Positions 1-46,544 of a DNA stretch of 46,544 bases are shown here, one piece after another. The stretch covers positions 1 through 46,544 of the forward strand of contig DASTBC010000163.1 of the NCBI GenBank assembly GCA_035712245.1. Reading direction: 5' to 3'. The notes under the pieces are model-generated. The model made no database searches, was not told the origin of the DNA, and was given only the letters and a program-made list of their open reading frames with translations. Both the position numbers and the translations under genes were made by a program. This DNA is from Candidatus Eisenbacteria bacterium. GTDB lineage: Bacteria; Eisenbacteria; RBG-16-71-46; SZUA-252. The first letter of the stretch is position 1; every line of letters begins with the position of its first letter.

Positions 1-3000
1 GGTTCTCGATCCGATCGGGAACAAGACGGTCAACGAGGGAGTGCTCCTCTCCTTCACGGCGACCGCCACGGACGCCGACGTTCCGCCTCAGGGCCTCACG
101 TTCTCGCTCGGCGCGGGTGCGCCGGCGGGTGCGGCGATCACCACGGGTGGCGCGTTCACGTGGACCCCGACCGAGGCCCAGGGCCCGGGCAACCATGCGA
201 TCACGATCATCGTGTCGGACGGTTCGCTCACGGATTCCGAGGCCATCACGGTCACGGTCAATGAAGTGAACCAGGCGCCGGTTCTCGGCGCGATCGGCAA
301 CCGGACCGTCAACGAGGGAGTGCTCCTCTCCTTCACGGCGACCGCCACCGACGCCGACGTTCCGGCCAACACGCTCACGTTCTCGCTCGGCGCCGGCGCT
401 CCCGCCGGAGCGGCGATCACGGCGGGCGGCAGCTTCACGTGGACCCCGACGGAAGCTCAGGGCCCGGGCTCGTTCCCGATCACGGTCATCGTGACGGACA
501 ACGGCACGCCGGCTCTGAACGACACCGAGACGATCACGGTCACGGTGAACGAGGTCAACGTCGCGCCGGTTCTGGCGACGATCGGCAACCGGACGGTCAA
601 CGAGGGAGCTCTTCTCTCCTTCACGGCCACGGCCACCGACGCCGACATTCCGGCGAACACGCTCACCTTCACGCTCGGCGCCGGCGCTCCCGCGGGGGCG
701 GCGATCACGACGGGCGGCAACTTCACCTGGACCCCGTCCGAGACGCAGGGCGGCAGCACGTTCCCGATCACGGTCATCGTGACGGACAACGGCACGCCGA
801 ACCTGAACGACACCGAGACGATCCAGGTCACGGTCACCGAGGTCAACACCGCCCCGGTGCTCGGAACGATCGGCAACAAGTCGGGCACGGTCGGTTCGCC
901 CGTGACGTTCACGGCGACGGCCACCGATGCGGACGTCCCGGCTCAGACGCTCACGTTCTCGCTCGGCGCGGGTGCTCCCGCGGGTGCGACGATCGGCGCG
1001 TCCACCGGTAACTTCAGCTGGACGCCGTCGGCGACGGGCAGCTTCCCGGTCACGGTCATCGTGACGGACAACGGGTCGCCGAACCTGAACGACAGCGAGA
1101 CGATCACGATCACGGTCGCCGACCAGCCGAACGCGCCTCCGACGCTCAATGCCATCGGCAACAAGACGGTCAACGAGCAGGCGCTCCTGAGCTTCACGGC
1201 GACGGCAACGGATCCGGATGCCGGCCAGACCCTCACCTTCTCGCTCGCCGCCGGCGCTCCGGCCGGAGCGACGATCGGTGCGGCGTCCGGCATCTTCAAC
1301 TGGACCCCGACGGAGGCGCAGGGCCCCGGCGTCTATCCGATCACCGTCACGGTGACGGACAACGGCACCGGTCCGCTCAGCGATTCCGAGACGATCCAGG
1401 TCACGGTCAACGAGGTCAACGTGGCGCCGGTTCTCGGCACGATCGGCAACCGGACCGTCAACGAGGGAGCGCTTCTCTCCTTCACGGCGACCGCCACCGA
1501 CGCGGACGTTCCGGCGAACACGCTCACGTTCTCGCTCGGCGCGGGTGCTCCCGCGGGCGCGGCGATCACGGCGGGCGGTGCCTTCACCTGGACGCCGACC
1601 GAGGCGCAGGGCCCGGGCAATTATCCGATCACGGTCATCGTGACGGATAACGGCACGCCGGCTCTGAACGACACCGAGGCCATCACGGTCACGGTGAACG
1701 AGGTCAACCAGGCGCCGGTTCTGGGCGCGATCGGGAACCGGACCGTCAACGAGGGAGTGCTCCTCTCCTTCACGGCGACCGCTACCGATGCCGACGTTCC
1801 GGCCAACACGCTCACGTTCTCGCTCAGCGCCGGCGCTCCTGCCGGAGCGGCGATCACGGCGGGCGGTGCGTTCACCTGGACGCCGACCGAGGCGCAGGGT
1901 CCGGGCAACTATCCGATCACGGTCAACGTGTCGGCTGGCGCCGGCGGTACGGACTCCGAGGCGATCACGGTCACGGTGAACGAGGTCAATCTCGCGCCGG
2001 TTCTCGCGGCGATCGGCAACCGCACGGTCAACGAGGGCTCGCTCCTGAGCTTCACGGCGACCGCCACGGACGCGGATCTCCCGGCCAACACGCTCACGTT
2101 CTCGCTCGGCGCCGGCGCTCCTGCCGGAGCGGCGATCACGGCGGGCGGAAACTTCACCTGGACCCCGTCGGAAGCGCAGGGCGGCAGCACGTTCCCGATC
2201 ACGGTCATCGTGACGGACAACGGCACGCCGGCTCTGAACGACACCGAGACGATCCAGGTCACGGTCAACGAGTTCAACAACCCGCCGGTGGTGAACGCGA
2301 TCGCGAACCAGACGGTCAACGAGGGCGTGCTCCTGGCGCTCACGGCGACCGCGACGGACAGCGACGTTCCGGCCCAGACGATCACGTTCTCGCTCGGCGC
2401 GGGTGCTCCGGCGGGCGCGGCGATCACGGCGGGCGGCAACTTCACCTGGACCCCGTCGGAAGCCCAGGGTCCGGGCAACTACTCGATCACGGTTCAGGCG
2501 ACGGACAACGGCACTCCGGCCCAGACGGGCTCGACGTCGTTCAGCGTCACCGTGAACGAGGTGAACCAGGCTCCGATTCTGGCGGCGATCGGCGACAAGA
2601 CGGTGGCCGAGGGCTCGCTCCTGAGCTTCACGGCGACCGCCACGGATGCGGATCTCCCGGCCCAGACGCTCACGTTCTCGCTCAGCGCCGGCGCTCCTGC
2701 CGGAGCGGCGATCACGGCGGGCGGTAACTTCACCTGGACGCCGACCGAGGCGCAGGGTCCGGGCGCGTATCCGATCACGGTCAACGTGTCGGATGGCGCC
2801 GGCGGTACGGACTCCGAGGCGATCACGGTCACGGTGACCGAGGTGAACCTCGCACCGGTTCTGGCCGCGATCGGCAACAAGACGGTGGCGGAGGGAACCC
2901 TCCTGAGCTTCACGGCCACCGCGACGGACGCGGACGTTCCGGCCAACACGCTCACGTTCTCGCTCGGCGCCGGCGCTCCTGCCGGAGCGGCGATCACGGC

Positions 3001-5155
3001 GGGCGGCAACTTCACCTGGACGCCGACGGCGGCTCAGATCGGTGTGCACCCCATCACGGTCATCGTGACGGATAACGGCACGCCGGCTCTGAACGACACC
3101 GAGACGATCCAGGTCACGGTCACCGACACCAACGATCCGCCGGTTCTCGCGGCGATCGGGAACAAGACGGTTGCCGAGGGCTCGCTCCTGAGCTTCACGG
3201 CCACCGCGACCGATCCGGACGCTGGCGATTCGTTCACGTTCTCGCTCGGCGCCGGCGCTCCTGCCGGTGCGGCGATCACGGCTGGTGGCAACTTCACCTG
3301 GACCCCGACGGAAGCGCAGGGACCCGGCACGTTCCCGATCACGGTCATCGTGACGGATAGCGGATCCCTCAGCGACTCCGAGACGATCCAGGTCACGGTC
3401 ACCGAGGTCAATGCGGCACCGGTCCTGGCGGCGATCGGAGACAAGACGGTCAACGAGGGCTCGCTCCTGAGCTTCACGGCGACCGCCACCGATTCCGACA
3501 TCCCGGCCAACACGCTCACGTTCTCGCTCGGTGCCGGCGCTCCTGCCGGTGCGGCGATCACGGCGGGCGGCAACTTCACCTGGACCCCGACGGAAGCTCA
3601 GGGCCCCGGCGTCTATCCGATCACGATCAACGTGGCGGACAACGGCGCGCCGGTCGGCACCGACTCCGAGACGATCCAGGTCACGGTCAACGAGGTGAGC
3701 GCGGCTCCTGTGCTGAACGCGATCGGCAACAAGACGGTCAACGAGGGCTCGCTTCTGAGCTTCACGGCGACCGCCTCCGACGCGGACGGCGATGCGCTCA
3801 CGTTCTCTCTCGGCGCCGGCGCTCCTGCCGGTGCGGCGATCACGGCGGCGGGTGCCTTCACGTGGACGCCGACCGAGGCGCAGGGTCCTGGGGCCTATTC
3901 GATCACGGTTTGCGTGTCGGATGGCACCACCAGCGACTGCGAGACGATCACGGTCACGGTCAACGAGGTCAACGTCGCGCCGGTTCTCAGCCAGCCGAGC
4001 GACATGACGGTGAACGAGGGAGCGTCGGATACGCAGCAGCTCACCGCTACGGACGCCGACATTCCGGCCAACACGCTCACCTTCAGCAAGGTGACCGGTC
4101 CGCTCTTCGTGACGGTTTCGGGCTCCGGTCTGGTGACGGTGGCTCCGGGCTCGAACGATGCGGGTGACTACGCGGTTTCGGTTCGCGTGAGCGATGGGAC
4201 GGCGAACGACACCAAGACGTTCAACGTCCACGTCAACAACGTGAACAACGCGCCGATCGCGGACGCCAATGGTCCGTACAGCGGCGCGACGGGTGCGAAC
4301 GTCACGTTCGACGGAAGCGGCTCTTCCGATCCGGACGGCGACGCGCTCACGTACGCGTGGGACTTCGGTGATGGTGGAACGGGCTCGGGTGTCAATCCGA
4401 CGCACGTCTACGCCGCTGCCGGCACCTACAACGTGACCCTCACGGTCGAGGACACCGGTGGACTGACCGACACCGATGCCACCACGGCCGAGATCGTCGA
4501 CTTCGTGCTGGCCCGAGTCTTCGTGACGGGCGGCAACAAGTCGATCAAGCTCAACTCGGGCAAGCCCTCGAGCTGCGTGCAGATCGAGCCGTTCGTTCCG
4601 GGTGGTTACGACAACTCGAACGTCGATCTGACCTCGATTCGCATGATCTTCAACAGCAACCAGATCCTTGCGATGTCGGGCAAGACGACGGTCGATGGCG
4701 ACAAGAACGCGAATGGCACCACGGAGATCACGGCCTGCTTCTCGAAGGCCGATCTCCGGACGCTGTTCTCCGGCCAGCCGAACGGCGACTACGAGGTCAC
4801 GCTGGAAGGCGATCTCACCACCGGCGGATTCTTCCGCGGGACGGTGACGATCAACGTGACCGGTGGGAGCAACTTCGTGGCCGCGGCGAGCATCTCGCCG
4901 AATCCGCTCAACCCGAAGGCGACGCTGACGTTCGCCACCTCGAAGCCTGGGATGGTGAAGGTTCAGATGTTCGACGTTCAGGGGCGGCTGATCCGGACGC
5001 TGATGGACGAGTCGTCGGCGGCGGCTGGATACCACGACGTGACGATCGACGGACACGATGCGAACGGCAGCAAGCTCGCGTCCGGCATCTACTACGTCAA
5101 GGTGAAGTCGCAGTTCGACGGCGACGTCACGAAGGCAGTCACGATCCTCAAGTAG
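1..5155 (+). CDS. Giant secreted Ig-repeat (He_PIG) / PKD protein with FlgD-like C-terminal tail, 5' partial
   Basis: The frame is open from base 2 with no start in view, so the N-terminus lies upstream; the GTG at 41 is only an internal valine codon of a repeat. About 1717 residues are visible. Order: 14 putative-Ig (He_PIG type) units of 91-96 residues, each opening like APVLxxIGNxTVNEGxLLSF; one cadherin-like unit from 3977 (DMTVNEG...KVTGPLFVTV); a PKD domain from 4250 with the WDFGDG core; a conserved domain from about 4510 with two cysteines (CVQIEP, ACFSK); and a FlgD-Ig/type IX-like tail from about 4895 (SPNPLNP, FDVQGRLIRTL, ASGIYYVKV, KAVTILK). Such proteins are usually exported to the surface and act as adhesins or matrix proteins; that role is inferred. 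It is the first of four paralogs and is followed by a strong terminator at 5253. Confidence 0.9.
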   Translation, partial: VLDPIGNKTVNEGVLLSFTATATDADVPPQGLTFSLGAGAPAGAAITTGGAFTWTPTEAQGPGNHAITIIVSDGSLTDSEAITVTVNEVNQAPVLGAIGNRTVNEGVLLSFTATATDADVPANTLTFSLGAGAPAGAAITAGGSFTWTPTEAQGPGSFPITVIVTDNGTPALNDTETITVTVNEVNVAPVLATIGNRTVNEGALLSFTATATDADIPANTLTFTLGAGAPAGAAITTGGNFTWTPSETQGGSTFPITVIVTDNGTPNLNDTETIQVTVTEVNTAPVLGTIGNKSGTVGSPVTFTATATDADVPAQTLTFSLGAGAPAGATIGASTGNFSWTPSATGSFPVTVIVTDNGSPNLNDSETITITVADQPNAPPTLNAIGNKTVNEQALLSFTATATDPDAGQTLTFSLAAGAPAGATIGAASGIFNWTPTEAQGPGVYPITVTVTDNGTGPLSDSETIQVTVNEVNVAPVLGTIGNRTVNEGALLSFTATATDADVPANTLTFSLGAGAPAGAAITAGGAFTWTPTEAQGPGNYPITVIVTDNGTPALNDTEAITVTVNEVNQAPVLGAIGNRTVNEGVLLSFTATATDADVPANTLTFSLSAGAPAGAAITAGGAFTWTPTEAQGPGNYPITVNVSAGAGGTDSEAITVTVNEVNLAPVLAAIGNRTVNEGSLLSFTATATDADLPANTLTFSLGAGAPAGAAITAGGNFTWTPSEAQGGSTFPITVIVTDNGTPALNDTETIQVTVNEFNNPPVVNAIANQTVNEGVLLALTATATDSDVPAQTITFSLGAGAPAGAAITAGGNFTWTPSEAQGPGNYSITVQATDNGTPAQTGSTSFSVTVNEVNQAPILAAIGDKTVAEGSLLSFTATATDADLPAQTLTFSLSAGAPAGAAITAGGNFTWTPTEAQGPGAYPITVNVSDGAGGTDSEAITVTVTEVNLAPVLAAIGNKTVAEGTLLSFTATATDADVPANTLTFSLGAGAPAGAAITAGGNFTWTPTAAQIGVHPITVIVTDNGTPALNDTETIQVTVTDTNDPPVLAAIGNKTVAEGSLLSFTATATDPDAGDSFTFSLGAGAPAGAAITAGGNFTWTPTEAQGPGTFPITVIVTDSGSLSDSETIQVTVTEVNAAPVLAAIGDKTVNEGSLLSFTATATDSDIPANTLTFSLGAGAPAGAAITAGGNFTWTPTEAQGPGVYPITINVADNGAPVGTDSETIQVTVNEVSAAPVLNAIGNKTVNEGSLLSFTATASDADGDALTFSLGAGAPAGAAITAAGAFTWTPTEAQGPGAYSITVCVSDGTTSDCETITVTVNEVNVAPVLSQPSDMTVNEGASDTQQLTATDADIPANTLTFSKVTGPLFVTVSGSGLVTVAPGSNDAGDYAVSVRVSDGTANDTKTFNVHVNNVNNAPIADANGPYSGATGANVTFDGSGSSDPDGDALTYAWDFGDGGTGSGVNPTHVYAAAGTYNVTLTVEDTGGLTDTDATTAEIVDFVLARVFVTGGNKSIKLNSGKPSSCVQIEPFVPGGYDNSNVDLTSIRMIFNSNQILAMSGKTTVDGDKNANGTTEITACFSKADLRTLFSGQPNGDYEVTLEGDLTTGGFFRGTVTINVTGGSNFVAAASISPNPLNPKATLTFATSKPGMVKVQMFDVQGRLIRTLMDESSAAAGYHDVTIDGHDANGSKLASGIYYVKVKSQFDGDVTKAVTILK
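2..3976 (+). repeat. Tandem array of 14 coding repeats, period about 288 bp
   Basis: Unit starts, set at the A/P-P-V-L codons, are 275, 563, 851, 1136, 1424, 1712, 1994, 2282, 2570, 2852, 3137, 3416 and 3704, with a partial unit before 275. Periods are 273-288 bp and always a multiple of three. Units share long blocks of identical DNA, for example around the SLGAGAPAGAAIT and FTWTPTEAQGPG codons, so similarity is at nucleotide level and not only protein level. Unit 4 (851) is a diverged type with GNKSGTVGSPV in place of the TVNEG opening. Confidence 0.93.
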
Positions 5156-5252
5156 CAGGGAACGGGTGGCCCGGGGGCTTCGGCCTCCGGGCGCTCACCC
5201 CCGCGAGAGAATCGGACCCCTTCGGGCCGATCATCAGGAGTTCGTTGTGACG

Positions 5253-5289
5253 CGAGGCCCCGGCTCGTGCCGGGGCCTCGTTGCTTTTT
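5253..5289 (+). terminator. Rho-independent terminator after the first repeat gene
   Basis: A perfect 11-bp GC stem (5253-5263 with 5270-5280) closes a six-base loop and is followed by TTGCTTTTTC. It separates the giant gene from the next paralog. Confidence 0.9.
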
Positions 5290-5364
5290 CGGCGGAAGCG
5301 TTTCACGCTCCGTCGTTCCAGGATCGAGCTTGGGCGTCGGCTCTACCGAGGAGGGTTCCCAGCC

Positions 5365-8300
5365 ATGCGTCGGATCCTGATTCTGGTTCTGGGTGCCGCG
5401 GCGATCGTGGGAGTGGCCGTGCCCGCCGGGGCGCAGTACATGTATCTCGACTCGAACGGGGACGGGGTCCATTCCGCTTCCGACGTGATGAGTCCGAACG
5501 GGACGCCCACCACGGTGGACGTATGGGTCCGCACGAACCAGAATCGGGACGGCAGCGCCGCCGTGTGCAACCGGCAGGATGGCGAGCTGACCATCAACTC
5601 GTACGTGGTCAACCTGGCGGTCGCGAACGGAACGGCGAGCTACAGCGGGTTCATCAACCGGACTCCCTTCGGCGTCGCCTTCGGAGAGCTGAACCCCGGA
5701 AACGGTCTGTACAAGAACGGGTTCGGGCAGCAAGCGCCCCAGCTGCCCGGGCTCTACCGGCTCATGACCCTCACCATCACGGCGACGAGCGGCAGCCCGC
5801 GGGTGGACATCGTCGACATCGTGAACGGCAGCGCCGACTTCACCTCGTTCGGGACGCTGTGCTCGGGGAACGACTTCGACAACACGTACAAGCTGACGGG
5901 TCCCGGCGGGGGCTCGGACTGGACGGACGCGGACGGCCTGAACGCGGCGGGCGGACCGAATACACCACCCGTGCTCGCGCCGATCGGGAACAAGTCTGGA
6001 TTCGTCGGCAGCTGCCAGCCCCAGCCGGTCACGTTCACCGCGACCGCCACGGACCCCGACGCGGGGCAGTCGCTCACGTTTTCGCTGGCCCCGGGTGCGC
6101 CCGCGGGAGCGACGATCCACCCTTCGACCGGCGCGTTCAGCTGGCAGCCGACGACGCCCGGGGTCTTCCCGGTCACGGTCGTCGTGACGGACGACGGAAC
6201 GCCGCCGCTCAGCGACAGCGAGACGATCCAGATCTCGATCGCGGTGGTCAACGAGGCGCCCATCATCCAGGCGATCGGGAACAAGACCGTGAGCGAGGGG
6301 TCGCTTCTCACCTTCGTGGCGACGGCCGTTTTTTCGTGCCCGGACCCGCTCTTCTTCACCCTTGGGTCGGGAGCGCCCGCCGGCGCCGCCATCACGCCGG
6401 GAGGCACTTCGAATTCGGCGAGCGGCACCTTCACGTGGACTCCGAGCGAGGCGCAGGGCCCCGGGACGTATCCCATCACGATCATCGTCACGGACGGCAC
6501 GAGGAGCGACACCGAGACGATCCAGGTCACGGTGCTGGAGGCGAACCAGGCGCCGATCCTGAACCCGATCGGGAACAAGTCGGCGTCGATCGGCTCTCCT
6601 GTGACCTTCACGGCGACCGCGACGGACGCGGACGTCCCGGCCCAGACGCTCACCTTCTCGCTCGGCGCGGGCGCGCCCTCGGGGGCGACGATCGGAGCGT
6701 CCACGGGCAATTTCAGCTGGACGCCGTCGGTGCCGGGCACCTTCGAGGTCACGGTGATCGTGACCGATAACGGCAACCCCGCCCTGAGCGACAACGAGAC
6801 GATCCTGATCGTGACGGGGGGGGTCAACACGCCGCCCGTGCTGGCGGCGATCGGGAACAAGACGGCGAACGAGAACGAGCTCCTGACGTTCACGGCGACT
6901 GCGACGGATGTCGATGTGAATCAGATCCTCACCTTCGCCCTCGGTGCGGGGGCTCCCGCGGGAGCCGCGATCTCACCCGGGGGCGTCTTCACCTGGACCC
7001 CGACGGAGGCCCAGGGTCCCGGCACCTTCCCGATCACGGTCACGGTGACCGACGACGGAGCGCCGCCCCTGAGCGACAGCGAGGCGATCTCGGTCTCCGT
7101 CCTCGACCAGAACAACCTGGCCCCGGTCCTCGCGCCGATCGGAGACAAGACCGCGACCGAAGGGCAGCTCTTGACCTTCACCGCCACGGCCACCGACGGA
7201 GATCTCCCGGCTCAAACGCTCACGTTCTCGCTGGGGGCGGGAAATCCTCCGGGATCCGCGATCTCGCCGGGCGGGAACTTCACCTGGACTCCGACGGAGA
7301 TGCAGGGTGGTTCCTCGTATCCGGTCACGATCCGCGTCTCGGACAACGGAGTGCCGTCCCTCACCGACAACGAGACGATTCTCGTCACGGTGAACGAGAA
7401 CAACATCGCGCCCGTCCTGACTCCCATCGGCGCCAAGACGGCGATGGAGGGCGTGCTCCTGTCCTTCCCGCTGACGGCGACGGACGCCGACATCCCGGCT
7501 CAGTTCCTCGTCTTCTCCTTTGGCCAGGGGGTCGTCCCCGCAGGAGCGATGATCCTCCCCGACAACACCTTCCGGTGGACTCCGTCCGAGGATCAGGGTG
7601 GAGCGGCCTATGCGATCACCTTCGTCGTGACGGACAACGGCACGCCACCGTTGACCGACTCCGAGATCGTGATGATCACGGTCCAGCAGCACAACACCCC
7701 GCCCGTGCTGACACAGCCGTCGGACATGACCGTGGACGAGGGGCAGGTGGCGACTCAGCAGCTGACGGCGACGGACGCCGATCTTCCGGTCAATCCGCTC
7801 ACGTTCAGCAAGGTGACCGGTCCGCTGTTCCTGACGGTCTCGAGCGCCGGCCTCGTCACGGTGACTCCCCAGACGCGGGACGCCGGGAATTATTCCGCGA
7901 CCGTCCGCGTGACGGATAGCGGCCTTCTGAGCGACGTGAAGTCGTTCCTCGTCACCGTGAACAAGGTCAACCTCCTACCGGCCGCCGACGCCAACGGGCC
8001 GTACGTTGGAGTCTCCGGGGTGAACCTCACGTTCGACGGCTCGCTCTCATCGGATCCGAACGGAGACCCGCTCACCTACGCCTGGGACTTCGGCGACGGC
8101 AGCACCGGGAGTGGGGTCAGCCCGACGCACGCCTACGCGGTGGGAGGCCTGTACACTGTGGTCCTCACCGTCAGCGACGGCTCGCTCTCGGCCACCGACA
8201 CGTCGACGGCGACCATCTCCCAGTTCCATTCGTCGCTCGCGTTCGTGACGGGAGGGAACAAGACGGTCCGGCTCGGCTCGGGGAAGCCCCAGACGTGCGT

Positions 8301-8871
8301 GCAGATCGAGCCCGTCTCGGATGCCTACGCGCTCTCCGATGTCGATCTGGCTTCGGTCCGGATGGTGTTCGGAACGAACGAGGTCCCGGCGATCGCAGGG
8401 AAGGCGACCGTCGGGGACGACCGGAACCAGAACGGGGTCATGGAGATCACGGCCTGTTTCTCGAAGGAGAGCCTCCGCGTGCTGTTCGCGGGAGTCGCGA
8501 CGGGAGACTACGAAGTCGCGCTGCGAGGAGACCTGATCACGGGCGGCACGTTCGAGGGATCCCTCACGCTGCACGTGGTCAACAACGGCAGTTTCCTGTC
8601 GGCTAGCGTCTCGCCGAACCCGCTCAACCCGAAGGCGACGGTGTCGTTCGTCACCTCGAGGGTGGGGGCGGTGACCGTCCAGATGTTCGACGTTCAAGGT
8701 CGGTTGATCCGAACCCTGATGGACGAGACTTCGGCTGCCGCGGGACATCATGACGTGACGATCGAAGGAACGGACGCGAATGGTGCCCGGCTCGCGTCGG
8801 GAGTCTATTACGTGAGGATTCGATCCTCCGCGGACGGTGAGGTGCTGAAGGCAGTGACGATCTTGAAGTAG
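5365..8871 (+). CDS. Secreted Ig-repeat / PKD protein, paralog 2
   Basis: The 1168-residue product starts at ATG 5365, chosen because GAGGAGG lies about 10 bases upstream and a clean signal peptide follows (MRRILILVLGAAAI...PAGAQ). The frame itself is open further upstream, into the terminator. The mature end begins QYMYLDSNGDG with an EF-hand/dockerin-like DxNxDG loop, then a domain of about 170 residues shared with the next two genes. After that come six He_PIG units (about 5965-7698), a cadherin-like unit (PSDMTVDEG), a PKD domain (WDFGDGSTGSG, about 7978-8220), the two-cysteine domain (CVQIEP, ACFSK) and the FlgD-like tail ending KAVTILK. Likely surface-exposed; ligand unknown. The stop is followed by only 75 bp and no convincing terminator, so co-transcription with the next gene is likely. 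Confidence 0.92.
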   Translation: MRRILILVLGAAAIVGVAVPAGAQYMYLDSNGDGVHSASDVMSPNGTPTTVDVWVRTNQNRDGSAAVCNRQDGELTINSYVVNLAVANGTASYSGFINRTPFGVAFGELNPGNGLYKNGFGQQAPQLPGLYRLMTLTITATSGSPRVDIVDIVNGSADFTSFGTLCSGNDFDNTYKLTGPGGGSDWTDADGLNAAGGPNTPPVLAPIGNKSGFVGSCQPQPVTFTATATDPDAGQSLTFSLAPGAPAGATIHPSTGAFSWQPTTPGVFPVTVVVTDDGTPPLSDSETIQISIAVVNEAPIIQAIGNKTVSEGSLLTFVATAVFSCPDPLFFTLGSGAPAGAAITPGGTSNSASGTFTWTPSEAQGPGTYPITIIVTDGTRSDTETIQVTVLEANQAPILNPIGNKSASIGSPVTFTATATDADVPAQTLTFSLGAGAPSGATIGASTGNFSWTPSVPGTFEVTVIVTDNGNPALSDNETILIVTGGVNTPPVLAAIGNKTANENELLTFTATATDVDVNQILTFALGAGAPAGAAISPGGVFTWTPTEAQGPGTFPITVTVTDDGAPPLSDSEAISVSVLDQNNLAPVLAPIGDKTATEGQLLTFTATATDGDLPAQTLTFSLGAGNPPGSAISPGGNFTWTPTEMQGGSSYPVTIRVSDNGVPSLTDNETILVTVNENNIAPVLTPIGAKTAMEGVLLSFPLTATDADIPAQFLVFSFGQGVVPAGAMILPDNTFRWTPSEDQGGAAYAITFVVTDNGTPPLTDSEIVMITVQQHNTPPVLTQPSDMTVDEGQVATQQLTATDADLPVNPLTFSKVTGPLFLTVSSAGLVTVTPQTRDAGNYSATVRVTDSGLLSDVKSFLVTVNKVNLLPAADANGPYVGVSGVNLTFDGSLSSDPNGDPLTYAWDFGDGSTGSGVSPTHAYAVGGLYTVVLTVSDGSLSATDTSTATISQFHSSLAFVTGGNKTVRLGSGKPQTCVQIEPVSDAYALSDVDLASVRMVFGTNEVPAIAGKATVGDDRNQNGVMEITACFSKESLRVLFAGVATGDYEVALRGDLITGGTFEGSLTLHVVNNGSFLSASVSPNPLNPKATVSFVTSRVGAVTVQMFDVQGRLIRTLMDETSAAAGHHDVTIEGTDANGARLASGVYYVRIRSSADGEVLKAVTILK

Positions 8872-8946
8872 CGCTGCAGCCCGGCCGGGTAGAGTCCCGG
8901 TCAGTTTCCATGCGGTCCGGAGTTGGTCCGGCCAAGGAGGTCAGCG

Positions 8947-11289
8947 ATGCGCCTGTTCCAGCTTGTCGTCCTATCGCTCGTCGTGCTCGTGGCATCCGCC
9001 ACGGGCGCTCGGGCGCAGTACATGTTCCTCGACACGAACGGGGACGGGGCAAACACGTCCGCCGATCTGCTCGCCGCCAACGGCGCGCCGACGACCGTGG
9101 ATGTCTGGCTCCGGACGAACGCGGGTCGTGACGGGTCCCCTGCCGTCTGCAACGTGGACGCAACGATACCCCTGAACATCAACAGCTACGTCTTCAACCT
9201 GGAGGCGGTGGGAGGGCAGGTTACCTACACGGGCTTCGTCAACCAGCAGCCGCAATGGTCGACTTCGCTGGGAGAGGTGAACAATGACGGCGTGCACTAC
9301 AAGAACGGCTTCGGGAGCCCGATCTTTCTTCAGCCCGGAACGTACCGTCTTGCCACACTGACGATCACGGGTACGAATGGCGCCCCCCAGATTCGAATCG
9401 TGGACCTGGTTCCAGGGAGCGCCGATTTCACCAGCTTCGGGACGCACTGCTACGGTAACGACTTCGACAACACCTACAAGCTCGCGGGGCCGGCCGGCGG
9501 ATCCGACTGGACCGACGTCGACGGAACGGCGGGCTCGGACCCGACCAACTCGCCCCCGGTTCTCGCTCCGATCGGGAACAAGACCGGGTTGCCGGGCTCG
9601 CTTCTGTCGTTCCAGGCGACCGCCACGGACGCCGATCTGCCGGCGCAGTCGCTCACGTTCTCCCTGGGGCAGTCCACGCCTCCCGGGGCCACGATCCATC
9701 CGACGACCGGGCAATTCAGCTGGACGTTGCCGTCCGAGTTCGGTTCGCACACCGTCACGATCATCGTGACGGACAACGGCACGCCCGCCATGTCGGACTT
9801 CCAGAGCTTCCTCGTGACCGTCCTGAGCGAGAACGATCCCCCTGTGTTGAACCCAATCGGGAACAAGACCGCCAACGAGCTGAGCCTCCTGGAATTCGTG
9901 GCGACGGCCACGGATCCGTCCCAGAGCGGCCTGACCTGGACGCTGGGCCCCGGCGCCCCCGCCGGAGCCACGATTCGGCCCGGGAACGGTCGGTTCGAGT
10001 GGTACGTGGCCGAGCAGCAGGCGCCGGGCGTCTATCCGATCACCGTGATCGTCACCACGAACAGCACCGGATTGAGCGATTCCGAGACGTTCACGATCAC
10101 CGCGAACGAGGTGAACGTTCCTCCGCACTTCAACGGAGGGACGGAGCCCTTGACGGTCATGGAAGGGCAGACGGCCACACGGCAGGTGTCCGCGTTCGAC
10201 GCGGACGTTCCGGTTCAGACGCTGGCGTTCTTCAAGCAGTCCGGTCCGGCGTTCGCTCTCGTGTCCGTGTCGGGGCTGGTCACCGTATCCCCGGGCTTCT
10301 CGGACAGCGGGACCTATCCACTGAGGATCAGGGTCTTCGACGGCGTCGTCTTCGGATTCGACAACATCATCGACATCACCGTGCTCAACGCCCCGCTGGT
10401 CGCCGACGCGGGAGGCCCCTACGAGGGGATCGTGGGCGTTCCGGTGACGTTCGACGGAACCGGCTCCTCGGACCCGGATGGAAATCCGCTGGGGTATCTG
10501 TGGAGCTTCGGGGATGGGACTCAGGGAAGCGGCGCGATGCCGATCCACACGTATCAGGGAGCGGCCGTGTACAGCGTCACCTTGACGGTGACCGCGGGCC
10601 CCGAGACCGACAGTGACGCCACCACGGCGACGATCCTGCCGGAGCTCGACATGCTCGTCTTCACGACGGGCGGAAACAAGGTGATCAATCTGGGTTCGGG
10701 CAAGCCTCAGGTGTGCGTGCAGATGGAGCCCCTCGGGAACGCGTTCGACATCCTCGACGTCGATCCGGCTTCCGTTCGCATGGCCTACGGCGGCGCTTCG
10801 GTTCCGGCCCTCTCGGGCAAGACCTCCGTGGGGACGGACAAGAACCAGAACGGTGTCGACGAGATGACGGCCTGCTTCTCGAAGGACGACTTGCGGACGC
10901 TCTTTGCGGGCCTGCCGGGTGGCGAGCAGACCGTGACGGTGCTCCTGCAGGGGACCCACGTGAGCGGCGCGCCGGTCGAGGGGCCGCTGACCATCCGCGT
11001 GAAGGCCGGCGGGGGCCCGAATCTCGCCGTCTCGCCGAATCCGCTGAATCCGTCGGCGACGGCCATGTTCCACACCTCGCGGGCGGGATCGGTTCGCGTC
11101 ACCCTGTACGACCTCCACGGCCGGCTCGTCCGCACCCTGATGAACGAGTCTTCCGTCGCCGCGGGGTACCACGACGTGACGATCGACGGCCACGACGCGA
11201 ACGGCGGCAGGCTCGCGTCGGGCATCTATTACGTGAAGGTCCGCTCCACGGACGGAGAGGTCACGAAGGCGATCACGATTCTCAAGTAG
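8947..11289 (+). CDS. Secreted Ig-repeat / PKD protein, paralog 3
   Basis: The 780-residue product starts at ATG 8947 with a textbook AAGGAGG six bases upstream (8934-8940) and a signal peptide ending ATGARAQ. The mature end begins QYMFLDTNGDG, the same calcium-loop-like opening as its paralogs, then the shared N-terminal domain. It carries only two He_PIG units (PPVLAPIGNKTG, PPVLNPIGNKTA), one variant unit (TVMEGQTATRQVSAFDADV), a PKD domain (WSFGDGTQGSG), the two-cysteine domain (CVQMEP, TACFSKDDLRTLFAG) and the FlgD-like tail (YDLHGRLVRTL, ASGIYYVKV). It is the shortest of the four and shows the basic chassis most clearly. Surface or secreted role inferred. Confidence 0.92.
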   Translation: MRLFQLVVLSLVVLVASATGARAQYMFLDTNGDGANTSADLLAANGAPTTVDVWLRTNAGRDGSPAVCNVDATIPLNINSYVFNLEAVGGQVTYTGFVNQQPQWSTSLGEVNNDGVHYKNGFGSPIFLQPGTYRLATLTITGTNGAPQIRIVDLVPGSADFTSFGTHCYGNDFDNTYKLAGPAGGSDWTDVDGTAGSDPTNSPPVLAPIGNKTGLPGSLLSFQATATDADLPAQSLTFSLGQSTPPGATIHPTTGQFSWTLPSEFGSHTVTIIVTDNGTPAMSDFQSFLVTVLSENDPPVLNPIGNKTANELSLLEFVATATDPSQSGLTWTLGPGAPAGATIRPGNGRFEWYVAEQQAPGVYPITVIVTTNSTGLSDSETFTITANEVNVPPHFNGGTEPLTVMEGQTATRQVSAFDADVPVQTLAFFKQSGPAFALVSVSGLVTVSPGFSDSGTYPLRIRVFDGVVFGFDNIIDITVLNAPLVADAGGPYEGIVGVPVTFDGTGSSDPDGNPLGYLWSFGDGTQGSGAMPIHTYQGAAVYSVTLTVTAGPETDSDATTATILPELDMLVFTTGGNKVINLGSGKPQVCVQMEPLGNAFDILDVDPASVRMAYGGASVPALSGKTSVGTDKNQNGVDEMTACFSKDDLRTLFAGLPGGEQTVTVLLQGTHVSGAPVEGPLTIRVKAGGGPNLAVSPNPLNPSATAMFHTSRAGSVRVTLYDLHGRLVRTLMNESSVAAGYHDVTIDGHDANGGRLASGIYYVKVRSTDGEVTKAITILK

Positions 11290-11302
11290 CTGCTGCGCTC
11301 CA

Positions 11303-11326
11303 GGCCCGGGGCTCCGGCCCCGGGCC
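11303..11326 (+). terminator. GC hairpin between paralogs 3 and 4
   Basis: A perfect 10-bp stem (11303-11312 with 11317-11326) with loop TCCG sits 14 bases after the stop. No T-run follows, so it may attenuate or protect RNA ends more than terminate. Confidence 0.5.
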
Positions 11327-11372
11327 GCAGTCCCATCGAGTTCGAAGTTCCTGGTCGGGGGGTCGAGATCTC

Positions 11373-14006
11373 ATGCGAACGTCCGTGATCCTGCTCCAGC
11401 TCCTCGCCGCAATCGTGACGTGCGCTCCGGAGGCCCTCGCGCAGTACATGTACCTCGACAGCAATGGCGACGGAGTCCACACGAGCGCCGACACGATGAA
11501 TCCGAACGGCACGCCCACGCCCGTGGACGTGTGGATCCGGACGGATGCCAATCGGGACGGCTCCCCTGCCGTCTGTCACTCCGCCGCCGCGACTCCTCTG
11601 ACGATCCAGGGATACCGATTCAACCTGGAGGCCGTCGGGGGCACGGTGACCTACAGCGGCTTCGTCAACCAGCAGCCGACGTGGACCCTGGCGATCGGTG
11701 TCACGAACGACGATGGAGTACGCTATAGCAACGGCTTCGCCGGATCGACTCCCAGTCCTCCCGGAGCGTATCGGCTCGCATCCCTCGTCATCACGGGGCA
11801 GGCCGGAGCCGCCTCGATCCGGATCGTGGATCTCGCGTCCACCTTCGCCAGATACACGGGCTTCTTTTGCTCCGATTGCGACGGGTATGGGGACGACGGC
11901 TGGTACAAGCTGGACGGTCCAACGACCCAGTCGAACCAGGGGAGTGGGGACTGGTTCGACGCCGACGGGCTCGCCTCGATCGTGGAAGCGCCGCCGCCCG
12001 TCCTGTCGCCGATCGGAGACCGGACGACGGATGAGGGTGCTCTCTTCTCGCTCCAGGCCGCTGCCACCGATCCGTCCGGCTCGCCGCTCTCCTTCTCGCT
12101 TTCACCCGGGGGACCCGCGGGGGCGTCGATCACGCCCGACGGTCTCCTCACGTGGACTCCGACCGAGGCGCAAGGGCCGAACCAGTACTTCCTCACCGTG
12201 ATCGTATCGAACGGGACCACTCTCGATCTGGAGACCTTCCGGATCTGGGTGAACGAGGTCAACACGGCACCGGTTCTGAGCCCGATCGGAGACAAGACGG
12301 TCAATCAGGGCTCACAGATGTTCCTGCAGTTCAGCGCCAGCGACTCGGACCTTCCAGGGTCGCTCTTTCCCACCCAGCTCAGCTACTCGCTGGGAGCGGA
12401 CGCACCGGAGGGGATGTACCTGTCGTTTGGAGGCATCTGGTGGGTTCCGACCGCCGCCGGATCCTTCCCGCTCACGGTCATCGTCACGGACAACGGGAGT
12501 CCTCCTCTCAGCGACTCGGAGACCATCACGATCACGGTGTTGCCCTTCGACGGCACGCCCGTCCTGAATCCGATCGGGAATCGAACCATCAACGAGGGGG
12601 CACGCTTCACGCTCATCGTCAGCGGCACCGACCCCGGAGGGGATCAGATCGGATTCATGGCGGGCCCTGGCAGGCCAGAGGGGTTTTCCGAGACCGCGTC
12701 CGGGGACCGTTTCTTCTGGATTCCGTCGGAAGCCCAGGGGCCGGGCGTCTATCCGGTCACGATCATCGCGACCGACGGCGCCCTGACGGACTCCGAGACG
12801 ATCCAGATCACGGTCCTGGAGGTGAATCAGACGCCATACTGGATCGTTCCTCCATCGAACATGACCGTGAACACCGGCACGACGGCGACGCAGCAGGTCT
12901 CGGCGTTCGACCCCGACATTCCGGCCAACACGATCACGTACGCGAAGACGATGGGTCCCGCGTTCGTCACCGTGTCGGACGCCGGTTTGGTAACGGTGAG
13001 TCCGGCTCATTCGGACGCCGGGACGTACACGGTGAATGTTCGCGCGTTCGACGGCTTGGATGTATTCGCGACCACGTTCCAGGTCACGGCGGTATACGTC
13101 AATCAGGCGCCGGTCGCGGATGCCGGCGGGCCCTATTCCGGATTCGAGGGTGCGTTGATCCACTTCGACGGCCAAGCATCCGTCGATCCGGATGGCGACC
13201 CGCTGAGCTTCGCGTGGGACTTCGGGGATGGGAGCACGGGCACGGGGGCAGCTGCTTCGCACTCGTATGTTGGAAGCGGAGTGAAGACCGTCGTGCTCAC
13301 GGTATCCGATGAAGGCGGGATGTGGGACACCGACACGACCACGGCGTCGGTGGTGAGCTCGTTCCCGGCGACCGTGTTCTCTACGGGCGGGAGCGCGACC
13401 CTGCGTCTGGGCTCGGGAAAGCCGGATCTCTGCGTCCAGATCGAGCCGGCCTCGGGAGACTTCGAAGCGGCGGCCGTGGACCCCGCCACCGTTCGACTGT
13501 ACCTGGACTCGCGCCCGATCGTTGCGATCGGGGACAAGACCACCGGCCAATCGGACCGCAACCGGAACGGGGTCTCGGAAGTCACGGCGTGCTTCTCGAA
13601 GGACGATCTCCGGAATCTCTTTGCCGGCAAGCCAACCGGCGACTACGACCTCGTGTTCGACGGTCTTCTCACCTCGGGCGGCAAGTTCGTGGGAGCCATG
13701 ACGCTTCCGGTCGTGAGCCAGGGGGGCCTGCAGTCCGCCTCGGTCACTCCGAACCCCCTGAATCCGAACGCGACTCTGACGTTCGCCACGTCCAGGCCGG
13801 GCTCGGTGCAGGTGGAGCTGTTCGACGTTCAGGGGCGATCCGTGCGAGTTCTCGAGGACGAGTCCAGCGTGAGCCCGGGGTACCACGACGTCGAGATCGA
13901 CGGATACGACGCGAAGGGAGCCCGGCTGGCGTCCGGAATCTACTACGTGAGGATCCGTTCCTCGGCGGACGGCGAGGTCACGAAGGCGGTCACGATCCTC
14001 AAGTAA
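11373..14006 (+). CDS. Secreted Ig-repeat / PKD protein, paralog 4
   Basis: The 877-residue product starts at ATG 11373; the open frame extends far upstream, but only this start gives a signal peptide (MRTSVILLQLLAAIVT...ALAQ) followed by the family opening QYMYLDSNGDG. Only a weak ribosome site (GGGGGGTCGAG) is present. Contents: shared N-terminal domain, three He_PIG units (PPVLSPIGDRTTDEG, APVLSPIGDKTVNQG, TPVLNPIGNRTINEG), a variant unit (NMTVNTGTTATQQVSAFD), PKD (WDFGDGSTGTG), the two-cysteine domain (LCVQIEP, ACFSKDDLRNLFAG) and the FlgD-like tail (FDVQGRSVRVL, SGIYYVRI). The N-terminal domain differs slightly, with an extra FFCSDCDGYGDD cysteine pair. Probably surface-displayed like its paralogs. 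Confidence 0.92.
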   Translation: MRTSVILLQLLAAIVTCAPEALAQYMYLDSNGDGVHTSADTMNPNGTPTPVDVWIRTDANRDGSPAVCHSAAATPLTIQGYRFNLEAVGGTVTYSGFVNQQPTWTLAIGVTNDDGVRYSNGFAGSTPSPPGAYRLASLVITGQAGAASIRIVDLASTFARYTGFFCSDCDGYGDDGWYKLDGPTTQSNQGSGDWFDADGLASIVEAPPPVLSPIGDRTTDEGALFSLQAAATDPSGSPLSFSLSPGGPAGASITPDGLLTWTPTEAQGPNQYFLTVIVSNGTTLDLETFRIWVNEVNTAPVLSPIGDKTVNQGSQMFLQFSASDSDLPGSLFPTQLSYSLGADAPEGMYLSFGGIWWVPTAAGSFPLTVIVTDNGSPPLSDSETITITVLPFDGTPVLNPIGNRTINEGARFTLIVSGTDPGGDQIGFMAGPGRPEGFSETASGDRFFWIPSEAQGPGVYPVTIIATDGALTDSETIQITVLEVNQTPYWIVPPSNMTVNTGTTATQQVSAFDPDIPANTITYAKTMGPAFVTVSDAGLVTVSPAHSDAGTYTVNVRAFDGLDVFATTFQVTAVYVNQAPVADAGGPYSGFEGALIHFDGQASVDPDGDPLSFAWDFGDGSTGTGAAASHSYVGSGVKTVVLTVSDEGGMWDTDTTTASVVSSFPATVFSTGGSATLRLGSGKPDLCVQIEPASGDFEAAAVDPATVRLYLDSRPIVAIGDKTTGQSDRNRNGVSEVTACFSKDDLRNLFAGKPTGDYDLVFDGLLTSGGKFVGAMTLPVVSQGGLQSASVTPNPLNPNATLTFATSRPGSVQVELFDVQGRSVRVLEDESSVSPGYHDVEIDGYDAKGARLASGIYYVRIRSSADGEVTKAVTILK

Positions 14007-14017
14007 CGGCCGAAGGT

Positions 14018-14044
14018 GGGGCCCAGGCATCGGCTCCGGGCCCC
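14018..14044 (+). terminator. GC hairpin after paralog 4
   Basis: GGGGCCC (14018-14024) pairs with GGGCCCC (14038-14044). There is no T-run, and it lies just 22 bases before the next start codon, so it is a possible weak terminator or attenuator. Confidence 0.4.
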
Positions 14045-14065
14045 TCATCTGGTACAGTGCCTCCG

Positions 14066-14674
14066 ATGAGCCTCTACCGGCGGGGCGGCAAGCGGGTCCT
14101 GGACGTCCTGGTCGCCCTCCTGGTGGCCCCGTTGGCGCTCCCCGTCGTGGCGGTCGCGGCCGTTCTCATCAAGCTCGACTCGCCGGGCCCCGTGTTCCAC
14201 CGAGCGATCCGCGTGGGGCGCGGCGGGCGCAAGTTCGCCTTCCTGAAGCTCCGCTCGATGCAGCAGGACGCGGAGGAGCTTCGGGGCCTTCTCCTTCACT
14301 TGAACCAGGCCCAGGGGCCCGCGTTCAAGCTCCACAACGATCCCCGCGTCACGCGCGTGGGGAAGATCCTCCGGAAGACCTCGCTCGACGAGCTGCCGCA
14401 GCTCTGGCACGTCCTCACGGGGGACATGAGCCTCGTGGGGCCGCGACCGCCCTTTCCCGAGGAGGTCGAGAAGTACGAGCCGTGGATGCTGAAGCGCCTC
14501 TCGGTGCGGCCTGGGCTCACGTGTCTCTGGCAGATCCGGGGTCGGAGCGATCTCTCGTTCGACGAGTGGATGCGGCTCGACATCGAGTACGTGGACCGCT
14601 GCTCGTTCCCGCTCGACCTCAAGATCCTGCTCCTCACGGTGCCGGCAGTCCTCTCGGCGCGCGGCGCCTATTGA
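14066..14674 (+). CDS. Undecaprenyl-phosphate sugar-1-phosphate transferase (bacterial sugar transferase)
   Basis: The 202-residue protein is the compact form of the polyisoprenyl-phosphate hexose-1-phosphate transferase family (catalytic domain only, as in EpsL/PglC-like enzymes). These load the first sugar phosphate on undecaprenyl phosphate at the inner face of the membrane to start exopolysaccharide or glycan synthesis. One hydrophobic segment spans about residues 11-36. The family signatures follow: [60 protein letters not shown] and the aspartate-rich [11 protein letters not shown] 14066 fits the family N-terminus ([16 protein letters not shown]). Thirty-four bases separate it from the guanylyltransferase gene, so the two probably share a transcript. 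The sugar is not predictable. Confidence 0.92.
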
Positions 14675-14708
14675 GCCGGGCGCGGGCCGTGTGGTACCCG
14701 TAGCCATC

Positions 14709-15782
14709 ATGCGACTCCATCCCGTCATTCTCGCCGGAGGTCGCGGGGAGCGCTTCTGGCCCCTGTCGCGGCACTCCCGTCCCAAGCAGCTCCTGCCGCT
14801 CGTCTCGGAGAAATCGATGGTCGAGGAGACGATCGGCCGTCTGGCCGGGCTCGCGGGCCCCGAGCGCGCGTGGATTCTCACCGCGATGGATCTTCGCGAC
14901 GCGATCCGGCGCGCGGCCCCCGGCGTTCCGGACGCGCAGATCGTGGGGGAGCCGGTGGCGAAGAACACGGCCCCCGCGATTGCGCTGGCGGCCTGGTGGC
15001 TGCGGGGCGCCGGGAGCGACGCCGTGGTCGCCGTGCTTCCCTCGGATCACAGGGTCGAGCCCGCGGAGCGATTCCGGAGCGACCTCGAGGCGGCGGCCCG
15101 GATCGCGCTCGAGCGGCGCGTCATCGTCACGATCGGGCTCCCTCCCACGCGTCCGGAGACGGGCTACGGATACATCGAGGCGGGGGAGCCGCTCGCTCCG
15201 GGATCCTCGGCTCGCCGGATCGCCGGATTCCGGGAGAAGCCCGACCCTGCGACCGCGGCGCGGTACGCGAGCGACGGGAAGCACCTCTGGAACGGCGGGA
15301 TGTTCCTCTTCGCCCCCGAGGTCATGCTCGAGGAGCTGCGCGCGCACGCGCCGGACATCGCGGCGCTCCTGCCGGGTCTTCCGGACTCGCCCCGGGCCGA
15401 CGGGAGCGCGGCCGCGGTGGCCCGCTTCTACGAAGCGGCGCCCTCGATCTCGATCGACTACGCCGTGATGGAGAAGACGAGCCGCGCCGTCGTGATTCCC
15501 TCGAGCTTCGCGTGGGACGACCTCGGATCGTGGGCGGCGCTCGCGGACTCGCGGGACGCGGATGCCTCCGGAAACGTCGCACGGGGCGAGACCCTGCTCG
15601 AGGACTCGAGCGGCGTGATCGCGTTCTCGGACGGGGGACTCATCGCGACGCTCGGGGTGAAGGATCTCGTGATCGTGCGCGCCGGAGACGTGACGCTCGT
15701 GTGTCCGCGGGAGCGCGCGCAGGAGGTCCGCACGCTGGTGCAGCGACTGAAGCAGGATCCGCGTCGTGCGCGCTATCTCTGA
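14709..15782 (+). CDS. manC: Mannose-1-phosphate guanylyltransferase
   Basis: The 357-residue enzyme is predicted to make GDP-mannose from GTP and mannose-1-phosphate. The nucleotide-binding signature is at the very start (ILAGGRGERFWPLSR, then PKQLL), which favours ATG 14709 over the upstream GTG at 14691. Further family marks are VLPSDHRV, GYGYIE, FREKPD, WNGGMFLF and SIDYAVMEK. The protein ends where single-domain enzymes end and lacks the cupin isomerase domain of bifunctional ManC/AlgA. It sits between the sugar transferase and a SPOR lipoprotein whose GTG start overlaps its last 17 bases. GDP-mannose could feed polysaccharide or glycoprotein synthesis; which one is not visible here. Confidence 0.93.
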   Translation: MRLHPVILAGGRGERFWPLSRHSRPKQLLPLVSEKSMVEETIGRLAGLAGPERAWILTAMDLRDAIRRAAPGVPDAQIVGEPVAKNTAPAIALAAWWLRGAGSDAVVAVLPSDHRVEPAERFRSDLEAAARIALERRVIVTIGLPPTRPETGYGYIEAGEPLAPGSSARRIAGFREKPDPATAARYASDGKHLWNGGMFLFAPEVMLEELRAHAPDIAALLPGLPDSPRADGSAAAVARFYEAAPSISIDYAVMEKTSRAVVIPSSFAWDDLGSWAALADSRDADASGNVARGETLLEDSSGVIAFSDGGLIATLGVKDLVIVRAGDVTLVCPRERAQEVRTLVQRLKQDPRRARYL

Positions 15783-16338
15783 TCGCATCGCCGCGTCGGT
15801 CGTTCTCGCCGCGCTCGCTCTCGGAGGGTGCGCGAGCCAGCGCGCGCCGGCGCCTCGTTCCGAGCCGCCCAGCGCGCCATCGGCTTCGGGGTCCTCCGCA
15901 CCGGGCGCGGGGTCGCCCGACGCGGGAAGTGCATCGGGCGCCGTGATCGATCCTTCCGAAGAGATCACCGCCGAGGAGCTGGCCACGATTCCCGAGCCGG
16001 TGCCGGGCGAAACCACGGAGGCGCCCATCGAGCCGGCCCCGCCGCCGCGGGACTCGCCTTCGCAGACGCAACCACCTCCCGGGGACGACGGAGCCGCACG
16101 GACCGCGTGGATCTGGCGCGTGCAGATCTTCGCGTCGCCCGACCGAACCCAGGCGGAGCGCACCGCGCGAGAGGCCTCGGAGCAGCTGGGAGCGCCGCAC
16201 GTCATCGATCGAGAGGGATCGCTGTACAAGGTGCGGCTCGGCGCGTTCTCGAAGGAGTCGGATGCGGAGCCGCTCAAGCGAAGGGCCGTGCTCGAGGGGT
16301 ACACGGGCGCCTTCCGGGTTCGGACTGTCGCGCCTTGA
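15766..16338 (+). CDS. SPOR-domain lipoprotein
   Basis: The 190-residue protein starts at GTG 15766, overlapping the guanylyltransferase end by 17 bases. A lipoprotein signal (VVLAALALGGC) puts the modified cysteine at residue 22. A linker of about 85 residues rich in proline, alanine and glutamate follows. The C-terminal 75 residues form a SPOR domain (WRVQIFAS, AERTAREASEQLG, YKVRLGAFSKESDAEPL). SPOR domains bind denuded septal peptidoglycan, so an envelope or division-site role is likely. No partner is evident beyond the upstream sugar genes. Confidence 0.85.
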   Translation: MRAISDRIAASVVLAALALGGCASQRAPAPRSEPPSAPSASGSSAPGAGSPDAGSASGAVIDPSEEITAEELATIPEPVPGETTEAPIEPAPPPRDSPSQTQPPPGDDGAARTAWIWRVQIFASPDRTQAERTAREASEQLGAPHVIDREGSLYKVRLGAFSKESDAEPLKRRAVLEGYTGAFRVRTVAP

Positions 16339-16420
16339 ACTCTAAATATTGCAATGAGTTAGTGGCTTATCATCGCCCCACTTCGAGGTCAAGTCCGAAC
16401 CCACGCGCTACACTCACGCG

Positions 16421-17425
16421 ATGCCCGAGCTTCGCAAGGATCCCATCGTCCGCCGCTGGGTGATCTTCGCTCCGAACAGGAACCAGCGTCCCTCGGACTT
16501 CAAGAAGCCGCGTCCGCCGGGAGACGGGTCCTCGGCTCCCTGTCCCTTCGACACCGGCAACGAGCGCTTCACTCCTTCCGAGATCCTCGCCTACCGGGAG
16601 CCGGGGCTGCCCGCGAACGGACCCGGCTGGGCCGTTCGCGTGATTCCGAACAAGTTCCCCGCGCTCCGCGTCGAAGAAGCCCTGGAGCGACGCGCGGAGG
16701 GGATCTACGACCGCATGAACGGCGTCGGCGCGCACGAGGTGATCGTGGACTCGCCCGATCACGAGAAGGAGCTGAGCGAGCTCCCGCCGGAGCAGATCGA
16801 GCTCGTGCTCCGCGCCTACCGCGAGCGGATCGCCGATCTCTCGCAGGACCTCCGGATCCGCTACGCGCTCGTGTTCAAGAACCACGGCGAGCGCGCGGGC
16901 GCGTCGCTCGCGCACGGGCACTCGCAGCTCATCGCCACGCCGATCGTCCCGCAGGTCGTGGCCGAGGAGCTCGAGGGGAGCCGCGAACACTTCCAGAGAA
17001 CGGAGCGATGCGTCTACTGCGATCTGATCGAGCACGAGCGGCGCTCCGGCTCCCGGCTGGTGCGCGAGTGCGACCGGCTGGTGGCGATCCAGCCCTTCGC
17101 GGCGCGCTACCCGTTCGAGACCTGGATCCTGCCTCGCGCGCACGCCGCGGGATTCGAGTCGTCGTCCCCGGAGGATCTCCACGCGCTCGCGGGGATGCTC
17201 CGGGACATGCTCGGGCGCATCGGAAGGGCGCTCGACCGCCCGCACTACAACTACGTCCTGCACACGGCGCCGTGCCGGGAACCGGACCTGCCGCACTACC
17301 ACTGGCACCTGGAGATCACCCCGCAGCGCACCGCGATGGCGGGGTTCGAGTGGGGGAGCGGTTTCTTCATCAACCCGGTTCCTCCCGAGGAGGCCGCGGA
17401 GTACCTGCGCGGGATCCGGGCCTGA
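16421..17425 (+). CDS. galT: Galactose-1-phosphate uridylyltransferase (HIT superfamily)
   Basis: The 334-residue protein matches GalT-type nucleotidylyltransferases of the Leloir pathway, which exchange hexose-1-phosphate and UDP-sugar. The N-terminal half has PIVRRWVIFAPNRNQRPSDF and a CPFD metal-site cysteine; the active-site region reads NHGERAGASLAHGHSQLIA, a variant of the HPHxQ nucleophile motif. The C-terminal half repeats the fold with CVYCDLI and the HYHWHLEITPQ histidines. ATG 16421 has no clear Shine-Dalgarno. The 82 bp upstream include an unusually AT-rich stretch (16341-16373) that may hold a promoter, but I see no good -35/-10 pair. The glgA start is 8 bases downstream. Members of this subfamily may act on other sugars. 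Confidence 0.9.
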   Translation: MPELRKDPIVRRWVIFAPNRNQRPSDFKKPRPPGDGSSAPCPFDTGNERFTPSEILAYREPGLPANGPGWAVRVIPNKFPALRVEEALERRAEGIYDRMNGVGAHEVIVDSPDHEKELSELPPEQIELVLRAYRERIADLSQDLRIRYALVFKNHGERAGASLAHGHSQLIATPIVPQVVAEELEGSREHFQRTERCVYCDLIEHERRSGSRLVRECDRLVAIQPFAARYPFETWILPRAHAAGFESSSPEDLHALAGMLRDMLGRIGRALDRPHYNYVLHTAPCREPDLPHYHWHLEITPQRTAMAGFEWGSGFFINPVPPEEAAEYLRGIRA

Positions 17426-17432
17426 GCGCGTC

Positions 17433-19034
17433 GTGAGCGTCTCCCGATTTCGCGTCGCGCTCCTGAGCGCGGAGGCGGTGCCCTTCGCGAAGGTGGGCGG
17501 GCTCGCCGACGTGACCGGCGCGCTGAGCCATGCCGCCGCGGCGCTCGGGTGCTCGGTGGCGGTCTTCCTTCCGCGGTACGGGGACCTCGAGCTTCCCCCG
17601 GGTAGCGACCTCGAGCTCGTGGCCACGGTCGACGTGCCGCTCTCCGGAGCGGACCGGCCCGGGCTCGTGTACCGGCTGCGACACGCGGGCCATCCGGCGC
17701 ACCTGCACCACTTCTTCCTCGGGAACGAGGAGCTGTTCGGGAGACCCGGCGTCTACGCCGACCCCGCGACCGGGGAGCCGTTCCCGGACGAAGCCAGGCG
17801 GTTCGCATTCTTCTCGCGCGGATGCCTCGAGGCGATGCGCGCCGTGGCGTACGTGCCCGACGTGATCCACGCGAACGACCACCCGACGGCGCTCGTCCCC
17901 GCGTACCTCAAGACGACGCTCGCGGAAGACGCGTTCTTCCAGATGACCGCGACGCTCCTCACGATCCACAACCTCGGATACCAGGGAACGTACCCGCCGG
18001 CGGCGATGCGCACCGCGGGCTTCCCCGAGCGCTTCTTCTATCCGCTCTCACCGTTCGAGTTCTGGGGGAAGATGAACTGCCTCAAGGCGGGGATCCAGTT
18101 CGCGGACCGCCTCAACACGGTGAGCGAGCGGCACGCGGAGGAGATCCAGTCGGGGGACGAGTACGGCTTCGGGCTCCAGGGGGCGCTCAACGCGCGGCGG
18201 GAGCATCTGACCGGCATCCTGAACGGGATCGACGTGAAGGTGTGGAATCCCCGGACCGATCGCGCGCTTCCCGCGCGGTACGACGCCGAGACGCTCGAGG
18301 GAAAGTCGATCTGCAAGGCGGCGCTCGTGGAGGAGCTCGGCCTCGCGGCGAGCCCCGACCGTCCGCTCTTCGGCATCGTGTCGCGGCTCGTCGAGCAGAA
18401 GGGCTTCGAGCTGTTCGAGCGCGCGGCCGATCGCCTGATGGCGCTTCCGGCGCGATGGGCGGTCCTCGGCCGAGGCGAGAAGCGGTTCGAGGATCTCTTC
18501 CGCGCTCTCGCCTCGCGTCACCCCGACCGGCTCGCGTACCGGAGCGAGTTCGACGACCCGCTCGCCCACCGGATCGAGGGGGGCGCGGACTTCTTCCTGA
18601 TGCCGTCCCGCTACGAGCCCTGCGGCCTGAGCCAGATGATGAGCATGCGCTACGGCGCCGTGCCCGTCGTGAGGGAGACCGGCGGCCTCGCGGACACCGT
18701 CACCCCCTTCGAGCCCGGCGACCGCTCGTCCCAGGGGACGGGGATCGTGTTCCGGCCGTACACCCCCGAGGCCCTCGCGGAAGCGGTCGAGCGGGCGATC
18801 CGTCTCCACGCCGATCCGCCCTCGCTCCAGCGGTGCCGGCGGAACGGGATGGCGTGCGACTTCTCCTGGGAGGGGGCCGCCCGGAAGTACGTGCAGGTGT
18901 ACCGCGAGGCGAACGCATCCCGCCGGATCGGCACCGGTTTCGGGCGGTGGCTCGACACGATTCGCGGCGGCGGGGAATCCGAAGCGGGATCTTCCGCGTC
19001 GAGTCGGGGGTGGGAGCCCCCCTCGGTCGCTTGA
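17433..19034 (+). CDS. glgA: Glycogen/starch synthase
   Basis: The 533-residue GT5 glycosyltransferase is predicted to extend alpha-1,4-glucan from ADP- or UDP-glucose. The N-terminal sugar-nucleotide signature is complete (SAEAVPFAKVGGLADVTGALS), as are IHNLGYQG, GILNGIDVKVWNP, GIVSRLVEQKGF and the C-terminal SRYEPCGLSQMMSMRYG with RETGGLADTV. Start GTG 17433 lies 8 bases after the galT stop, so the pair form one operon for hexose storage. A tail of about 40 residues after the GT-B domain is low-complexity. The stop codon overlaps the -35 box of the tRNA promoter. Confidence 0.95.
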   Translation: MSVSRFRVALLSAEAVPFAKVGGLADVTGALSHAAAALGCSVAVFLPRYGDLELPPGSDLELVATVDVPLSGADRPGLVYRLRHAGHPAHLHHFFLGNEELFGRPGVYADPATGEPFPDEARRFAFFSRGCLEAMRAVAYVPDVIHANDHPTALVPAYLKTTLAEDAFFQMTATLLTIHNLGYQGTYPPAAMRTAGFPERFFYPLSPFEFWGKMNCLKAGIQFADRLNTVSERHAEEIQSGDEYGFGLQGALNARREHLTGILNGIDVKVWNPRTDRALPARYDAETLEGKSICKAALVEELGLAASPDRPLFGIVSRLVEQKGFELFERAADRLMALPARWAVLGRGEKRFEDLFRALASRHPDRLAYRSEFDDPLAHRIEGGADFFLMPSRYEPCGLSQMMSMRYGAVPVVRETGGLADTVTPFEPGDRSSQGTGIVFRPYTPEALAEAVERAIRLHADPPSLQRCRRNGMACDFSWEGAARKYVQVYREANASRRIGTGFGRWLDTIRGGGESEAGSSASSRGWEPPSVA

Positions 19035-19059
19035 CGCTCCCCGAACGGGGGTTTAGAAT
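19031..19059 (+). promoter_or_regulatory. Sigma-70 type promoter of tRNA-Gly
   Basis: TTGACG (19031-19036), a 17-base spacer and TAGAAT (19054-19059) match the housekeeping consensus at 5/6 in each box, about 37 bases before the tRNA. The -35 box overlaps the last codons of glgA. Confidence 0.75.
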
Positions 19060-19095
19060 CCTCCCCGCCGCACCGAAAAACCGAATAGGTCCAGA

Positions 19096-19172
19096 GCGGA
19101 AGTAGCTCAGCCCGGTAGAGCCCCACCTTGCCAAGGTGGTTGTCGCGGGTTCAAATCCCGTCTTCCGCTCCA
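19096..19172 (+). tRNA. tRNA-Gly (anticodon GCC), CCA encoded
   Basis: All four arms fold: acceptor GCGGAAG/CTTCCGC, D-arm GCTC/GAGC, anticodon stem CCACC/GGTGG with loop TTGCCAA, and T-arm with TTCAAAT. The discriminator is T, as is usual for bacterial tRNA-Gly, and CCA is in the DNA (19170-19172). Eight T residues follow at once and probably terminate transcription. Confidence 0.97.
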
Positions 19173-19190
19173 TTTTTTTTGCCCTCGGAC

Positions 19191-19234
19191 CCCTTTCTCC
19201 CCCTGTAGGTGTTGCCCTTTCTCCCTCGTAGGTG
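19191..19234 (+). repeat. Tandem direct repeat upstream of the SWIB gene
   Basis: Two copies of CCCTTTCTCCC(CC)TGTAGGTG-like sequence start at 19191 and 19215, a 24-base period. A weak promoter candidate overlaps the second copy (TTGCCC 19212-19217, 18-base spacer, TAGAAC 19236-19241). Confidence 0.6.
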
Positions 19235-19298
19235 GTAGAACTTGCAACCGGCGCCGACGAATTTGGGGATCGGCGGACGCTCACGAAAGGAGAGGTGC

Positions 19299-19607
19299 AT
19301 GCCAGCAAAGAAGCGCGCCAGCAAGCCCGCCAAGAAGAAGGTCGCAGCGAAGAAGCGCAAACCGAATGCCGCGTTCATGAAGCCCCTGACTCCGTCCGCA
19401 ACCCTCTCCGAGGTCGTGGGCGGGAAGGCGCTGCCGCGCACCGAGGTCACGAAGAAGCTCTGGGCGTACATCAAGAAGAACAAGCTTCAGGACAAGACCA
19501 AGCGCACCATGATCAACGCGGACGACAAGCTTCGCGCTGTCTTCGGCGGCAAGCGGCAGGTGAGCATGTTCGAGATGACCAAGCTCGTCTCGAAGCACCT
19601 GAAGTAG
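19299..19607 (+). CDS. SWIB/MDM2-domain protein
   Basis: The 102-residue basic protein starts at ATG 19299, chosen over an upstream in-frame ATG (19242) because AAAGGAGAGG precedes it. Residues 1-25 are lysine/alanine-rich and histone-like (KKRASKPAKKKVAAKKRK). The rest is a SWIB domain (PLTPSATLSEVVGGKALP, LWAYIKKNKLQDK, INADDKLRAVFGGK, MFEMTKLVSKHL). SWIB domains occur in eukaryotic chromatin remodellers and in scattered bacteria, where a nucleoid or topology role is suspected but not settled. Single-gene unit, closed by a terminator. Confidence 0.9.
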   Translation: MPAKKRASKPAKKKVAAKKRKPNAAFMKPLTPSATLSEVVGGKALPRTEVTKKLWAYIKKNKLQDKTKRTMINADDKLRAVFGGKRQVSMFEMTKLVSKHLK

Positions 19608-19631
19608 CCCGTCTCGTTTTCGCGAGCCTCG

Positions 19632-19663
19632 CGCCCCGCCGCGTTCACGCGGCGGGGCGTTTT
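19632..19663 (+). terminator. Rho-independent terminator after SWIB gene
   Basis: A perfect 12-bp GC stem (19632-19643 with 19648-19659), loop TTCA, then TTTTC. Confidence 0.9.
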
Positions 19664-19693
19664 CATTGCCCGCGACCTGGGGGCTCCGGCCGC

Positions 19694-19722
19694 TTGACAC
19701 GGCGGCCGGGGCGTTGTTCCCT
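19694..19722 (+). promoter_or_regulatory. Possible promoter of the ECF sigma gene
   Basis: A perfect TTGACA (19694-19699) lies about 105 bases before the proposed start. The -10 position at 17-base spacing (TTCCCT) is poor, so only the -35 is convincing. Confidence 0.3.
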
Positions 19723-19802
19723 GTAGCGTCCGTCACGCGGTGGAGCCTCCCCGAATCGGGCTTCGCCGCAACCGTCTCATCCCTGGGCGAAGTGGGGAGC
19801 CC

Positions 19803-20417
19803 ATGCGAGACGTACCGCCGGTTCCCGGCCGTCCGCCGCTCGGCAGCGGCGACATGGACTCGACCGTCAATCTGCTCAAGCGAATCCGTTCCGGCGAGGA
19901 ACGGGCTCGCGAGATCCTGCTCCAGCGCTACATGCCGGTCTTGAAGCGGCTCGCCCGCGGCAAGGTCCCCATCCGAGCGCGTCCGCTCGTGGACACCGAC
20001 GAGCTCGTCCAGCGCACGATGTACGCCGTCTTCACCCGCGTGGACTCCTTCGAGCACCGGCACGAAGGCGCGTTCCTCGCCTACCTGCGCACGGTTCTCA
20101 AGAACAAGATCCTGGACATCGCGAGGCAATCGAATCCGGAGGTCACGGAGATGGACGGAGCCATGCCCGACCTGGGTCCATCCCCGGTCGAGCTCGTGAT
20201 CGGGAAGGAACGCCTCGAGGCGTACGACGCCGCGCTCGAGGCCCTGAACGAGCAGCAGCGTCAGGCCGTCATCATGCGGCTCGAGATGGGCTTCACGTAC
20301 GAGGAGATCGCCGTCGCGGTCGACTGTCCCTCGGCCAACGCGGCGCGCATGCTCATCTCGCGCGCGCTGGCGCGCATGGCGATCTCGATGAGCGCCCACC
20401 AGGACGATCTCGTGTGA
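19803..20417 (+). CDS. ECF-type RNA polymerase sigma factor
   Basis: The 204-residue protein has the two-domain plan of extracytoplasmic-function sigma factors. Region 2 lies around residues 35-105 (REILLQRYMPVLKRLARG, VDTDELVQRTMYAVF, FLAYLRTVLKNKILDIAR) and region 4 around 140-195 (EALNEQQRQAVIMRLEMG, FTYEEIAVAVDCPSANAARM). Start ATG 19803 has GGGGAG a few bases upstream; an in-frame GTG at 19740 is less likely. The stop overlaps the next gene's GTG by four bases (GTGA). The downstream product is a lipoprotein and not a recognisable membrane anti-sigma factor, so how activity is controlled is unclear. Confidence 0.85.
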   Translation: MRDVPPVPGRPPLGSGDMDSTVNLLKRIRSGEERAREILLQRYMPVLKRLARGKVPIRARPLVDTDELVQRTMYAVFTRVDSFEHRHEGAFLAYLRTVLKNKILDIARQSNPEVTEMDGAMPDLGPSPVELVIGKERLEAYDAALEALNEQQRQAVIMRLEMGFTYEEIAVAVDCPSANAARMLISRALARMAISMSAHQDDLV

Positions 20418-21133
20418 TCCGGCCGCTCTCGCACGCGCTGGCCGCGGCGCTCCTTGCCGGCCTCGCGGGCTGCTCGCGGTCGGAGACCCCGCCATCCGTC
20501 CGCGACGGCGCGAGCCCCGCTCCCGCCGCCGCGCGCGACGCATCTCGATATCGCGGGCTCTACACCTCGAGCGGTCCGGACTCGGGAACGATCGCGCTCT
20601 GCGGGGGAGCGGCGCTTCCCGCGCGCGACGGCACGGGAGGGGAGCTGCGCCGCGCGCACGACGCGCTCGGCGGAGGACCGGAACATCCCGTGTTCGTCGA
20701 GGTGCGCGCGGAATCGGTGGTCGCCGGAGGCGGGTCGGCGGCGCACCTCGAGGTGGTGGCTCTCGTGCGCGCGAGCCCGGTGGGCGAAGGAGCGGGATGC
20801 GCGGAGCCGCCCGCCCGATACCGGTTCCGCGCGTCGGGGAACGAGCCCTTCTGGAGCGCCACGGTCGGAGCGGATTCGATCGTGTTCGAGCAGCCCGACG
20901 AGCCGCGGAGGACGGCCATTCCGCTCGCGAGTCGCGAGGAGGGCGCGAACGAGAGGATCTTCCGGGGCACGACCTCGGGCGCGAGCCCGAACGGGATCCG
21001 CGTGACGGTGAAACCCGGGCGATGCTCCGACTCGATGTCGGGCGCGCTCTACTCCTTCTCGGCCGAAGTGGCGTTCGGCGGGCGATCGCTCTCCGGCTGC
21101 GCGAGAGAGGGAGACCTTCCCCCCGCCCCCTGA
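20414..21133 (+). CDS. Lipoprotein with GNEPFW (COG3650-like) domain, coupled to the sigma factor
   Basis: The 239-residue product starts at GTG 20414 inside the sigma-factor stop (GTGA overlap), which suggests translational coupling. A lipobox (LLAGLAGC) puts lipid on Cys20. The C-terminal half begins YRFRASGNEPFWSATVGAD; the GNEPFW motif marks a family of small envelope proteins (COG3650-like, often beside META/DUF306 domains) of unknown function. About 10 further residues of DFxR-like strand pattern and conserved cysteines (CAEPP, GRCSDSMSG, SGCAR) follow. It may be an envelope sensor or target of the coupled sigma factor; that is inference. Its last 85 bases overlap the antisense VanZ-like gene. 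Confidence 0.7.
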   Translation: MIRPLSHALAAALLAGLAGCSRSETPPSVRDGASPAPAAARDASRYRGLYTSSGPDSGTIALCGGAALPARDGTGGELRRAHDALGGGPEHPVFVEVRAESVVAGGGSAAHLEVVALVRASPVGEGAGCAEPPARYRFRASGNEPFWSATVGADSIVFEQPDEPRRTAIPLASREEGANERIFRGTTSGASPNGIRVTVKPGRCSDSMSGALYSFSAEVAFGGRSLSGCAREGDLPPAP

Positions 21134-22032
21134 GCCCCGCGGCGAGGCGAGGAGCCGTTCGCGCTCCGGGTCTGGAGCGAGAGCGCGGCGGAGCCGAGGA
21201 CCGCTCCGACCGCCGCGCCCACGATCGCGGTGACGAGATCGGTCGCGTCGCTCACGCGTGAGACCACGAGGAGCCGCGCCGCTTCGAGACCCAGCGCGAG
21301 CGCGGCCGTGAGGAGGAAGGCCCGCCACGCGCCCGCGCGCCGCGAGAGGACGAGAAGCGCGGCGACGGGGATCCACATCGCGGCTCCCGCCACGGCCTGC
21401 AGCGCGAAGCGCTCCGGGCTCTCCACCACTCTCACGAAGGGCGCCGTCACGATGCGCCCCGCGCGCCACTTGGCGCGCAGGAGACCGGGGTTCGCGGTGA
21501 AGTCGAACGGGCGCAGCCTTCCCAGGAAGAGCGCGGCGACGTAGGGCCAGAGGATCCACTCGGCGGGCCTCGCGGGTCCGTACCGGATCCTCCAGCCCTT
21601 CCACGCCGACAGGAGCTCGGGTCCCGCGGCGATCCAGAGGAGCGCGCCACCCGCGGCCCCGGCGGATTGCGCCGCGATGTCGACGAGCGACGGGTGCCGG
21701 GACGGGAAGTACGTCTGCCCGAACTCGACGGCGGCGCTCAGGAGGACACTGAGCGACCAGGCGCCGATCGCGGGCGCCACGCGCCCCGCGACGTCCCGGG
21801 AGGCCGGAAACGCGCCCAGGAAGAAGAACGGAAAGGGCGCCATGAGGAACACGTTGATGAGGAAATCCGACGGGTGGACTCGAACGGGGATCGCGTGCCG
21901 GAAGACGAACCATGCTTCGTCGAGCGGTCTGGGCGCGAGGTGGAGCGGCACGAAGCTCCCGTAGGCCGCGAATCCGAGCGTGAGGACGGCGAGGATCGCC
22001 GACCACCGGGAGCCGGGAATCCGGTCCGCCAT
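21049..22032 (-). CDS. VanZ-like integral membrane protein
   Basis: The 327-residue protein starts at ATG 22032 (MADRIPGSRW), preferred to an upstream in-frame start inside the neighbouring gene. It has VanZ-family features: YGSFVPLHLAPRPLDEA, a loop HPSDFLINVFLMAPF, EFGQTYFPSRHPSLVDI and a late helix with SRVSDATDLVTAIVG. About seven hydrophobic segments are visible. VanZ-like proteins relate to teicoplanin resistance VanZ but mostly have no known role. It resembles the 23285-24706 protein closely (same motifs in the same order), so the two are paralogs. The C-terminal 40 residues are polar low-complexity, encoded antisense to the GNEPFW lipoprotein, and probably not functionally constrained. 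Confidence 0.75.
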   Translation of the reverse strand: MADRIPGSRWSAILAVLTLGFAAYGSFVPLHLAPRPLDEAWFVFRHAIPVRVHPSDFLINVFLMAPFPFFFLGAFPASRDVAGRVAPAIGAWSLSVLLSAAVEFGQTYFPSRHPSLVDIAAQSAGAAGGALLWIAAGPELLSAWKGWRIRYGPARPAEWILWPYVAALFLGRLRPFDFTANPGLLRAKWRAGRIVTAPFVRVVESPERFALQAVAGAAMWIPVAALLVLSRRAGAWRAFLLTAALALGLEAARLLVVSRVSDATDLVTAIVGAAVGAVLGSAALSLQTRSANGSSPRRGAQGAGGRSPSLAQPESDRPPNATSAEKE

Positions 22033-22052
22033 GCCGGGGGACGATACGGGCG

Positions 22053-22238
22053 TCAACCGCCCCGGGGCTTCGCCTGCAGGTACTCTTCCTTGAGCCACGG
22101 CGCCACGCGCCGCAGCTTCTCGACCACGAGGGTGCGCTCCTCGCGGCGGGTGCTCGCGTACTGGCGCTTCAAGCGCTCGAGCGTCCTCGCCCGCTTGCGT
22201 TTCCGGGCGAGCTTCGCGTCACGGTTGGATCGTGCCAT
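22053..22238 (-). CDS. Small basic protein, function unknown
   Basis: The 61-residue protein starts at ATG 22238 behind a good TGGAGG site. It is almost entirely charged (RDAKLARKRKRARTLERLKR, then a helix ending LRRVAPWLKEEYLQ) and probably one long helix. It resembles short arginine/lysine-rich bacterial proteins of the DUF6800 kind, but I am not sure of that. The next gene on this strand starts 20 bases downstream, so they probably share a transcript. RNA or ribosome binding is a guess from composition only. Confidence 0.6.
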   Translation of the reverse strand: MARSNRDAKLARKRKRARTLERLKRQYASTRREERTLVVEKLRRVAPWLKEEYLQAKPRGG

Positions 22239-22343
22239 GGGTGCCTCCAGGCGTCGGAACGCCGCTCGAGTCGATTTTCCCTCTGCGCCTTGATGGCGCG
22301 GCTTCCGTTCAGGATAGCACGCGATCCGGGAGGGACGGCGAGC

Positions 22344-23288
22344 TCACGCCGGCGGCGAGGAGTCCCGGCGCGGCGCTCCCGACGCCACCCACGCGGCGTG
22401 CTGGGCGAGGGCGACCGCTCCGGCGCCCGCGACGAACGCGATTCCGTAGCGGAGCCAGAGCGCCGCGCCGCTCGCGAGATGCTCGCGGTTCTCGCTGAGC
22501 AGGAACTGGATCGCCGCGAAGGTGCGGCCGTACTTTTCCACCGCGGGCTCGAGGCCCAGGTGGAGGAGGACGTATCCGAGCGGGACCGCCGCGAGGCAGA
22601 TCGCCGTGGTCGCGGCCGGTCCCGGGGATCGCCCCGCGAGAAGCCTCGAGAGCCCGCTTCCCGCGAGGGCGAGCGCCGTGAGCGCCCCGGCGATCGCAGC
22701 GGCCGGCAGCAGGCCGCCGCCCCCCCGCATCAGCTCGGTGAGATTGTCCGTCGCGGCGAAGGGCACGACGACCGTGTAGCTCACGGGGAGCGTGAGCGCC
22801 CCGGCGAGCGCGCATCGCGAGAGCGGCCGCGGGTCTCGATCCTCCCACGCGACCCACGCCGCGGCCGCCGCGAGCACCACCGTGGACGCGCCGATGAAGA
22901 GCGCGAGGAAGCGTCCCGCGGTCTCCGCTTCGGCAGGTCCCCTCAGCACGGGAAATCCGACGATGTCGTGGATCGCTTCGAGAGGCACCGAGGCACGGAG
23001 AAGGAGCCACGCGAGGACGCCCTGCGCGAGAAGGAAGAGGAGCACGCTCCCGGGAGAGGCGCCCGGCCGGCGAAGCCAGGCCGTGGCGGCCCACGCGGGG
23101 GCCCCCAGCGTCACGAGGAGCAGCAAGGCGAGCATCGCCGCCGTCAGGAGGGGTGGCCTCCCCTCCGAGAGCTCGCGCACGTTGTAGGGAACGCCTGGCG
23201 CGGTGAGCGCGAGCCACCCGGCTCCGCCCAGCAGGACCAGGACGGAGCCCAGCGACAGGAGGCCCAGGCGTCGGGGGTTCGGCTTCAT
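22344..23288 (-). CDS. Polytopic membrane protein, unknown function
   Basis: The 314-residue protein starts at ATG 23288, overlapping the upstream VanZ-like stop by four bases (ATGA), so the pair is translationally coupled. It has about eight hydrophobic helices and no enzymatic signature I recognise. Polar elements are RELSEGRPPLLT, IHDIVGFPVLRGPAEAETAG and AVEKYGRTFAAIQFLLSENR. The acidic and arginine residues between helices suggest a channel, transporter or glycan-handling protein, none of them supported directly. The long open frame that continues upstream on this strand is a shadow of the VanZ-like gene. Confidence 0.7.
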   Translation of the reverse strand: MKPNPRRLGLLSLGSVLVLLGGAGWLALTAPGVPYNVRELSEGRPPLLTAAMLALLLLVTLGAPAWAATAWLRRPGASPGSVLLFLLAQGVLAWLLLRASVPLEAIHDIVGFPVLRGPAEAETAGRFLALFIGASTVVLAAAAAWVAWEDRDPRPLSRCALAGALTLPVSYTVVVPFAATDNLTELMRGGGGLLPAAAIAGALTALALAGSGLSRLLAGRSPGPAATTAICLAAVPLGYVLLHLGLEPAVEKYGRTFAAIQFLLSENREHLASGAALWLRYGIAFVAGAGAVALAQHAAWVASGAPRRDSSPPA

Positions 23289-24706
23289 GCTTCGGACGAC
23301 CCCGACACCGCCTCCGGAGGCTCGGCCACGCGCGCGTCGCCGGCGCGCGGGAGGAGCCGCTCGCGCACGGCGAGCAGGCCCAGGAGACCCAGCGTTCCAC
23401 CGGCGATCATGAGCAAGGCGTCCGTGAGATCGGGGCTCTTCCCTGGAAGGAACACCTGCCCGAGCTCGACCGCGAGCGCCGCCGCGGCGAGGACGAGGAA
23501 CGCTCCCGCGGTCGCGAGCACGCGCGGGCGCCGGCCCCGGATGGAAGCCACGGCCACCGCGAGCGCGGCCCCGAGAGGGGCGAAGAAGATCGTCTTGTGG
23601 AAGACCTCGGTGATCGCGCGAAACTCGGAGCCGATCCAGTAGGCCTGGAAGAGGGGCCTCTTCAAGAGCTCGAGCCGCTCCCTGGCGAACGCCCGATCCA
23701 GGTGAAAGTCGAACGGGTACCAGAAGACCGCCGCGATCACCACGAGCCAGAGGCCGGCCGCGGCGATCCCGGCCAGGGCCCAGCTCCGGCCCCTCGCGCG
23801 CTCCCGTTCGCGCGCGAGCGCTCCCCATCGTCTCCCGAGCACGGTTCCGAGCCACGCGCCCGCGGCGGCCCCCATCGCCGCGGTGATCACGTCGGTGACG
23901 TCGCTCACGCGCGAGAAGACGAGGAGCTGGATCCCCTCGATTCCCGAGGCGATCAGGACGGTGAGGAGGAAGGCGCGAAGCGCGGCGGTCCTTCCGGAGA
24001 GGACGAGGAGCGCGGCGACCGGAATCCACACCGCCACGTCCCCCAGGATGGAGAAGAGCGCGGGCGCCGCCTGGTCCGGCAGGCGAGCGAAGGGGACGAG
24101 AACCACCCGGCCCTGTTGCCACTTCTCGTGGACGTCGGCGGGACTGGCCGTGAGGTCGAGCGGCATCACGTTGTAGAAGAAGAGGACGGCGAGGTAGGGA
24201 CCCAGGATCCACTCGGCGAGCGCCGGAGCGCCGTAGGCGGTGCGCCAGCGGCTCCACGAGGCCGCGATCGCGGGTCCGCCCCAGAGCCAGGCGAGCGCGC
24301 CCGCCGCCGCGCCGCCCGATTGGAGCGCGATGTCGTAGAGGGACGGGTTGCGGGGCGGAAAGTAGAGCTGGGCGAACTCGATCATCGCGCTCAGAACGGA
24401 CGCGAGGGTCCACACCGCCGCGGCCGCGAGGAGACGCGTCCGGCCCGAACGGGCGATGGGGAGCGCGCCCAGGAGCAGGAACGCGAACGGCACCATGAGC
24501 AGGAAGTTCGCGGCGAGATCGGTGCGGCTCACGCGTTCGGGGATCGCGTGCTGGAAGATCGCCCACGACTCCGGGAGCGGCCGAGGCGTGAAGTGGAGCG
24601 GGACGAAGCTTCCGTACGCGAGGAACGCGAGATAGAGCGCGGCGAGGAAGGCGAGCCGGAGGGAGCCGCGCGTGCGCTCGGCTCCTCGCGGCCGTTCGGG
24701 CGTCAC
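23285..24706 (-). CDS. VanZ-like membrane protein, duplicated form
   Basis: The 473-residue protein starts at GTG 24706, seven bases after the amidase stop. It carries the same motif series as the 21049-22032 protein (YGSFVPLHFTPRPLPES, DLAANFLLMVPFAFLLLG, EFAQLYFPPRNPSLYDI, SRVSDVTDVITAAMGA) and then a second, shorter VanZ-like half (WYPFDFHLDRAF, FFAPLGAALAV, ELGQVFLPGKSPDLTDALLM). The ExGQxFxPxRxPxxxD pattern in both halves is the family hallmark. Eleven or so membrane segments. It lies in one minus-strand run with the amidase upstream and the 314-residue membrane protein downstream. Confidence 0.8.
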   Translation of the reverse strand: MTPERPRGAERTRGSLRLAFLAALYLAFLAYGSFVPLHFTPRPLPESWAIFQHAIPERVSRTDLAANFLLMVPFAFLLLGALPIARSGRTRLLAAAAVWTLASVLSAMIEFAQLYFPPRNPSLYDIALQSGGAAAGALAWLWGGPAIAASWSRWRTAYGAPALAEWILGPYLAVLFFYNVMPLDLTASPADVHEKWQQGRVVLVPFARLPDQAAPALFSILGDVAVWIPVAALLVLSGRTAALRAFLLTVLIASGIEGIQLLVFSRVSDVTDVITAAMGAAAGAWLGTVLGRRWGALARERERARGRSWALAGIAAAGLWLVVIAAVFWYPFDFHLDRAFARERLELLKRPLFQAYWIGSEFRAITEVFHKTIFFAPLGAALAVAVASIRGRRPRVLATAGAFLVLAAAALAVELGQVFLPGKSPDLTDALLMIAGGTLGLLGLLAVRERLLPRAGDARVAEPPEAVSGSSEA

Positions 24707-24713
24707 CGCGGCC

Positions 24714-26123
24714 TCAAGCCTCGAGCGGAGGGCGCGCGAGGTGATGCCGGGTGCGCGTCTGGTAGGCCTCGCCCAGATTGAGGAGGAGCTCCTCCGAGAA
24801 GGGCGGCCCCACGATCTGGAATCCGGCCGGCATGCGCCCCTTGCCGAGTCCGGCCGGGAGCGCGATCGACGGGAGCCCGCACGCGTTCCCGACCGCGCCC
24901 ACCGGATCGGGATAGGGCAGCGTCTTCATGAAATTCTCGCGAATCGGAGGCGCCGCGGAAAGGAAGTTCGGCGTGACGATGAAGTCGTACCGCTCGAAGA
25001 ACTCGGCCATGCGCTCCTGCAGCACCGCCCGCATGCGGCTCGCCTTCACGTAGTCCTCACCCGTGAGCCCCGACAGGACCTCGCGCTGGTGCGGAGCATA
25101 GGGGTCGGTGAGCTGCCGCACGGTGCCGTCCCGGAAGAAGGGCTCGAACGCCGAGATCGCCTCCGCGAAGAGGATCGTCGTCGTGATCTCGCTCGCGGGC
25201 ATGTCGGGGAGCGTGGCCACGTCCAGCCGAAGCCCCATCTCTCGCAGCTCTAGGACGGCGCGCGAGAACGCGGCGCCCACCTCGCGCTCGGCCCCGGGCG
25301 TCTTCTCGAAGTCCGCCGAGATCAGGGCGCCTCGCAGCCGGCCCGTGTCGGGGCGCGAGCGCTTCAACCGCGTAGGCTCCGCGGACGAGGTCAGGTCCTC
25401 GGGGTCGGCGCCCGCGATCGCCTGGAGCACGGCCCGGCAGTCCGAGGCGTCGCGGGCCATGGGACCGATCTTGTCGAGCGTCCACGACCCCACCATCCCT
25501 CCGGCGCGGCTGACGCGCCCGTACGTGGGACGAAGCCCGGTGATCCCGCAGAAAGCGGAAGGACAGAGAATGGAACCCCACGTCTCGGTGCCGATGGCGA
25601 AGCCGACGAGCGCCGCGGAGACCGCGGCGCCGGACCCGGACGACGACCCGCCGGTCCAGCGGTCGCGGTTCCATGGGTTCCGGCCCGGGCCCTGAAGGGA
25701 GGCGTCGGCGAAGCGATAGCCCAGACAGCCCGCGAACTCGACCATGGCCAGCTTGCCGAGGAGCACGGCGCCCGCGTCGCGCAGCTTCCGGATCACGGTC
25801 GCGTCGCGATCGAACCTCTGGTCGCGCGTCGGAGCGGCGCCCCAGGTCGTCGGGATCCCCGCGGTCGCGAGGAGGTCCTTGGCGCCGTAGGGCACGCCAT
25901 GGAGCGGGCCGCGATGACGGCCCCGCGAGATCTCGCGCTCCGCGTCCCTCGCTTCTCGGAGCGCGAGGTCGGCCGTCACCGTGGCGAACGCGTTCAGCGC
26001 TCCGTCGTGACGGCGGATGCGAGCGAGATAGGCCTCGGTCAGCTCGACCGGGGAGAGCTTCCGCGACCGGATCCGCGCTCCCAGCTCGAGCGCGGAGAGG
26101 TAGAGGACGTCCTCGCCGATCAC
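24714..26123 (-). CDS. Amidase signature family enzyme (GatA-like)
   Basis: The 469-residue protein has the complete amidase-signature Ser-cisSer-Lys arrangement: Lys in HGVPYGAKDLLATAGIPT, the glycine/serine loop TGGSSSGSGAAVSAALV with the cis-serine, and the nucleophile region IGTETWGSILCPSAFCG. The end (GLPSIALPAGLGKGRMPAGF) is typical. Such enzymes hydrolyse C-N amide bonds; GatA acts in Gln-tRNA amidotransferase, but GatB/GatC are not adjacent, so a stand-alone amidase is more likely. It starts at ATG 26123, overlapping the stop of a small Tat-signal protein by four bases. No signal peptide is visible. Confidence 0.9.
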   Translation of the reverse strand: MIGEDVLYLSALELGARIRSRKLSPVELTEAYLARIRRHDGALNAFATVTADLALREARDAEREISRGRHRGPLHGVPYGAKDLLATAGIPTTWGAAPTRDQRFDRDATVIRKLRDAGAVLLGKLAMVEFAGCLGYRFADASLQGPGRNPWNRDRWTGGSSSGSGAAVSAALVGFAIGTETWGSILCPSAFCGITGLRPTYGRVSRAGGMVGSWTLDKIGPMARDASDCRAVLQAIAGADPEDLTSSAEPTRLKRSRPDTGRLRGALISADFEKTPGAEREVGAAFSRAVLELREMGLRLDVATLPDMPASEITTTILFAEAISAFEPFFRDGTVRQLTDPYAPHQREVLSGLTGEDYVKASRMRAVLQERMAEFFERYDFIVTPNFLSAAPPIRENFMKTLPYPDPVGAVGNACGLPSIALPAGLGKGRMPAGFQIVGPPFSEELLLNLGEAYQTRTRHHLARPPLEA

Positions 26124-26413
26124 GCGCGCCTCCGAGGCGGGAGCGGCCGGAACACGAGGGCCGGCGGGCTCCCGGCGGGGAGCTGGTAGGAGCGGACCAC
26201 GTCCAGGATGGCGGCGAGCTGCTTCTTCTGGTTCTCGATCTCGGAGCGCACCGAGGCGTCGGCGGCGGTCCGGGAGCGGACGCGCTTCTTCGCGGGAGCC
26301 TTCTCCGCGGCGGGCGCGGGGGCGGACGCCATGGGGCCCATCGCCGCCGCCGCGGCCGCCGCGGCCGCGAGGCGGACGAAGCGCCTCCGTCCGATCCGAG
26401 CACGATCGTTCAT
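26120..26413 (-). CDS. Small Tat-signal protein, unknown function
   Basis: The 97-residue product starts at ATG 26413 with AAAGGAG upstream. The N-terminus is a twin-arginine signal (GRRRFVRLAAAAAAAAAMG) followed by an alanine/proline linker. The mature part is short and charged (SEIENQKKQLAAILDVVRSY) and ends with proline and arginine. Its stop overlaps the amidase start (ATGA), so the two are coupled; the pairing recalls amidase operons with a small exported accessory protein. Function unknown. Confidence 0.65.
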   Translation of the reverse strand: MNDRARIGRRRFVRLAAAAAAAAAMGPMASAPAPAAEKAPAKKRVRSRTAADASVRSEIENQKKQLAAILDVVRSYQLPAGSPPALVFRPLPPRRRA

Positions 26414-26495
26414 GGGCTGGCTCCTTTCACGCGGTGTGGGAACGCCGGGAAGGGTATCATGCCGGGATGCGACGGAACCCATGGGAAGAGGGGCC

Positions 26496-27833
26496 ATGAG
26501 CCGCCACGTCGCCGTGATCGGGGGAGGCGTCGTCGGACTGGCGTGCGCGTACTACCTCCTCGGACGCGGCCATCGCGTGACCGTCGCGGAGCGCGGAGCC
26601 GAGGGTCACGACTGCTGCTCGCTCGGGAACGCGGGCTACATCTCGCCGAGCCACTTCCTGCCTCTCGCGGCTCCCGGGATCGTCGGGCAGGCGCTCCGCT
26701 GGATGGGAAATCCGGAGAGCCCCTTCTATCTCAAGCCGAGGCTCGATCCCGATCTCATCTTCTGGGTGTGGCGCTTCTGGCGGGCCGCGCGGCCCGCGCA
26801 GGCCCACGCGGCGGGGCCCCTCATGCGCGACCTCAATCTCAAGAGCCGCGATCTCTTCATCGAGCTGGCCGAGGCGACGGGAAACCGGTTCGAGCTCCGC
26901 CGCGACGGATGCCTTTCGCTCTTCGCGACCGAGGAGGGGCTGCGGCGCGAGGCGCTGCATGCGGCACGCTCGGAAGCGCTCGGCATGCCGGCGCCGGTGC
27001 TCGACGCGCAGGGCGTCGCGGAGCTCGAACCGGAGGTCACCCTTCGCGTCGCCGGAGGCGTGCACTACGTCCTCGACGCCCACGTCACGCCCGAACGCTT
27101 CCACCGCACGCTCGCGGATCTCGTCCGGGAGCGGGGCGGGCGCATCGCGTACGGGGCCGAGGTGACGGGATGGCGCGTGGAGGATGGCCGGATCCGCGCG
27201 GCGGAGACCGGCGCGGGAGCGATCGGCGCCGACGAGTACGTGCTCGCGGCGGGAGCCGCTTCGGCGCGGCTCGCCCGAGATCTCGGCGTGCGGATTCCGC
27301 TCCAGCCGGGAAAGGGGTACAGCCTCACGCTCGAGTCTCCGCGGGAGCGTCCGAGAAGGCCGCTCCTTCTCCAGGACGTGCGCGTCGCGATCACGCCCAT
27401 GGGGAACCGGCTGCGCTTCGGAGGGACCATGGAGCTGGGCGCCTGGGGGACGGAGATCCATCCTCCGCGCGTGCGCGGTATCGTGCGCTCCGCGATCCGG
27501 CACCTCCCCGCATTCCGCGCGGAGGACTTCGAGGGCGTGCGCCCATGGGCGGGCCACCGGCCGTGCACGCCCGACGGACTTCCCTACGTGGGGCGGCTCC
27601 CCGGCTTCGAGAACCTCACGCTGGCCACGGGGCACGCGATGATGGGGCTCTCGATGTCGCCCGTCACCGGTCTCCTCGTCTCCGAGATCCTCTCGGGCGC
27701 CACGCCGTCCCTTCCGGTCACGGCGCTCCGGCCGGAGCGGTACGCGTCGCGCTCCGCTCCTTCCGGCTCCGGAACCATCCGTCGACCGAATACCGTCCCG
27801 CTCCCATCAGGAGGATCGGGAGGAACGCCGTGA
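26496..27833 (+). CDS. FAD-dependent oxidoreductase, D-amino-acid dehydrogenase-like (DadA family)
   Basis: The 445-residue protein starts at ATG 26496, where the Rossmann FAD motif begins (VAVIGGGVVGLACAYYLLGRG). The frame is open for 288 bases upstream, but that part runs antisense to the Tat-signal gene. DadA-family marks include the early CCSLGNAGYISPSH motif, RFWRAARP, GKGYSLTLE, GGTMELG and the C-terminal RPWAGHRPCTPDGLPYVG with LATGHAMMGLSMSP. It should oxidise a D-amino acid or related secondary amine, passing electrons to the membrane. The usual family end is near ALRPERY (about 27742); the last 30 residues are a low-complexity extension antisense to the doxX-like gene. Confidence 0.88.
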   Translation: MSRHVAVIGGGVVGLACAYYLLGRGHRVTVAERGAEGHDCCSLGNAGYISPSHFLPLAAPGIVGQALRWMGNPESPFYLKPRLDPDLIFWVWRFWRAARPAQAHAAGPLMRDLNLKSRDLFIELAEATGNRFELRRDGCLSLFATEEGLRREALHAARSEALGMPAPVLDAQGVAELEPEVTLRVAGGVHYVLDAHVTPERFHRTLADLVRERGGRIAYGAEVTGWRVEDGRIRAAETGAGAIGADEYVLAAGAASARLARDLGVRIPLQPGKGYSLTLESPRERPRRPLLLQDVRVAITPMGNRLRFGGTMELGAWGTEIHPPRVRGIVRSAIRHLPAFRAEDFEGVRPWAGHRPCTPDGLPYVGRLPGFENLTLATGHAMMGLSMSPVTGLLVSEILSGATPSLPVTALRPERYASRSAPSGSGTIRRPNTVPLPSGGSGGTP

Positions 27834-28158
27834 AGAAGAGGAGCGGCAGCTCGCGCTTCGGCCACGGATCGGCGGCATGATGGATCAGCGCGGCGACGAG
27901 CATGAAGCCGAGGATCGGAACCGTCGCGAGCCTCGTCAGGAATCCCAGGGCGACGAGCGCGGCGCAGAGCACCTCCGCGAACACCACGAGCGCGAATCCC
28001 AGCTCCGGACCGAGTCCGATCGGATCCGCGAACCCGGGCGCGCGCTCGGCGTAGCCAAGGAGCTTTGCGATGCCGTGACCGTAGAGGAGAAGTCCCCCCG
28101 CTCCGACGCGGAGCAGAAGGAGGCTGATCGAGGTGAGACGGTCCGATCCGTTCGTCAT
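27718..28158 (-). CDS. DoxX-family membrane protein
   Basis: The 146-residue protein starts at ATG 28158 (MTNGSDRLTS). It has four hydrophobic segments and the DoxX pattern LLLRVGAGGLLLYGHGIAKL, FAEVLCAALVALGFLTRLA and a C-terminal GRYSVDGWF. DoxX proteins are small quinol-linked or redox-related membrane proteins, with roles known in few cases. It converges on the DadA-like gene and overlaps it by 116 bases. It diverges from the aminotransferase gene with 47 bases between starts, which must hold both promoters. Confidence 0.82.
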   Translation of the reverse strand: MTNGSDRLTSISLLLLRVGAGGLLLYGHGIAKLLGYAERAPGFADPIGLGPELGFALVVFAEVLCAALVALGFLTRLATVPILGFMLVAALIHHAADPWPKRELPLLFFTAFLPILLMGAGRYSVDGWFRSRKERSATRTAPAGAP

Positions 28159-28205
28159 TCTGGCGCCTTTCTCGGGTAGGGAGCGCGCTCCCCGGCGCAA
28201 GACGC

Positions 28206-29420
28206 ATGCTTGAGCCGGCCCGTGTCGCACCCGAAACGGTGACCTTCGGCAGGTCCATGCTCGGGCACTGGCTTCTGGATCCGAGCATAACGTATCTCAA
28301 TCACGGCACCGTTGGATGTACGCCTCGGCGCGTGCTCGAGGCGCAGCAGTCGATCCGCGAGGAGATCGAGCGCCAGCCCTCCCGGTTCCTCCTCCGCGAG
28401 CTGAACGGCCTGGGCACGGGAGTTCCCGCGCACGAGCGGTCGCGCCTTCGCGCGGCGGCGCGGGAGGTCGCGGCATTCGTGCGCGCGCGCCCGGAGGACG
28501 TCGCCCTCGTCGACAACGCCACCACGGGGGCCAACGCGATCCTCCAGTCGATCGATCTCGAGGCGGGCGACGAGATCGTCGTGACCGGCATGGGGTACGG
28601 GGGCGTCGTGCGCGCGGCCGCCTATCACGCGAGGCGCCGCGGCGCGCGGCTCCGCGTGGCGGAGATCCCGTATCCGGACGTCACGCCGGAGCGGGTCCTC
28701 GACGTGGTGGACCGTGCGATCGGCCCGAAGTGCCGGCTCGTGGTCGTGGATCACGTCTCGTCGCTCACCGCCCTCGTCTTTCCCGTGCGCGAGATCGCGG
28801 AGCGCTGCCGGAGGAAAGGGGTGCCGATCCTGGTGGACGGCGCCCACGCGCCAGGCGCGATCGACGTCGACGTTCCCTCGCTGCGGGTGGACTACTACAC
28901 GGGGAATCTCCACAAGTGGGCGTTCGCGCCGCGGCCCTGCGGCCTGCTCTGGGCATCGCCCGAGCGGCAGGCGGCGCTCCACCCGCCCGTGATCTCGTGG
29001 GGGCTCGACGAGGGATTCCTCGTCGAGTTCGACTGGATGAGCACGCGCGACCCCTCCGCGATGCTCGCGGCGCCGGAAGGGATCCGCATGATGCGCGACC
29101 TGGGGGTCGAGGCGATGCGTGGTCACAACCACGCGCTCGCGCGGGACGCGGCGCGGCTCCTCGCGTCCGCGTGGGGCACGGATCACCGCGTTCCGGAGGA
29201 GATGATGGGCACGATGTGCGTCGTTCCGCTCCCCGCGTCGTTCGGTTCCACGGCGGACGACGCGACGCGGATCCGCGACCGGCTGCTCTTCGAGGAGCGG
29301 ATCGAGGTCCAGCTCCACGACCTCGGGGGCCGCCTCTGGGCGAGGGTCTCCGCGCAGGTCTACAACGAGATCGCGGACGTGGAGCGGCTGGCGGAGGCGG
29401 TTCGGGTCAGATCGCGCTGA
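28206..29420 (+). CDS. Class V PLP aminotransferase (isopenicillin N epimerase-like)
   Basis: The 404-residue enzyme is a fold-type I PLP protein of the class V / cysteine desulfurase group. Evidence: YLNHGTVGCTPRRVLEA near the start, VALVDNATTGANAIL, GMGYGG, VDHVSSLTALVFPV, the PLP aspartate in ILVDGAHAPGAIDVDV and the Schiff-base lysine in YYTGNLHKWAFAP. This pattern is closest to isopenicillin N epimerase-like sequences, but the substrate cannot be named; such proteins often have other activities. Start ATG 28206 or 28257 (MLGHWLL) are both possible. It overlaps the convergent response-regulator gene by 14 bases at its end. Confidence 0.87.
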   Translation: MLEPARVAPETVTFGRSMLGHWLLDPSITYLNHGTVGCTPRRVLEAQQSIREEIERQPSRFLLRELNGLGTGVPAHERSRLRAAAREVAAFVRARPEDVALVDNATTGANAILQSIDLEAGDEIVVTGMGYGGVVRAAAYHARRRGARLRVAEIPYPDVTPERVLDVVDRAIGPKCRLVVVDHVSSLTALVFPVREIAERCRRKGVPILVDGAHAPGAIDVDVPSLRVDYYTGNLHKWAFAPRPCGLLWASPERQAALHPPVISWGLDEGFLVEFDWMSTRDPSAMLAAPEGIRMMRDLGVEAMRGHNHALARDAARLLASAWGTDHRVPEEMMGTMCVVPLPASFGSTADDATRIRDRLLFEERIEVQLHDLGGRLWARVSAQVYNEIADVERLAEAVRVRSR

Positions 29421-29871
29421 TCGATCCGTCCGTCGGAAACGCGCGCCGGCTCGCGAGCAGGGTCCTGGCGAGAAGCACGAGCTCCAGGGGATCCACGGGC
29501 TTCGCCACGTGCCGGTCGTATCCCGCGGAGAGGGCCTCCACGCGCAGCGAGTCCTGATCGTATCCGGTGAGGGCGATGGCCGGCACGGCCTTGACGCCCT
29601 CCATCGCGCGGATGCTCCGCATGAGGTCCAGTCCGGACTCACGCGGCATTCCGATGTCGGAGATGATGAGGTGGGGCCGCTCGGCGAGGAGCGCGGCGCG
29701 CGCCTCGTCGGCCGATTCGCACGTCCGCACCTCCGCTCCGTGCATCCCCAGGATCTCGGCCAGGAGCGACCGGCCGTCCGCCTCGTCGTCCACGAGGATC
29801 ACACGAATGCCGGAGAGGGTTCGTTCTCTGCCCGGGTGTTTCGGTTCCGCGGTCACGGAAGGGATGGTCAT
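29407..29871 (-). CDS. CheY-like single-domain response regulator
   Basis: The 154-residue protein is a receiver domain with a 25-residue leader. Signature residues are present: the acidic pair in VILVDDEADG, the phospho-acceptor Asp in LIISDIGMP, the Thr in AIALTGY and the Lys in HVAKPVDP. No output domain follows, so it would act by protein contact or as a phosphate relay. ATG 29871 lies one base after the stop of the zinc-finger gene, so the two form a tight operon diverging from ku. Its kinase could be the one at 37045 or one elsewhere. Confidence 0.88.
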   Translation of the reverse strand: MTIPSVTAEPKHPGRERTLSGIRVILVDDEADGRSLLAEILGMHGAEVRTCESADEARAALLAERPHLIISDIGMPRESGLDLMRSIRAMEGVKAVPAIALTGYDQDSLRVEALSAGYDRHVAKPVDPLELVLLARTLLASRRAFPTDGSISAI

Positions 29872-29872
29872 C

Positions 29873-30151
29873 TCACGTGGCTCCGCCCGCCAGGTGCTGG
29901 GCGCGGCCGTGCCGGTCCAGCTCCTCGCGAGTGGAGAACTCGGTGCCACACCGGGGGCACGACAGATCCGCGGGGGAGCGCGGACCGGCACGCCGCCCGC
30001 CTTCCCGCTCCTCGTCCCGGCGCCGCTCCTCCTCGGAGGACGCCCGGGGGCGCGTGTCGCGGCTCTGCTGGTCGTGCTGGCTCATGTGGCGGTCGAGCTG
30101 CTCGTTCGTCGAGAACTCTGTCTGGCAGACGGGGCAACGGAACTGTTCCAT
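29873..30151 (-). CDS. Small protein with two C2H2 zinc fingers
   Basis: The 92-residue protein starts at ATG 30151 behind a strong AAGGAG site. It has two C2H2 fingers with 12-residue spacing between metal pairs: CPVCQTEFSTNEQLDRH then MSQH near the N-terminus, and CPRCGTEFSTREELDRH with RAQH at the C-terminus. They are joined by a highly charged linker of about 35 residues (EEERRRDEEREGGRR). Tandem classical C2H2 fingers are uncommon in bacteria and unlike the single Ros/MucR finger; DNA, RNA or protein binding are all possible. The CheY-like gene follows after one base, and ku is divergent across 213 bp. Confidence 0.85.
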   Translation of the reverse strand: MEQFRCPVCQTEFSTNEQLDRHMSQHDQQSRDTRPRASSEEERRRDEEREGGRRAGPRSPADLSCPRCGTEFSTREELDRHGRAQHLAGGAT

Positions 30152-30299
30152 GTCGGGTCTCCTTGTAAGAGTTTCTCTCGAGCAGCTGCCGAGCGTCCCG
30201 CGCCCGAGCCGGTTCCGTCCGGAATTCTTCTCTCGAAGCTCCTTGTGCCCGTGCGACTTGAGCGAGGACAGCGCGCCATCGACGTCCTGCCGCGCCCGA

Positions 30300-30315
30300 T
30301 GGCGCGTGCTCTGCA
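30300..30315 (+). promoter_or_regulatory. Sigma-54-type promoter upstream of ku
   Basis: TGGCGCG-TGCT-CTGCA matches the -24/-12 consensus TGGCACG-N4-TTGCW at 10 of 12 positions, with exact GG-N10-GC spacing (GG 30301-30302, GC 30313-30314). Transcription would start near 30325, about 40 bases before the ku ATG. Untested prediction. Confidence 0.5.
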
Positions 30316-30364
30316 ACACGAACGCCTGCAAGCACCGAACCACCCGCGGACGGAGGAGACGGCC

Positions 30365-31318
30365 ATGGCGCGCGCGTTCTGGAAGGGGAGCCTGAGCTTC
30401 GGACTGGTCGAGATCCCGGTGAGCTTGCGGCCCGCGATGGAGCCCGACGAGCTTCACTTCACGCTTCTCGACCGGAAGGATTTCTCGCCGGTCGGTTACC
30501 GACGCTACAACAAGAGCACGGGCCGCGAGGTCGAGTGGGACCAGATCGTACGAGGCTACGAGTACGAGCCCGACGAGTACGTGGTGCTCACGGACGAGGA
30601 GATCCGGGGCGCGAACGTCAAGGCGAGCGGCACGATCGAGATCATGGAGTTCGTGGAGGCGGCGCAGATCGATCCGGCCCTCTTCGAGGCGCCCTACTTC
30701 GTGGAGCCGGTCAAGAAGGCGAGCAAGAGCTACGCGCTCCTGCTCCAGGCGCTTCAAGAAACCGGCAAGGTAGGCATCGCGCGCGTGGTGCTCCGGACGA
30801 GGCAGCGGCTGGCCGCGCTCGTCCCGCGCGGACCGGTGCTCGCGCTGATCCTGCTGCGCTACGCCCACGAGCTGCGAAAGCCCGGCGACCTGGATCTTCC
30901 CGCGACCGACGGGAAGAAGGGTTCCGTATCCGAGCGCGAGGTGAAGCTCGCGGAGCGGCTCATCGACGAGATGACGTCGAAGCGCTGGGACCCTTCCCGC
31001 TACAAGGACGAGTATCGGGATGAAGTGCTCGATCTCGTCCGCCAGAAGGTGAAGTCGGGGAAGACCCACACCATCCTGGAACCGGAGAAGGGAACGGAGA
31101 CGCGGCGGGCGCGGTCGGACGTGGTGGATCTCATGCCGCTTCTCAAGAAGAGCCTCGAGGCGCACGGCGCGCGCGGTGAGGAGGATGCCCAGGACGACCG
31201 CGCGAAGCGCGCGCCGCGCCGTGCCTCGGCGAAGCCCGCGCGGGCGGGTGCGAAGCGTGCCCGCTCCACTCCCCCGAAGAGCCGCGGCCGCAAGGGCGGC
31301 GGCCGGAGATCGGCGTAG
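30365..31318 (+). CDS. ku: Ku DNA end-binding protein of NHEJ
   Basis: The 317-residue bacterial Ku should form a ring-shaped homodimer on double-strand break ends and recruit LigD. The start (MARAFWKGSLSFGLVEIPVSL) and core (LHFTLLDRKDFSPVGYRRYN, YEYEPDEYVVLTDEEI, IEIMEFVEAAQIDPALFE, YALLLQALQETGKVGIARVV) are typical. After the core, about 50 residues are rich in Lys, Arg, Ala and Pro (RAKRAPRRASAKPARAGAKR), the DNA-binding extension found in many bacterial Ku proteins. GGAGGAG precedes ATG 30365. The ligD GTG lies 2 bases after the stop. A sigma-54-like promoter at 30300 would make this a regulated NHEJ operon. Confidence 0.97.
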   Translation: MARAFWKGSLSFGLVEIPVSLRPAMEPDELHFTLLDRKDFSPVGYRRYNKSTGREVEWDQIVRGYEYEPDEYVVLTDEEIRGANVKASGTIEIMEFVEAAQIDPALFEAPYFVEPVKKASKSYALLLQALQETGKVGIARVVLRTRQRLAALVPRGPVLALILLRYAHELRKPGDLDLPATDGKKGSVSEREVKLAERLIDEMTSKRWDPSRYKDEYRDEVLDLVRQKVKSGKTHTILEPEKGTETRRARSDVVDLMPLLKKSLEAHGARGEEDAQDDRAKRAPRRASAKPARAGAKRARSTPPKSRGRKGGGRRSA

Positions 31319-31320
31319 CC

Positions 31321-34002
31321 GTGCCGGCGCTGAAGGAGTATCGCCGGAAGCGAGACTTCACGCGCACGCCGGAGCCGCGCGGCGCGCGCCACGTGCCGGC
31401 CCGCGCCCGAGGCCGGGCCGCGGCCACGGGCAAGGATCTCCGGTTCGTGGTGCAGAAGCACGCCGCCTCGCGGCTCCACTACGACTTCCGGCTCGAGCTG
31501 GATGGAGTCCTGAAGAGCTGGGCCGTTCCGAAAGGGCCGAGCCTCGTGCCCGGAGACAAGCGCCTGGCCGTCGAGGTCGAGGATCACCCCCTCGAGTACG
31601 GGGACTTCGAGGGGACGATTCCGAAGGGAGAGTACGGCGGCGGGTCCGTCCTTCTCTGGGATCACGGCTCGTGGGTTCCCAAGGGGGATCCGCGCGAGGG
31701 ACTCCGGAAGGGACGGCTCGGCTTCGAGCTCGGCGGTGAGAAGCTGCACGGCGCATGGATCCTCGTCCGCATGAAGCTCGAGGACGGCGAGAAGCCGACG
31801 TGGCTCCTCATGAAGGAGCGCGACCGATACGCCCGGCCGGATTCCTCGAAGAGCATCGTCGACTCCCGGCCGGAGAGCGTCGTGACCGGGAGGAGGATCG
31901 AGGAGATTGGCCGTTCGGGGTCCAAGGAGCGCGAGTGGTCTTCCAGCCGACCCTCCGCGCGCCGTGCGCGAACGAGCCTCCTTGCCGGCGTGGCGGCTTC
32001 TCCGGGCAGGGCCACGGGTGCGCCCAAGCGCGTCTCCACCAGGCCTGCGCCCGCTCCACAGCTCGCCACGCTCGTCCGCGCGGCTCCCGAAGGGGACGGC
32101 TGGCTGCACGAGATCAAGTACGACGGATATCGCGCGCTCGCGGTCGTGGAAGGGGGGCACGCGACACTCCTGACACGGTCGGGCCAGGACTGGACCGAGC
32201 GATTCCAGGAGGTCGCCGGGGACGTCGCAGCGCTTCCCGTGAAGAACGCGATTCTCGACGGCGAGATCGTCGTGGTGGAGGAAGACGGGCGCACGAGCTT
32301 CCAGGCGCTCCAGAACTCCATGCGCCGCGACCGGGGCGCGGACCTGGTCTACTACGTGTTCGACTTCCTGGAGCGCGACGGACGTGACCTCCGGCGCCTT
32401 CCGCTCGAGGAGCGAAAGGAAGCGCTCCGAGACCTCCTCGCGGAATCGGATCCCTCGAACGGACGCGTCCGCTACAGCGATCACGTCATCGGTCAAGGGC
32501 CTCGGTTTCATCGGGAAGCTTGCCGGAAGAGACTCGAGGGGATCGTCTCGAAGCGGCGGGATGCCCCGTATCGTCCCGGACGCTCGGACGCATGGCTCAA
32601 GGTGAAGTGCTCCGACCGGCAGGAGTTCGTGATCGGCGGCTTCACCGAGCCGCAGGGCTCGCGGGCGGGTCTGGGAGCGCTCCTCCTCGGCGTTCACGAG
32701 AAGGACGGGCTCCGGTACTGCGGGCGCGTCGGCACGGGGTTCACCCAAGAACTCGCGCGCGAGCTGCGGAAGCGGCTCGAGGGAATGAGCGTGGATCGCG
32801 CTCCGTTCCGCGATCCGCCGAGAGGAAGGGGGCTGCACTGGGTCCGTCCCGAGCTCGTCGCCGAGGTCTCGTTCACCGGCTTCACGGACGACGGCAAGGT
32901 CCGGCACCCGTCCTTCCGCGGACTTCGGGAGGACAAGCCGGCCCGCGAGGCGTTCCGCGATCGACCGAGGGTCCCACCGAAGCCGACGCGGAAGGGCCCC
33001 CCGAAGCGGGATCCGGGGCGGAGGGCGCCCGTGAAGGAGCCGCCGGCCGAGGACCCGCCGAAGCCCCCCGTGCGGGAGCCGCCCGACGAAGTGCGGGAGG
33101 CGTCGTATCTCGGCGTGCGGGTGACGCATCCCGGTCGCGTGATCGATCCCGAGAGCGAAACGACGAAAGGTGATCTCGCCGCGTACATGGCCACGGTCGC
33201 GGTCCGCATGTTCCCCCACGTCGAGGGCCGACCGCTCATGCTCCTCCGGTGCCCCGACGGGAGGCACCGCGAGTGCTTCTTCCAGAAGCACCCCAGCACG
33301 CCCCTCGCGCCGACCCTCGCGACGGTGACCGTCACCGAGTCGAAGGGGAAACGTCCCTATCTGAGCGTCCGCACGCCGGCAGGGCTCGTGTCGCTCGTAC
33401 AGATGGGAGCGCTCGAGGTCCATGTCTGGGGATCCCGCGCCGATCGGGAGGAGCGGCCCGACCGCGTGGTCTTCGACCTGGATCCGGGCCCTTCCGTTCC
33501 GTGGCACGAGACGGTGCGGACGGCGCACTCGATCCGGGACCGGCTCGAGGAGCTTGGGCTCACGAGCTACGCCAAGACCACGGGCGGAAAGGGGCTCCAC
33601 GTGGTGGTGCCGATTCGCCGCGGCCCGGACTGGAAGACGGTCGCGGACTTCTCCGGGGCGATCGCGTCGGAGATCGTGCGCGGCGACCCGGACCGCTTCA
33701 CCACCCAGCTCGCGAAGGACCGGCGTCGCGGGCGCATTCTGATCGACACCCTGCGGAACCGCAGGGGCGCGACGTGGGTGGCGCCCTACTCGCCACGCGC
33801 CCGGGAGGGGGTGACCGTCTCCACACCCGTGGCGTGGTCCGAGCTCACGCCCCGCCTCGCGCCCGAGCGCATGACCGTGGCCACCGTACCCAAACGTCTG
33901 GCCCGAGCGGATCCATGGGCCGAAATGGAACGCGTCACGCAGACGATCACCGCATCCGTCCTCCGCGCCATCCTTCCCAGGACCGCCACTCACCGCGTGT
34001 AA
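31321..34002 (+). CDS. ligD: NHEJ DNA ligase D (phosphoesterase-ligase-polymerase)
   Basis: The 893-residue protein has all three LigD activities in the Pseudomonas-like order. Residues about 40-190: 3'-phosphoesterase (RFVVQKHAASRLHYDFRLEL, EDHPLEYGDFEGTIPKGEYG). About 240-540: ATP-dependent ligase with motif I EIKYDGYRAL, catalytic Lys266, then ILDGEIVV, EGIVSKRRDAPY and WLKVKC. A proline/lysine linker (about 545-590) leads to the primase-like polymerase (about 600-880) with catalytic Asp719 and Asp721 in VFDLDPGPS, and KTTGGKGLHVVVP. No catalytic residue looks lost. GTG 31321 is 2 bases after ku. Together they are a complete two-protein NHEJ system. Confidence 0.97.
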   Translation: MPALKEYRRKRDFTRTPEPRGARHVPARARGRAAATGKDLRFVVQKHAASRLHYDFRLELDGVLKSWAVPKGPSLVPGDKRLAVEVEDHPLEYGDFEGTIPKGEYGGGSVLLWDHGSWVPKGDPREGLRKGRLGFELGGEKLHGAWILVRMKLEDGEKPTWLLMKERDRYARPDSSKSIVDSRPESVVTGRRIEEIGRSGSKEREWSSSRPSARRARTSLLAGVAASPGRATGAPKRVSTRPAPAPQLATLVRAAPEGDGWLHEIKYDGYRALAVVEGGHATLLTRSGQDWTERFQEVAGDVAALPVKNAILDGEIVVVEEDGRTSFQALQNSMRRDRGADLVYYVFDFLERDGRDLRRLPLEERKEALRDLLAESDPSNGRVRYSDHVIGQGPRFHREACRKRLEGIVSKRRDAPYRPGRSDAWLKVKCSDRQEFVIGGFTEPQGSRAGLGALLLGVHEKDGLRYCGRVGTGFTQELARELRKRLEGMSVDRAPFRDPPRGRGLHWVRPELVAEVSFTGFTDDGKVRHPSFRGLREDKPAREAFRDRPRVPPKPTRKGPPKRDPGRRAPVKEPPAEDPPKPPVREPPDEVREASYLGVRVTHPGRVIDPESETTKGDLAAYMATVAVRMFPHVEGRPLMLLRCPDGRHRECFFQKHPSTPLAPTLATVTVTESKGKRPYLSVRTPAGLVSLVQMGALEVHVWGSRADREERPDRVVFDLDPGPSVPWHETVRTAHSIRDRLEELGLTSYAKTTGGKGLHVVVPIRRGPDWKTVADFSGAIASEIVRGDPDRFTTQLAKDRRRGRILIDTLRNRRGATWVAPYSPRAREGVTVSTPVAWSELTPRLAPERMTVATVPKRLARADPWAEMERVTQTITASVLRAILPRTATHRV

Positions 34003-34149
34003 AACCGCTCCCGTTCGAACTTCCTTCAACCCTCGTGTACAAACGTTTCCCGGCGCGTCCCGGCAAGTGATTGCGCTCCCGTGGGAGCGAATCGGCACGA
34101 TGCTTGATATGTCCGCAGTCGATCCCCACTCTCCACCGAGGGCACGCGC

Positions 34150-34575
34150 ATGAACGTCACGCATCGAGGAATCTGGCACCGGGCCATGGATCACGCCATC
34201 ACTCTGGGGCTCGCCCTGGTGATCCTGGGACTCGTCTCGGTGCAGCTCTTCGACGTCGCGGGGTTGGCCCGCGAGGCCTACGGCCGGGATGTGGAGACCG
34301 CGGGAACCCTCGAACTCGGTTCCCCGAGCGGCATCGTCGCCCCGGTGCTCGAAGCCGACCTGGGCGGAACGGGTCTCGCGGAGACTCGAGGAGTGCGAGC
34401 CTCGATCTGGCTCGCCCCGATCGCGTCCCTGCGGGGAGGCGTGGGCCTCGGGTGGCTCGAGAACCTCTCGCCGCACGGCGCATGGTCCGAGCGGGAGCTG
34501 AAGCTCCACCTTGGGGGAGGCCTCATGGCTCCCCTGACGCCATCGATCGGAGTCGATCTGCACGCGGGCGCCTAG
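34150..34575 (+). CDS. Small membrane-anchored protein, unknown function
   Basis: The 141-residue protein starts at ATG 34150 with only a weak GAGG site. One hydrophobic segment (ITLGLALVILGLVSVQLF) near residues 17-34 anchors it. The rest is glycine-rich with alternating hydrophobic residues (LEADLGGTGLAE, ASIWLAPIASLRGGVGLGW, LKLHLGGGLMAPLTPSIGVD) that resembles strands of an outer-membrane-type fold, though it is too short for a barrel. It follows ligD by 147 bases. No family recognised; coding is likely from codon bias and start context, not certain. Confidence 0.5.
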   Translation: MNVTHRGIWHRAMDHAITLGLALVILGLVSVQLFDVAGLAREAYGRDVETAGTLELGSPSGIVAPVLEADLGGTGLAETRGVRASIWLAPIASLRGGVGLGWLENLSPHGAWSERELKLHLGGGLMAPLTPSIGVDLHAGA

Positions 34576-34672
34576 CGCCCTTGGTCCTAGAGCGTTCTGG
34601 AAAGTTCGCCGGCAGGCAACACCAAGCCGTCGAATGAACGGGGGAATGCACAACCCAGCCATGTCCCCCGGG

Positions 34673-34707
34673 GCCCCCGCGCCTGAGTGCGCGGGGGCTT
34701 CATTTTT
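34673..34707 (+). terminator. Rho-independent terminator
   Basis: A perfect 10-bp stem GCCCCCGCGC/GCGCGGGGGC (34673-34682 with 34689-34698), six-base loop, then TTCATTTTT. It ends the transcript of the 34150 gene, and possibly ku-ligD read-through. Confidence 0.88.
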
Positions 34708-34731
34708 GGGGGATCCGCTACCCCCGACCCG

Positions 34732-34746
34732 TTGTACATTCTACAA
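34732..34746. promoter_or_regulatory. Palindrome TTGTA-N5-TACAA, candidate activator site
   Basis: TTGTACATTCTACAA is a perfect 5-bp inverted repeat with a five-base gap. The same arrangement, TTGTAGGTATTACAA, lies ahead of csbD at 40237. Both precede a -24/-12-like element by 70-100 bases. Confidence 0.5.
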
Positions 34747-34829
34747 TCAAGTGTCCAGAGTGGAGCGGTCCAGGTGCGTCAGATCCTGTAAGTCGTTGGT
34801 TTCAAGCCTTGTTTCCGGTCTTCGAGCCC

Positions 34830-34845
34830 TGGCATGGAACGTGAT
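34830..34845 (+). promoter_or_regulatory. Weak sigma-54-like element upstream of the lmo0937-like gene
   Basis: TGGCATG-GAAC-GTGAT matches TGGCACG-N4-TTGCW at 9 of 12 positions, but the invariant -12 GC is GA. It aligns with the better csbD element GGCATGGAAGGTGCT at 40305, which is why it is listed. Confidence 0.3.
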
Positions 34846-34944
34846 TGTGGGTTCTCGCGGGGCACCGCCCGCAACCCTCTGGCGTCCGGCCGGGTGCGGT
34901 CCCAGCGGGCCTAGCTTTGGACGGGACGCAAGGAGGAGGCACCG

Positions 34945-35094
34945 ATGCTTTGGACCATCACGGTTTTGCTGTTCCTGATGTGGCTTGTGGGAATGGTCTC
35001 CAACTACACACTCGGTGGGTTCATCCACCTTCTGCTGTTGCTCGCCATCGTGACGATGCTCATTCGCATCATCCAGGGCAGGCGACCGGTGTGA
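34945..35094 (+). CDS. lmo0937-like small membrane protein
   Basis: The 49-residue protein starts at ATG 34945 behind AAGGAGGAGG. Two hydrophobic helices (LWTITVLLFLMWLVGMV and FIHLLLLLAIVTMLIRII) are joined by SNYTLGG, the plan of the lmo0937-family small membrane proteins, and it ends with basic QGRRPV. Family members are short stress-associated membrane proteins; no biochemical role is known. It is too short for most gene finders. Two hairpins follow. Its leader resembles that of csbD, which suggests shared control. Confidence 0.85.
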   Translation: MLWTITVLLFLMWLVGMVSNYTLGGFIHLLLLLAIVTMLIRIIQGRRPV

Positions 35095-35101
35095 TGGAGG
35101 C

Positions 35102-35162
35102 GGAGCCGCGCTCGGTTAGCGGCTCCAGAACGGCAGGGAAGGCTCGGCAGACGGGCCTTCCC
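35102..35162 (+). terminator. Two consecutive hairpins after the lmo0937-like gene
   Basis: GGAGCCGC/GCGGCTCC (35102-35109 with 35119-35126) and GGGAAGGC/GCCTTCCC (35136-35143 with 35155-35162). Neither has a true T-run, but together they probably end this short transcript. The following 150 bases to 35314 show no convincing gene. Confidence 0.5.
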
Positions 35163-35314
35163 TGAAACTTGCGTGTCGGTGATCGAACCGTCTTCCGTGA
35201 GCACTGTTGCATGAACGTCGGCGTTCGAAGCCCGCCTGGAAGCCGTTGCGGCGACCAGGACGAGCGGAGACCGCCATCCCGGTCGCCGCGTCCTTCGCGG
35301 CGTGAACCCCAACG

Positions 35315-35527
35315 TCAGTGCACGAGGCCCTCGCCTTGATACTCATCGCCGGCGGAACGGCGCCCGCTCGACGACGTCCACTTCTGAACCATGTGCTCGC
35401 CGCAGCAGCATTTCGGCGCGAGCTCCGCATCTTCCTCCGGCATGCTCGATCCCTTGGTCACGCGGATCTCGCAGCCGCAGTCCGGATTCGGGCACTGGTA
35501 GGTGTCCCCGTTCCGCATCAGAGCCAC
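35315..35527 (-). CDS. Small zinc-ribbon-like protein
   Basis: The 70-residue protein starts at GTG 35527, preferred over ATG 35518 because the GGGAGGGGGA site is correctly spaced only for the GTG. It has two cysteine clusters, YQCPNPDCGCEIRVTKG and PKCCCGEHMVQKW, forming a likely zinc-ribbon. Similar short proteins are found beside stress genes in many soil bacteria; role unknown. The GTG start overlaps the end of the DUF892 gene by 10 bases, so they form one operon. Confidence 0.75.
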   Translation of the reverse strand: MALMRNGDTYQCPNPDCGCEIRVTKGSSMPEEDAELAPKCCCGEHMVQKWTSSSGRRSAGDEYQGEGLVH

Positions 35528-36123
35528 GGGCCGTCCCCCTCCCGCCGTCGCTCGGATTCGGCGCCCGTTTGCCGTGTTCCGGTTCGCGGGGAACCGCGCT
35601 TCTCACCTTCCTTGTCCCCGGTCTCGCTCCCCGCGGTCTCGGCCTCCGCGTTGATGGTCGATTCCGCGATGTCGGTCAGCCGGCGATCCGCTTCCTTCTC
35701 CTCCTCGAGGATCTCCTGGAGGATCCGGGCGGACTTGGTGTCTCCCTTCGTCTCCGCGAACGTGCGGAGGGTTCCATACGAGGCGATCTCGTAATGCTCG
35801 ACCTTCTGAGCCGCCGCGATGATGCCTGCGTCGAGGACGTCAGGCTCGAAGTCCTCCTCGAGGATCTCCTGACCTTCCTCGATGAGTCCGCCCATGCCCT
35901 TGCACGTCTTGCCCGTGGCCGGACGCCCGAGGCCGCGGAAGATCTCCTCGAGCCGCTCGACCTGGCGCTTCGTGACCTCGAGGTGCTCCTCGAGCGCCGC
36001 TCGAAGCTCACGGTTCGAGGCCGCCTTGGCCATCTTCGGCAGGGCTTTCGTGAGCTGCTTCTCGGCGTTGTACATGTCCCGGAGCTGATCCACGTACAGC
36101 TTGTCGAACGAATCCATCTGCAT
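35518..36123 (-). CDS. Ferritin-like DUF892 (YciE/YciF) stress protein
   Basis: The 201-residue protein is a DUF892 four-helix bundle of the ferritin-like superfamily, induced by stress in several bacteria (YciF/YciE). Signatures: DKLYVDQLRDMYNAEKQLTK, RAALEEHLEVTKRQVERLE, KCKGMxGL-like TCKGMGGLIEEGQEIL, VLDAGIIAAAQKVEHYEIA and the closing AxILQEILEEEKEADRRL. The acidic/His residues for a di-metal site (E in YNAEKQ, EEH, VEHYEIA, EEEKEAD) are present. A polar tail of about 45 residues follows. ATG 36123 has AGGAGG nine bases upstream. Confidence 0.92.
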   Translation of the reverse strand: MQMDSFDKLYVDQLRDMYNAEKQLTKALPKMAKAASNRELRAALEEHLEVTKRQVERLEEIFRGLGRPATGKTCKGMGGLIEEGQEILEEDFEPDVLDAGIIAAAQKVEHYEIASYGTLRTFAETKGDTKSARILQEILEEEKEADRRLTDIAESTINAEAETAGSETGDKEGEKRGSPRTGTRQTGAESERRREGDGPWL

Positions 36124-36276
36124 GATGAAGTTCCTCCTGGCCCGGAAGGCGGGCCGGCCGGCGCGAGCGCGCCGGGTTCAGGGCTTGGTCTCGCTCCACA
36201 GCCGGGGAGGCCGGGAACGCGTGCGCTTCCAGATGAGCCACGTGGGGCGTTTTCGATACGGTGTCGCGGAAGTGAA

Positions 36277-36309
36277 GCCGCGGCGCAGCGGAATCGCCTG
36301 CGCCGCGGC
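36277..36309 (-). terminator. Hairpin between ytxH-like and DUF892 genes
   Basis: A perfect 12-bp GC stem (36277-36288 with 36298-36309) with a nine-base loop. On the minus strand it follows the ytxH-like stop by about 30 bases and is followed by TTCACTTCC. The rest of 36124-36339 shows no gene. Confidence 0.5.
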
Positions 36310-36339
36310 GGTGTCGCTCTTCAAGGATCGGTACCGGTG

Positions 36340-36651
36340 TCAGCTCGTAGGAGACCAAGCTCCGGACGTCCCTCGCGCTTCACGGGACCGCCGGTACTCC
36401 TCACGTCCACGCTCCATGGCGCTCCGCGCGTCGTCCTTGATGCCGCGGATCGACTCACGCGTGCGTCCGAACACGTTCCGGGCATTCCCGCCCAGCTTCT
36501 TCGCCGTGCTGCCGAGGCGCTGCCGGGTATCCCTTCCCGCGGCCGGCGCGAGGAGGAGCGCCAGGCCGGCACCGACGAGTGCTCCAACCAAGAAGTTCGG
36601 TTTCACCTTCCTGCCGGTTCCATGGATGTCGAGGTTCTGGAGTTCATGCAT
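36340..36651 (-). CDS. YtxH-domain protein
   Basis: The 103-residue protein has the YtxH pattern: one glycine-rich hydrophobic segment (NFLVGALVGAGLALLLAPAAG) followed by RDTRQRLGSTAKKLG and a charged helical tail (SIRGIKDDARSAMERGREEY). YtxH proteins are small general-stress proteins anchored at the membrane. ATG 36651 has GGGAGG upstream. It faces away from the histidine kinase across 393 bases and is followed by DUF892. Confidence 0.85.
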   Translation of the reverse strand: MHELQNLDIHGTGRKVKPNFLVGALVGAGLALLLAPAAGRDTRQRLGSTAKKLGGNARNVFGRTRESIRGIKDDARSAMERGREEYRRSREARGTSGAWSPTS

Positions 36652-37044
36652 GGGTTCTTCCTCCCTTCCGTGACGGTTCGTCGCGATTCAGTGCCGCGGG
36701 AACTCCGGTACAAGGAAGCCTCGCCTCGTTTGTACCAATTACCGCGAAAAACCGAGGTATGCAGCCCACCTTGCGTCCCGCGTCCGCGCCGATACGAACA
36801 TGCGGCCGCCGTAACTTCCGTCGGGGCCGAAGTCGCCCCCCCAACGTGGATAAAAGCCGTGCAATATCGAGGCCAGGGTGCGGATGCGAGGACGCGCACC
36901 ATGAGGCTCGTGCTCGGGCCGCGCGAATCGACGAGGAAGCAGCCCCTTGAACCTTCGCGCGGCCGGGTGTCATCCTTGATGGGACGATGCGGGGTTCGCT
37001 CCGCGCCGCGAACGAAACCTCCTCGTACCCAGGATCGCGCGTCC
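36652..37044. other. Intergenic region between the ytxH-like gene and the histidine kinase
   Basis: No gene seen. It contains an inverted pair GGTACAA (36707-36713) and TTGTACC (36730-36736) with a 16-base gap, related in sequence to the TTGTA/TACAA palindromes elsewhere in this island. In-frame starts at 36901 and 36977 could extend the kinase, but nothing in that extension looks conserved. Confidence 0.4.
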
Positions 37045-37845
37045 ATGGTCCGTCCGTCCGACTCCAGCGACATCTCCTTCGCCGCACTGGGAGGCGCTCC
37101 TCTCCTTCGCCAGGCGGACGAGCGCCTGCTCGTGGCGTACTTCATGGGAGTGTCGCGACTCTTCCAGGAGATCTCCCATGACATGCGGGGACCCCTTCAC
37201 TCGATGACGCTTCACCTGGAGCTGCTCCGGCTCTCACTGGACGAGCCCGGCAGCCCCGAGTCGAAGGCGAAGCAGGAGCGCTACCTGGGATCGATCGGGG
37301 CGGAGATCCAGCGGCTGGCACGCATGATCGAAGCGCTCTGGGGGCACTCGGGAACCCCGGAGCACTCCGTCGAGCGCTTCGATCTACGGGACACGGTGCG
37401 CGCGCTCTCCGAAGTGCTCGACCCTCATTGCCGGCGCTCGCAGGTCCGTCTCCGCGTGCGTCTCCCCGATGTCCCGATCGAGGTCTCGGGCAGTCCGGGC
37501 GCGATCCGGCACGCCGCGCTCGACCTCGTCTCCCATGCGCTGAGCGCGATGCCGGATGGAGGAGATCTGGAGATCCTGCTCGAGCGGCGGGAGGGAGACA
37601 TTCTCTTGAGGGTCGCCGACCTCGACGGAACCCCGGGTGCGGGTCCCGCGCGCGACGGGAGCGCCCGCCCGCCGGGGACCTTCCCGGAGCCGGAGACGGC
37701 AGAGCCGGTCATCCCGCAGATCGCCCGCCTCGTGATCGAGGCGCACGGCGGCAGCCTGAGGGTGATCTCGAACGCGAATCGCCCGCCGCGCTTCGAGCTC
37801 ACGCTTCCGCTGCCGTCTTCACCCACTCAACCGAATCCGGAGTAA
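37045..37845 (+). CDS. Soluble histidine kinase with degraded ATP-binding domain
   Basis: The 266-residue protein starts at ATG 37045 and has no membrane segment or sensor domain. The dimerisation helix carries a good H-box (RLFQEISHDMRGPLHSM, His45). The catalytic domain is unusual. The N-box region reads ALDLVSHALSAMPDGG, where NtrB-like kinases have N-L-x-x-N-A; both asparagines are replaced (Asp160, His164). G1 is ADLDGTPG, and the G2 glycines before the last helix are replaced by PVIPQIARLVIEAHGG. It may therefore bind ATP poorly and act as a phosphatase or scaffold. The NtrC-type regulator starts 10 bases downstream, so they form a pair. Confidence 0.8.
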   Translation: MVRPSDSSDISFAALGGAPLLRQADERLLVAYFMGVSRLFQEISHDMRGPLHSMTLHLELLRLSLDEPGSPESKAKQERYLGSIGAEIQRLARMIEALWGHSGTPEHSVERFDLRDTVRALSEVLDPHCRRSQVRLRVRLPDVPIEVSGSPGAIRHAALDLVSHALSAMPDGGDLEILLERREGDILLRVADLDGTPGAGPARDGSARPPGTFPEPETAEPVIPQIARLVIEAHGGSLRVISNANRPPRFELTLPLPSSPTQPNPE

Positions 37846-37854
37846 GGAGCACTC

Positions 37855-39204
37855 ATGCCGCAGGCATTGATCGTCGACGACGAACCGAACTCGGTCCATG
37901 CGATGGCCGAGCTCGTGGAAAAGGAAGGATTCGCGACCGCGACCGCCGGGACGCTGTCCGAGGCGCGGAACCGCCTGTCGGAAGACCGGCCGGACGTGAT
38001 CCTCGTGGACCTCATGCTTCCGGACGGGAGCGGGCTCAGTCTGCTGGACGAGCTGGATCCGGCGCGGCGGACCGAGGTGATTCTGGTCTCGGGCCAGGCA
38101 ACCGTGGACTCCGCCATTTCGGCGCTGCGCGTCGGAGTTCTGGATTACCTCACGAAGCCGGTGGACGTACGGCGCCTGAAATCGGTCCTCGCGAACGTCT
38201 CGCGCACCCTTGCCCTGAAGGAAGAGGTGGGCTCGCTGCGCGAAGAGCTGCGCCAGCTGGGCCACTTCGGACGCCTCATCGGCAACTCGCCGCCCATGCA
38301 GCGCGTCTACGACCTCATCATGAAGGTGGCGCCCACCGACGCCACGGTCCTCCTGGTGGGAGAGAGCGGCACGGGGAAGGAGGAGGTCGCCGCCACGATC
38401 CACGAGCTGGGAAAACGTCGAAAGCAGCCCTTCCTCCCGCTCAACTGCGGCGCCGTTCCACCAAACCTGATCGAGAGCGAGCTCTTCGGGCACGAGCGCG
38501 GCAGCTTCACGGGGGCGACGCAGCTTCACCGCGGCTACTTCGAGCGGGCGTCGAAGGGCACCCTGTTCCTCGACGAGATCACCGAGATGCCGCTCGAACT
38601 CCAGGTGAAGCTCCTTCGCGTGCTCGAGACCGGCACCGTATCCCGGGTGGGAGGGGACGAGCCGATCGCGGTCGACGTTCGCGTCATCGCGGCGAGCAAC
38701 CGTGTCCCCGAGGTGGCCGTGAAGGAGGGGAAGTTCCGCGACGACCTGCTCTACCGCCTCAACGTGTTTCCCATCGTCCTGCCGCCGCTCCGTGATCGCG
38801 AGGGGGACATCGAGCTGCTCGCCGAGCACTTCCTCGCGCAGCTGAATCGCGAAGAAGGCACCTCCAAGAAGTTCGGCGCCGCCGCGCGCCGCCGCATCAA
38901 CGGCTACGCGTGGCCGGGAAACGTGCGCGAGCTCATGAACATGGTGCGGCGCGCGTTCATCCTCGCCGAGGACATGGTCGAGATGGAGGGTCTTCCGGTC
39001 GGCGTCGCCTCGTCCTCGCCGTCGGGTGCCGCCGGCGCGACCGAGGCGATCCGCGTGGGCATGTCCCTCGCGGAGCTGGAGCGGCACTTCATCCTCGCGA
39101 CGCTCGAGCAATACGGCGGGGACAAGAGAAAGGCCGCGGAGGTTCTCGGAATCAGCCTCAAGACCATGTACAACCGCCTGAACAACTACGCCGCCACCGT
39201 GTAG
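37855..39204 (+). CDS. NtrC-family sigma-54 response regulator
   Basis: The 449-residue bacterial enhancer-binding protein has a receiver (phospho-Asp52 in VILVDLMLPDGSG, Lys101 in YLTKPVD), an AAA+ domain (Walker A GESGTGKE 169-176, sigma-54 contact loop ELFGHERGSFTGAT, Walker B TLFLDE 236-241, NVRELMNMVRRA) and a C-terminal Fis-like helix-turn-helix (YGGDKRKAAEVLGISLKTMYNRL). The contact loop is GSFTGA rather than GAFTGA, a tolerated variant. AAGGAG precedes ATG 37855. It should activate sigma-54 promoters from upstream enhancers; a near-consensus one lies 150 bases downstream at 39353. rpoN is not in the window. Confidence 0.95.
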   Translation: MPQALIVDDEPNSVHAMAELVEKEGFATATAGTLSEARNRLSEDRPDVILVDLMLPDGSGLSLLDELDPARRTEVILVSGQATVDSAISALRVGVLDYLTKPVDVRRLKSVLANVSRTLALKEEVGSLREELRQLGHFGRLIGNSPPMQRVYDLIMKVAPTDATVLLVGESGTGKEEVAATIHELGKRRKQPFLPLNCGAVPPNLIESELFGHERGSFTGATQLHRGYFERASKGTLFLDEITEMPLELQVKLLRVLETGTVSRVGGDEPIAVDVRVIAASNRVPEVAVKEGKFRDDLLYRLNVFPIVLPPLRDREGDIELLAEHFLAQLNREEGTSKKFGAAARRRINGYAWPGNVRELMNMVRRAFILAEDMVEMEGLPVGVASSSPSGAAGATEAIRVGMSLAELERHFILATLEQYGGDKRKAAEVLGISLKTMYNRLNNYAATV

Positions 39205-39224
39205 CCAAGGCGGATGATGCGGAC

Positions 39225-39265
39225 GGCCCGGCACGCGGGTTCGCGCGCCGGGCCTTCGTGTTTCC
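39225..39265 (+). terminator. Terminator after the NtrC-type gene
   Basis: Stem GGCCCGGC/GCCGGGCC (39225-39232 with 39247-39254), continued inside by CGCG/CGCG around GGTT, then TTCGTGTTTCC. Confidence 0.75.
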
Positions 39266-39352
39266 TGCCCGCGGCTCCCGAATTTCCACCCACCATAGAA
39301 GAATCTACCGACGCGAACCCCATCCGTCTCGGAAGTACCGAGCGCGCGCCGC

Positions 39353-39368
39353 TGGCACGCTTGCTGCC
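39353..39368 (+). promoter_or_regulatory. Sigma-54-type promoter upstream of DUF6496/YflT-like genes
   Basis: TGGCACG-CTTG-CTGCC has a perfect -24 box, three of five bases in the -12 box and exact GG-N10-GC spacing (GG 39354-39355, GC 39366-39367). It lies between the activator gene's terminator and ATG 39427, giving a leader of about 48 bases. Confidence 0.6.
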
Positions 39369-39426
39369 AATCACTCGGACCGCAACCCGCGGCGTGCTTC
39401 GCGCGCCGCGTCAGGGAGGAAGCACC

Positions 39427-39606
39427 ATGCCACGATACGGTCCGGCCGCGTCCCGTTCGGTCGAGCGCGCGATGCGCAAGCGCAAGAAAGGAACGCTGAA
39501 GAGCGGGAGGAGCGGGAAGACGGTGAAGAGCCGCGAGCAGGCCATCGCGATCGGCCTCTCGGAGGCGCGGCAAAAGGGCGCGAAGGTGCCCAGCAAGCGG
39601 AAATAG
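39427..39606 (+). CDS. DUF6496 small basic protein
   Basis: The 59-residue protein starts at ATG 39427 behind AGGGAGGA. The pattern MPRYGPAASRSVERAM, then KGTLKSGRSGKTVKSREQA and IAIGLSEARQKGAKVP matches the DUF6496 family of short lysine/arginine-rich proteins. The family has no assigned function; its conserved part resembles nucleic-acid-binding tails and it often sits among stress genes. It is first in a likely operon with the YflT-like gene (48 bases downstream), under a sigma-54-like promoter. Confidence 0.85.
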   Translation: MPRYGPAASRSVERAMRKRKKGTLKSGRSGKTVKSREQAIAIGLSEARQKGAKVPSKRK

Positions 39607-39654
39607 GCCATCGACCCGGCGCGCTGCGCGCGCTCGAACAGAAGGAGAGCCGAC

Positions 39655-40146
39655 ATGGCGAAACTCATCACGGGACTGTTTCATTCACGGGAGAGCGCGG
39701 AGCTGGCCGCGGAGGAGCTGGTGAAGGCGGGATTCTCGCCGGACGACATCAGCCTCCTCATGTCCGACACCACGCGGGGTCGCGAGTTCGCGATCAAGAA
39801 GAGCACGAAGGCGCCCGAGGGTGCCGCCACCGGTGCCGCGGTGGGAGGGGCGCTCGGAGCGGTGGCCGCCGGCCTCGCGGCGGTCGCGACGCTCACGATC
39901 CCCGGTCTGCAGGTCCTCGCGGCGGGCCCCATCGTGGCGGCGCTGACCGGCCTGGGCGCCGGGGCGGCGGCGGGAGGTCTGACGGGTGCCCTCATCGGCC
40001 TCGGCATTCCCGAGCACGAGGCGAAGTTCTTCCATGGCGAGATCGAGCGGGGAGGGATTCTGCTCGGCGTCTACGCGCATGACGACCGCACCAAGACGGC
40101 GAAGGAGATCCTCGAGTCCGCCGGCGCGGAACGGATCCGCGGCTGA
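39655..40146 (+). CDS. YflT-like general stress protein with glycine-zipper core
   Basis: The 163-residue protein begins with a stress-protein 17M/YflT-like fold (LITGLFHSRESAELAAEELV, GFSPDDISLLMSD). A strongly hydrophobic glycine/alanine-rich centre follows (AATGAAVGGALGAVAAGLAA, GLGAGAAAGGLTGALIGLG), then the family end IPEHEAKFFHGEIERGGILL with VYAHDDRTKTAKEILESAGA. Such proteins are heat, salt or general-stress induced and probably membrane-associated; mechanism unknown. GAAGGAG precedes ATG 39655. Second gene of the DUF6496 operon, closed by a long hairpin. Confidence 0.88.
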   Translation: MAKLITGLFHSRESAELAAEELVKAGFSPDDISLLMSDTTRGREFAIKKSTKAPEGAATGAAVGGALGAVAAGLAAVATLTIPGLQVLAAGPIVAALTGLGAGAAAGGLTGALIGLGIPEHEAKFFHGEIERGGILLGVYAHDDRTKTAKEILESAGAERIRG

Positions 40147-40169
40147 TCCGAAGTCAGGCTGGAAACCCG

Positions 40170-40198
40170 CGGCTCCGCCCTCATCGAGGGCGGAGCCG
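40170..40198 (+). terminator. Terminator after the YflT-like gene
   Basis: A perfect 13-bp stem (40170-40182 with 40186-40198) closes a three-base loop ATC, followed by TTGTGGTTTC. Strong hairpin, weak T-run. Confidence 0.7.
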
Positions 40199-40236
40199 TT
40201 GTGGTTTCAGTCCTTGTAAGAAGGAAAACGGCCCTG

Positions 40237-40251
40237 TTGTAGGTATTACAA
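40237..40251. promoter_or_regulatory. Palindrome TTGTA-N5-TACAA upstream of csbD
   Basis: TTGTAGGTATTACAA repeats the arrangement of 34732-34746 exactly in both half-sites. It lies 68 bases upstream of the sigma-54-like element at 40304, a usual enhancer distance. Confidence 0.5.
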
Positions 40252-40303
40252 AGACGGTCGCCAGGAGTGGGCCGATTCGTTGGAATCAAAGCATCTACAA
40301 ACC

Positions 40304-40319
40304 CGGCATGGAAGGTGCT
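40304..40319 (+). promoter_or_regulatory. Sigma-54-like promoter upstream of csbD
   Basis: CGGCATG-GAAG-GTGCT matches TGGCACG-N4-TTGCW at 9 of 12 positions, with exact GG-N10-GC spacing (GG 40305-40306, GC 40317-40318). The leader would be about 215 bases, which is long. Confidence 0.4.
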
Positions 40320-40545
40320 CTGACCGCCGCCGTTGCTTGCTTCGGCAACGATGGTCGATCACGAATCCGGCGGCACCTCACGGTAGGTGGGCCGGAGTCA
40401 CGATAGAGCGAGCAGGTGCTGGAGATACTGGGCTGAGCTACCTGGCCCAACCCGAAGGCAGTGTGGTTCGCCCGTCTCCCTGGCTCTGCTCGCAATGCTT
40501 TCCAAATCGAGATCGGTATCAAGATGCACCGGGCCGGAGGCCACG

Positions 40546-40758
40546 ATGAGCTGGGACCGTATCGAGGGTAGCTGGAGGCAGCTTCGCGGAAAGGTTCGCG
40601 AGCAATGGGGAAAGCTCACCGATGATGATTTGGACGTCATCGCTGGCAAGCGCGACATGCTTCTCGGCAAGCTCCAGGAAACGTACGGCATCGCTCAGGA
40701 CGAGGCGGAACGCCAGGTGCGCGACTTTCAGCGCCAGTACGAGGGAGGGCGCTCCTGA
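40546..40758 (+). CDS. csbD: CsbD-family stress protein
   Basis: The 70-residue protein starts at ATG 40546 with CGGAGG upstream. MSWDRIEGSWRQLRGKVREQ, WGKLTDDDLDVIAGKRDMLL and GKLQETYGIAQDEAERQV cover the whole CsbD family pattern, a small helical hydrophilic protein induced by general stress in many bacteria (under sigma-B in Bacillus). Function unknown; probably protective. Monocistronic here, with a long leader carrying a palindrome and a sigma-54-like element. Confidence 0.92.
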   Translation: MSWDRIEGSWRQLRGKVREQWGKLTDDDLDVIAGKRDMLLGKLQETYGIAQDEAERQVRDFQRQYEGGRS

Positions 40759-40780
40759 TTCATTGACTCCAGCCAGGCTA

Positions 40781-40858
40781 GGGGGCCCTCCGATGGCCTT
40801 CCGATGGGAAGTGGGCGGTTCCCCACCCAACCCATTCCCCCAAGAGTGGGGGGCCCCC
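40781..40858 (+). other. Nested inverted repeats between csbD and the barrel gene
   Basis: GGGGGCCC (40781-40788) pairs with GGGCCCCC (40851-40858). Inside it, GGGAAGTGGG (40806-40815) pairs with CCCAC (40822-40826) and TTCCC (40835-40839). It could be a csbD terminator without a T-run, or a structured leader of the next operon. Confidence 0.4.
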
Positions 40859-40939
40859 TGTACCTCCAACGACGGAATGCACCCGCCGAACGATTTGATC
40901 TCCCCAGGGGGCTCGCCTGCCGCGACGTGCGTGCGTGGA

Positions 40940-42250
40940 ATGCGAGCCCTCGCGTTGTTTCTGATTCTCGGACTCTTCCATGCGGGCTCCGCGCGAGGTG
41001 AGGACGCGCGCTTCGGCGACACCACCTGGGTCGCGCCGAACGCTGGCGCGTTCGATGGCGTGCCCGCGTCTGCGGGACCCCGAGTGGCCGAGCCCGACGT
41101 CGAGCGTGGATGGGAGAAGGCGCTGCGAGCGCCGTTCCGCCTCGTCTTCTATCCGGTCCGCCTCGCCGCGCGCGGCTCCCAGGCCGCGATCACGTTCGGG
41201 AGCCAGTTCATCAACTACGAGCCGAGGCTCATCCCGTGGCTTGGCGTGAAGGCGGCGCCGGTGTTCGGGATCTCGGGCACAGCCGGGCCCTCCGCGGGCG
41301 TTGCGATCCAGGGGAGGTCGGGAATCGGCGCGCGCGCCACGCTCGTGGGCACGTGGTCGGTCAAGGACACGCGGAGACTCCGCCTGCGGGCATCGATCAC
41401 GGAGCCGCAGGCCCGAGCCGTCGTGGAGCTCTACGCGGCCTACGACTACCGGCCCAATCGCCGCTTCTACGGGATCGGCAACGAGACCGTGGAGGATGGA
41501 AAGAGCATCTATCTCCGGCGCGAGAACGTGGCCGAGGCCGCGCTCGTTCTCGGCAAGAATCCGCATCGGCGCATCCGGGGGATCGTTTCCTTCTCCGACA
41601 TCGATGTCGGCGCCGGATACAGGGATGAGCAGCGCGCTCAGGATGTCTATGACCCCGAGGACGTCCCCTTCCTGACCGAGGAGTCGACCGTGGCTTCGGT
41701 CGGAGCGGGGGCGGACTTCGCGCTGCTCGACAACGTGGACGAGCCGTCGCTCGGGATCCACGTGCGCGGCGAAGCACGGCGGTTTGGAAGCGTCGACGAG
41801 TCGAACGTTCATTACGTCTCCTGGTACGGAGAAGGACGGGCGTACCTGCCCGTGCTCGCGTCGCGGCGCGTCATCGCGGTGCGGTATGTCTATGAGGGAG
41901 TGGATCCCCGGAGCGGCTCCGATCCGGTCCCCTTCTACCGGCTTCCGACCACGAGCAACGAGGTGCGCTTCGCCGCCTTCCGTTCCAATCGGTTCATGGA
42001 CCAGCACCTCATGCTCGGGCACGCCGAGTACCGCTGGATCGTCCTTCCTCAGTACGACATCTGGGCGACCGTGTTCGGGCAGCTGGGTGCGGTGGCCCCT
42101 TCGCGAGGAGCATTCCAGGCCGATGAAGCCCACCGCTCGATCGGCGGCGGCTTGCGCGCGAAACTCAGCCCGACCACGACAGCCCGGCTCGAGATCGCTG
42201 GAGGAGACGAGGGAACCCGGATCTATCTCGACCTGAGGGGAGACTTCTGA
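40940..42250 (+). CDS. BamA/surface-antigen-like outer membrane beta-barrel protein
   Basis: The 436-residue protein starts at ATG 40940, the start that gives a signal peptide (MRALALFLILGLFHAGSARG); the Shine-Dalgarno is poor. After a region containing APFRLVFYPVRLAARG come alternating beta-strand patterns. The end has the Bac_surface_Ag (Omp85 barrel) look: FMDQHLMLGHAEYRWIVLPQ, VFGQLG, SIGGGLRAKLSPTTTARLEI and a final aromatic strand YLDLRGDF. No POTRA domains are visible, so it is a stand-alone barrel rather than BamA proper. Its TGA shares the A of the next gene's ATG (TGATG), so they are coupled. Cargo or substrate unknown. Confidence 0.8.
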   Translation: MRALALFLILGLFHAGSARGEDARFGDTTWVAPNAGAFDGVPASAGPRVAEPDVERGWEKALRAPFRLVFYPVRLAARGSQAAITFGSQFINYEPRLIPWLGVKAAPVFGISGTAGPSAGVAIQGRSGIGARATLVGTWSVKDTRRLRLRASITEPQARAVVELYAAYDYRPNRRFYGIGNETVEDGKSIYLRRENVAEAALVLGKNPHRRIRGIVSFSDIDVGAGYRDEQRAQDVYDPEDVPFLTEESTVASVGAGADFALLDNVDEPSLGIHVRGEARRFGSVDESNVHYVSWYGEGRAYLPVLASRRVIAVRYVYEGVDPRSGSDPVPFYRLPTTSNEVRFAAFRSNRFMDQHLMLGHAEYRWIVLPQYDIWATVFGQLGAVAPSRGAFQADEAHRSIGGGLRAKLSPTTTARLEIAGGDEGTRIYLDLRGDF

Positions 42251-43944
42251 TGCTCGCAGGTAGCGTGTGGCGTTTCCGCCTGCGCGTCGCGGCGGTCGCG
42301 TTCCTCCTCGCGTCGTGGTCGACCGCCCTCGCCGCGCAGGAGAGTGCTCCCGGCACCAAGGAGTGCCACGACGGCACCGTGCCCATCGACCGTGACACTC
42401 CGGTCGATCACGACGCATGCCCGGCTCCGGCCCCCAAGGAGAGGGAGCCGAGCCTCCCGGCCCATCTCTACCGCGAGGCCATCGTGGAGGAGCTGAGCCG
42501 GATCTTCGACATCCCGGACAAGATCATCTGGGCGCTCGGCCCGCTCGGCGTGGAGCCGAACCGGGAGGCCGCGAACGTGAACGCGTTCGACGAGGTGCCG
42601 AACTCGACCTGGTTCACGAACCGGAATCACGTCCGCTCGGTGTCTCCGTCGGAGATCCGGGAGGGACCGGGAAAGGGGGTGAAGCCGGAGAAGCCGTGGA
42701 AGATCGTCGACCTGAAGCGCTCCGGAATGACTCCCGGGTTCCACATCAAGGATGGGAACGACCGACGGTGGCTGATCAAGCTCGACGCGCCGGGATATCC
42801 GCAAGCGGGGTCGGGGGCCGCGGCCGTGTCGAGCCGGCTCGTCTGGGCCGCGGGGTATCACTTCACCCACGACCAGGCGGTCGCGTTCCATCGCTCGGAC
42901 CTGACGCTGGACGAGGACCTGAAGCAGGGAAAGGAAGGGAAGCCGGTGAGCGACTCGGACCTCGAGTACCTCCTCGCGCTCGGCGCGAGGGATCCCGACG
43001 GAACGCAATACGCCGCCGCGAGCCTCTTCCTCGAGGGAAGTCCCATCGGTCCGTTCGAGTTCCGGGGCAGGCGCGAGGACGATCCGAACGACTGGTACCA
43101 GCACAAGAACCGCCGCGAGCTCCGCGGCCTGTGGGTGGTGTACTCGTGGGTCAACAACTGGGACGTGAAGGATCACCAGTCCCTCGACATGTTTCACGCG
43201 CCGGACGGTGACTCCGTGGGACACGTGATCCACAACCTGCTCGACGCGAGCGCCTCCCTGGGCGCCGCCGCGCAGGGGACGAAGGACCTTCCCACCGGCT
43301 ACGAGAAGCGGATCGATTTCGGCTGGATCGCGAAGCGCCTCGTCTCGCTGGGATTCGCCGAGGAGCCGTGGCGCCGGATCGACCAGGACACGGGCATCCC
43401 CTCGATCGGGAACTTCGCGTCCGAGGGCTTCGAGCCCGACGACTGGGAGCCGGCTCAGGACCTCGCGCCCTTCCGGGAGAAGGAGCTGGGGGACCTCTAC
43501 TGGGGAGCGAAGCTCGTCGCCTCGTTCTCCGACCGGCAGATCCGCGCGGCGATCGATGCCGTGGGATATCGGGATCCCCGCGCTCCGGAGACCCTCTTCC
43601 GGATCCTGAAGGAGCGCCGGGACGCGATCGCGCGGTACTGGTTCGGCCGCGTCGCGCCGCTCGACTTCTTCACGGTCGAGGGGGGCACGCTGCGGTTCCG
43701 CGACCTCGCGGTCGACCTCGGGCTGACTCCCGCGCGAGAGTACGAAGCGCGGATCACCCCGTCCGGAACCAAGGGCGACTCGCGGGCGGTGAGCTTCCGT
43801 GGAACCGCGTTTCCGCTCTCGCAGCTGGGAGAGGCGAGCGAGTTCACCCTCGAGCTCCGCGTTCGCGGCTCGAACGCCCATCCCGTCCGTCTCGAGCTAC
43901 GCCGGGCCTCGCCGTGGGCGATGGTTCGCGTGAGGCATGGGTGA
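42250..43944 (+). CDS. Exported protein of unknown function, possible kinase-like core
   Basis: The 564-residue protein has a signal peptide (FRLRVAAVAFLLASWSTALA, cleavage near residue 29) and acts outside the cytoplasm. I do not recognise a named family with certainty. The middle resembles atypical kinase folds (HipA/FAM20/PI3K-like): RRWLIKLDAPGY with Lys177, AVSSRLVWAAGYHFTHDQ, a catalytic-loop-like SWVNNWDVKDHQSLDMF with Asp305, and a metal-site-like HNLLDASASLG with Asp332. The last 100 residues look like a separate beta domain (DFFTVEGGTLRFRDLAVDLG). It is coupled at both ends: TGATG from the barrel gene, and GTGA into the phosphoesterase. The kinase idea is inference. Confidence 0.7.
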   Translation: MLAGSVWRFRLRVAAVAFLLASWSTALAAQESAPGTKECHDGTVPIDRDTPVDHDACPAPAPKEREPSLPAHLYREAIVEELSRIFDIPDKIIWALGPLGVEPNREAANVNAFDEVPNSTWFTNRNHVRSVSPSEIREGPGKGVKPEKPWKIVDLKRSGMTPGFHIKDGNDRRWLIKLDAPGYPQAGSGAAAVSSRLVWAAGYHFTHDQAVAFHRSDLTLDEDLKQGKEGKPVSDSDLEYLLALGARDPDGTQYAAASLFLEGSPIGPFEFRGRREDDPNDWYQHKNRRELRGLWVVYSWVNNWDVKDHQSLDMFHAPDGDSVGHVIHNLLDASASLGAAAQGTKDLPTGYEKRIDFGWIAKRLVSLGFAEEPWRRIDQDTGIPSIGNFASEGFEPDDWEPAQDLAPFREKELGDLYWGAKLVASFSDRQIRAAIDAVGYRDPRAPETLFRILKERRDAIARYWFGRVAPLDFFTVEGGTLRFRDLAVDLGLTPAREYEARITPSGTKGDSRAVSFRGTAFPLSQLGEASEFTLELRVRGSNAHPVRLELRRASPWAMVRVRHG

Positions 43945-45512
43945 GTCGGGGAAAGTTGCGGGTGTCGCGCGCTCTCCTGCTCGCGTCCTGCATCGCGCTG
44001 GGCGCCTCGATTCTCGCATCCGGTGGATGCGCCAGGACCGGCCGGCTCTCCTTCCAGTCACAGCCCGTCTCCCCGGTGGCGCCGGACAGCACCGCTCCGG
44101 GCTCGCCGCAGCGTGTGTCCGGCAGGACCCCGGCCCGGATCCGAGCGCTCTTCGCGGGGGACTCCCTGATCGGGCTCATCCCCGGCACCGCGGATTCGAG
44201 CCGTCGCTACCTCGGGCGCATGTACCAGGGATTCACCGCCGACACGATGCACATCATGCTCCTCGGGGACAACCGCCCGGCGTACCGCACCGCGCGCCTC
44301 CGTCCCGAGTTCATCAAGATCAAGCAGATGGCCTCGCTCAACCCCGTCAAGTGGCTGCGCGGACTCGTCACGGTCCCGGTCGTGCTCGTGAAGGGGCTCT
44401 ATCCCGATCTCGCCCTGATCCGGGACGTTCCGGCCATCATCACGAAGAAGCCGAACTACGGCCGGGAGGTGGACGTCCTCAAAGCCCTGACCGCGAAGGT
44501 CGACTCTCTCGAAGCCGAGGGGAAGATCATGGCGGCCGTCATCAACACCGGGGACCTCGTCAAGGACGGGCGCTACCCCGCGCACTGGGAGCGCTTCCTC
44601 GAGCTGACGCGGCCGCTCTCACAACGCGTGTCCTACTTCCCGGTCGCCGGAAATCACGAGCGGACCGACACGCCGGAGGGACTGGAGAACTGGAGGGCGG
44701 GGACCGGCCTGCCGATCAGCGGGGACCGGCTCTACTACTGCTTCGACAGCGCGGACGGCTGGGTGCGGTTCATCGCGCTCGACTCGAATCCCATGACGGA
44801 TCCCGCGAACCGGTGGTCCCGTGAGGTCGAAATCCAGTACTCGGAAGAGCAGATCGACTGGATGGTCGCGCGCCTCAAGGAGCATCGTGGCCCCGCCTTC
44901 GTGTTCCTGCATCATCCGCCTTTCTCGGTGGGATTCCACCGCGTGGAGTGGGAGCTCGACGAGATGCTGCGGGATCGTCGCGAGCGCATGGTTCGCTCTC
45001 TCTACGAGGCCAAGATCGGCATCATGGCCGCGGGCCACGAGCACGCCTACGAGCGCGTCATTTTCACCTGGCCCGACGCTGCCCTCATCTATATCGTCGC
45101 CGGCGGCGCGGGATCGCCGCTCCACGACATCCCGTCGCCGTCCCAGAGCGCCGTCCTGTTCAGTCAGTACAAGGTGGCGGGGGCGACGGTGAAGCCCGAG
45201 AACGTGTACAGCGGCGAGATCTTCCACTTCATTCATCTCAGGCTCTGGTTCGGCGGCGGTGACTTCTACACCTACGCCGTGGAGAAGGGCGGGACGGTGA
45301 AGCTGGTCGACCACGTCCAGGTGGACCTGGAGCGCTACGGCATTCCCGAGGTCGACCAGCAGAAGATGCCGCTGCCACCGAAGCCGACGGGGCCCGAGAT
45401 TCCAGCGCCACCCGAGGAGGTTTCGGAAAGCAAGGAAGCCGCCACTGCCGGCTCCGATTCGGTCTCGGCCAGCCAGCGAATCCAAGCACAGCCGCCGCCG
45501 ACGACCCGGTGA
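43941..45512 (+). CDS. Calcineurin-like metallophosphoesterase, probable lipoprotein
   Basis: The 523-residue product starts at GTG 43941, overlapping the previous stop (GTGA). An N-terminal hydrophobic stretch ends ILASGGC (Cys30), a likely though not ideal lipobox. The dinuclear-metal motifs are complete: LLGDNR, VINTGDLVKDG, VAGNHE, FLHHPPFS and GHEHAYER, as in purple-acid-phosphatase-like enzymes. The C-terminal 60 residues are a proline/serine-rich tail. It should hydrolyse phosphoesters in the periplasm or on a membrane face; the substrate is unknown. It lies directly downstream of the possible kinase-like protein, which suggests linked phosphoryl chemistry. Confidence 0.88.
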   Translation: MSRGKLRVSRALLLASCIALGASILASGGCARTGRLSFQSQPVSPVAPDSTAPGSPQRVSGRTPARIRALFAGDSLIGLIPGTADSSRRYLGRMYQGFTADTMHIMLLGDNRPAYRTARLRPEFIKIKQMASLNPVKWLRGLVTVPVVLVKGLYPDLALIRDVPAIITKKPNYGREVDVLKALTAKVDSLEAEGKIMAAVINTGDLVKDGRYPAHWERFLELTRPLSQRVSYFPVAGNHERTDTPEGLENWRAGTGLPISGDRLYYCFDSADGWVRFIALDSNPMTDPANRWSREVEIQYSEEQIDWMVARLKEHRGPAFVFLHHPPFSVGFHRVEWELDEMLRDRRERMVRSLYEAKIGIMAAGHEHAYERVIFTWPDAALIYIVAGGAGSPLHDIPSPSQSAVLFSQYKVAGATVKPENVYSGEIFHFIHLRLWFGGGDFYTYAVEKGGTVKLVDHVQVDLERYGIPEVDQQKMPLPPKPTGPEIPAPPEEVSESKEAATAGSDSVSASQRIQAQPPPTTR

Positions 45513-45562
45513 GTTAGCCGGGAGCCCGGCACCATCCATCCACCACGAGCTCGGGGGGAGTC

Positions 45563-46544
45563 ATGAGATCCGAAGGGGATGCGCGAGCGCGTGCGGCAAG
45601 CGGAGGAGGCCCGCTCGACAAGGTCCTCCGCCTGTTCGCGGACGTGCGGGGGGGAGAGGGAGTCACCGCGGTTCTCCTCAGCCTCAACATCTTCCTGCTC
45701 CTCGCGTCGTACTACCTTCTCAAGACGATCCGGGAGCCGCTCATCCTCACCGTTCCCGGCGGCGCGGAGGTGAAGAGCTACTCCTCTGCCGCCATCGCCG
45801 CCCTCCTGATCGTCCTGGTGCCGATCTACAGCGCGCTCGCCTCCCGCGTATCGCGCGTGAAGCTGATCAACGGCGTGACGCTCTTCTTCATCCTCTGCCT
45901 CGTGGCGTTCTTTCTCCTGAACCGGTCCGGCGTTCCGGTGGGAGTCGCGTTCTTCATCTGGGTCGGAATCTTCAACCTGATGGTGATCGCGCAGCTCTGG
46001 GCGTTCGCGAACGACGTCTACACGGTGGAACAGGGGAAGCGGCTCTTCGCGATCGTGGGAGTGGGGGCGTCGCTCGGAGCGATCGCGGGCTCGTTCTTCA
46101 CGGGCCAGCTCGTGGACGAGCTTGGACCGTACCCGTTCATGCTCGCCGCGGCAGCCCTCCTGGGCCTCACGATGATCCTCACGAACGTGATCAACGTTCG
46201 GGAGAAGCGCGGCGGCGCGGGCGACGCCCTGACCGCGGGGGACCGCGCGGAACGGGAAGGGGCTCCGGCGGCCGCGGACGCGCGCGAGGAAGAGTCCGGT
46301 GACTCCCACGGGGGCGAGGATCGTGTTCGCGGACGGAGCGGGTTCGCGCTGGTGCTCACGAACCGCTATCTCCTCCTGATCGCCGCGCTCATGCTCCTCG
46401 TGAACGTGGTCAACACGACGGGGGAGTACATCCTGAGCAAGACCGTCGTCGACGTGTACGCCGCGGGCGCGGGCGCGGCGACGGCCGCCCCGGTGGACGA
46501 GAAGAAGGTGATCGGAGAGTTCTACGGAAACTACTTCACGATCG
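45563..46544 (+). CDS. Nucleotide (ATP/ADP-type, Npt/Tlc family) transporter, 3' partial
   Basis: The frame starts at ATG 45563 behind GGGGGGAG and runs off the window after 327 codons. LNIFLLLASYYLLKTIREPL followed by ILTVPGGAEVKSYSSA is the opening of the Npt1/Npt2 (Tlc-type) nucleotide transporter family. Further helices with VAFFIWVGIFNLMVIAQLWA, FANDVYTVEQGKRLFAIVGV, GASLGAIAGSF and a Gly/Glu/Asp-rich loop follow, then NRYLLLIAALMLLVN. Free-living bacteria carry such proteins with untested substrates; ATP/ADP exchange is proven only in some intracellular species. It lies 50 bases after the phosphoesterase, probably the same operon. Confidence 0.85.
   Translation, partial: MRSEGDARARAASGGGPLDKVLRLFADVRGGEGVTAVLLSLNIFLLLASYYLLKTIREPLILTVPGGAEVKSYSSAAIAALLIVLVPIYSALASRVSRVKLINGVTLFFILCLVAFFLLNRSGVPVGVAFFIWVGIFNLMVIAQLWAFANDVYTVEQGKRLFAIVGVGASLGAIAGSFFTGQLVDELGPYPFMLAAAALLGLTMILTNVINVREKRGGAGDALTAGDRAEREGAPAAADAREEESGDSHGGEDRVRGRSGFALVLTNRYLLLIAALMLLVNVVNTTGEYILSKTVVDVYAAGAGAATAAPVDEKKVIGEFYGNYFTI

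Follow-up and report, generated by a model that had tools for sequence, protein, structure and literature searches.

Shared leader architecture of an lmo0937-like gene and csbD, with a predicted sigma-54 activator site and its candidate NtrC-type regulator

The lmo0937-like and csbD locus. The window analysed here is a stretch of 46,544 nucleotides from Candidatus Eisenbacteria bacterium. It carries a gene cluster (Table 1) in which an lmo0937-like gene and csbD flank genes for a YtxH-like protein, a DUF892 protein, a histidine kinase, an NtrC-type regulator, a DUF6496 protein and a YflT-like protein. The lmo0937-like peptide scores 52 bits against NF033488 (cut-off 30) and 49 against PF18919 (cut-off 23.5), and the CsbD-like protein scores 72.1 against PF05532 (cut-off 40). 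The open frame upstream of the cluster (31321-34002) looks, from its translation, like a LigD-type ligase, and a homologue occupies the same place in the related genome G004. Because the leaders of the lmo0937-like gene and csbD begin right after intrinsic-terminator-like hairpins, each gene is probably its own transcription unit.

Table 1. Coordinates of genes and leader features in the window.
Feature	Position	Strand	Remarks
Intrinsic-terminator-like hairpin	34670..34701	+	end of upstream unit, just 5' of lmo0937-like leader
Palindrome TTGTA-N5-TACAA, lmo0937-like leader	34732-34746	+	TTGTACATTCTACAA; predicted upstream activator site
CCAGAGTGG box, lmo0937-like leader	34755-34763	+	possibly a degenerate second dyad
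CGTTGGTTTCAA box, lmo0937-like leader	34794-34805	+	common to csbD leader only; possibly a DNA-bending site
-24/-12-like element, lmo0937-like leader	34830..34845	+	TGGCATGGAACGTGAT; -12 GC reads GA
Fourth shared block, lmo0937-like leader	34831-34843	+	GGCATGGAACGTG
lmo0937-like membrane peptide	34945..35094	+	DUF5670, 49 aa
DUF892 protein	35518..36123	-	ferritin-like
YtxH-like protein	36340..36651	-	
Sigma-54-like element of ytxH	36860..36875	-	TGGCCTCGATATTGCA; aligned in G002, G004
Histidine kinase	37045..37845	+	HisKA, HATPase_c; start uncertain
NtrC-type response regulator	37855..39204	+	proposed palindrome binder; receiver, sigma-54 interaction domain, GSFTGA loop, Fis-type HTH
Sigma-54 element of DUF6496-YflT genes	39353..39368	+	TGGCACGCTTGCTGCC; conserved in G002, G004; palindrome absent
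DUF6496 protein	39427..39606	+	
YflT/DUF1269-like stress protein	39655..40146	+	
Intrinsic-terminator-like hairpin	40169..40199	+	just 5' of csbD leader
Additional half-site TTGTAA	40214..40219	+	23 bp upstream of csbD palindrome; also in G002
Palindrome TTGTA-N5-TACAA, csbD leader	40237-40251	+	TTGTAGGTATTACAA; predicted upstream activator site
CCAGGAGTGG box, csbD leader	40261-40270	+	possibly a degenerate second dyad
CGTTGGAATCAA box, csbD leader	40278-40289	+	counterpart in lmo0937-like leader
-24/-12 element, csbD leader	40304..40319	+	CGGCATGGAAGGTGCT
Fourth shared block, csbD leader	40305-40317	+	GGCATGGAAGGTG
CsbD-like stress protein	40546..40758	+	70 aa

The initial annotation held that the two leaders, 5.5 kb apart, share four blocks in the same order within otherwise different sequence. 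This shared architecture is confirmed, since all four blocks are present in both leaders at the positions it gave and the flanks indeed differ. The only exact matches to GGCATGGAANGTG in the window are these two. The CCAG(G)AGTGG and CGTTGGnnTCAA boxes are common to the two window leaders only; neither is conserved as such in the leaders of relatives that were read, and this includes CGTTGGnnTCAA considered as an IHF-like site. A search of 99 genomes with the palindrome plus the CCAG pattern gave 20 places in 12 genomes, and a similar promoter context was seen at none of the eight loci read outside the own genome (G000), so this pattern was rejected.

A GG-N10-GC element had also been proposed for both leaders. 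The csbD leader keeps it, with two mismatches from the consensus TGGCAYG-N4-YTGCW, whereas the lmo0937-like leader, likewise two mismatches away, reads GG-N10-GA, and its -12 element is degraded. The counterparts of both promoters in G004 are each one mismatch from the sigma-54 consensus, and RpoN is encoded by the own genome, as it is by 45 of 47 genomes of the class. A sigma-70-type promoter was rejected for these genes, as none was found within 34600-40600.

The cluster carries two further sigma-54-like elements. The one preceding the DUF6496-YflT genes is conserved in three genomes and no TTGTA palindrome was found in that leader; this operon may be served by another activator site. In the ytxH leader of the own genome, TTGGTACAA and an inverted TTGTACC copy 16 bp away lie downstream of the promoter (36709-36744), and the ytxH leaders of G002, G003 and G004 carry a compact TTGTAACAA in place of the palindrome.

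The palindrome at sigma-54 promoters of relatives

Loci of relatives were fetched by gene homology, not by motif, and comprise the neighbourhoods of 16 regulator orthologues and several DUF5670 loci. They were scanned for TGGCAYG-N4-YTGCW with at most one mismatch and for the palindrome, again with at most one mismatch, 40-220 bp upstream. The palindrome precedes 7 of the 24 sigma-54 sites, a count that takes in neither window promoter given their two mismatches each. The same 24 sites gave zero for each of 19 permuted half-sites and zero for all 12 other spacers (0-4 and 6-12). In other taxa, 80 named loci contain 33 perfect sigma-54 sites, of which 5 have the palindrome upstream, against 2 for the best permuted half-site.

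The csbD leaders of G000, G002 and G004 all carry both the palindrome and the -24/-12 element, and in the DUF5670 leaders from G004 and G028, TGGCACG-N4-CTGC is preceded by a near-palindrome at 109 and 114 bp, respectively. This phylogenetic footprinting strongly supports the earlier proposal of a palindromic activator site upstream of the -24/-12 element, and the predicted site TTGTA-N5-TACAA is very probably an upstream activator site of sigma-54 promoters. The second lmo0937/DUF5670 gene of the own genome (G000:C275:6676-6822; L042, L084) has a leader without the palindrome.

A composite pattern (TGTA-N5-TACA, 45-105 bp, GGCAYG-N5-TGC) occurs at 15 places in 10 of the 47 class genomes, against a control of zero. 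These places represent 14 palindromes, with that of G039 read in both directions, and the place on the + strand of G007 points into the end of a gene. In 89 further genomes of the class of the Deltaproteobacterium with locus L136, the strict TTGTA form does not occur (control also zero). Six of 49 genomes of other taxa with a relative of the regulator match the composite (10 places, control 1), and most Burkholderiales do not. In Rokubacteria (L161, L203/L206), a related but longer dyad, GTGTAAC-N-GTTACAC, lies between the divergent sigma-54-like sites of DksA-type/BON genes and of a small protein. Six spellings of the motif gave no match in literature text.

The palindrome is also not scattered at random across the own genome. 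Three exact copies are present in 3.54 Mb, two of them in the window, against none for the reversed control, and allowing one mismatch gives 8 against 2. Downstream of the third copy, on the minus strand of contig C228, come a second TACA half-site, a sigma-54-like element and a gene for a protein with Ig-type domains. A homologue of this gene in G002, a genome of the same genus, is identical at 267 of 462 aligned positions (58% over the part compared), and in its leader an exact palindrome precedes a GGCACG-N5-TGC element by 99 bp. All three exact palindromes of the own genome therefore look like promoter sites. The strict composite recovers two of them (csbD and C228) and misses the lmo0937-like site because its -12 element is GA.

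CsbD stands behind palindrome promoters in G000 and G004, and in frame-shifted form in G002. The G002 reading frame (L069, about 8298-8440) has an intact promoter, and the frame shift might be an assembly error or decay. DUF5670 stands behind such promoters in G000, G004 and G028; in G018 the protein in this position is DUF5670-like and narrowly misses the cut-off. Other genes in this position code for UspA, DUF1328, entericidin, PrkA, an ECF sigma factor and two BON proteins, one of which follows a gene for a DksA-type zinc-finger protein. Several downstream genes lack an assignment or look unrelated to stress, such as a glycosyltransferase gene (G006) and a diacylglycerol kinase gene (G038), the latter behind a palindrome with two mismatches.

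Co-occurrence with the NtrC-type regulator

The protein encoded at 37855 matches the Pfam families Response_reg, Sigma54_activat and HTH_8 and has a GSFTGA loop, the composition of an NtrC-type enhancer-binding protein. Orthologues (at least 55% identity) are present in 17 of the 47 class genomes, and the composite motif is found in 10 of these 17 carriers versus 0 of 30 non-carriers (Fisher 3.8e-6); it is absent in its strict form from the other 7 carriers. Within the family of the own genome the motif is present in 6 of 6 carriers and 0 of 3 non-carriers. The corresponding figures for family f8, 4 of 10 and 0 of 10, are weak when taken alone (p = 0.09). All 10 genomes with the motif thus carry the orthologue, which supports the previously suggested link between the palindrome and the local regulator as its putative binder.

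In a tree of the regulator, the presence of the motif changes 8 times, compared with a mean of 14.5 and a minimum of 10 in 300 label shuffles. Of the 75 rows of this tree, 65 were labelled; 18 Burkholderiales rows that were near-identical had been excluded beforehand, as had rows whose matched span fell below 380 residues. In the printed part of the alignment, the HTH reads mostly G-D/N-K in the class orthologues and in the Deltaproteobacterial protein, and G-V-K in many Burkholderiales rows. This difference might set specificity. In a plasmid similarity search, matches among the best 20 of 405 records are confined to the stretch of the regulator gene.

A different NtrC-type paralogue might bind the palindrome as a sigma-54 activator site, with the local regulator controlling something else. 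Such paralogues are numerous in genomes of the class (11 matches at 1e-80 in G000), and a search of 420 bp of upstream sequence at the regulator genes of G000, G002 and G004 turned up no palindrome. We nevertheless consider this alternative unlikely, as the motif follows this particular orthologue, both across the class and within one family. In addition, palindrome sites adjoin the regulator gene in several genomes, and in G038 the orthologue itself has an exact palindrome (L093, 1501-1515) about 157 bp upstream, where it might permit autoregulation. The 37855 regulator is therefore retained as the likely binder of the palindrome.

Spacing, half-sites and chance resemblance

The distance from the start of the palindrome to the T of the -24 element is 98 in the lmo0937-like leader and 67 in the csbD leader, and the leaders differ in spacing by 31, 21 and 10 bp, each close to a whole number of helical turns. 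For a wider comparison, promoters with at most two summed mismatches and a spacing of up to 140 were kept. This set has 20 members, two of them from the window and two (L185, L196) from loci that had been retrieved with the motif. Outside the window, the 18 spacings range from 67 to 129 bp and concentrate in a single helical phase for a turn of 10.5 bp (Rayleigh p = 0.006), a period scan peaks at 10.2-10.5, and the two window spacings fit the phase of the others. An upstream enhancer dyad at conserved distance and phase, as in the sigma-54-dependent promoter class, is therefore what is found here.

These spacings also bear on the idea that some other protein family uses the palindrome as a repressor operator, which by coincidence lies upstream of these genes. 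A 15-bp dyad would suit many dimeric regulators, but a site at this distance upstream of the -24/-12 element is positioned for activation by looping, and the single helical phase and the strict specificity of spacer length and half-site also speak against this idea. We regard this explanation as very improbable and return to the activator site.

Six of the 20 promoters have a second TACA half-site at offsets of 28-32, counted from where the palindrome begins, and one other TACA falls at offsets 16-58. The CCAG(G)AGTGG box sits where this half-site recurs, and the csbD leader of G004 reads CCAGGACTTACAT there. As a separate conserved site the box was rejected, since it is not conserved and coincides with the second half-sites; it is possibly a degenerate second dyad. 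In G000 and G002 alike, the csbD leader has a further half-site, TTGTAA, 23 bp ahead of the palindrome.

The resemblance of the two leaders was compared with chance by block-wise local alignment, in which 0, 5, 1 and 10 of 3000 dinucleotide shuffles scored as high under four scoring schemes, as did 11 of 2918 pairs of GC-matched window segments. When gaps were made very cheap in a generic alignment, the leaders did not stand out from chance, their score being equalled in 114 of 2000 shuffles and by 2092 of 2943 random pairs from the window, and this permissive whole-leader test was rejected as non-discriminating in favor of the block-wise one. That the leaders are look-alikes by chance or duplication, or carry RNA-level elements, can practically be dismissed: the permissive alignment would allow it, but the flanks differ, the block-wise tests are significant, the arrangement recurs in other genomes, and both leaders fold in an ordinary way (z 0.43 and 0.11), so that RNA structure was rejected.

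A predicted stress regulon and its known counterparts

The analysis computed the palindrome site, its position relative to the -24/-12 element, its conservation and its co-occurrence with the regulator. From these sequence comparisons, we consider it quite probable that the 37855 NtrC-type regulator binds the palindrome and that this site serves a sigma-54-dependent stress regulon as its upstream activator site. In this model, a stress signal would reach the regulator, which is presumably phosphorylated by the kinase encoded just upstream. A regulator dimer would bind the palindrome, perhaps with the aid of weaker half-sites at a distance of about two helical turns, and would loop out 50-110 bp of DNA. 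Its AAA+ domain, through the GSFTGA loop, could then open sigma-54 polymerase at the -24/-12 element and so turn on csbD, the lmo0937-like peptide and a small number of distant genes.

CsbD and lmo0937 belong to the sigma-B general stress regulons of Bacillus and Listeria. The output protein families are the same here, whereas the promoters are sigma-54-type and have a dyad upstream. Enhancer sites of the NtrC and ZraR type consist of a dyad with a short fixed spacer, upstream of -24/-12 and bound by a Fis-type HTH. The dyad layout and the proposed Fis-type HTH binder are alike in the present system, but the half-site is TTGTA rather than the TGCAC of NtrC. As a kind, the predicted TTGTA-N5-TACAA system belongs to the already known enhancer-binding-protein regulons.

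The closest known system is DVU3305 of Desulfovibrio vulgaris, which two reports describe as an NtrC-type general-stress response regulator with an adjacent kinase, whose sigma-54 targets include stress and UspA-domain genes and whose binding site is conserved at orthologues (PMC3333781, PMC4641369). It resembles the 37855 regulator, with its predicted targets, in its type, its kinase neighbour, its sigma-54 stress/UspA targets and the conservation of a binding site at orthologues. The loop reads GAFSGA in DVU3305 and GSFTGA in the 37855 protein, and DVU3305 is linked to a Lon-domain response regulator.

The shared arrangement before stress genes of distant regulator-carrying bacteria probably marks a shared stress-response circuit. 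It is conceivable, if somewhat short of probable, that this reflects a general stress response of several phyla in which sigma-54 and an enhancer-binding protein, acting at the operator TTGTA-N5-TACAA, drive CsbD, DUF5670, DUF1328, UspA, BON, entericidin and PrkA, kinds of proteins driven elsewhere by sigma-B or RpoS. The GTGTAAC-N-GTTACAC dyad of some Rokubacteria would then be a more extended form of that operator. An unstudied yet recurrent regulator thus gains a concrete candidate operator, and orphan stress genes (CsbD, lmo0937/DUF5670, YtxH, DUF892) become candidate members of a sigma-54 regulon that can be tested, in bacteria known mostly through genome assemblies.

Follow-up and report, generated by a model that had tools for sequence, protein, structure and literature searches.

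At the right end of contig C163 of a 3.5-Mb assembly, which is the entire stretch of DNA analysed here (46,544 nucleotides; hereafter the window), a protein of 564 residues is encoded that, as judged from profile comparisons, appears to belong to the HipA-like kinases as a new exported branch. Sequence analysis shows its export signal, the conservation of its presumed catalytic residues, its kinship with HipA-like kinases, its coupling with an outer-membrane barrel, and its association with a nucleotide transporter of the NTT family. We think that it may well be a HipA/FAM20-like envelope phosphotransferase that works together with the barrel, with the NTT protein as the likely supplier of ATP. 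Searches of the literature on exported HipA kinases and periplasmic kinases turned up no description of this protein family, nor did the searchable papers contain one of the gene set to which the exported HipA-like branch belongs.

Gene arrangement and partner proteins

The right end of the contig carries four genes on the plus strand: an Omp85-type barrel gene (40940..42250; ATG at 40940, TGA at 42248-42250), whose product of 436 amino acids begins with the signal peptide MRALALFLILGLFHAGSARG; the exported kinase-like gene (42250..43944; ATG at 42250, TGA at 43942-43944; 564 amino acids); a gene for an exported calcineurin-like metallophosphoesterase (43941..45512; GTG at 43941; 523 amino acids); and an NTT/TLC-family nucleotide (ATP/ADP) translocase gene (45563..46544; ATG at 45563) that is truncated where the contig stops. 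The barrel and kinase-like genes share one base in the junction TGATG, the kinase-like and phosphoesterase genes overlap by four bases in the junction GTGA, and 50 bases separate the end of the phosphoesterase gene from the start of the transporter gene. This is the arrangement given in the first-pass annotation, which had reported three genes overlapping by 1-4 bases and a transporter 50 bases on; two overlaps join the three genes. The interval that it delimited (42250-45512) comprises the kinase-like and phosphoesterase genes, with the barrel gene located just upstream.

Another contig of this genome, C5 (L102), very probably holds the remainder of the transporter gene: its end encodes the same nine residues (EFYGNYFTI) and then continues to a stop codon; no exact overlap of at least 20 bases joins the two contigs, though both contig ends encode these residues. 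On contig C5, a convergent NTT-HEAT gene follows the end of the transporter gene, and the same arrangement is present in the relatives L089 and L091. Elsewhere in the window, a histidine kinase and a sigma-54 type response regulator are encoded upstream of the barrel operon (35302-39204), with a CsbD-like stress gene (about 40549-40758) between this pair and the operon. The window further encodes two very large proteins (41-5155 and 5281-8871) with Ig-like, cadherin-like and PKD repeats and FlgD-type C-terminal Ig domains, as well as a full LigD protein with 3'-phosphoesterase, ligase and primase-polymerase domains (31321-34002).

Of 55 loci, 51 have a barrel gene directly upstream of the kinase-like gene, on the same strand and within 360 bases. 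The remaining four comprise L103 and L128, which are contig ends, L139, which is masked there, and L144, where the kinase-like gene is the second in a tandem pair. The barrel/kinase-like pair recurs across three phyla and its occurrence is not due to chance; the survey strongly supports the barrel that was proposed as a partner from the window alone. The window barrel scores below the cut-off of PF01103 (E 0.0016; 18.5 bits versus 24), while eight of ten homologs match this model (best 1e-23), the barrel matches the NCBIfam model Omp85_fam (6e-13), and its profile matches the BamA and TamA barrels in the PDB. No POTRA match was found in the barrel protein, in which only about 75 residues precede the barrel. 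By these sequence criteria the upstream gene encodes an Omp85-superfamily outer-membrane beta-barrel without POTRA domains. It resembles BamA and TamA in the C-terminal barrel part, but differs from them in the lack of POTRA domains, in its size (about 430 amino acids) and in being tied to one partner gene.

The phosphoesterase matches PF00149 (3.2e-9) and contains the GD, GNHE, H and GHxH elements in the metal motifs NTGDLVKD, GNHE, LHHP and GHEH, the first motif of the protein reading GDNR; its nearest solved sequence is diphosphonucleotide phosphatase 1 (E 1e-4). It is found directly downstream of the kinase-like gene in seven loci, all of them from the window's own phylum. We therefore dropped it as a core part of the system and regard it as an accessory of one phylum. 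Hence, the four-gene set that had been put forward as a coherent system stands with respect to the barrel partner and the NTT link, but not with respect to the phosphoesterase.

Kinship of the exported protein to HipA-like kinases

Residues 1 to about 29 of the 564-residue protein form a Sec signal peptide. Sequence searches of Pfam, NCBIfam and the PDB gave no match for the protein and none of significance for its family; armadillo-repeat matches of the family profile in the PDB were judged to be chance. Of 47 genomes from the window's own phylum, 17 contain relatives, as do about 50 of the 297 from Acidobacteriota and about 19 of the 298 from Gemmatimonadota; the viral contigs that were searched yielded none. 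The two named loci of the family belong to MAGs of Gemmatimonadota and Acidobacteria. As judged by eye, nearly all homologs carry a signal peptide or a lipoprotein signal, the latter being present in many members from Gemmatimonadota. Since practically all members possess such a signal, export of the family to the envelope is most likely. Tandem barrel-kinase-barrel-kinase pairs occur at L126:173-6707 in genome G314, where the kinase-like gene is present four times. In an acidobacterial genome (G117), one copy (L049:71-1891) is split by a single TAG stop codon, while a second copy is unbroken.

To compare the family with known kinases, we used hhalign to align a 53-member alignment with HipA, HipA_2 and CotH sets gathered from acidobacterial genomes. 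The family matched HipA_2 (PF20613) at 96% (E 3.9e-9) and HipA (PF07804) at 83% (E 9e-6); when the window protein defined the match columns, the values were lower (94% and 56%, respectively). Reversed profiles and the CotH, barrel, NTT and phosphoesterase controls all remained at or below 0.5%, ten decoy families taken from the same loci at or below 0.9%, and the known kin HipA and HipA_2 matched each other at 93%. Kinship to CotH (PF08757) was rejected, the profile comparison yielding 0.1%. In the alignment, Lys177 (codon 42778..42780) falls on the beta-3 lysine of the kinase N-lobe in both HipA_2 and HipA, D305 and position 310 of the motif D305-V-K-D-H-Q310 (43162..43179; D305 codon 43162-43164; consensus D-x4-N) on the N-x-D-x4-N catalytic loop of HipA, and Asp332 (codon 43243..43245; all on the plus strand) on the DFG-like, metal-binding Asp in the IDFG motif of HipA_2. 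PF20613 alone matches one family member at E 7e-4. The Pfam cut-offs of HipA_2 and HipA_C are not reached, the window protein being unmatched and the best relatives attaining E 0.14 and 20.5 bits versus a cut-off of 27. PF06702 (FAM20) matched neither the window protein nor its relatives; a search of the genomes with this model was silent even in the controls and hence says nothing about an absence of FAM20 from them.

A second unnamed family of exported acidobacterial kinase-like proteins of about 350 amino acids, itself without a significant Pfam match, joins the 564-residue family at 99.4% (E 2e-21; hhalign). It displays the full kinase pattern, with an alpha-C Glu, NNWDxKxxNN and SDxGATFG, and is encoded at L107:1187-2347, L108:1047-2102, L110:1087-2118 and 3588-4847, L111:946-2307, L114:1288-2484 and L115:1023-2390. 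This family has neither a barrel nor an NTT partner nearby, and an NTT gene is present in only one of the 21 genomes that have this family alone.

AlphaFold2 models, each built from three sequences, were made of the full-length window protein and of the core of the relative L006, and were poor (mean pLDDT 41 and 46, respectively). The first 120 residues of the L006 core mostly reached a pLDDT of about 70-90, except for the alpha-C stretch, and follow the order beta1-beta2-beta3-alphaC-beta4-beta5 of a kinase N-lobe with the Lys at the end of beta3; the C-lobe was unresolved in these low-pLDDT models. All of the eight best PDB matches of the L006 core are Fam20C or Fam20A, which is only suggestive because the best E value is 0.023 and none is below 0.001. 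With the full-length model, Foldseek returned mostly Fn3 domains (E 0.02-0.2) along with weak matches to Fam20C, SidJ and an alpha-kinase. Residues of about 470-564 (43657..43941, plus strand), to which the Fn3 matches of this weak model refer, possibly form an Fn3/Ig-like beta-sandwich; the region is missing in several relatives, with L014-L018 stopping before it. The models being poor, the case for a kinase fold comes from the profiles, which make a kinase-like fold of the 564-residue protein very likely. The resemblance to FAM20/HipA-type kinases noted in the first-pass annotation is thus upheld for HipA, the profile match being significant and the three residues falling on the kinase Lys, Asp and Asp.

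Conservation of the catalytic residues and the NTT link

The ordered Lys177/Asp305/Asp332 pattern read from the window protein is present as described, and its residues are conserved: in a first set of sequences, without family f5, in 17 of 17, 16 of 16 and 16 of 16 cases, and in a second set of 52 sequences in 48, 50 and 51 cases, with N310 kept in 51. In the consensus, the order is that of a beta-3 Lys, a catalytic-loop Asp with an Asn five residues on, and a DFG-like Asp, the consensus around the last being H-Y-L-I-D-F-x-x-x-L-G. A Gln replaces the metal-binding Asn at position 310 in the window copy, as it does in the two relatives closest to it, so that full activity of this copy is less certain; the Asp or Glu that relatives carry in the presumed alpha-C is an Ala in the window copy.

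Every catalytic residue is lost in the five genomes of family f5 (L097, L098, L099, L100 and L106), and in a distant acidobacterial copy (L056, identical to L125; genome G204) the Lys, Asp, Asn and Asp are replaced by Thr, Leu, His and Gly, respectively. The tree, with strong support on the deciding branches, forces two separate losses. That four positions were lost jointly, and twice, is as expected of one active site. Invariant positions beyond the active site (GxRxDDPxD..H..RR.LRG) are kept in the dead branch, and one f5 genome holds a second, fragmentary copy (L027) that retains the Lys. Family f5, in which the barrel partner is kept, the catalytic residues are gone and an NTT gene is found nowhere in the genome, constitutes a natural pseudokinase branch.

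In parasites, NTT proteins serve in the uptake of ATP from the host, and they are thought to be a mark of energy parasites. Those of free-living bacteria are uncharacterised, their function being an open question, and members of the NTT family carry varied substrates (PMC5381601). The cut transporter of the window matches PF03219 (3.4e-10; 39.8 bits versus a cut-off of 21), its relatives score 46-75 bits, and a profile of the partner NTT proteins matches, along the entire transporter, the solved ADP,ATP carriers 9j3n (6.6e-37) and 9j3j. At the level of the family, the assignment of the transporter to the ATP/ADP type is therefore borne out: it is a real NTT protein and not merely MFS-like. No papers on solved NTT structures turned up in a literature search.

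Of the 55 loci, 24 have an NTT gene no more than 4 kb from the kinase-like gene; these include 12 of the 14 own-phylum loci that do not belong to f5, whereas all five f5 loci lack one, and in many acidobacterial and gemmatimonad loci no NTT gene is within reach. At the level of whole genomes of the window's own phylum, an NTT gene is present in all 12 that have a member with an intact motif, in none of the five with a dead motif and in four of the 30 without a member, for which Fisher's test gives p-values (1.6e-7 for intact versus none, 1.6e-4 for intact versus dead) that overstate the case because the genomes share descent. The same caution applies to Acidobacteriota, where 45 of 50 genomes with the kinase-like family and 50 of 247 without it have an NTT gene (p 4e-21); five genomes thus possess the family without a found NTT gene, and 50 an NTT gene without the family. 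We considered whether the NTT link merely reflects lineage, but it holds within family f11 alone (p 3.9e-4) and when stratified over f1, f2 and f11 (p 1.7e-5), as judged from counts rather than from a species tree. Collectively, the neighbourhood survey and the genome-level co-occurrence bear out the proposed link between the ATP/ADP transporter and the kinase-like gene.

A possible envelope phosphotransferase and its relation to known systems

The fold, the catalysis and the substrate of the protein, like the ATP route and the direction of transport, are what we infer in the following model. Lys177, the D305/N310 loop and Asp332 would bind ATP and metal, and the enzyme would phosphorylate, or otherwise modify with ATP, a periplasmic or outer-membrane target together with the barrel, which might serve as docking site, target or exit. 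The NTT protein would most likely exchange cytoplasmic ATP for periplasmic ADP and so feed the enzyme; in the window's own phylum, the periplasmic phosphoesterase would probably reverse the modification or clear nucleotide. Members with an intact motif are probably active phosphotransferases, while the supply of ATP by the NTT protein is conceivable at slightly less than even chances. Only tentatively do we extend the model to the broader view that three or more phyla include free-living bacteria in which ATP exported by NTT proteins in exchange for ADP powers phosphorylation, whether periplasmic or on the outer membrane, by an exported HipA/FAM20-like kinase and its dedicated POTRA-less Omp85 barrel.

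Other readings share parts of this evidence. The kinase-like superfamily includes AMPylating (SelO), glutamylating (SidJ) and lipid- or sugar-phosphorylating enzymes, and that the family performs one of these reactions, for instance on LPS or a cell-surface glycan, is somewhat unlikely yet worth considering: SidJ and an alpha-kinase are listed by Foldseek beside Fam20 and the partner is an outer-membrane barrel, but no feature was found that favours any one of these chemistries, and the catalytic-loop Asp and the DFG-like Asp stand in their usual order. Unlikely, too, is a role in the salvage of extracellular phosphorylated compounds by the phosphoesterase and the kinase-like protein, with the NTT protein importing a nucleotide product or carrying another metabolite and having nothing to do with ATP supply. 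The varied substrates of the NTT family (PMC5381601) and the weak resemblance of the phosphoesterase to a diphosphonucleotide phosphatase are in line with it; the dependence of the NTT gene on an intact motif is, however, better explained by a need for ATP, and the phosphoesterase is missing outside the window's own phylum.

The protein might instead be a pseudoenzyme or structural scaffold, with a kinase fold that serves for working with the barrel or for being exported by it, leaving ATP unused and the NTT link a matter of shared lineage. The catalytically stripped f5 branch that retains its barrel, the Asn to Gln exchange in the window copy and a barrel coupling more universal than that to NTT genes would suit such a pseudoenzyme, which we nevertheless regard as quite improbable, given that the catalytic residues are among the best conserved in all other branches and were lost together rather than piecemeal, and that the presence of an NTT gene goes with the intact motif even within f11. 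Least probable is a barrel-partnered envelope protein unrelated to kinases, in which the Lys/Asp/Asp pattern arose by convergence; the lack of database matches and the poor structure models would agree with it, whereas the significant profile match with aligned catalytic residues and clean decoys, and the bridging family of about 350 amino acids with its full kinase motifs, speak against it.

The envelope phosphotransferase that we favour would be a surprise, since the bacterial periplasm is generally taken to lack ATP and an exported kinase would here be matched by an ATP/ADP translocase. It would offer a directly testable role for the NTT proteins of free-living bacteria and, if the reading as ATP export is true, would explain why they are common there; the HipA-like kinases also gain an unnamed exported branch, in which lineages that have lost the catalytic residues in nature serve as controls.

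With HipA and HipA_2 (PF07804, PF20613), the protein shares a predicted kinase-like core in which the Lys, the N-x-D-x4-N loop and the DFG-like Asp follow in the same order, but it is exported, coupled to a barrel and below both Pfam cut-offs. It also differs from the HipA toxin-antitoxin kinases in its signal peptide and in having neither a HipB partner nor the HipA N-terminal domain, the neighbours of its gene being the barrel, phosphoesterase and NTT genes rather than a HipB-like antitoxin gene. The Golgi kinases FAM20C and FAM20A act outside the cytosol and need ATP to be brought across a membrane. They are likewise kinase-like and provide the best fold matches of the L006 core model (weaker than E 0.001), but no sequence kinship to them was found, and the present family belongs to the bacterial envelope and has a barrel partner. 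CotH spore-coat kinases are bacterial kinase-like proteins that act on an outer structure (PMC7821199), and differ in the lack of profile kinship. Compared with the NTT/TLC translocases of Chlamydia, Rickettsia, plastids and free-living bacteria, the partner transporter matches the solved ADP,ATP carriers from end to end, but its gene shares an operon with those of a barrel and a kinase-like protein, and the function proposed for it is the export of ATP rather than its uptake from a host.
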